22,680 nucleotides of DNA from a virus: IMG/VR virus record IMGVR_UViG_3300008450_000503, positions 1-22,680 of that record; one strand, given 5' to 3'. Below, one piece after another: positions 1-22,680 of the stretch. Under the pieces are notes generated by a model. It did no database searches. It was not told where the DNA came from and saw only the letters and a list, made by a program, of their open reading frames with translations. The stretch's first letter is position 1; every line of letters starts with the position of its first letter. Made by a program: the position numbers and the translations under genes.

Positions 1-297
1 AATCATATCACCTACGATCGTCCAAACTATAAGTTCATCGTAGTTGGGCATCACTGTCCTAGTTTTAAAAGCGTGCATCCTAAGTATGCCCACGATAAGA
101 TCATGAATGGTGCTTTTGCCAGCGACCTAGACGATTTTATCGCTTATCGCCCACAGATTCGTTTATGGACACACGGGCACACACATGAGCCATTTGATTA
201 TGAGATCGGTACTACTAGGATCGTGTGTAATCCACGTGGCTACCTAGGACACGAGCCGCGTGCTGATAATTTTAAACTACAGTATATCGACCTATGA
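1..297 (+). CDS. Metallophosphoesterase, C-terminal part (5' end outside window)
   Basis: The reading frame is open from base 1, so this is the last 98 residues of a longer protein. Two signatures of calcineurin-like metallophosphoesterases are visible: a V-V-G-H-H-C segment near residues 14-19 and a T-H-G-H-T-H-E segment near residues 57-63, which supplies the GHxH metal-binding histidines of the dinuclear site. The following I-V-C-N-P-R-G-Y segment is also typical of the family's end. Such enzymes hydrolyse phosphomono- or diesters; phage members act on nucleotides, nucleic acids or phosphoproteins, and the substrate cannot be told here. Its TGA overlaps the next gene's ATG (ATGA), so the plus-strand genes are translationally coupled. 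A GTG at 73 is open but would cut off the first histidine motif, so it is not the start. Confidence 0.85.
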   Translation, partial: NHITYDRPNYKFIVVGHHCPSFKSVHPKYAHDKIMNGAFASDLDDFIAYRPQIRLWTHGHTHEPFDYEIGTTRIVCNPRGYLGHEPRADNFKLQYIDL

Positions 298-521
298 AAA
301 CATTAAGTTATACTGAGCGAGAATGGGGTAAGTTATGGCAAAGATTAAGTCTTGAATATACCGCTATGAGTATGGGTAAAGAACTTAAATTCAAGATACG
401 CAAGGCTACAGAAGTGTGGAGTATAGCTGATGCACCAGGGGGGTTTGATAGGGTCGACGTAGTCCACCTTGATTTTGAACATGATGAAGATTATACCTTG
501 TTTGTATTAAAATATCTATGA
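294..521 (+). CDS. Small phage protein of unknown function (75 aa)
   Basis: I do not recognise this protein. It starts on an ATGA overlap with the metallophosphoesterase and ends on another ATGA overlap with the next gene, which strongly supports it as a real coupled gene. The N-terminal third is basic and helical in character, with aromatic residues (E-W-G-K-L-W); the C-terminal half alternates hydrophobic and acidic residues and ends in a beta-like run (D-Y-T-L-F-V-L-K-Y-L). There is no signal peptide or membrane segment. A small cytoplasmic accessory protein is the best guess. Confidence 0.7.
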   Translation: MKTLSYTEREWGKLWQRLSLEYTAMSMGKELKFKIRKATEVWSIADAPGGFDRVDVVHLDFEHDEDYTLFVLKYL

Positions 522-754
522 GCTTACTAGACGGAGCCAATGGTCGTAGATTCATAGTAGTTACTCCAGAAGAAGTTGGTTGGAAGGATTATATGGTAGT
601 CATAGCAGATTTCAGTTGGTGGATACAAAATGAGAAGGGTATATATCGTTGGATGGAGAAACACTTGCCTAAAGGGCGTATGCATCATGAAGGCATGGTC
701 ATGAACTTTCCCACAGGAGAATTAGTAACACAATTTTTATTACAATGGGGATGA
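518..754 (+). CDS. Small phage protein of unknown function (78 aa)
   Basis: Not recognised. It is coupled to both neighbours through ATGA overlaps (518-521 and 751-754). The protein is rich in aromatics, with tryptophans in a D-F-S-W-W-I-Q segment and again in the following I-Y-R-W-M-E helix, then a short basic-histidine stretch (K-G-R-M-H-H-E-G). No cysteines, no membrane segment and no known catalytic motif are visible. The retained overlap structure is the main evidence that it is expressed. Confidence 0.68.
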   Translation: MSLLDGANGRRFIVVTPEEVGWKDYMVVIADFSWWIQNEKGIYRWMEKHLPKGRMHHEGMVMNFPTGELVTQFLLQWG

Positions 755-1125
755 AATTCTTACTAGTTGTTTGTTTGTTGTTGCAGGGTTGTGCGACCAT
801 GCTAGCCGGGCAGATGGGTGCTGGTGCTACTGTTGTTACAGTAGCTGAAACTGTTGATCAGGCCAAGACCGCAGGTGATGTAGTAGCTTATGGAACTACA
901 GGCAAAACTCTAACGGATCATGCTCTAGATGCTGTAACAGGCCGTGACTGTAAACTGTTTAACGTATTTGATAAGTATCATAAAGTGTGTAAGGAACGCA
1001 TGCCAGATTTGTCCACGAAAGAAAAAATCAAAGCATTCCAAAAAAGCAAAGGTATAGAACCTACAGGCACTATAGGACCTAAGACACGCATGGCCATATG
1101 GCGCATTAAATATGAATTAGATTGA
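751..1125 (+). CDS. Predicted lipoprotein with peptidoglycan-binding-like C-terminus
   Basis: The protein opens with a short basic-hydrophobic signal peptide ending in a lipobox, L-L-Q-G-C, so Cys13 would be lipidated and the protein exported. I place the start at 751, where ATGA overlaps the previous stop, as at the two upstream junctions; an in-frame ATG at 745 would add only two residues. The middle (A-Y-G-T-T-G-K-T-L-T-D-H-A-L-D-A) resembles small bacterial lipoproteins of unknown function. The last 35 residues (I-K-A-F-Q-K-S-K-G-I then T-G-T-I-G-P-K-T) match the fold signature of PG_binding_1 domains. It may change the host envelope during infection, for example in lysis or superinfection exclusion. 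Bacterial origin followed by capture is plausible but unproven. Confidence 0.75.
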   Translation: MKFLLVVCLLLQGCATMLAGQMGAGATVVTVAETVDQAKTAGDVVAYGTTGKTLTDHALDAVTGRDCKLFNVFDKYHKVCKERMPDLSTKEKIKAFQKSKGIEPTGTIGPKTRMAIWRIKYELD

Positions 1126-1135
1126 GAAATAGACA

Positions 1136-1639
1136 ATGACAACAATATTTTTAGACATGGACGGAGTAGTCGCAGATTTCGATGGCTACGCAGAACCAAT
1201 AGTAGGATTCCGAACGCCGGGTGGTGTGCGTTATGATCAAGAAGGTTGGGCTAAGATTTCAGCTAATCCTAGACTGTATTCTGAACTAGGCGAAATGCCC
1301 GATGCTCATAGACTAGTAAAAGAAGTTCAACAGTTGGCAAAAGATAATCGCATGGATGTTAAGTTCTTAACAGCTATCCCTAGACAGAATGACGTACCGT
1401 GGGCATTCTGGGATAAGATCAAATGGATCGAAAGTCGTTGGCCTAAGATACCTGTATGGTTTGGTCCGCATAGCAATGAGAAATGTCAGCATTGTCGCCC
1501 AGGTGACATCTTAATCGATGATCGTCCAAGTAACGTTGAAGAATGGCGAGCTGTCGGTGGTAAGGCTATACTTCATGAGGGTGATGTTATAGCTACCTTA
1601 TTTGAGCTACGTAGCCTAGTGAACAGTCCTAGTAGCTAA
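1136..1639 (+). CDS. 5'(3')-deoxyribonucleotidase, HAD superfamily
   Basis: HAD motif I is clear at residues 7-15 (D-M-D-G-V-V-A-D-F), with Asp7 the expected nucleophile and Asp9 the general acid. Motif II threonine is in F-L-T-A at 77-80, a motif III lysine is probably Lys116, and motif IV is D-I-L-I-D-D at 124-129. Size (167 aa) and motif spacing fit the NT5C family, which removes phosphate from deoxynucleoside monophosphates. In a phage with its own ribonucleotide reductase this could tune dNMP pools or salvage. It lies 10 bases after the lipoprotein gene. Its last 24 bases overlap tail-to-tail with the minus-strand gene at 1616-1846, where the two transcription directions meet. Confidence 0.85.
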   Translation: MTTIFLDMDGVVADFDGYAEPIVGFRTPGGVRYDQEGWAKISANPRLYSELGEMPDAHRLVKEVQQLAKDNRMDVKFLTAIPRQNDVPWAFWDKIKWIESRWPKIPVWFGPHSNEKCQHCRPGDILIDDRPSNVEEWRAVGGKAILHEGDVIATLFELRSLVNSPSS

Positions 1640-1846
1640 ATGCCCACCTTCTCTGTTGATAAAAAATTTAAATATTTCTTCTACGCGATCACTAGCTGTA
1701 ATATCTGTTTCTGGTAAGCTTATCCCTTTGAGACTGCCATCTTGGCTGACGACAAAAACATAATCCTCTGGCGAGATATCACCTAACACATCATCATCTG
1801 CGTTTAAACTGAGGGCGTTTGAATGCTCTTCTGTGATTTTTGCCAT
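1616..1846 (-). CDS. Small acidic protein of unknown function (76 aa)
   Basis: Not recognised. A strong ribosome-binding site (AAGGAG about 8 bases before the ATG) supports the start at 1846 even though it lies inside the end of the upstream gene (53-base overlap). The product is acidic in its first half (D-A-D-D-D-V-L-G-D) and contains a V-F-V-V-S-Q-D-G-S-L-K-G segment that could be a short beta hairpin. It is the last gene of the minus-strand array and overlaps the end of the deoxyribonucleotidase gene on the other strand. Confidence 0.62.
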   Translation of the reverse strand: MAKITEEHSNALSLNADDDVLGDISPEDYVFVVSQDGSLKGISLPETDITASDRVEEIFKFFINREGGHLATRTVH

Positions 1847-2501
1847 TGTCGTTCTCCTTAAAGTATTTTACGTTTGCTTTGATCTTTTTCAGTAATAGTT
1901 TAGTTACTTCATGATCCTTACCAAATGCCTTGTAATACTGTTTTAGATCTGGGCTGTTAATTTTAGCCGCACTAGTAATATTTAACTTATATTTCATTAA
2001 GTATTGTCTAGCCGCTATATTTTGAGCATAAGCGTCTATTTCATCAGGGTCACCTAGATACTCTTGATCAGCACGCTTCTGTAGATCTTTGTGATCACTT
2101 TTATAGGTATTCCTATGATATCGATATCTACGGTGGCGGAATTGACGTTGATGTTCATATTCGTGTATGAGTGTTTCTACTAGATCAATAGCCAGCTTAT
2201 CGGCCATTTCATCAGTGATAGTCATTGGAGTTGTTTTAGGATGATTGAGAATAAAGTCAATAATGAACTGTTTCTTTTTTTGTTCATCTAGACCAGGATC
2301 ATACTCTGCACCAATAGTAAACTCATCTGGATCAAGCGCACCACGTGCACCAGTGTAGAGTTTGATGCGAACAGGATGTTGATGTTTGTTAAGATGTTTG
2401 CTAAGACGTTTAACAAGACTACGAGGAGTGATACGCTCTCCAATCAAAGTAGATAACCATTCACTGATATGATTATATTCTACTGTTGGATTAAGATACA
2501 T
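1794..2501 (-). CDS. Putative zinc metalloprotease-like phage protein (HEYEH motif)
   Basis: The 235-residue protein has the zincin signature H-E-Y-E-H at residues 113-117 inside a helix (V-E-T-L-I-H-E-Y-E-H-Q), followed about 37 residues later by Y-L-G-D-P-D-E-I-D-A-Y-A, whose glutamate or aspartate could be the third zinc ligand, as in gluzincins. The N-terminus is basic; the C-terminus is strongly basic and rich in lysine and arginine (K-N-H-R-R-A-F-K-R-P), suggesting contact with nucleic acid or with an acidic partner. It starts 3 bases after the large putative structural gene, with a GGGG ribosome-binding site. A protease acting in virion maturation or on host targets is possible; family members of this look are usually annotated as hypothetical. 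Confidence 0.6.
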   Translation of the reverse strand: MYLNPTVEYNHISEWLSTLIGERITPRSLVKRLSKHLNKHQHPVRIKLYTGARGALDPDEFTIGAEYDPGLDEQKKKQFIIDFILNHPKTTPMTITDEMADKLAIDLVETLIHEYEHQRQFRHRRYRYHRNTYKSDHKDLQKRADQEYLGDPDEIDAYAQNIAARQYLMKYKLNITSAAKINSPDLKQYYKAFGKDHEVTKLLLKKIKANVKYFKENDNGKNHRRAFKRPQFKRR

Positions 2502-2503
2502 AG

Positions 2504-4171
2504 TTATCCCCCTAGCAACTTTGCTCCAGCGTTGGTAGCTAAACTGCTGTCTTCACCGGCATAGGCAGGTACGCCTTCAAAAGGATTTGTTTTAAGTGGA
2601 CCTATACCATTTGCACCTAATAGATCATTGTTCTTACCTTCAGCTAGGCTGGCTTTGACCGCTTCACCGTATTTGGTGCTGGTATTAGCCATGTTGCGTA
2701 GCATAGTACCTACGCTACCTTCATTCATTTCTTTGCCATAGGTTGGTAGTTTAGTAGCAAAGCTCATCACACCGGTAAGAGTCTGTGTAGCTGGGGCTGT
2801 AACTGCGGTTATGTCGGCCTTGGTTAAAAAATTATTTGTAGTTGCCAATCTGGAGTTAAGAGCAGCAACACGATCATCAGTAACTCCCTCTGCTAGAGCA
2901 TCTAATTCTGTGCAACCTGCTACCGGTCCTAGAAAATCCTGTGCCGTGGGTACAGTGCTAGATCCTATTAGATTTTGTATAGTAGATGAATGTGATGAAA
3001 TCAGACTGTTAAGAGTCGGGTGTGCGGAATTTACCAACGGTGTAGGAACTTTCTGTATGTTGGCAAAAAAACTTGGTGCCTTGCTAGCATCCACTACACT
3101 ACCACCACCCATGTCTTTGAATTTGGTGGTTAGTTCACCCATGCCAGTAAAGCCAGCGGTGTCGGCAGGATTAGCAGTTTTGGTATAGTCACTAAGATCT
3201 TTAAGTCCTTGTATACCTGTTCCTGTTTGTCCTTGTATCTGTTCAGACCCAAACGATCCGCCCTGGCGACTGGTGCCTTGTGTTGTAGGAAACCCTGTAG
3301 TAGTTGGTGCTCCAAATGTGGATGTTCCAGATGCGGGAATCGTAGTAGCTTTAGGTGCTGATGCTGTACTGCCTGTTAAGAAATCTGGACTCTTATATAA
3401 ACTACTATCTGATCCAGTATAACTAGGTAATCCTGCAAATGGATTGTTAATTTCAAATTGTTCAGCTGTGGCATTGATAGCCGCAGGATCTTTAATATTA
3501 GATAATGCTGTTGAGATTTTATCAGCATAAACAGGATTGTGTATATCATTGAGATCCACACCAGCTTCAATCAGTTTCTGATTAACTCCTGTGGCGTTGG
3601 CTAATTTATTTTTTGTAAGGGCCTCTACCATACCATTAGGAGTACCAAAGTGTTTGATATCTATATCATTAAACATAGTACCAGTTGATGCCATAGCCTG
3701 GCCTGCACCTGGTAAGCTACCTAATATATTTGTCAGTCCACGATCTCCCATGCTTGACATATCAGTTATACCGCTGCCAAAATCACTGTATGAGCTATTG
3801 CTAAGAAAATTCGTAGTATTCAATACATCATTGCTGTTAGAAATATGTGCTTGTATCTTACCAACGATAGTACCAAATCCACCAGCATCATCTTTGTTAA
3901 ACAATTTGCTTTGCACACTGGTTAATGCAGTAAGAGCAGCTTGTGCATTAGCATTCGCTGGCCAAACACTGCTATTAGCCACAGTCTGTAGATTGGTCAT
4001 GGCTTCGTTGACTTTAGGTGCGATATCTATAGCAAGGCCATTACCTTGAGCCATACCAACCATGGCTGTTAATGTAGCAGGAGTTATGGATGCTCTGGGT
4101 GTACCGATAGCTACATATTGCCCATCGGCAACTGTGGTCATCGATCTCGCGCTAGCGATTAAGTCTGCCAT
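2504..4171 (-). CDS. Putative virion structural protein with internal repeat (555 aa)
   Basis: I do not recognise a named family. The composition is typical of an extended structural protein: rich in Ala, Thr, Ser, Gly and Asn, with one cysteine (Cys420) and few charged clusters. A Gly/Ser/Thr/Pro-rich linker spans about residues 265-320. A repeat is visible: N-N-P-F-A-G-L-P-S-Y-T-G-S-D-S-S-L at 242-258 returns as T-N-P-F-E-G-V-P-A-Y-A-G-E-D-S-S-L at 528-544, near the C-terminus, so the protein may consist of two related halves or carry a duplicated docking peptide. The start has a good AGGAAG site. Next to a metalloprotease-like gene and in the phage late direction, it is most likely a tail, baseplate or head-associated protein. 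Confidence 0.6.
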   Translation of the reverse strand: MADLIASARSMTTVADGQYVAIGTPRASITPATLTAMVGMAQGNGLAIDIAPKVNEAMTNLQTVANSSVWPANANAQAALTALTSVQSKLFNKDDAGGFGTIVGKIQAHISNSNDVLNTTNFLSNSSYSDFGSGITDMSSMGDRGLTNILGSLPGAGQAMASTGTMFNDIDIKHFGTPNGMVEALTKNKLANATGVNQKLIEAGVDLNDIHNPVYADKISTALSNIKDPAAINATAEQFEINNPFAGLPSYTGSDSSLYKSPDFLTGSTASAPKATTIPASGTSTFGAPTTTGFPTTQGTSRQGGSFGSEQIQGQTGTGIQGLKDLSDYTKTANPADTAGFTGMGELTTKFKDMGGGSVVDASKAPSFFANIQKVPTPLVNSAHPTLNSLISSHSSTIQNLIGSSTVPTAQDFLGPVAGCTELDALAEGVTDDRVAALNSRLATTNNFLTKADITAVTAPATQTLTGVMSFATKLPTYGKEMNEGSVGTMLRNMANTSTKYGEAVKASLAEGKNNDLLGANGIGPLKTNPFEGVPAYAGEDSSLATNAGAKLLGG

Positions 4172-4180
4172 TTCTACTTC

Positions 4181-4492
4181 CTATGTAATAATACCACCTG
4201 CACCAACTGGTTCAATACCAGTAGTGGTTTTAATGTAATGATTCTGCACATCCTTTACTGTAGGTGCATGCATCATCACATGTCGTTTTTCTAATCTTAT
4301 ACTCTTATTTAAGTCGCTTGTGAATAGGCTTTGTAGTAGACCCAGACCCTGTTGGCTAGGCATGACAGTACATGGTTTGCTTACAGTAAATGCGTCATCT
4401 GATTCTTCTACGATTTTAGCGACAATCTCATCACCGTTGACTATCTTAAAAGTCACTATATCATCTTGATCATACTTATTAGTTACTAACAC
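4181..4492 (-). CDS. Small beta-barrel (Sm-like?) phage protein, unknown function
   Basis: The protein starts at a GTG with a GGGG ribosome-binding site and overlaps the glutaredoxin end by 14 bases. The N-terminal 50 residues read as consecutive beta strands (I-V-T-F-K-I-V-N-G-D-E-I-V-A-K-I-V-E), a pattern seen in Sm-like or SH3-like barrels of small phage proteins. A Met/His-rich segment follows (K-R-H-V-M-M-H-A-P-T-V). No catalytic motif is seen. It could bind RNA or be a virion accessory protein; the Sm-like reading rests only on strand pattern. Confidence 0.58.
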   Translation of the reverse strand: MLVTNKYDQDDIVTFKIVNGDEIVAKIVEESDDAFTVSKPCTVMPSQQGLGLLQSLFTSDLNKSIRLEKRHVMMHAPTVKDVQNHYIKTTTGIEPVGAGGIIT

Positions 4493-4742
4493 TTGATTCC
4501 CCTAGTTTATTGAATAATTCTTCATCTGATAATCGAGCTAAGCCTTGATATCCACCTTCTACGAACAGTTCATCACCCTTGTAGATCTGTGGTGCTGTGC
4601 GATGTCCTTGAGCTATCAACCATTCACGTGCATCAGGATCTTCATCGATCTTGATTTCTTGGTATGCGACGTTTTTTGTTTTTAATAAGTGTTTGGCCTT
4701 GTCGCAGAACGGGCAGTGATTTTTACTATATATTGTTAACAT
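4479..4742 (-). CDS. Glutaredoxin
   Basis: The thioredoxin-fold active site C-P-F-C is at residues 9-12 of M-L-T-I-Y-S-K-N-H-C-P-F-C, followed by the T-A-P-Q-I-Y cis-proline loop and G-G-Y-Q-G-L, the glutathione-binding turn. Length (87 aa) is normal. I start it at 4742 rather than at the upstream in-frame start at 4781: the 4742 ATG lies one base after the nrdB stop and has a GGAG site 8 bases upstream, while the longer form would add 13 residues overlapping nrdB. It should recycle the C-terminal cysteine pair of the neighbouring NrdA with glutathione as reductant, so nrdA-nrdB-grx forms a functional operon for dNTP synthesis. Confidence 0.92.
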   Translation of the reverse strand: MLTIYSKNHCPFCDKAKHLLKTKNVAYQEIKIDEDPDAREWLIAQGHRTAPQIYKGDELFVEGGYQGLARLSDEELFNKLGESSVSN

Positions 4743-4743
4743 T

Positions 4744-5844
4744 TTATAACTCCGGTAATTCATCGTAGTCAACGTTTTCACCCATGACTCCGATCACATA
4801 ATTCGTTGATTCATTTTCTTGTAAGGCTGTTTGTTTTTTACTTGTATCGCTGTGTTTATTAAACCAAGGTATAGGTGTAGTCTTAGGTGCTGGTTCTTGA
4901 TATTTAATGCCAATATCTTTTAGTGCACCAACTGCGGTATAGTCTACGAATTCTTTTAAGATATTAGCGTTAAGACCGATCACAGGACCTAGTTTAAACA
5001 AATAATCAGCCCAGGCCTTTTCCTCACGTATTACATCCTGATACATAGCATAAACTTCATCAGCACATTCTTCTTTAACCTTGGCAAAACGTGCATCTTC
5101 TTTTACCACCTGATTGATTAACCAAGCAGTCCATTCTTTATGTAGAACTTCATCTTGTAAAATCAAGCTAATGATATTACCGTTGCCGATGAAGATCTTG
5201 TTTTCAACCATTGCTAGACTTGTAGCGAATGATACCATGAAACGGAACGCCTCGAGTCCGTAACTGGCGTTTAGTGCCAACCATATGGCTTTAATATGTT
5301 CTTGTTCATCTACTTTGTGTCCTAGCTCTATCTTGCAGTTGATACGGTGTAGAGCATCATAGTAGTTGCCTATGGTGGATGCCATACTGATAATCTCATT
5401 AGTGTCATGGATAGTGTTGAACACATCTTTTGGCACGTTATAGATATTTCGTATGATATGGCTGTAACTACGTGAATGTATGTTGGTTTCAAAGAAACTC
5501 CAATTATACATCAACGCTTCTAATTCTGGAATACTTACCACAGGAGTGAATACCTGTGCTGGCCCACGACCTTGTAGGCTGTCTAATGCTGTCTGACGTA
5601 GCAGGTTACTGGTAAAGATATGTTTAACCGTATCACTGGCTTCTTTGAAGTCGTTGGCATCTTTAGTTAAACTAACCTCTTCTGGAACCCAAAAGAACCC
5701 ACGTGCTGTTTGTTCTAGCTTTACTACCTTGTTGTATTTGACTTCTTCAAATCGTTGGATGGTCACAGGACCAGCTGGGTCCAAGAACATCTTGCGACTA
5801 AGATAATCTGTTGAATGTTTTAAATCGTATTGTGCCTTTGACAT
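4744..5844 (-). CDS. nrdB: Ribonucleoside-diphosphate reductase beta subunit, class Ia
   Basis: The di-iron subunit that makes the tyrosyl radical. Ligands by alignment with the E. coli enzyme: Asp88 (L-D-S-L-Q-G-R), Glu119, His123, Glu198 (G-L-E-A-F-R-F), Glu232 and His235 (Q-D-E-V-L-H), with radical Tyr127 in H-S-R-S-Y-S-H. The C-terminal acidic tail (Y-D-E-L-P-E-L) is the usual docking peptide for NrdA. One oddity: the segment reads F-E-T-N-I-H where E. coli has S-E-T-I-H, so Glu119 and His123 are four residues apart instead of three, while the Asp88-Glu119, His123-Tyr127 and Glu198-Glu232 spacings match E. coli. The start codon overlaps the nrdA stop (TAATG), enforcing coupled synthesis. 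Confidence 0.96.
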   Translation of the reverse strand: MSKAQYDLKHSTDYLSRKMFLDPAGPVTIQRFEEVKYNKVVKLEQTARGFFWVPEEVSLTKDANDFKEASDTVKHIFTSNLLRQTALDSLQGRGPAQVFTPVVSIPELEALMYNWSFFETNIHSRSYSHIIRNIYNVPKDVFNTIHDTNEIISMASTIGNYYDALHRINCKIELGHKVDEQEHIKAIWLALNASYGLEAFRFMVSFATSLAMVENKIFIGNGNIISLILQDEVLHKEWTAWLINQVVKEDARFAKVKEECADEVYAMYQDVIREEKAWADYLFKLGPVIGLNANILKEFVDYTAVGALKDIGIKYQEPAPKTTPIPWFNKHSDTSKKQTALQENESTNYVIGVMGENVDYDELPEL

Positions 5845-8174
5845 TATAATTTACAGCTTTCGCAGTCCTCTTCATATTCTGTTGATGTTACTTCTTCTAC
5901 TGTCACTTCTGATTTTACTTCGTCTACAACCTTACTACCAGCTTTATTGATTAAACTGTAGTAGAAAGTCTTAATTCCCCATGCATGTGCCTGCATCAAG
6001 TTTTTAGCGATCAGCGTAGTCGGAACCTTACGATCTGGGAAGTGTGCTGGATTATAGAATGTATTTGTTGAAATACTTTGATCTACATAGGCCGCTAGCA
6101 CTGCCGCTGTTTTCAAATATCCGTCGCAGTCTTTCTGTTCCCACATCAGTTGATACTTATTTTTTAGTTTGTTATATTCTGGTACTACCTGTATAAAACT
6201 ACCTGCTTTTGACTCTTTAACTGAAATCAAGCTCATCGGCATTTCGATACCATTAGTTGATCCAATAACCACACTCGAACTTTCTACTGGAGCGATAGCC
6301 ATTAGTGTAGCATTACGCACACCATACGATCTCATGTCACTGCGTAGTTGTTCCCAATCTAGTTCACGTGTTGGTGTAAAATCGGCTAGTTTGTTTACAG
6401 CTTTTGCGCGATTCTCCCATGGAAACTTACCTTTACCATACCGTGTGTATTCACTGTGTTTACATGCGCCACGTTCTTTAGCCAGTTCAACAGTGGCTTC
6501 TGTCAAGAAGAATGCCTGATGTTCCATCCAAGTCTTGACATCCTGTAAGGCTTCTGTAGTACCATATTCATAACTGCGTTTAGCATGCCAGTAAGCAAGA
6601 TTAGTGACTCCGATACCTAGAGGTTGGATCTCGTCATTCGATAATTTGCTCTGTATGCTCAAGAAATCTTGATAATCTAAGATGTTGCACAATGATCTTT
6701 GTAAGATGCGACAAGCACGACGCATATCTTCTGGATTACGGAAAGCTCCCCAATTGATACTGCCTAAGGTACATAAAGCGATACGACCTTTATCATCATC
6801 TAAACGTTTAAATGGCTTAGTAGGTAACAGGATTTCACAGCATAAGTTACTTTGATAGATTGTGTGATATTCTGGATCAAATGGTCCTTGGTTCATTACA
6901 TTGTCGATAAACACTAAGTAGATACGTCCCGTATCTGTACGCTCTTTTAAGATACCACTTTTAAATACTTCTTCAGCCGATAAAACTTTTTTACGTAGTC
7001 CTTTTTGACGTTCATACTTCTCATATAGTTCTTCAAACAGTTTTGTATCTTTATAAAATGCTTCATATAAGTCAGGCACTTCATTAGGATCAAAGAATGT
7101 TATGTTTTCTTTATTCTTAAAACGTCTCCAGAACATAGCGTTAAGCACGACACCATAGTCCATATGTCGCACACGTGTTTCTTCCGTACCTTGATTGTTT
7201 TTAAGCACGATAAGATCATCAAACTGATGATGCCAGATCGGATAGAATACCGTAGCTGACGCATTACGGATACCACCTTGTGAACAACTGCGTAGATCAC
7301 CAAACCATTTCTTAAGGAAGGGGATCATGCCTGTGTGCATGATTTCCCCGCCTCGTATAGGACTACCCAATGGGCGCAAACGACCTATCTCTAAGCCAAT
7401 GCCTGCACGCTTGCTGGCATACTTGGCCATCATTTCACCACTGGCAAAAATACTGTCTAGATCATCGTCTGATTTGATCAACACGCATGAACTAAATTGT
7501 TTTGTGGGGGTACCTAGGCCAGCGAGTACTGGAGTGGCGAGCGTGAACAATCCGTCACTGGCGCAGGTATAGTAATCTCGGATGTAGCGTAATCTTTGTT
7601 GTGGATTTTCTTTATGGAACACTGTTGCAGCAGCAACCATATAACGGACTTGAGGAGTTTCATAAATCTGTTTAGTAGCGCGATTCTTAACTAGATATTT
7701 TTCAATCAACTGCTCGATAGCCGCATAACTATATTCTTCATCTTTGGCATGATCGATCATGTCGTTCATCTTGTTCCATTCATCTTCTGTGTACCAAGAT
7801 AATAATTCTTCTGTATATAATCCAGTAGCTACGTTCGTTTTAACGATTTCATACAAGTGTGGAACAGCATAATCACCATAGATATCTTTACGTAGCATAG
7901 ATAGTCTTTGTTTACCTGCTACGAATTGATAATTAGTATGACCTACTTCAGGTTCATGTTCTACGTCAATCAAATCTACGATTGCACGTAGGGTAATTTC
8001 ATCAATTTCGCGTGTGGATATACCATCGTAAAAATGTGGTTGTGCTTTGATTTCTATCATGGATTGGCTGACATCAGCTACGCCCTGACATACTTTGGCT
8101 ACCTGTGCCTGCCATTTTGTAAGATCTAGTGGTACGATCTGGCCACTGCGTTTTTTGACTTGAATATTGCTCAA
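5844..8174 (-). CDS. nrdA: Ribonucleoside-diphosphate reductase alpha subunit, class Ia
   Basis: Catalytic subunit reducing NDPs to dNDPs. An ATP-cone-like regulatory domain occupies about residues 1-95 (V-K-K-R-S-G-Q-I, then F-Y-D-G-I-S-T-R-E-I). The active site is intact: Cys230 (F-S-S-C), Asn443/Cys445/Glu447 (S-N-L-C-C-E) and Cys468 (I-A-L-C-T-L), matching E. coli C225, N437/C439/E441 and C462. The radical-transfer tyrosine pair is in T-F-Y-Y-S-L. The C-terminal redox pair is C-E-S-C at 771-774, served by the glutaredoxin two genes on. The start is TTG: an in-frame TAG lies 10 codons upstream with no ATG between, and a GAGG site is 7 bases before the TTG. Length 776 aa is normal. Confidence 0.96.
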   Translation of the reverse strand: MSNIQVKKRSGQIVPLDLTKWQAQVAKVCQGVADVSQSMIEIKAQPHFYDGISTREIDEITLRAIVDLIDVEHEPEVGHTNYQFVAGKQRLSMLRKDIYGDYAVPHLYEIVKTNVATGLYTEELLSWYTEDEWNKMNDMIDHAKDEEYSYAAIEQLIEKYLVKNRATKQIYETPQVRYMVAAATVFHKENPQQRLRYIRDYYTCASDGLFTLATPVLAGLGTPTKQFSSCVLIKSDDDLDSIFASGEMMAKYASKRAGIGLEIGRLRPLGSPIRGGEIMHTGMIPFLKKWFGDLRSCSQGGIRNASATVFYPIWHHQFDDLIVLKNNQGTEETRVRHMDYGVVLNAMFWRRFKNKENITFFDPNEVPDLYEAFYKDTKLFEELYEKYERQKGLRKKVLSAEEVFKSGILKERTDTGRIYLVFIDNVMNQGPFDPEYHTIYQSNLCCEILLPTKPFKRLDDDKGRIALCTLGSINWGAFRNPEDMRRACRILQRSLCNILDYQDFLSIQSKLSNDEIQPLGIGVTNLAYWHAKRSYEYGTTEALQDVKTWMEHQAFFLTEATVELAKERGACKHSEYTRYGKGKFPWENRAKAVNKLADFTPTRELDWEQLRSDMRSYGVRNATLMAIAPVESSSVVIGSTNGIEMPMSLISVKESKAGSFIQVVPEYNKLKNKYQLMWEQKDCDGYLKTAAVLAAYVDQSISTNTFYNPAHFPDRKVPTTLIAKNLMQAHAWGIKTFYYSLINKAGSKVVDEVKSEVTVEEVTSTEYEEDCESCKL

Positions 8175-8187
8175 TTTGATACCTCTT

Positions 8188-8649
8188 TTAGTATTTCTCT
8201 AATGCTAAATCTGTGCTTGAATATTGATACAGCAGTTGTAATTGCTTTTCTTCTACTTGTTTTGTATTTACTATTTCATAAGGCCAGTAATTAAGAATAT
8301 ATTTTCCATCGTCTAACCAAGCTACAGAATAGCGTTCTTTATCTTTATAATCATAATATACTCTTATTTCCATTGCGGTATTTCTATGATGAGTAAAGTA
8401 TATAGTATACATGATTCCAAGTGCTTTAGCAACGTCACACCAGTAGTTTTCGGCTAACAATGTCCAAGGATCTGGCCATGATTTTGGATCACTAGGATCT
8501 AGATTATAGTTGACAAATGGAGCAGTGCTCCACATGTTGTTTAGTTCTATTACAGCAGACTCTAAGGGCAAGCGATCTAGCTCATGACGGAAATCTTTCC
8601 ACTGCGCTAGCCTGTCATTGACACGCAGGTTCCAAAAATTCTGCCACAT
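8188..8649 (-). CDS. Phage protein of unknown function (153 aa)
   Basis: Not recognised. It is unusually rich in tryptophan and tyrosine, especially in the first half (M-W-Q-N-F-W at the N-terminus, then S-W-P-D-P-W-T-L-L-A-E-N-Y-W-C-D-V). The second half has beta-type strands (M-E-I-R-V-Y-Y-D-Y-K, then Y-S-V-A-W-L-D-D-G-K-Y-I-L-N-Y-W). There is one cysteine, and no signal peptide or membrane segment. It starts 2 bases after the tail-fibre-like gene and ends 13 bases before nrdA, so it is cotranscribed with both. A structural or chaperone role beside the fibre gene is possible but not shown. Confidence 0.62.
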   Translation of the reverse strand: MWQNFWNLRVNDRLAQWKDFRHELDRLPLESAVIELNNMWSTAPFVNYNLDPSDPKSWPDPWTLLAENYWCDVAKALGIMYTIYFTHHRNTAMEIRVYYDYKDKERYSVAWLDDGKYILNYWPYEIVNTKQVEEKQLQLLYQYSSTDLALEKY

Positions 8650-8651
8650 GA

Positions 8652-9230
8652 TTAGGCAAACGTTCTAGGTGAATAGTATGTAAGATTAGCTGATGTACCG
8701 GTATTGGTTGTAGTATATTGTAACACCGCACTATTGCCGTAGGCAAAAAATGATAAGTTTACACCAGTAGAACCAGTTTCTGTATATTCATCATCAAACA
8801 CCGCAACATTACCACTTATTTGAGTAACTTTAATGGTGCCTACCCTAGCTTCGATACCGCGAGTGATTCTATAATCAATTAGATTAGTCAACGAATCAGT
8901 GAGTGTAAGAGCAGTGTTTGTAGCAGACCCAGTATTATTTGCTAATACCAAAGTAGTTTTTGCTACGTTATTAGATGTAAGGCTAGCATATGATTGAAGT
9001 ATACTGACATTTGACTGTAACAGTGCGATATTTGCGGCATTCTCATCAGCTGAAAATTCAGTTAATATTTCAGTTACACCTATTTCAGGTGCACCTTCTG
9101 ATAAAGTACCGTTGCCGATGTATAAACGACGCTCGTCAATCGACCAACCTAATTCTCCCGACGCTAGCTGTGGTAGATTTTCCTGTAGACCACGACGTAC
9201 TTGGATTTTTGAAATTTGTATTACAGCCAT
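8652..9230 (-). CDS. Tail fibre / receptor-binding-like protein with Mtd-type N-terminus
   Basis: Residues 4-45 (I-Q-I-S-K-I-Q-V-R-R-G then L-A-S-G-E-L-G-W-S-I-D and R-R-L-Y-I-G-N-G) match the N-terminal pattern of phage fibre proteins related to the major tropism determinant N-domain: a short strand, R-R-G, A-x-G-E-x-G and R-x-L-x-I-G-x-G. The rest is Thr/Asn/Ser-rich with beta-like segments, as in trimeric fibres, and ends in a short aromatic-containing tail. At 192 aa it is short for a full fibre, so it may be a distal or connector subunit. A late-type box CATAAATA at 9256-9263 would give a 20-base leader, consistent with late structural expression. Confidence 0.75.
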   Translation of the reverse strand: MAVIQISKIQVRRGLQENLPQLASGELGWSIDERRLYIGNGTLSEGAPEIGVTEILTEFSADENAANIALLQSNVSILQSYASLTSNNVAKTTLVLANNTGSATNTALTLTDSLTNLIDYRITRGIEARVGTIKVTQISGNVAVFDDEYTETGSTGVNLSFFAYGNSAVLQYTTTNTGTSANLTYYSPRTFA

Positions 9231-9255
9231 GATTTTACCTTAGTTCAATATCTAG

Positions 9256-9263
9256 TATTTATG
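9256..9263 (-). promoter_or_regulatory. T4-type late promoter box CATAAATA before the fibre-like gene
   Basis: Seven of eight matches, overlapping the stop of the nuclease gene. The predicted start is 9250, with a 20-base leader containing AAGG before the ATG at 9230. Confidence 0.6.
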
Positions 9264-9957
9264 CTAATTTATAATACTGCTCAACTCTATCAAACCAACG
9301 ATCCATCCAAATCGTCCACTCATTGCCTTCAAGTACCCAATGCTGAAACTGAGGTTTTTCGTTAGGCTTTGGCGCTACAGCCATCAGTATAACGCCCTGA
9401 CGAATGTCTGTGCCGTGGACTTCATTATGTGCGGCAGCATAGGCGCATAATTGAAGGAAATAGTCTTCAATCCACTCCTTTTTCTTGGGTTTATTAGTCT
9501 GTTTGTAGTCTAAAATTGAGGGTTGGCCATGATATAAACCGCAGGCGTCTGTAGTACCAGCATACAAGCCCGGAACATACAAGGGCACTTCGATACCCCA
9601 TACTTCTTGCACGTTTATTAGTCCGTTATTAATAATTTCCTTAGCCATGTTGTGTGCTTCAACGCTATACGGATTTGAACCTGGTTCAGTTAATACTCGA
9701 TTATTACGCACATAGTCCTCTAAAAATTTGTGCATACGTGTACCACGTCCTGCGGCTTCTGTTGTAATTTCAGTAGCACGTTTTTCACCTACTGATTTAC
9801 GCCAATTGGCTAGAGCTTCTCGTTTTTCTTGTGGTTTGGTACGATCTAATATTGTTGTAACGCTAGGAACACGTGATCCATCTGGCAGAGTATAAAGTCT
9901 TTTGCCTTCTACTGTGTCACGGTTTATTGGAGTATAATTGTATTTTTGTATAAGCAT
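9259..9957 (-). CDS. PD-(D/E)XK exonuclease, MGME1/RecB-like
   Basis: Motifs occur in order for the RecB/Cas4-type nuclease fold: G-T-R-M-H-K-F-L-E at 72-80 (His76), Asp137 in G-T-T-D-A, D-Y-K at 150-152 (motif III lysine), and Q-L-C-A-Y-A at 169-174 (the Q-x3-Y motif). The 232-residue length fits the compact single-domain enzymes called mitochondrial-genome-maintenance-exonuclease-like in T4-like marine phages. Only two cysteines are present (139 and 171), so a Cas4-type iron-sulfur cluster is not expected. It probably trims single-stranded or flap DNA in replication, recombination or host DNA breakdown. It follows iscA by 31 bases. Confidence 0.85.
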   Translation of the reverse strand: MLIQKYNYTPINRDTVEGKRLYTLPDGSRVPSVTTILDRTKPQEKREALANWRKSVGEKRATEITTEAAGRGTRMHKFLEDYVRNNRVLTEPGSNPYSVEAHNMAKEIINNGLINVQEVWGIEVPLYVPGLYAGTTDACGLYHGQPSILDYKQTNKPKKKEWIEDYFLQLCAYAAAHNEVHGTDIRQGVILMAVAPKPNEKPQFQHWVLEGNEWTIWMDRWFDRVEQYYKLA

Positions 9958-9988
9958 CTATTAAGTATATATGCTTATCTGATGATTG

Positions 9989-10309
9989 TCAAACGGTAAA
10001 TGATTCACCACAACCACAACGTGCTTTCTCGTTGGGATTAGAAAATTCAAATCCTTCGTTGAGACCTTTTTTGGTATAGTCGATCTGCATACCTTGTAAG
10101 TATACCAGATCTTTTTTATTGATTACGAGTGTAACACCGCGGTCTTCTACTTCGAGGTCACCCTCGAATAATCGATCAGCAAATTCTAATACGTAAGCAA
10201 ACCCACTACAGCCACTTGTTCTAACACCAATACGCATACCGATGCCTTTTCCTCTGTGATCTAATGCTTCCTGCATTTTTTTACTTGCTGAAGATGTAAT
10301 TGATATCAT
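9989..10309 (-). CDS. iscA: A-type iron-sulfur carrier (IscA/ErpA/HesB family)
   Basis: The 106-aa protein has the three invariant A-type cysteines: Cys34 in T-S-G-C-S-G-F-A-Y, and Cys98 and Cys100 in R-C-G-C-G-E-S-F at the C-terminus. The I-D-Y segment and G-L-N-E-G-F-E-F-S-N-P-N are also family hallmarks. It would carry [2Fe-2S] or [4Fe-4S] clusters from a scaffold to apoproteins. It lies at the end of a cassette starting with iscU, with two DUF1289-like genes between. I use iscA as the family symbol; phage sequence alone does not separate IscA from ErpA or SufA. Confidence 0.92.
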   Translation of the reverse strand: MISITSSASKKMQEALDHRGKGIGMRIGVRTSGCSGFAYVLEFADRLFEGDLEVEDRGVTLVINKKDLVYLQGMQIDYTKKGLNEGFEFSNPNEKARCGCGESFTV

Positions 10310-10317
10310 TTTTTTTG

Positions 10318-10494
10318 TTATTCAAACCAATCAGTAATTTCTTTTTCTAATCTATCAATGATTTTTTGTTTTTGTTTGTCAGTGAAGTTATACCATTCAG
10401 TTACTTCTTCCACCGTCCTTCCACAACCTACACAGATTTCATTTTCATATCTGCATATTGATATGCAGGGACTTTCTACCTTAGACTGTTTCAT
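10318..10494 (-). CDS. DUF1289-like small cysteine protein, copy 2 (58 aa)
   Basis: A short gene, easily missed. The protein has the DUF1289 layout: E-S-P-C-I-S-I-C near residues 7-14, then I-C-V-G-C-G-R-T near 20-27, then E-W-Y-N-F-T-D-K-Q-K. Cysteines at 10, 14, 21 and 24 could bind zinc, iron or an iron-sulfur cluster. The function of DUF1289 is not established. Its ATG lies inside the end of copy 1 (14-base overlap), and its TAA is 8 bases before iscA. Clear similarity to copy 1 shows a tandem duplication. Placement between iscU and iscA suggests a role in cluster assembly, which is inference. Confidence 0.82.
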   Translation of the reverse strand: MKQSKVESPCISICRYENEICVGCGRTVEEVTEWYNFTDKQKQKIIDRLEKEITDWFE

Positions 10495-10651
10495 TTTTCT
10501 TTATAATCCTATTCCACACAGTTTGTCTTTGTTCATCGGTTAATTCATACCATTCAAACGCTTCATCCTGCGTACGAAAACAAGCACTACACTCACCGCT
10601 GATGAATTGGCATACACCTATACAGGGACTTTCAATGGGGTTGCGTTTCAT
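10481..10651 (-). CDS. DUF1289-like small cysteine protein, copy 1 (56 aa)
   Basis: This gene is tucked between iscU (20-base overlap) and copy 2 (14-base overlap). The layout equals copy 2: I-E-S-P-C-I-G-V-C at 6-14, E-C-S-A-C-F-R-T at 20-27, then F-E-W-Y-E-L-T-D-E-Q-R. Cysteines at 10, 14, 21 and 24 are in the same positions as in copy 2. The two copies share E-S-P-C-I, the cysteine spacing, R-T, E-W-Y and T-D-x-Q, but differ at many other sites, so the duplication is old or the copies were acquired separately. The DNA around E-S-P-C (GAAAGTCCCTG) is identical in both. Confidence 0.82.
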   Translation of the reverse strand: MKRNPIESPCIGVCQFISGECSACFRTQDEAFEWYELTDEQRQTVWNRIIKKNETV

Positions 10652-11021
10652 TCTTTTTTCTGTAGTCAGCTATAGCTGATTTGATTGCATCTTCTGCAAG
10701 CACCGAGCAATGTATCTTGACGGGCGGTAACGCAAGTTCTTCTGCGATATGTGAGTTTTTGATGGTCTGTGCCTCATCCAGCGTCTTGCCCTTGAGGAGC
10801 TCGGTGACAAGGCTAGAGCTAGCAATAGCACTGCCACAACCATACGTTTTAAATTTGGCATCTGTTATGATTCCTTCATGCACTTCAATCTGTAATTTCA
10901 TCACATCACCGCAGGCTGGTGCACCTACCATACCTGTTCCTACATCTGGACTATTCTTGTCCAAGGTGCCCACATTACGAGGATTTTCGTAATGGTCTAA
11001 TACTTTTTCTGAATAAGCCAT
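10632..11021 (-). CDS. iscU: Iron-sulfur cluster scaffold protein IscU
   Basis: Full-length IscU (129 aa). The three cluster cysteines are Cys37 in A-C-G-D (with Asp39), Cys62 in Y-G-C-G-S-A, and Cys105 in I-H-C-S. The segment L-P-P-V-K at 98-102 is the recognition motif for the HscA chaperone, so the protein keeps the surface needed to use the host HscA/HscB release system. It assembles [2Fe-2S] clusters with sulfur from a cysteine desulfurase; no iscS, hscA or ferredoxin gene is in the window, so these would come from the host. A late-type box at 11054-11061 and a GGAG site precede it, giving a 27-base leader. Confidence 0.95.
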   Translation of the reverse strand: MAYSEKVLDHYENPRNVGTLDKNSPDVGTGMVGAPACGDVMKLQIEVHEGIITDAKFKTYGCGSAIASSSLVTELLKGKTLDEAQTIKNSHIAEELALPPVKIHCSVLAEDAIKSAIADYRKKNETQPH

Positions 11022-11053
11022 GTAAACTCCAATAGTATAGTAAAATACTAAAG

Positions 11054-11061
11054 TATTTATT
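11054..11061 (-). promoter_or_regulatory. T4-type late promoter box AATAAATA before iscU
   Basis: Seven of eight matches. The predicted start is 11048, with a 27-base leader containing GGAG before iscU. It places the iron-sulfur cassette in the late expression class. Confidence 0.6.
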
Positions 11062-11905
11062 ATTGTTTGTCAACCGGAAGATGTTCTCTATATCTGTATA
11101 ATTGAGATTCGTCTATAGGAGTAGTGTCAAAAATTGGTTTTGGTAGGTTTTCTTTAAATTCACCCAGTGCTGTATGCCATCGTAGATCTTGTGGGCAAAA
11201 CTCACATTGTGCTATATGTTGATCTTTTGTAGCGGCAAATTGTTGTAATTCTTCTTCACTGCAATCAGCTGATAATGGTTGATAACTATACAATAATTCT
11301 CGTTGACGATCGTCTAAGCGTAGATCGAACTGCTGATCAAAGTCTGGTAAATTACTCATAGCAGGACACTTATATAATTTACCTTGATACATAGTGTGAT
11401 CATGTTTCATATCGCAGGCTGCAAATGCTTTTACTGGATTACTGCGGTGTAAAACATAATGATCGTTCTGTTTTATTACTGTACTTTGATGGAATGTAAA
11501 TGCCTCAATGAATCCTGCTTTATATTTCCATCTTTCTTTAATTTCGTCAGCAATAGCGGGATCGTGTAAGCTCACTCCAAAAGCAACATTATATTTTTCC
11601 CAGAAGTTCATATGTTCTTCTCGTTGATATGTGCCGTTAGTCTGTACCATAATAACAGCATTAGGCCACAATCTGCGTAGATTACTGACCCACAATTCTA
11701 AATCCGGGTTAAGTGTAGGTTCGCCACCTATGATAGTAATACGTGGTAAATCTAAGCGTTTACTCCAAGCTTCATATGCGTCTGCATGATCAGCCCAGCG
11801 TTGATGTCCTTTGAAATTTAAATCGTTAAAACGGTTACAGCCGCGACAACTTAGATTGCAGACATTGGTTATGTAAAACTCTACTACAGGAAATAAACGA
11901 ATCAT
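11060..11905 (-). CDS. Radical SAM enzyme with SPASM-like cysteine-rich C-terminus
   Basis: The radical SAM cluster motif C-N-L-S-C-R-G-C is at residues 16-23 (CxxxCxxC), and the SAM-binding G-G-E-P-T follows at 60-64. Further cysteines in the C-terminal half (164, 180, 215, 234, 237; for example K-C-P-A-M and C-E-F-C-P-Q-D) suggest an auxiliary cluster, as in SPASM or twitch proteins. The enzyme would cleave SAM to start radical chemistry; the substrate is unknown, and related phage and bacterial proteins modify peptides, sugars or nucleotides. The gene directly precedes iscU, which could supply its cluster. A weak late-like box (AGTAAATA) sits 4 bases before the ATG; no ribosome-binding site is visible. 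Confidence 0.82.
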   Translation of the reverse strand: MIRLFPVVEFYITNVCNLSCRGCNRFNDLNFKGHQRWADHADAYEAWSKRLDLPRITIIGGEPTLNPDLELWVSNLRRLWPNAVIMVQTNGTYQREEHMNFWEKYNVAFGVSLHDPAIADEIKERWKYKAGFIEAFTFHQSTVIKQNDHYVLHRSNPVKAFAACDMKHDHTMYQGKLYKCPAMSNLPDFDQQFDLRLDDRQRELLYSYQPLSADCSEEELQQFAATKDQHIAQCEFCPQDLRWHTALGEFKENLPKPIFDTTPIDESQLYRYREHLPVDKQ

Positions 11906-11918
11906 CTAGTATTTACTA

Positions 11919-12305
11919 CTAGAATCCAGGTGCGCCGCGTTTTTTAGCGGCTTTTTTTGCCATGTTTGCGACAGTGTCTACAGGTGCGGTTGTAGCATCA
12001 CCTGCGGGAGTATTTGTGGTCGTAGCATCTGTATCATCTAGTTCGCCAGCTGGACGTAATTCTATATAATCTTTGTTATAGCTTTTAATAAGATTTTTTA
12101 ATGCTGGATTTGTTTCATTAGCTGAAACTAGTGCGTCATAATCAAAGGTCTTGTCTGTATTGAGCACAAGATTAATTAGACTCTGTGTTGAGATTTTTGG
12201 GAGTTGTTTCTTATCTTTGTATCTGTGGCGAATAAGCTCCAGAGCTGTTGTTAAATTAGACTCTGGAGTATTCTTTGGACTGTGTACGAATTCATCTAAG
12301 CGCAC
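11919..12305 (-). CDS. Phage protein of unknown function, CTS-like N-terminus (128 aa)
   Basis: Not recognised. The gene starts with GTG, two bases after the previous stop, without a strong ribosome-binding site, so translational coupling is likely. The N-terminus M-R-L-D-E-F-V fits a pattern shared by five neighbouring proteins (M-[KR]-[LI]-x-E-hydrophobic). The middle is helical and lysine-rich. From about residue 90 the sequence becomes a low-complexity Thr/Asp/Ala stretch (T-D-A-T-T-T-N-T-P-A-G) and it ends in a basic tail (K-K-A-A-K-K-R-G). A head-internal or scaffold-associated protein is plausible. Confidence 0.6.
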   Translation of the reverse strand: MRLDEFVHSPKNTPESNLTTALELIRHRYKDKKQLPKISTQSLINLVLNTDKTFDYDALVSANETNPALKNLIKSYNKDYIELRPAGELDDTDATTTNTPAGDATTAPVDTVANMAKKAAKKRGAPGF

Positions 12306-12307
12306 GA

Positions 12308-12997
12308 TTATCTTAGTTCGCGGCCAAGTTCTTCTGCACCACCAACTGCGGCGTCAGTAGCACCAAATCCGTCGGTTTCGTCTTGATCTAGATCGCTACC
12401 CGGTGCTGGAGGTAATTCTGTATCACTACCACTTAAATCAGCTTGATCGCCTGGCATAGCCATTGGATTATTAAGTTGTTCACCAGTTAAGATACGCACA
12501 CCACCATCGACACCTTCACGTGCTGATTGTAAGTTACCCATCAGTGTATCTAATGTAGAGCCTACTGCGTTTTTAAATCCGTCAGCTTGTTCTGAACCAA
12601 TTTGATCGCGGATGCTGTCTAATAATTCTGGTAGTTGTTCGTTTTGCATCTTACCAACTTTTTCGATAGCATCTTGTATTGAATCTACCATGTTCTTAGC
12701 GGCTAGTAATACTTCAGCATTACCTACTTCGCCTTCTACTAGAGTTTGGCGATTTTCTTCTAACCAAGTATTCAATCCTTCTTGGACTGTGAGTAGTTCC
12801 ATATAACGTGGATTCTTTTCTGCTGTGTGTAAGTCCACACTGTGGCGGATCTTGTCTAAGTTTGCTGAGATAGTTTCACTTAGACGTTCTGCTTTTTCAA
12901 CGGTTAGATTACTGAAATTAATAGCAAAACCAAAGCGGCTTTCCATTAATTTGTTAATCTTACGTGTTGATTTCGTAGACATTTCTGCTAGTTTCAT
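12308..12997 (-). CDS. Putative virion or prohead-core protein, coiled-coil, acidic tail
   Basis: I start this at the ATG at 12997 (M-K-L-A-E-M), which has AGGA 8 bases upstream; a TTG two codons earlier is less likely. The 229-residue product is mostly helical (long heptad-like runs from residue 25 to 160, few prolines, no cysteine), followed by an acidic, Gly/Pro-rich tail (G-S-D-T-E-L-P-P-A-P-G-S-D-L-D-Q-D). Helical bodies with acidic tails are common in phage prohead core and scaffold proteins. No homologue is recognised with confidence. The N-terminus fits the CTS-like pattern of its neighbours. Confidence 0.6.
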   Translation of the reverse strand: MKLAEMSTKSTRKINKLMESRFGFAINFSNLTVEKAERLSETISANLDKIRHSVDLHTAEKNPRYMELLTVQEGLNTWLEENRQTLVEGEVGNAEVLLAAKNMVDSIQDAIEKVGKMQNEQLPELLDSIRDQIGSEQADGFKNAVGSTLDTLMGNLQSAREGVDGGVRILTGEQLNNPMAMPGDQADLSGSDTELPPAPGSDLDQDETDGFGATDAAVGGAEELGRELR

Positions 12998-13011
12998 GGT
13001 CAAATTCCTAT

Positions 13012-13503
13012 TTAGACTTTAATATATTTAGCCAAGTTTAGGTTTTTCTTAATTTCTTTTTTAACTTGTTCTATACGATGCTGTATTTCTGTATATCTAT
13101 TGCTGTAGTATTCTTCACCCCAAGAATCACCTTTAGTCTGCGCTTTTTTATAGCGTAAACGATATAAACTAGCTTCAAATTCCAATTTGTTTAATAGGCT
13201 ATCGTTGTCACGTATTTCCCTAGCCAATTGCGTTTGTTGTTTATACAGGGCTATACAGTAGAATATAGCGTCTTTACGATTGAAAAAATCAAATGCCTGC
13301 TGACCTTCTACCATCACACGCCAGCAGTGTTCATTGATTTTAACTACACGATTAGCACCGACTAATACATCCGTACCTATCTGATAGCAGAATGGCAGTT
13401 CTGAATCTTCTTGGGCTAATCGGGCTAGTTCAGACTGGGTAAATCGGCGGATTTTTTCAACATCAAATTCAGCTAACGATTTTTTTGTAGTAGATTTTGC
13501 CAT
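13012..13503 (-). CDS. Phage protein of unknown function, coiled-coil C-terminus (163 aa)
   Basis: Not recognised. The first 100 residues appear globular, with three cysteines (Cys59 in Y-Q-I..N-E-H-C-W-R-V-M-V region, plus F-C-Y-Q and F-Y-C-I). The last 55 residues are a basic, charged helix with coiled-coil character (L-E-F-E-A-S-L-Y-R-L-R-Y-K-K, then R-I-E-Q-V-K-K-E-I-K-K). The N-terminus is M-A-K-S-T-T-K-K, basic and probably disordered. It overlaps the end of the upstream 69-aa gene by 35 bases, indicating coupling. Position among likely head genes suggests a virion or assembly role. Confidence 0.58.
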   Translation of the reverse strand: MAKSTTKKSLAEFDVEKIRRFTQSELARLAQEDSELPFCYQIGTDVLVGANRVVKINEHCWRVMVEGQQAFDFFNRKDAIFYCIALYKQQTQLAREIRDNDSLLNKLEFEASLYRLRYKKAQTKGDSWGEEYYSNRYTEIQHRIEQVKKEIKKNLNLAKYIKV

Positions 13504-13678
13504 CAGTATTGGTTCGAGTTAGGACATCTTTGACTGTTAGATTGTTGGCCAACAGTTGTTCACGTTCATCTAGGTGGCTTTTTGGAATAAGGGTATCACC
13601 AACGAAACGATCAAGTAATTCGTTTTCTTCATTGGTAATAGGCAATAATAGTTTGTTGGTTAGTTCTACAATCTTCAT
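13469..13678 (-). CDS. Small phage protein of unknown function (69 aa)
   Basis: Not recognised. The N-terminus M-K-I-V-E-L-T-N-K-L-L-L-P fits the M-K-[LI]-x-E pattern of neighbouring proteins. The product is acidic in the middle (N-E-E-N-E-L-L-D-R-F) and ends with a D-G-K-I-Y-Y-K-K-I-V segment. A late-type box CATAAATA at 13684-13691 ends only 5 bases before the ATG, so with T4 spacing the transcript would start at the A of the ATG. No ribosome-binding site is seen. The gene overlaps the next one by 35 bases. Confidence 0.6.
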   Translation of the reverse strand: MKIVELTNKLLLPITNEENELLDRFVGDTLIPKSHLDEREQLLANNLTVKDVLTRTNTDGKIYYKKIVS

Positions 13679-13683
13679 GCAAG

Positions 13684-13691
13684 TATTTATG
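13684..13691 (-). promoter_or_regulatory. T4-type late promoter box CATAAATA
   Basis: Seven of eight matches, in the 13-base gap before the 69-aa gene. The predicted transcript start is the A of its ATG. Confidence 0.55.
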
Positions 13692-13955
13692 TTACTTGAA
13701 GAGGGCGTGTCCGATAAATCCGATAAGTCCTGCTAGGATTACACCCAATACGCTGACTAGGACGCTGACGCTTTGTTTACCGCGACCTTCTAGTTTCTCG
13801 TCTAGACTTTCCTTGATGCCAACTAAGTAGCCTTCAAGTTTATCCATACGATGTTCAAGATTCTGTAGTTTAGTTTCCAAGTTGCTGTACCTTACAGCAC
13901 ATATCTCAACGTGGGCTTCTAGACTCTGTTTTTCAATTTCTGATGGTTTGGCCAT
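13692..13955 (-). CDS. Coiled-coil protein with C-terminal membrane segment (XhlA/holin-like)
   Basis: The 87-aa protein has two parts: an N-terminal helix with heptads (L-E-T-K-L-Q-N-L-E-H-R-M-D-K-L-E-G-Y-L) and a C-terminal hydrophobic segment at about residues 64-84 (V-L-V-S-V-L-G-V-I-L-A-G-L-I-G-F-I). This matches the layout of XhlA-type phage proteins (coiled coil plus one membrane helix) that work with holins in lysis. It could equally be a membrane anchor for another phage protein. An AGAGGAA site lies 5 bases before the ATG. The start is preceded by a 12-bp tandem repeat and overlapped by a 39-codon micro-ORF. Confidence 0.62.
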   Translation of the reverse strand: MAKPSEIEKQSLEAHVEICAVRYSNLETKLQNLEHRMDKLEGYLVGIKESLDEKLEGRGKQSVSVLVSVLGVILAGLIGFIGHALFK

Positions 13956-14038
13956 CTCGCTTCCTCTGTGTAAGCGATGCTGTTCTTATGAGCCTTGACG
14001 TATGCCTTAATATGTGCCTTAATGAATGCCTTAAGCAT
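13919..14038 (-). CDS. Micro-ORF (39 aa) with tetrapeptide repeats, possible cationic peptide
   Basis: The frame runs from ATG at 14038 to TAG at 13919. Its first 16 residues are a tetrapeptide repeat, L-K-A / F-I-K-A / H-I-K-A / Y-V-K-A, produced by a 12-bp tandem repeat; the rest is basic and hydrophilic. The peptide would be cationic and amphipathic. A late-like box ACTAAATA at 14045-14052 ends 6 bases upstream, so the RNA would begin one base before the ATG. No ribosome-binding site is present. It overlaps the next gene by 37 bases in another frame. It may be a real leaderless peptide, a translational leader for the next gene, or a chance frame. Confidence 0.4.
   Translation of the reverse strand: MLKAFIKAHIKAYVKAHKNSIAYTEEARWPNHQKLKNRV
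13987..14034 (-). repeat. 12-bp tandem repeat, four copies
   Basis: Four adjacent 12-base units on the minus strand: TTAAGGCATTCA, TTAAGGCACATA, TTAAGGCATACG and TCAAGGCTCATA. The core (T-[TC]-AAGGC) is conserved and the last four or five bases vary. Because the period is a multiple of three, the unit keeps frame in the micro-ORF and encodes an x-[IV]-K-A tetrapeptide. Each unit also holds an AAGG ribosome-binding-like core. It lies in the leader of the XhlA-like gene. Confidence 0.85.
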
Positions 14039-14044
14039 CTAATA

Positions 14045-14052
14045 TATTTAGT
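14045..14052 (-). promoter_or_regulatory. Late-promoter-like box ACTAAATA
   Basis: Six of eight matches, at the end of the 144-aa gene. The predicted start is one base before the micro-ORF ATG at 14038. The longer string CTAAATATATTA recurs upstream of the gene starting at 12997. Confidence 0.4.
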
Positions 14053-14482
14053 TGTTGGGTATACTTATAAAGTATATGTTTTTACTTGGACCGTTTGTGT
14101 AGAATATCGGCATGGGCGGTTGTGCAGTTTCATCTAGTCCTAAGATGACAGGAGTATGGCTAAAGTCATTTTTAAGCACACCATAAGGATCTCGATCTTG
14201 TAGATAGAGATTTTCAAATTCAACTTCAAATTCAAAAGTCCAAACACGGTGTTTGCCAGTATAGCTATCACCAAATTCAAATTTTAAAAGTTCTTTAGTT
14301 TCTGTAGGTAATTGTTTGCTAGACATGATCTGTGTTCGTAATCCCAATACCTGCATGACTGTTTCCCAGTTACGCTGCTTGTTTCTCATGCGTTCAAGCT
14401 CTGGAGTATACTTGGTTATATCTGTTTTGGTAACGTCAACTAGAGTATAACCACGGTGGCGATGTATTCTTGGATCTATCAT
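14048..14482 (-). CDS. Phage protein of unknown function, probably virion-associated (144 aa)
   Basis: Not recognised. The N-terminal half is basic and helical (E-L-E-R-M-R-N-K-Q-R-N-W-E-T-V-M-Q-V), the second half has beta strands (V-W-T-F-E-F-E-V-E-F-E-N-L-Y-L) and ends N-I-Y-F-I-S-I-P-N-N. No cysteine or membrane segment. A late-type box AATAAATA at 14491-14498 lies 8 bases before the ATG, predicting a leader of only about 3 bases, and no ribosome-binding site is seen. It follows the terminator of the 148-aa gene, so it begins a new transcription unit. Confidence 0.62.
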   Translation of the reverse strand: MIDPRIHRHRGYTLVDVTKTDITKYTPELERMRNKQRNWETVMQVLGLRTQIMSSKQLPTETKELLKFEFGDSYTGKHRVWTFEFEVEFENLYLQDRDPYGVLKNDFSHTPVILGLDETAQPPMPIFYTNGPSKNIYFISIPNN

Positions 14483-14490
14483 TATAAGAG

Positions 14491-14498
14491 TATTTATT
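14491..14498 (-). promoter_or_regulatory. T4-type late promoter box AATAAATA
   Basis: Seven of eight matches. It lies between the terminator and the 144-aa gene; the predicted transcript start is 14485, three bases before the ATG. Confidence 0.55.
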
Positions 14499-14516
14499 GA
14501 CCAAGTATTAGGTCAC

Positions 14517-14541
14517 AAAAAAAGCACCTTACGGTGCTTTT
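14517..14541 (-). terminator. Rho-independent terminator after the 148-aa gene
   Basis: The stem GCACC/GGTGC has a GTAA (GNRA) loop on the minus strand, is extended by A/T pairs and is followed by a T run. The core stem is the same as in the terminator at 15062-15089. A weak hairpin (AGCTT/AAGCT, 14548-14562) overlaps the stop codon upstream. Confidence 0.9.
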
Positions 14542-14555
14542 ATGTTGAGCTTGGA

Positions 14556-15002
14556 TTAAGCTACTGTGAAACTTGTACCTTCAACTACCTGTGTACCGCT
14601 GATGTCAATAAGATTTCCACCTGCTGATTGTATCGCTGTATTAGCGTAAGTAAATGTTGTTGATGTTAAGCGTGTTGCAGCTGTGTTTGCACCAATTTGA
14701 CGAATGCGATGTTGTAGATCTGCAGCACTTACTTGTTTATCTGTAACAATAAAAATATTAGCTTGGTTAGTTGCTGTAGAACCAGTAGTGTAGTATGCTA
14801 ATGGATTAACTTCATCAACGATAGATTCTATCACACCACCAGTTAGTCCTGAGTCAGTAACTAGATTCGCACGGATCGCTATTGAATTATTAACTGTGAT
14901 CACGTGTAATTTTGAGTTGACACCGTACAATGTACCTACTGTAGTCTGCGTACCAACTAAGGTATTTGCTTGACCTAATTTCCATTTCTGCAATGTTGCC
15001 AT
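14556..15002 (-). CDS. Putative virion protein, own promoter and terminator (148 aa)
   Basis: Not recognised by name. Composition is that of a beta-rich particle protein: Thr, Asn, Ala and Val abundant, no cysteine, one Trp. The N-terminus M-A-T-L-Q-K-W-K-L-G-Q resembles small structural proteins, and A-D-L-Q-H-R-I-R-Q-I-G-A-N-T is a helical segment. It is a one-gene unit: a late-type box CATAAATA at 15030-15037, a 22-base leader with GGAG, and a rho-independent terminator 15 bases after the stop. That architecture suggests a strongly and independently expressed product such as a head decoration or tail protein. Confidence 0.65.
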   Translation of the reverse strand: MATLQKWKLGQANTLVGTQTTVGTLYGVNSKLHVITVNNSIAIRANLVTDSGLTGGVIESIVDEVNPLAYYTTGSTATNQANIFIVTDKQVSAADLQHRIRQIGANTAATRLTSTTFTYANTAIQSAGGNLIDISGTQVVEGTSFTVA

Positions 15003-15029
15003 TTGTATATCTCCAAAGGATCTTTTTAT

Positions 15030-15037
15030 TATTTATG
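15030..15037 (-). promoter_or_regulatory. T4-type late promoter box CATAAATA
   Basis: Seven of eight matches to TATAAATA. The predicted start is 15024, with a 22-base leader containing GGAG before the 148-aa gene. It lies directly after the preceding terminator. Confidence 0.65.
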
Positions 15038-15061
15038 CGAGATCATAGAATATCAAGACAA

Positions 15062-15089
15062 AAAAAAGCACCGCGAACGGTGCTTTTTT
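15062..15089 (-). terminator. Rho-independent terminator after the 120-aa gene
   Basis: The stem GCACCG/CGGTGC with loop TTCG on the minus strand is extended by A/T pairs and followed by a T run. The A-run and T-run are symmetrical, so it could act in both directions. A second hairpin (AGTTAC/GTAACT, 15091-15107) lies between it and the stop codon. Confidence 0.9.
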
Positions 15090-15114
15090 AAGTTACTATC
15101 AGTAACTACTGATC

Positions 15115-15477
15115 TTACATACCTTCTAGGTCTGTTGGCTCAGTAACTGTTACAGTTTGTGAGTCAGATAGTGTAGCTACGCCACCTGATAATGAGAATG
15201 TACCAGTATCTAACACTTTAGCGATTGCTTGAGCAACTGCGCCGATTGAAGTGTTAACGCGATCAACGATCATGTAGATTTCGTTACCATCTGATTTGAA
15301 TTGGAATGTACCAGTGATTGAACCTAGTGCATCGCTGATCTTAGCTGCAGCTGCGTCTGAAGCTGCTACTGCTAGACCTGAACCACTTAATACAACTTTG
15401 TATACTGATTGAGCTGTGTTGCGTTGGATTGTACCACGAGCAACTGCTGTTGGGTTAGTACGTGTAAATGTTGCCAT
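15115..15477 (-). CDS. Putative abundant virion protein, own promoter and terminator (120 aa)
   Basis: Not recognised by name. It is rich in Ala, Thr, Ser and Val, cysteine-free, with M-A-T-F-T-R-T-N-P-T at the start and a K-I-S-D-A-L-G-S-I helix, and is probably a small beta-type particle protein. It forms a single-gene unit: a late-like box (ACTAAATA, 15518-15525), a 35-base leader that begins with a hairpin, an AGGAG site, and two hairpins after the stop, the second a typical terminator. These features predict a stable, abundant mRNA. It shares this arrangement with the next gene (14556-15002), but their sequences are not obviously related. Confidence 0.65.
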   Translation of the reverse strand: MATFTRTNPTAVARGTIQRNTAQSVYKVVLSGSGLAVAASDAAAAKISDALGSITGTFQFKSDGNEIYMIVDRVNTSIGAVAQAIAKVLDTGTFSLSGGVATLSDSQTVTVTEPTDLEGM

Positions 15478-15496
15478 TTTATTTCTCCTAATGTTT

Positions 15497-15514
15497 GTAC
15501 GCTTTCGCGCATAC
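15497..15514 (-). other. 5'-leader hairpin of the 120-aa putative virion gene
   Basis: The minus strand GTATGCGCGAAAGCGTAC folds into a six-pair stem (one G-U) with loop GCGAAA. It would lie at the very 5' end of the predicted transcript, where hairpins protect T4-type messages from decay. Confidence 0.55.
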
Positions 15515-15517
15515 TAT

Positions 15518-15525
15518 TATTTAGT
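15518..15525 (-). promoter_or_regulatory. Late-promoter-like box ACTAAATA
   Basis: Six of eight positions match TATAAATA. The predicted start (about 15512) coincides with a hairpin at 15497-15514, and the 35-base leader carries AGGAG before the 120-aa gene. Confidence 0.5.
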
Positions 15526-15551
15526 CCAAAAATAAAAAAATAACTGAGTAG

Positions 15552-16781
15552 TTATTGGCGTTTAAGGAAGTTAGTGCGGCTGAACTCTAATCTGTCTACT
15601 AGTTTAACAGCACCCCCATCGTGGCCTATAGCAACAAAACCCTCTGGTGTGGTTACCTTATAGCCGTCGTTAGTTTTTTGGAAGGTGCCTATGCCTTCTA
15701 CCTGTTGTAGTTTGCGTAGGAGCATGATTTTCATTTCAACTATGCGTTTATATGTGGCTAATATACCAAGCAAATTATTAGCGTTATCTGCGACCCATTG
15801 TTCTTTTTCTTTGATCTTGGCTAGGCGATTCTGTGCCGCACGACTAGTGACGACATCTATATCTTTAGTCATCAGCTCATGATAGTACGTCATGAAATCT
15901 TTTAGGAAAGCTGTGGGTTCTGCGGCAAAAGTTCCACTACGCACAGTTCTGTTAATATAGGGTTTGATATTGCGGGCAAATTCTTTGTTGGTTAAGATGA
16001 TGTCGAATCTAGCTTGACCAATTTTTTCCATGGTATTATATGTGGCAGTCAGCATAGATCTGATCTTGCGATCTTCTGTTGGTGTTAGACTAGCGATACC
16101 TGTATAGTCTTTGTAGGTAGCATCATCAAACCAAACATCTGGGTGTTTGTTTAAGCCCTGTATGTTTACCATATATCCAGCACGCATAGATTCTAGACTT
16201 TCTCCTTCATAGCTGGTATGGAAGATGATGCCTAATTTAGCACGTGCGATACGTTGTCCTAATTCACTATCTGTTGGCACAGCGTAAGTTATGGTATTTG
16301 GTGTAAACGTAAGACATTGCTCACCATTGATGTCGGCTGTTTCTACCCAACCTTCCTTGAATAGTAGATCACCTTGTATGACTCCACCTATGTTTAGTTT
16401 CTTTAGGTGCTGTAGGGCACTGGCTAAGATTTCCGCTAGCTCGGGTTGATCACCGTAGAAACGTTCTATGTCTCTGGCAGTTTTACAAACCTTAGGTTCT
16501 GCTTTGGCGAACACACTTTTAGTACCTACAAAGAAACGACCGTCAGCAGGATCGATACCGCAGATGATAGCCGGACTTCCATCCCACTTGACTGTGAGTT
16601 TAGTAGTAGTACCTGTGCCTTCTGCTAACATGCCGCGTAGGCTTTCTACATAATCTAGTGCGGCCATAGCGCCAGCATGGCCTTGATTAAACACTAGATC
16701 TTCTAGATGTTCAAGATGAGTGTTCTTGCTTTCTGTTAGCAAGAACTCTGGAGTCTGTTGTTTTATTTCAAATAGTTTCAT
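15552..16781 (-). CDS. Ligase-fold nucleotidyltransferase-like protein
   Basis: The 409-aa protein shows the covalent nucleotidyltransferase motif order of DNA/RNA ligases: motif I K65-W-D-G-S-P, a G-T-K-S segment at 86-89, motif III-like I-Q-G-D-L-L-F at 135-141, a IIIa-like G-I-I-F-H at 184-188, motif IV E380-G-F-V and motif V K393-L-V-D. Lys65 would carry AMP. A helical insert of roughly 190 residues separates IIIa from motif IV, so the fold is expanded compared with T4 ligases. The N-terminus M-K-L-F-E-I fits the CTS-like pattern, with L-L-T-E/S at 14-18 matching a prohead-protease site. It may seal nucleic acid ends, or be a packaged or inactive relative. It starts on an ATGA overlap. 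Confidence 0.65.
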   Translation of the reverse strand: MKLFEIKQQTPEFLLTESKNTHLEHLEDLVFNQGHAGAMAALDYVESLRGMLAEGTGTTTKLTVKWDGSPAIICGIDPADGRFFVGTKSVFAKAEPKVCKTARDIERFYGDQPELAEILASALQHLKKLNIGGVIQGDLLFKEGWVETADINGEQCLTFTPNTITYAVPTDSELGQRIARAKLGIIFHTSYEGESLESMRAGYMVNIQGLNKHPDVWFDDATYKDYTGIASLTPTEDRKIRSMLTATYNTMEKIGQARFDIILTNKEFARNIKPYINRTVRSGTFAAEPTAFLKDFMTYYHELMTKDIDVVTSRAAQNRLAKIKEKEQWVADNANNLLGILATYKRIVEMKIMLLRKLQQVEGIGTFQKTNDGYKVTTPEGFVAIGHDGGAVKLVDRLEFSRTNFLKRQ

Positions 16782-17233
16782 TTGGCTGTCTGCATTATTT
16801 TAGCGTATCTAGGATCTGAAGGTTGTATGAGTTCTTTGCCTATTTGTATTGGTTCTTGTTTAGTTGATGGGGTAAGTCTCTTAAGACCCAATGGCATTGG
16901 TGTCTGTGGTTTTTGTATAACGTTTATGCCACTACGTTTTAATCGATCAATAACATATTGTGTGACTTCCCAGCGTTTTTGTTCATTGCCAGTTTCACCT
17001 GATCTAGGTAATTGTGATGCTACGTATTGATCGGTTATTTGTGTGCCACTACTAGCCCGTTGAGCAATGATATCTGCAAATTTATCATACTTGGCCATAG
17101 TAGGATCGCCAGCAGTTTGTGGAGTCTTAAGGGCATTTTTCTGTCGGTCGTATGTTTGGACTGTTTGTGGAGCGATAGCTCTGGCAATACCTTTTAAAAA
17201 TCCCGCTTCATTGATAATTTCATTAATCTTCAT
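16778..17233 (-). CDS. Phage protein of unknown function with CTS-like N-terminus (151 aa)
   Basis: I place the start at the ATG at 17233 (M-K-I-N-E-I-I-N-E-A-G-F), which has AGGA 9 bases upstream and an 11-base overlap with the upstream gene; a longer frame to 17341 would lie wholly within that gene. The first 11 residues closely resemble the T4 internal-protein targeting sequence M-K-T-Y-Q-E-F-I-A-E-A, including an I-x-E/A site. The remainder is basic, rich in Gln, Thr and Pro, and without cysteine or membrane segments, fitting a DNA-associated head-internal protein. Function is otherwise unknown. It ends on an ATGA overlap with the ligase-like gene. Confidence 0.68.
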   Translation of the reverse strand: MKINEIINEAGFLKGIARAIAPQTVQTYDRQKNALKTPQTAGDPTMAKYDKFADIIAQRASSGTQITDQYVASQLPRSGETGNEQKRWEVTQYVIDRLKRSGINVIQKPQTPMPLGLKRLTPSTKQEPIQIGKELIQPSDPRYAKIMQTAK

Positions 17234-17471
17234 CTTTGATCTTCCTAATGCCGCGAGCAAATTTAGCAGGATCTTGACCCTTGATAGCATTAAGAAGACG
17301 ACGCTCAAGCTCAAGAGCTTGTTCGGCATCATAGTTTTCACGGATATACTTGATTAGATTAATAGCACCATTGATGATGTTATTGGCACGGGACTCTAGG
17401 AGGTTATCCTTGTCTTTGTGCGTGAGTAATTCGTCAAGCTCTGTAAGTATGCTACGGGTGCGTTTCTGCAC
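17223..17471 (-). CDS. Small helical phage protein of unknown function (82 aa)
   Basis: The gene begins with GTG, supported by TTGGAG 8 bases upstream and by a late-type box GATAAATA at 17493-17500 that gives a 16-base leader. The product is strongly helical and charged (L-T-E-L-D-E-L-L-T-H-K-D-K-D, then A-E-Q-A-L-E-L-E-R-R-L-L-N-A-I-K-G-Q) and ends R-K-I-K-D-E-D. No cysteine or membrane segment. It begins a transcription unit that runs into the CTS-like and ligase-like genes. Confidence 0.65.
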   Translation of the reverse strand: MQKRTRSILTELDELLTHKDKDNLLESRANNIINGAINLIKYIRENYDAEQALELERRLLNAIKGQDPAKFARGIRKIKDED

Positions 17472-17492
17472 AGTTTAGACTCCAATTTAGTA

Positions 17493-17500
17493 TATTTATC
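17493..17500 (-). promoter_or_regulatory. T4-type late promoter box GATAAATA
   Basis: Matches the T4 late consensus TATAAATA at seven of eight positions. With the box at -13 to -6 the transcript starts at 17487, giving a 16-base leader with TTGGAG before the GTG of the 82-aa gene. Confidence 0.6.
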
Positions 17501-17505
17501 GAAGA

Positions 17506-18645
17506 TTAAAATAATAACATCGCAAATTCTGGACATAATTTCTCAAAACTTGTATTTCTAATTTTATCAAGTTTATCGATATATTCCAAAAATTTACCGT
17601 GATCATCATCGCTTTCTTTTAAAGAATAGACTAAATCCAATAACATTGGATAACTTTTAAATTTTTCTATTAATTTAGATTTACATGCACTTGATATATG
17701 ATCGATCGCACAATCGCCGATGGCTTTTTGAAATATCAGTTTGGTATTATCACCCAATCGATTAGCATTAAAGGCAGATTGATGCCAGTCAACTAACTCA
17801 TTTAGATAGTATAAATTTAAATATCCCCATGTACAATTAACGTTGAATAGATGATTTACAGGCATATTATCGATATACCAATTGAGATTGCTTGTTACTT
17901 CAGACCAATTTGCACCTGTGCGTTGATAGTTAAATCGTTCGCCAATATCATCGATACTAAAATATAATTCAACTAATTGACATTCACTCCATATTTCTAA
18001 TACTCGATCGGATACTCTTGTAGTTCCATTAACGTTATAACATATACGCAGATCTGCTAACCCTTTAACAGATTTAATTTGCTCTAATAGATCTATGTGT
18101 GTAGTGGATAATAAAGGATCCCCGCCACCATGAAAATGAATATTTTTTATTTCTGATAAAACTGCTGGGTTATTTAATTTAATTTGATTAAATTTTTCAT
18201 GTTTAAATTTGATAATATCTGTCTGGGGATAAATTTTCTCATAATCTGATATCCACGCGGTGCTATTATTTGGTCCGCATATTATGCATTTTAAATTACA
18301 TAAATTACCTACACTGTAGTCAATGCTGACTGGGCTTGTTAGATTGATGTTAGTGTCTTTTCTGTATTGCTCGTATAGTTCTTTAGAACTTAAACGTCTG
18401 CTTTTAAGACCGTGAGTTTCTTCATGGTAACATCTATGGCATTGGGGAATTGGTTGATCATTCTCTACTAATTTTTTTAATTCCTGATGTTCTGGGCTAT
18501 CCCATACTTCCGATATATCTAATCTATCAGATGTTTTTATAAATCCGTCGAAATACGAGCAGGGATTGTATGCAATTTTGCCGTTTGCAGACCAAATGGC
18601 GAGATTTTTATAAATCTCATAGCAGAAATATTTTTTATTCTGCAT
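17506..18645 (-). CDS. Radical SAM protein, twitch-type, with extra N-terminal cysteines
   Basis: CxxxCxxC is at 116-123 (C-N-L-K-C-I-I-C), preceded by I-D-Y-S-V-G-N-L, with G-G-G-D-P-L-L at 173-179 for SAM binding. An N-terminal extension has Cys29, Cys69 and Cys72 (P-N-P-C-S-Y and P-Q-C-H-R-C-Y-H-E-E), which look like half of a SPASM/twitch auxiliary cluster placed before the core, as in a group of phage and marine bacterial radical SAM proteins. The gene is visibly more AT-rich than its neighbours, suggesting separate acquisition. It overlaps the SDR-like gene by 11 bases. The substrate is unknown; its pairing with an SDR points to modification of a sugar or small metabolite (inference). 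Confidence 0.82.
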   Translation of the reverse strand: MQNKKYFCYEIYKNLAIWSANGKIAYNPCSYFDGFIKTSDRLDISEVWDSPEHQELKKLVENDQPIPQCHRCYHEETHGLKSRRLSSKELYEQYRKDTNINLTSPVSIDYSVGNLCNLKCIICGPNNSTAWISDYEKIYPQTDIIKFKHEKFNQIKLNNPAVLSEIKNIHFHGGGDPLLSTTHIDLLEQIKSVKGLADLRICYNVNGTTRVSDRVLEIWSECQLVELYFSIDDIGERFNYQRTGANWSEVTSNLNWYIDNMPVNHLFNVNCTWGYLNLYYLNELVDWHQSAFNANRLGDNTKLIFQKAIGDCAIDHISSACKSKLIEKFKSYPMLLDLVYSLKESDDDHGKFLEYIDKLDKIRNTSFEKLCPEFAMLLF

Positions 18646-18647
18646 TA
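18635..18647 (-). repeat. 13-bp direct repeat, copy B (SDR/radical SAM junction)
   Basis: On the minus strand this reads TAATGCAGAATAA. It contains the radical SAM start (ATGCAGAAT, M-Q-N) and the last codons and stop of the SDR gene (AAT GCA GAA TAA, N-A-E-stop). It is identical to 19158-19170 at the other end of the SDR gene. Confidence 0.95.
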
Positions 18648-19168
18648 AGTTTTTCTATGCCAATTATTGGTATATTAACTTTACTGTCTAATATCCACTT
18701 AATCGCATTGGCTATTTCGATTGTATCTAACCAGTCAGTGTGTTCCTGTTTACCATCATTCAATCCGCCCACAGTTATGTGTGTAGTTTTAAATTTACCA
18801 GAACACATGCTTAAACTCATATCTCTAAGGGCACGTTTTTGCACACTGTATAAGGGAAAAAAACTATTACGACCTTCATACTCCGCTGTGCTACCTACGT
18901 TAAAAACATAGCCTTCTGTCCAAAGTTCACGAGTAATTTCTAAGATTTTTTGTTGGGCACCACCTGATATAAAACTGCTGTTGATTAATACATTATAATT
19001 TACAATATTTTTCTTAAAATGCTCCTCATCAGATAATTCCCACATTCTTAAATCATATCCTGTTGTTCGGCAGGCAAAATCAGCTGAGGGAAATACTTGT
19101 TTAATAGCACGAGCAACAGTAAAGTCTTGAGGATTTCCGGTGCATAGTATTTTATAATTATTCTGCAT
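18635..19168 (-). CDS. Short-chain dehydrogenase/reductase (SDR)-like protein
   Basis: The 177-aa protein shows a compact SDR pattern: an N-terminal K-I-L-C-T-G strand-turn, L-I-N-S-S-F near 61-66 in place of the N-N-A-G motif, F-N-V-G-S at 89-93 (catalytic Ser93), and Y107-S-V-Q-K111 (the Y-x3-K catalytic pair). At 177 residues it is shorter than classical SDRs (about 250), and the N-terminal glycine-rich loop is atypical, so cofactor use is uncertain. It would act with NAD(P) on an unknown substrate. A perfect 13-bp repeat forms both its start junction with helicase and its stop junction with the radical SAM gene. Confidence 0.75.
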   Translation of the reverse strand: MQNNYKILCTGNPQDFTVARAIKQVFPSADFACRTTGYDLRMWELSDEEHFKKNIVNYNVLINSSFISGGAQQKILEITRELWTEGYVFNVGSTAEYEGRNSFFPLYSVQKRALRDMSLSMCSGKFKTTHITVGGLNDGKQEHTDWLDTIEIANAIKWILDSKVNIPIIGIEKLNAE

Positions 19169-19170
19169 TA
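19158..19170 (-). repeat. 13-bp direct repeat, copy A (helicase/SDR junction)
   Basis: On the minus strand this reads TAATGCAGAATAA. It contains the SDR start (M-Q-N) and the helicase end (N-A-E-stop). Together with 18635-18647 it brackets the SDR gene; recombination between the copies would remove that gene exactly and leave a working helicase/radical SAM overlap. Confidence 0.95.
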
Positions 19171-20552
19171 TTCTTAAGTCCAGCTAGCATACTTTTTAAT
19201 TTACTACTGTCCACACCGGCCTGTATCTTGGGAGAATCTTCTGATGGTGTTACACTACTGCCTGTTTTGATCTGGCTTAAGATGTTTGTTGCTCCAACTC
19301 CACGTAGGCCGCTTTCCTGTGCCTCTTCACCTGGATCAGTGATGCGCAGAGTTTCTAAATCATACTCTAGATCCACCTTCATGCCTACGCCACTTGAACT
19401 ACGTGTCTTCATAAGTTGTAGTTGATAGCGACCACGCTCACGCATAGCACGGCTTGTAAAGATACCAAACACGTTGTCTGCTGTGTTAATCTTACTCAAG
19501 CCACCTGCGATATGGCTATGATCAAATTCGATTTCTTCTACTGCACCACGATTCAACTGTGATGCTGTGATCATTAAAATGTTAAGTTCTTTAGCTAGAT
19601 TACGTAGTTCTTCTGATACATATTTGTCTTTGACAAACAGATCATTTGGACTGACTTTAGCACTGACCGGCATGACCAAATCTAAATAGTCTACCATGAT
19701 AAAATCTAATTTTTTACCTGTCTGTATCTGTAATTCTTTAAGATAACTACGTATCTGATTTACGTTTGATTGTGCTGGCATATACTTGATACGCAGGCTA
19801 CCTGACTTTTTACCAGTCATCTTGATCTTCATCTCAACAGTGTCTAATTCTTTAAACACTTCTTTAGTTGAAACGTTGGCTACCATACTATCCATACGCA
19901 TAGCACAAAGTCCTTCACTCAACTCTAGACTTAGATATACGCCGTTGAGTCCCTGTGTAACCCAATTGATACTGATGTTCTGCATGAACAGACTTTTACC
20001 TGAACCAGATCCACCCGCAAAGATGTTTAGTTCACCACGGTTCATACCACCAAACAAACGCTTGTCTAAAGTTGGCCAACCTGTTGATACTTGTCCGTTG
20101 TTGCTCTTGATTGCCATCAAACGAGCTCTAGGATCTTCAAAGTATTCTGTGCCCAAATCTTTCGTCAGACTGATCTGCACTGCATCTTTGATCAGTTTCT
20201 CTACAGGGTCATACTCACCCTTTTCCAACATGTCTGCAGCTTTAAGGATAGCACGTTCTAGTTCATTACGTTTGGTAAAGCCTTCAAACTCTGCCAAGAA
20301 CCAACTGTAGTGATCTTCTGACAGGTCTGGCACGTGTTTGCATTCAACCCCTGTGACTGCCTTGACCTGTTCAGCAGTGGGCATGGCTTTGTGATCATCT
20401 GTGTGTGTTTTGATAAACTTAGCTACATCACGTAAGGACCTATCAAAGTTTTCTGGATTATAGATGTTCTGCACACGCACATAACTCTGTGCGTCTTGTA
20501 GCATCATTTCTAAAAATAGTTTCTGTAGTTCTGGAGAGTATTCTTTTGTCAT
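19158..20552 (-). CDS. Replicative DNA helicase, DnaB/T4 gp41 type
   Basis: A RecA-type helicase core follows an N-terminal helical domain. Walker A is G-G-S-G-S-G-K-S at 180-187, preceded by the family phrase S-T-G-W-P-T-L-D-K-R-L-F-G-G; Walker B is in F-I-M-V-D-Y-L-D; an R-G-A-V-E-E-I segment and A-G-G-L-S-K-I complete the DnaB-like motifs. At 464 residues it is close to T4 gp41 (475). It would form a hexamer on the lagging-strand template, moving 5' to 3' and working with the primase encoded just upstream (6-base gap). Its last codons are part of a 13-bp repeat shared with the SDR/radical SAM junction. Confidence 0.94.
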   Translation of the reverse strand: MTKEYSPELQKLFLEMMLQDAQSYVRVQNIYNPENFDRSLRDVAKFIKTHTDDHKAMPTAEQVKAVTGVECKHVPDLSEDHYSWFLAEFEGFTKRNELERAILKAADMLEKGEYDPVEKLIKDAVQISLTKDLGTEYFEDPRARLMAIKSNNGQVSTGWPTLDKRLFGGMNRGELNIFAGGSGSGKSLFMQNISINWVTQGLNGVYLSLELSEGLCAMRMDSMVANVSTKEVFKELDTVEMKIKMTGKKSGSLRIKYMPAQSNVNQIRSYLKELQIQTGKKLDFIMVDYLDLVMPVSAKVSPNDLFVKDKYVSEELRNLAKELNILMITASQLNRGAVEEIEFDHSHIAGGLSKINTADNVFGIFTSRAMRERGRYQLQLMKTRSSSGVGMKVDLEYDLETLRITDPGEEAQESGLRGVGATNILSQIKTGSSVTPSEDSPKIQAGVDSSKLKSMLAGLKNNAE

Positions 20553-20558
20553 ATATAG

Positions 20559-21590
20559 TTAATTATACAGTTTCTTTTTCATCAATTCAATCTTGAGTTT
20601 GCTCGTCTGTTTGCTGTCTAAGATAGACTTTAGCACAAACAACTTGCCATATTTACATACTGCTTCATTGATGTCTTTTGAAGTTTCTAACCATACAGGA
20701 AAACTTACACTCCATCCGTATTCTATAGCATTGTTAATCATCCGAGCACCAGCACGATCCTTGTCTGCTACTACGATAACTTCACGACCTAATGATTCAA
20801 TTATATCTGCTTGTGTTTCATTACATTCATTGTTCAGCACTGCTACCCCATCTACGCTCATCGCATCAAACGGTCCTTCACAGACTATGACAAATTTGCT
20901 GTCTACCAGTTGATTGTTCATGTTAAAAACAAAGTTGGGTTCATAGTGACTATAGTATTTTGGTTTAACTCCATCAGCAAATGCTCTTGATGTATAGCCA
21001 ATGGTCCGACCTTGCCAAATACAGGGGATAATCACACGCTGATGTAGGCTATGATCTGTTGAGTCAGTCCAAAGAAAATCATATTTTTGTAAATCAATTT
21101 TACGATTTTTAACATAGTCAACTGCCGAATTTAATAGTCCAGGAACATTTTGAAAGTTATCCAAGATATGAAATGACAAGAACTGTTGGAAACTTATAGC
21201 ACCTTCTGGTAAGTCACGGGCTTTGAATTCAATACGTTCTTCTTCATCTTCCTGTTTAACCTCTTCAGGATTAACCAATTTACGGACACGTATTGCTTCA
21301 ATAACCAACCGTTTGATGTCTGTGTCATCTGCACCTAACCATTTTAATAACTTACGGAATTTAAATGTTAAGTGTCGACCAGGTTGATATGATGCTTTGA
21401 AGTTACAGTTGAAACAGTGATAGCTGACACTGCCATCTGGATTGGCAGTCAAGCCACCACGACCACGGGTATCTGCTGTTTCACCGTTATGATGACAGCA
21501 AGGTGCGTTGAAGCTGGTCCAACCACTGGGTGTGGTCTTCTTCTTAGCTGGTAATATGCTTTTTATAAAGTCTGAGATAATGTTCAGCAT
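20559..21590 (-). CDS. DNA primase, T4 gp61 type
   Basis: An N-terminal zinc ribbon is seen: C-C-H-H at 31-34 and C-F-N-C at 59-62. The TOPRIM catalytic elements are E238-G-P-F-D and D276-K-D-R-A-G, which hold the metal ions for RNA primer synthesis. At 343 residues it equals the T4 gp61 size class. It is the first gene after a good sigma70-like promoter (21597-21625) and is followed by its partner helicase. No ribosome-binding site is visible, and the -10 hexamer ends 6 bases before the ATG, so the message would be leaderless from that promoter. Confidence 0.93.
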   Translation of the reverse strand: MLNIISDFIKSILPAKKKTTPSGWTSFNAPCCHHNGETADTRGRGGLTANPDGSVSYHCFNCNFKASYQPGRHLTFKFRKLLKWLGADDTDIKRLVIEAIRVRKLVNPEEVKQEDEEERIEFKARDLPEGAISFQQFLSFHILDNFQNVPGLLNSAVDYVKNRKIDLQKYDFLWTDSTDHSLHQRVIIPCIWQGRTIGYTSRAFADGVKPKYYSHYEPNFVFNMNNQLVDSKFVIVCEGPFDAMSVDGVAVLNNECNETQADIIESLGREVIVVADKDRAGARMINNAIEYGWSVSFPVWLETSKDINEAVCKYGKLFVLKSILDSKQTSKLKIELMKKKLYN

Positions 21591-21596
21591 ACTAAT

Positions 21597-21625
21597 ATTA
21601 TACGCTGATTTTTTGGTTAGATCAA
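21597..21625 (-). promoter_or_regulatory. Sigma70-like promoter upstream of primase
   Basis: Minus-strand TTGATC (21620-21625), a 17-base spacer, then TATAAT (21597-21602). The -10 is a perfect consensus and the -35 matches TTGACA in four of six positions. It lies in the only gap between the adhesin genes and primase, where a promoter for the replication operon is expected. The predicted transcript start is about the A of the primase ATG. Confidence 0.7.
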
Positions 21626-21635
21626 GAGTTTTTGA

Positions 21636-22328
21636 CTAGAGACCGTAGGTGGCCTTAGTATTGTTGTAATTTTGTAGTACCTCACCAGCTGTAAGCGCAC
21701 GATTATATATGTGTACCTGCCCAATCCTACCTCGGAGCAGATTGCCAGCACCAAATGCGGCTAAGTTCGTAGAACCGTTGCCTGAGTGTGCTGTTTTGTT
21801 AGCAGTGTATGTGCTGTCCTGGGCACCATTTAAATAGAGAGTCATGCCGACAGTAGTATTAAAAGTCAGAACCGCATAATACCAAGTGCTGAGACTGAGA
21901 TTAGCAGTACTAGGATAGGCAGTATAAACACCCCAATTGGCATGGCCACAATACAATTTTTGAGTACTGGCCATAAACATAAAATGTCCGCCTGTGTCAC
22001 TGCTGACTAAATTATTATCATTAAAACCATTAAGATAAAACCAAACGGATTTAGTATAATTTGTAGTTGGTACTACTCCTGTTTTAGAACCTGTACCGTA
22101 TTGTGTTGTTCCGTTGAAGGTAAAATAACTTGGCGAGCCTAATGTATATGTCGGACTATTGACTAAAGTTATATTTGCTGTGTTAGGCGAACTATCTGCC
22201 CAATTAGTGCCAGAACCGCTGTAGGACACTGAATCTAGCCACATGGTCAAATTGGCCTGCAAAATACCCGTAGGAGTGCTGCCGTCTTTAATCGTTCCAC
22301 CAAGAATTGTTCCGCCAATGATCTGCAT
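21636..22328 (-). CDS. LamG/concanavalin-like adhesin, probable tail fibre component
   Basis: The body matches the LamG-like jelly-roll found in phage and bacterial adhesins: L-T-M-W-L-D near residue 27, Y-F-T-F-N-G-T-T-Q-Y, a K-S-V-W-F-Y-L strand, S-T-W-Y-Y-A-V-L-T-F, M-T-L-Y-L-N-G-A-Q-D, and the ending R-G-R-I-G-Q-V-H-I-Y-N-R-A-L-T-A-G-E-V. These domains bind surface sugars. The N-terminus (M-Q-I-I-G-G-T-I-L-G-G-T-I-K-D-G) is a glycine-repeat strand that may pack onto a fibre. It starts on a TAATG overlap with the glycine-rich protein upstream, suggesting the two are made in equal amounts and act at the same fibre tip. Confidence 0.8.
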   Translation of the reverse strand: MQIIGGTILGGTIKDGSTPTGILQANLTMWLDSVSYSGSGTNWADSSPNTANITLVNSPTYTLGSPSYFTFNGTTQYGTGSKTGVVPTTNYTKSVWFYLNGFNDNNLVSSDTGGHFMFMASTQKLYCGHANWGVYTAYPSTANLSLSTWYYAVLTFNTTVGMTLYLNGAQDSTYTANKTAHSGNGSTNLAAFGAGNLLRGRIGQVHIYNRALTAGEVLQNYNNTKATYGL

Positions 22329-22680
22329 TATAGTCTCACTATGCTGATATAACCAGCGGTGTTATTATAGAAGCCTAGGTTAGTGATAGCTGCACCATTG
22401 AATGTGCTGTCACGATCAAATTGTCCGTCACTGGTCGCTACACTGGTAGCATTTGCATCAATATAGCTGCCGCCGCCGCCACCTGAATCTATAGCTGGGT
22501 TCGCACCACTGTAAGTACCACCACCACCTGAGTATCCACCTCCACCACCACCTGTGATTGGACCGGCGCCGCCGCCTCCACCAAATCCACCAAAACTTGT
22601 AGCAGGTGGGGGGTAGGCCGTAGCACTTATACCCCCCACTGCTTTGAATTGTATGCTGTTACCTGCTCCACCGCCCTGAC
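22328..22680 (-). CDS. Glycine-rich adhesin, C-terminal part (5' end outside window)
   Basis: The frame is open to the right edge, so the 5' part is missing; a GTG at 22639 is only an internal valine codon. The visible 116 residues are dominated by glycine runs (G-G-F-G-G-G-G-G-A-G, then G-G-G-G-G-G-Y-S-G-G-G-G) and close with a short beta end (G-Y-I-S-I-V-R-L). This resembles glycine-rich receptor-binding tips of phage fibres, including the polyglycine-helix adhesins (gp38 type) of some T-even-like phages. It likely recognises the host surface with the LamG protein downstream. Assignment to the gp38 type is inference. Confidence 0.72.
   Translation of the reverse strand, partial: QGGGAGNSIQFKAVGGISATAYPPPATSFGGFGGGGGAGPITGGGGGGYSGGGGTYSGANPAIDSGGGGGSYIDANATSVATSDGQFDRDSTFNGAAITNLGFYNNTAGYISIVRL

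Follow-up and report, generated by a model that had tools for sequence, protein, structure and literature searches.

A recurrent iscU-DUF1289-iscA gene block in T4-like phage DNA and its possible role in iron-sulfur cluster assembly

A T4-like phage was found to carry genes from the middle section of the iron-sulfur pathway of bacteria, those for the scaffold and the carrier, which raises the question of which proteins such a module serves and what the small DUF1289 proteins encoded between scaffold and carrier contribute to it. The window, the whole stretch of DNA that was analysed, comprises 22,680 bases of a virus record. The first-pass annotation had described a radical SAM gene, iscU, two DUF1289-like genes and iscA in overlapping or nearly overlapping frames, together with a second radical SAM gene, and family scores and open reading frames confirmed all of them at their positions. 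In the ORF list, all cassette genes lie on the minus strand. The features of the locus are as follows.

9259-9957, minus strand: phage exonuclease, directly downstream of the cassette (phrog_298, 1.7e-54)
9989-10309, minus strand: A-type carrier, IscA-like, 106 aa (PF01521, 1.4e-17, 64.4 bits, cut-off 26.3; TIGR00049, 108.7 bits versus cut-off 58.8; phrog_17776, 9.7e-41)
10318-10494, minus strand: DUF1289 copy b, 58 aa (PF06945, 1.5e-16, 60.4 bits, cut-off 27)
10481-10651, minus strand: DUF1289 copy a, 56 aa (PF06945, 4.4e-14, 52.5 bits, cut-off 27)
10632-11021, minus strand: IscU scaffold, 129 aa, frame intact (NifU_N, 1.3e-52; TIGR01999, 222.4 bits, cut-off 192.4)
11060-11905, minus strand: radical SAM protein, 281 aa (PF04055, 6.3e-11, 43.2 bits, cut-off 29.5)
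11919-12305, minus strand: up1, phage gene without assigned function, directly upstream of the cassette, recurring upstream in the surveys
17506-18645, minus strand: second radical SAM protein, 379 aa, with a CNLKCIIC motif (PF04055, 36.4 bits, cut-off 29.5)

The IscU frame overlaps that of DUF1289 copy a by 20 nt and copy a overlaps copy b by 14 nt, and the gaps are 38 nt between the radical SAM and IscU genes and 8 nt between copy b and IscA. Bacterial contamination of the window was ruled out because the neighbouring genes (the exonuclease, a DnaB-type helicase, DUF6267 and class I RNR) are phage genes. Chance or mis-annotation was ruled out by the family scores, by dN/dS values of 0.034-0.065 for the five cassette genes (computed against the nearest relatives for which dS was finite) and by recurrence across dozens of other contigs. 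When positions 8000-20000 of the window were searched against phages by megablast, no match was obtained; the phages collection does include bacterial DNA filed under phage names. Promoter-like sites and terminators in the window showed no excess compared to shuffles.

The key cysteines of IscU and IscA, all said to be present, were counted on the translations and found to be C37, C62 and C105 in IscU (E. coli C37, C63 and C106), which also keeps the HscA motif LPPVK, and C34, C98 and C100 in IscA (E. coli C35, C99 and C101). The residues C37, D39, C63, H105 and C106 and the LPPVK motif were present in 119 of 119 aligned viral IscU, a set that is uniform because of how it was chosen (59 of 128 columns invariant across 97 distinct copies), and the three cysteines in 129 of 129 aligned viral A-type carriers. 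The window carrier scored 144.4 bits against TIGR02011 (IscA), just under the equivalog cut-off of 150.6, and was therefore filed as an A-type carrier only. The cassette parts are under purifying selection; in the wider viral set, median pairwise dN/dS was higher for DUF1289 (0.16) and IscA (0.14) than for IscU (0.055).

When viral contigs were surveyed with the exonuclease gene as a neutral anchor and up1 as the opposite edge of the slot, iscU and iscA were found in 65 of 70 complete slots. The ligand cysteines are all kept, and the cassette is a conserved phage Fe-S gene block. DUF1289 was present in 46 of the 70 slots, as a single gene between iscU and iscA in 41 of them, and 45 of 47 iscU-DUF1289 junctions overlap by HMM edges. 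The order iscU-DUF1289-iscA therefore recurs among phages and is not unique to the window. The form with two DUF1289 genes, to which the first-pass annotation had given weight, did not hold as a general arrangement: it occurred in 3 of 70 slots, all at least 99.3% identical to the window and hence one viral population. DUF1289 was absent from 19 of the 65 iscU-bearing slots, indicating that the module works without it, and in record L306 (87,943 bases) the slot held DUF1289 alone, iscA-iscU lying at a distance of 4 kb.

The two DUF1289 copies of the window belong to lineages that occur singly elsewhere. In a weak tree built on 58 columns, copy a fell within a supported clade of 14 rows, whose copies are single at the loci seen (L305 being cut at the contig end), and copy b paired with L085, with L086 equally close. 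Because the copies group with different relatives in this way, a fresh tandem duplication is not favoured. The dN/dS of copy a was 0.04 to L104 and L113 and 0.26 to L114, and that of copy b was 0.035 to L086 and 0.16 to L149. Near-repeats of AAAAAnAATGAAAC flank the a-module at both edges, which fits gain or loss of the module by recombination, and the second copy would have been added in this lineage to a slot of variable content.

Nishimura et al. 2017 (PMC5332604), in passages on T4-like marine viruses, likewise describe a scaffold and/or an A-type carrier, as well as radical SAM enzymes and glutaredoxin, and propose that such phage scaffolds and carriers supply Fe-S proteins of virus and host alike. 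DUF1289 has no occurrence in the main text of that paper; new here are the gene order, the variation of the slot and DUF1289 as a regular third member beside phage IscU and carrier. IscU of OBV_N00005 is placed near SAR86 in the same paper, whereas the window IscU branched with that of Methylophilaceae in our tree, whose inner support is weak and whose cellular rows are without SAR86. As in the E. coli isc operon (iscRSUA-hscBA-fdx-iscX), where iscA directly follows iscU, the window has this order and the same scaffold residues, but with DUF1289 inserted and a radical SAM gene upstream.

Compared to the complete isc operon, the families of IscR, IscS, HscB/HscA and Fdx were not found among the 30 window proteins by Pfam scan. 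In flanks of up to about 6 kb, HscB, Fdx and IscR occurred in 0 of 143 viral loci (129 with iscU), HscA-like proteins in 2 and IscS-like proteins in 1. With sulfur donor and chaperone not found, the module would have to lean on host parts. A partial, host-dependent phage ISC module that feeds phage radical SAM enzymes, with DUF1289 at the IscU-to-IscA step, is our tentative reading, to which we give slightly less than an even chance. In this scheme the genes would be co-transcribed, and the phage IscU would take sulfur from host IscS and, through LPPVK, use host HscA/HscB for cluster release. DUF1289, made from the overlapping frames, would bind a metal ion or small cluster by its four cysteines and act between IscU and IscA, most simply as an electron donor or adaptor replacing the absent ferredoxin. 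Phage IscA would then hand [4Fe-4S] clusters to phage radical SAM enzymes, and the first recipient would be the putative twitch-type enzyme encoded just upstream, which would need two clusters.

Both window copies of DUF1289 (YdhL, PF06945) exceed the family cut-off and retain the four cysteines C10, C14, C21 and C24, which together with R26 and W34 were invariant in 28 of 28 aligned viral and cellular proteins. The structure model of copy b reached a pLDDT of 78.4; no relatives of DUF1289 were found in the PDB by sequence, nor by fold at E 0.001 or better. In a sample spanning the phylum of a window-IscU relative, at least 108 of 249 genomes have DUF1289, as do 55 of 60 genomes in the Methylophilus family sample, 53 of the 55 with one copy. 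In contrast to the phage slot, sampled cellular copies lie by secA, ruvX, argJ and cobT and E. coli ydhL adjoins ydhF and nemR; no isc families were found beside cellular DUF1289 among the matches listed (25 of 53 families). Concerning function, the literature matches listed hold nothing, as far as the parts available of them go, beyond an overexpression screen for H2O2 resistance from which ydhL emerged (PMC8228696). By title and the start of the abstract, no paper among the matches listed concerns a DUF1289-IscU link or bypassing in iscU; in PMC8940887 the sole match lay in the reference list of the paper.

Two further accounts of DUF1289 are each held to be unlikely. According to the first, it acts as a small general-purpose protein, of zinc or thiol-redox type, for DNA-precursor or B12 enzymes, and its position between iscU and iscA is a habit of the lineage in a variable slot rather than a sign of joint function; this we consider somewhat improbable. 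Of 62 other viral loci, 14 have a class II RNR relative next to DUF1289, on one side or the other (12 pairs overlapping, one at 1 nt and one, L359, at 54 nt; the relatives in L346 and L353 match TIGR02505 best, yet under its cut-off), and the same pairing is seen in Roseobacter phages CRP-9 and CRP-345. DUF1289 thus recurs by class II RNR and elsewhere without a nearby iscU, many unrelated genes being among its neighbours, so that Fe-S delivery is not necessarily its role. The 84 ORFs scanned beside cellular DUF1289, of which 4 are CobT and 1 is CobS, a NUDIX-like fusion in L278 (motif read by eye) and the 8 of 70 slots in which a second A-type carrier replaces DUF1289 between iscU and iscA point the same way. 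Against this account, 16 of those 62 loci have IscU as the closest gene upstream, DUF1289 occupies most of the anchored slots (the 46 of 70 given above), and iscU-linked copies fall in several tree branches, with at least 4 label changes forced on a tree of few columns; RNR and ISC could, moreover, share one donor of electrons or metal. The second account, which we hold to be doubtful, is that Fe-S assembly would have DUF1289 as its third member, which would use its four cysteines to carry metal or electrons from IscU to the A-type carrier, would stand in for ferredoxin and would also serve radical-based enzymes. If true, the same activity would serve radical SAM enzymes and class II RNR, and ydhL, a gene common in proteobacteria, would have this function too. 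The phage context offers two concrete partners to test, the Fe-S scaffold-to-carrier step and the B12-dependent RNR, and the slot may be the first handle on a bacterial protein without assigned function.

The radical SAM protein encoded upstream carries C16, C20 and C23, and C164, C180, C234 and C237 are predicted to form the site of an auxiliary cluster of the twitch type. Across 26 aligned rows, not all of them complete, the first three were invariant and the other four at least 90% conserved. Its model (pLDDT 82.9) suggests a fold like that of twitch dehydrogenases, with SpeY and BtrN as the best PDB matches at 18-23% identity. SpeY 7wzx was the best match by Foldseek (E 1.9e-9; TM 0.59-0.62, thus about 0.6 at most, rmsd 9-10 A), and SpeY 7wzv was also matched by sequence. 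The second radical SAM protein of the window is a possible client. The exonuclease was considered as an extra, Cas4-like Fe-S client and rejected because it has just two cysteines and no four-cysteine site.

Whether such enzymes are the main clients bears on a further account, in which the module supports host Fe-S metabolism as an ordinary AMG set, with respiration, RNR cofactor upkeep and cluster repair under stress as the host functions named. In passages of PMC5332604 and PMC9038755, iscU and sufA are counted as AMGs in viromes, and phage IscU keeps every checked feature of the host protein besides its weakly supported branching with Methylophilaceae. The radical SAM gene is upstream in just 28 of 70 anchored slots, and L306 has iscU and iscA and gave no radical SAM match, although this record may be a fragment. 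On the other hand, 15 of 16 long viral records, all but L306, had between 1 and 15 radical SAM matches, and the radical SAM-iscU gap was 41-79 nt in 31 of 41 junctions (509-722 nt in the other 10). Radical SAM matches were also found in L156 and L158, two records without iscU in the flank, which counts against the phage-client reading. We regard the host-support account as unlikely. The dedicated supply line suggested by the first-pass annotation is an inference: IscS, HscA/B and ferredoxin were not found in the block, and L306 gave no radical SAM match. That phage IscU and IscA are decoys diverting host IscS and iron and so damping host Fe-S synthesis would agree with a scaffold and carrier encoded without a sulfur donor, but it is very improbable, as a decoy needs a binding surface only and here the catalytic residues and HscA motif are all kept under strong purifying selection.

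In at least 34 contigs of relatives, iscU, which is intact in the window, was found to be broken after Cys37-Gly38 by GGA-stop and a gap of 7-8 nt; a putative stem-loop accompanies the break, and the codons before it hardly vary. GGA directly preceded the stop codon in 8 of 8 split iscU of the anchored sample and GGA-stop was found at 50 loci in all, the pattern-found loci having those bases by construction; the candidate landing codon was GGA in two classes and GGT or GGC in the third. The arrangement looks like T4 gene 60 bypassing, with a short ribosome hop at the active-site codon, and a hop would fit both gap lengths and yield normal residues. Shorter counterparts of gene 60 have long been presumed to exist, according to a passage of a 2016 recoding review (PMC5009743), and the interrupted iscU would, if this is true, be a natural short hop of that kind.

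Several measurements temper this resemblance. In 7 distinct tracts 11-13 of 13 pairs were possible, but intact tracts already allow a mean of 7.8 (maximum 12) in 92 viral and 8.8 (maximum 11) in 78 cellular genes, and by energy alone 23 of the 92 intact viral tracts match the least stable of the broken ones. Stem covariation consisted of one compensatory pair (2 of 7 rows), with 31 of 500 shuffles reaching the score and 253 of 500 the pair number. With the 12 pattern-fixed bases left out and codons counted back from Gly38 rather than gap-aligned, synonymous sites were less frozen between classes (pS 0.286) than inside each class (0.000-0.096). Short gene conversion is a possible other account. 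Two chains through stop-start coupling were weighed, but only the 8-nt classes have the AUG of GGATGAC in frame with the downstream part; a frameshift would have to differ between the 7-nt and 8-nt gaps and would insert extra residues next to Cys37. A pseudogene was also weighed, and two observations argue against it, the downstream pN/pS of 0.14 and a break point shared by all 8 of the 8 split copies in the anchored sample. Among the endonuclease-like ORFs found upstream, only that of L424 was above a Pfam cut-off (NUMOD3), and three others scanned gave two HNH matches below cut-off and one without a match. Such ORFs were present upstream of 10 of 18 broken versus 3 of 102 intact distinct iscU copies, in a search that used 11 of those same ORFs as queries and a count that left out L111 (cut at the contig end) and three partial copies.

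The cassette and related genes were located in the virus record (22680 bases) as follows, and the identity of each cassette gene was borne out by its family score:

11905-11060, minus strand, radical SAM gene, first in transcription order
11021-10632, minus strand, iscU, second
10651-10481, minus strand, DUF1289a, third
10494-10318, minus strand, DUF1289b, fourth
10309-9989, minus strand, iscA, fifth
17506-18645, second radical SAM gene
4479-4781, glutaredoxin with CPFC
4744-8174, class I ribonucleotide reductase (RNR) genes

The presence of two radical SAM genes, claimed in the first-pass annotation, was confirmed. The iscU and DUF1289a genes overlapped by 20 nt and the two DUF1289 (PF06945) genes by 14 nt, and a phage exonuclease gene directly followed iscA in transcription order. 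IscU scored above the IscU equivalog cut-off. IscA scored above the cut-offs of the A-type carrier models and below that of the IscA equivalog model (144.4 and 150.6 bits, respectively). No IscS, HscA/B or ferredoxin family was found among the 30 window proteins scanned.

Conservation of the order was surveyed in two samples. In both, ranking was by similarity to the window, so that the results apply to its relatives only. The first sample (143 viral loci after removal of repeat fetches) was biased, since it was drawn with IscU, DUF1289 and radical SAM queries. IscU was present in 129 loci; 40 of these had the order iscU-DUF1289-iscA, three had two DUF1289 genes, two had a carrier plus DUF1289, and four had DUF1289 with no iscA seen. 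In the remainder, the position was empty, held a second carrier or was arranged differently. The second sample, the best 80 of 547 exonuclease relatives, was neutral to the cassette because it was anchored on the neighboring exonuclease; the slot between this gene and the upstream phage gene was complete in 70 and cut in 10. Complete slots contained iscU and iscA in 65/70, DUF1289 in 46/70 and a radical SAM gene in 28/70; four were empty and one held a radical SAM gene alone. Exactly one DUF1289 lay between iscU and iscA in 41/70, a second carrier plus DUF1289 was found in 2/70, and two DUF1289 genes were found in 3/70. The cassette order recurs in its single-DUF1289 form, and the double form was confined to one viral population. 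In viral locus L306, DUF1289 occupied the cassette slot by itself (5001-5174) and an iscA-iscU pair in reversed order lay 4 kb downstream (9473-10164). In L314, iscU-DUF1289 was directly followed by a radical SAM gene (5177-7243) whose product weakly matched a B12-binding family.

Among the surveyed loci, the double DUF1289 occurred only in L001, L084 and L098, which were assigned with the window to that single population because they matched it at 99.3-99.96% in the longest aligned stretches. The a-type copy was found alone in L113 (85.5% to the window) and the b-type copy alone in L086 (85.6%). In a DUF1289 tree built on few columns, copy a fell within a supported clade of 14 rows, and L085 was the partner of copy b. 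At each edge of the a-module the sequence was AAAAAnAATGAAAC or a near match to it, which the tail of iscU and the beginnings of both DUF1289 types have in common. The single copies, tree placement and module edges suggest that the slot behaves as a site where alternative modules come and go.

A broad viral scan (80 of 561 relatives kept), together with the earlier loci, yielded 62 DUF1289 loci outside the counted cassettes, with the nearest upstream gene found for 60 and the downstream gene for 59. In 16 of the 62, that upstream gene was iscU. A serious rival to a role in iron-sulfur assembly is that DUF1289 has a wider redox or metal role, as class II RNR relatives adjoined it, on either side, in 14 of the 62 (L335, L341, L344-L351, L353, L356, L359 and L361); 12 pairs overlapped, one was 1 nt apart and one 54 nt. 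Two of these RNR relatives were scanned and matched B12-dependent RNR models below the NCBIfam cut-off; the other 12 were tied to them by BLAST. The same pairing was seen in Roseobacter phages CRP-9 and CRP-345 (L291, L292). Cellular DUF1289 was found in at least 108 of 249 phylum-wide genomes, 55/60 genomes of the Methylophilus family and 10/10 genomes of close IscU relatives. In 1.5-kb flanks of 48 cellular loci (84 of 136 ORFs scanned), its neighbors included SecA (12), RuvX (7), ArgJ (6) and CobT (4), and no isc family was among the matches listed (25 of 53 families). The link of DUF1289 to iron-sulfur assembly is consequently a viral signal. CobS adjoined DUF1289 in one of the 84 ORFs (loci L240-L287), and the CobT and CobS neighbors may possibly form a second B12 link. 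One cellular DUF1289 (L278:850-1797) shared an open frame with a NUDIX-like domain, its box read by eye. DUF1289 is absent from the main texts of PMC5332604 and PMC10580990, and passages on it in two papers, one describing a screen by overexpression and one a phage genome, do not concern iron-sulfur assembly.

The dN/dS of IscU, IscA, radical SAM and both DUF1289 proteins was 0.034-0.065 against L085, L086, L104, L110 and L113 (finite dS only). For DUF1289, dS was near saturation, with infinite values in two of the comparisons, and dN/dS was 0.16-0.26 when copies further removed were compared. Median values in the wider viral set were 0.16, 0.14 and 0.055 for DUF1289, IscA and IscU, respectively. 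The three Cys, Asp39, His105 and LPPVK were kept in 119/119 aligned viral IscU (97 distinct), a set alike by selection (59/128 columns invariant), and the three Cys were kept in 129/129 viral carriers. Across 28 DUF1289 sequences, viral and cellular, four Cys, an Arg and a Trp did not vary.

The window IscU fell in a mixed set of 77 tree rows (96/81), 56 viral and 21 cellular, the latter beta- and some alpha- and gammaproteobacterial. At least three label changes were forced on the tree for viral IscU. Among the cellular rows, the closest were from Methylophilaceae, with weak inner tree support, and for this reason a methylotroph host may be guessed. L290 (CAKLQH020000011.1), named Acinetobacter phage MD-2021a, contained a bacterial iscRSUA-hscBA-fdx operon and represents host DNA labeled as phage.

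None of the 143 viral loci (129 with iscU; flanks up to ~6 kb) had a match to HscB, Fdx or IscR; HscA-like proteins occurred in 2/143 and a desulfurase in 1/143. The latter, a SufS-like cysteine desulfurase gene directly upstream of iscU-iscA (L058:4795-5994), scored 262.8 bits against TIGR01979, below the cut-off. The LPPVK motif of IscU is linked to HscA in the bacterial ISC system, and its retention would be compatible with use of host HscA. The upstream radical SAM protein had CxxxCxxC and four further near-invariant Cys, and its predicted model matched the twitch-type dehydrogenases SpeY and BtrN of the radical SAM superfamily, a match read as fold class only because TM was ~0.6 with large rmsd. 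SpeY and BtrN carry a second cluster. From the cysteines and the model, this protein is a plausible candidate client needing two clusters. Radical SAM matches were found in 15/16 long viral records probed (1 to 15 each, some below family cut-off); none was found in the 87,943-base record of L306, though iscU and iscA were present there. The L156 and L158 records, without iscU in the flank, had three and nine matches, respectively. IscU and A-type carriers were reported from marine T4-like genomes with many radical SAM genes and were proposed to serve viral and host proteins (Nishimura et al., PMC5332604). Further groups of marine phages are reported to carry iscU/erpA and sufA (PMC9038755, PMC10580990).

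The window's own iscU was intact. In 8/65 iscU-bearing anchored slots, iscU was split in the HMM search, and in 8/8 the frame read GGA then TGA after Cys37-Gly38, and the remaining sequence was open in another frame, beginning at a Gly codon that lay 7 or 8 nt past GGA. A pattern search found 50 interrupted loci on at least 34 contigs (L124, L305, L311, L312, L318, L409, L424, L427, L430, L434, L436, L441, L444, L446, L457, L463, L481, L491, L511, L514 and others), comprising 23 distinct sequences, some cut copies of others, with the downstream part complete in 17. The 7-nt gap form was GGATGACGGA; the 8-nt form was GGATGAC followed by CGGA, TGGA, AGGT or AGGC. A Gly-to-Gly hop would restore the normal ACGDVM in 23/23. 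The pattern was absent from 60 Methylophilus family genomes.

Synonymous sites in the 48-base stretch preceding the 12 bases fixed by the pattern were nearly frozen within each of three classes (pS 0.000-0.096), compared to 0.703 in intact iscU; the freeze was weaker across classes (0.286). The downstream part varied within classes (pS 0.53-0.79) and, with a pN/pS of 0.14, is evidently under selection. In all seven distinct tracts, a predicted hairpin closed immediately ahead of the take-off codon or across it. Only 1 to 5 of 2000 synonymous shuffles paired as well for six tracts and 76 of 2000 for the seventh; by energy alone, 23/92 intact tracts equaled the weakest broken tract. An endonuclease-like ORF lay directly upstream in 10/18 broken compared to 3/102 intact distinct copies, such ORFs having themselves served as queries. 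In T4 gene 60, a take-off GGA, a stop, a 5' stem-loop and a landing GGA occur together with a neighboring homing endonuclease gene (PMC3014915, PMC5009743, PMC11194080). Interrupted iscU copies share the take-off GGA and the stop; their stem-loop is putative, their landing codon is GGA, GGT or GGC, and the ORF often found upstream is endonuclease-like. The interrupted iscU is a candidate for a short ribosome hop resembling that of T4 gene 60. In L480 and L496, iscU with the Gly38 gap had an additional in-frame insert at Cys63, which began with Cys (CLTSNAPV), ended VGSHN before CGSAIA, and was read by eye as intein-like.
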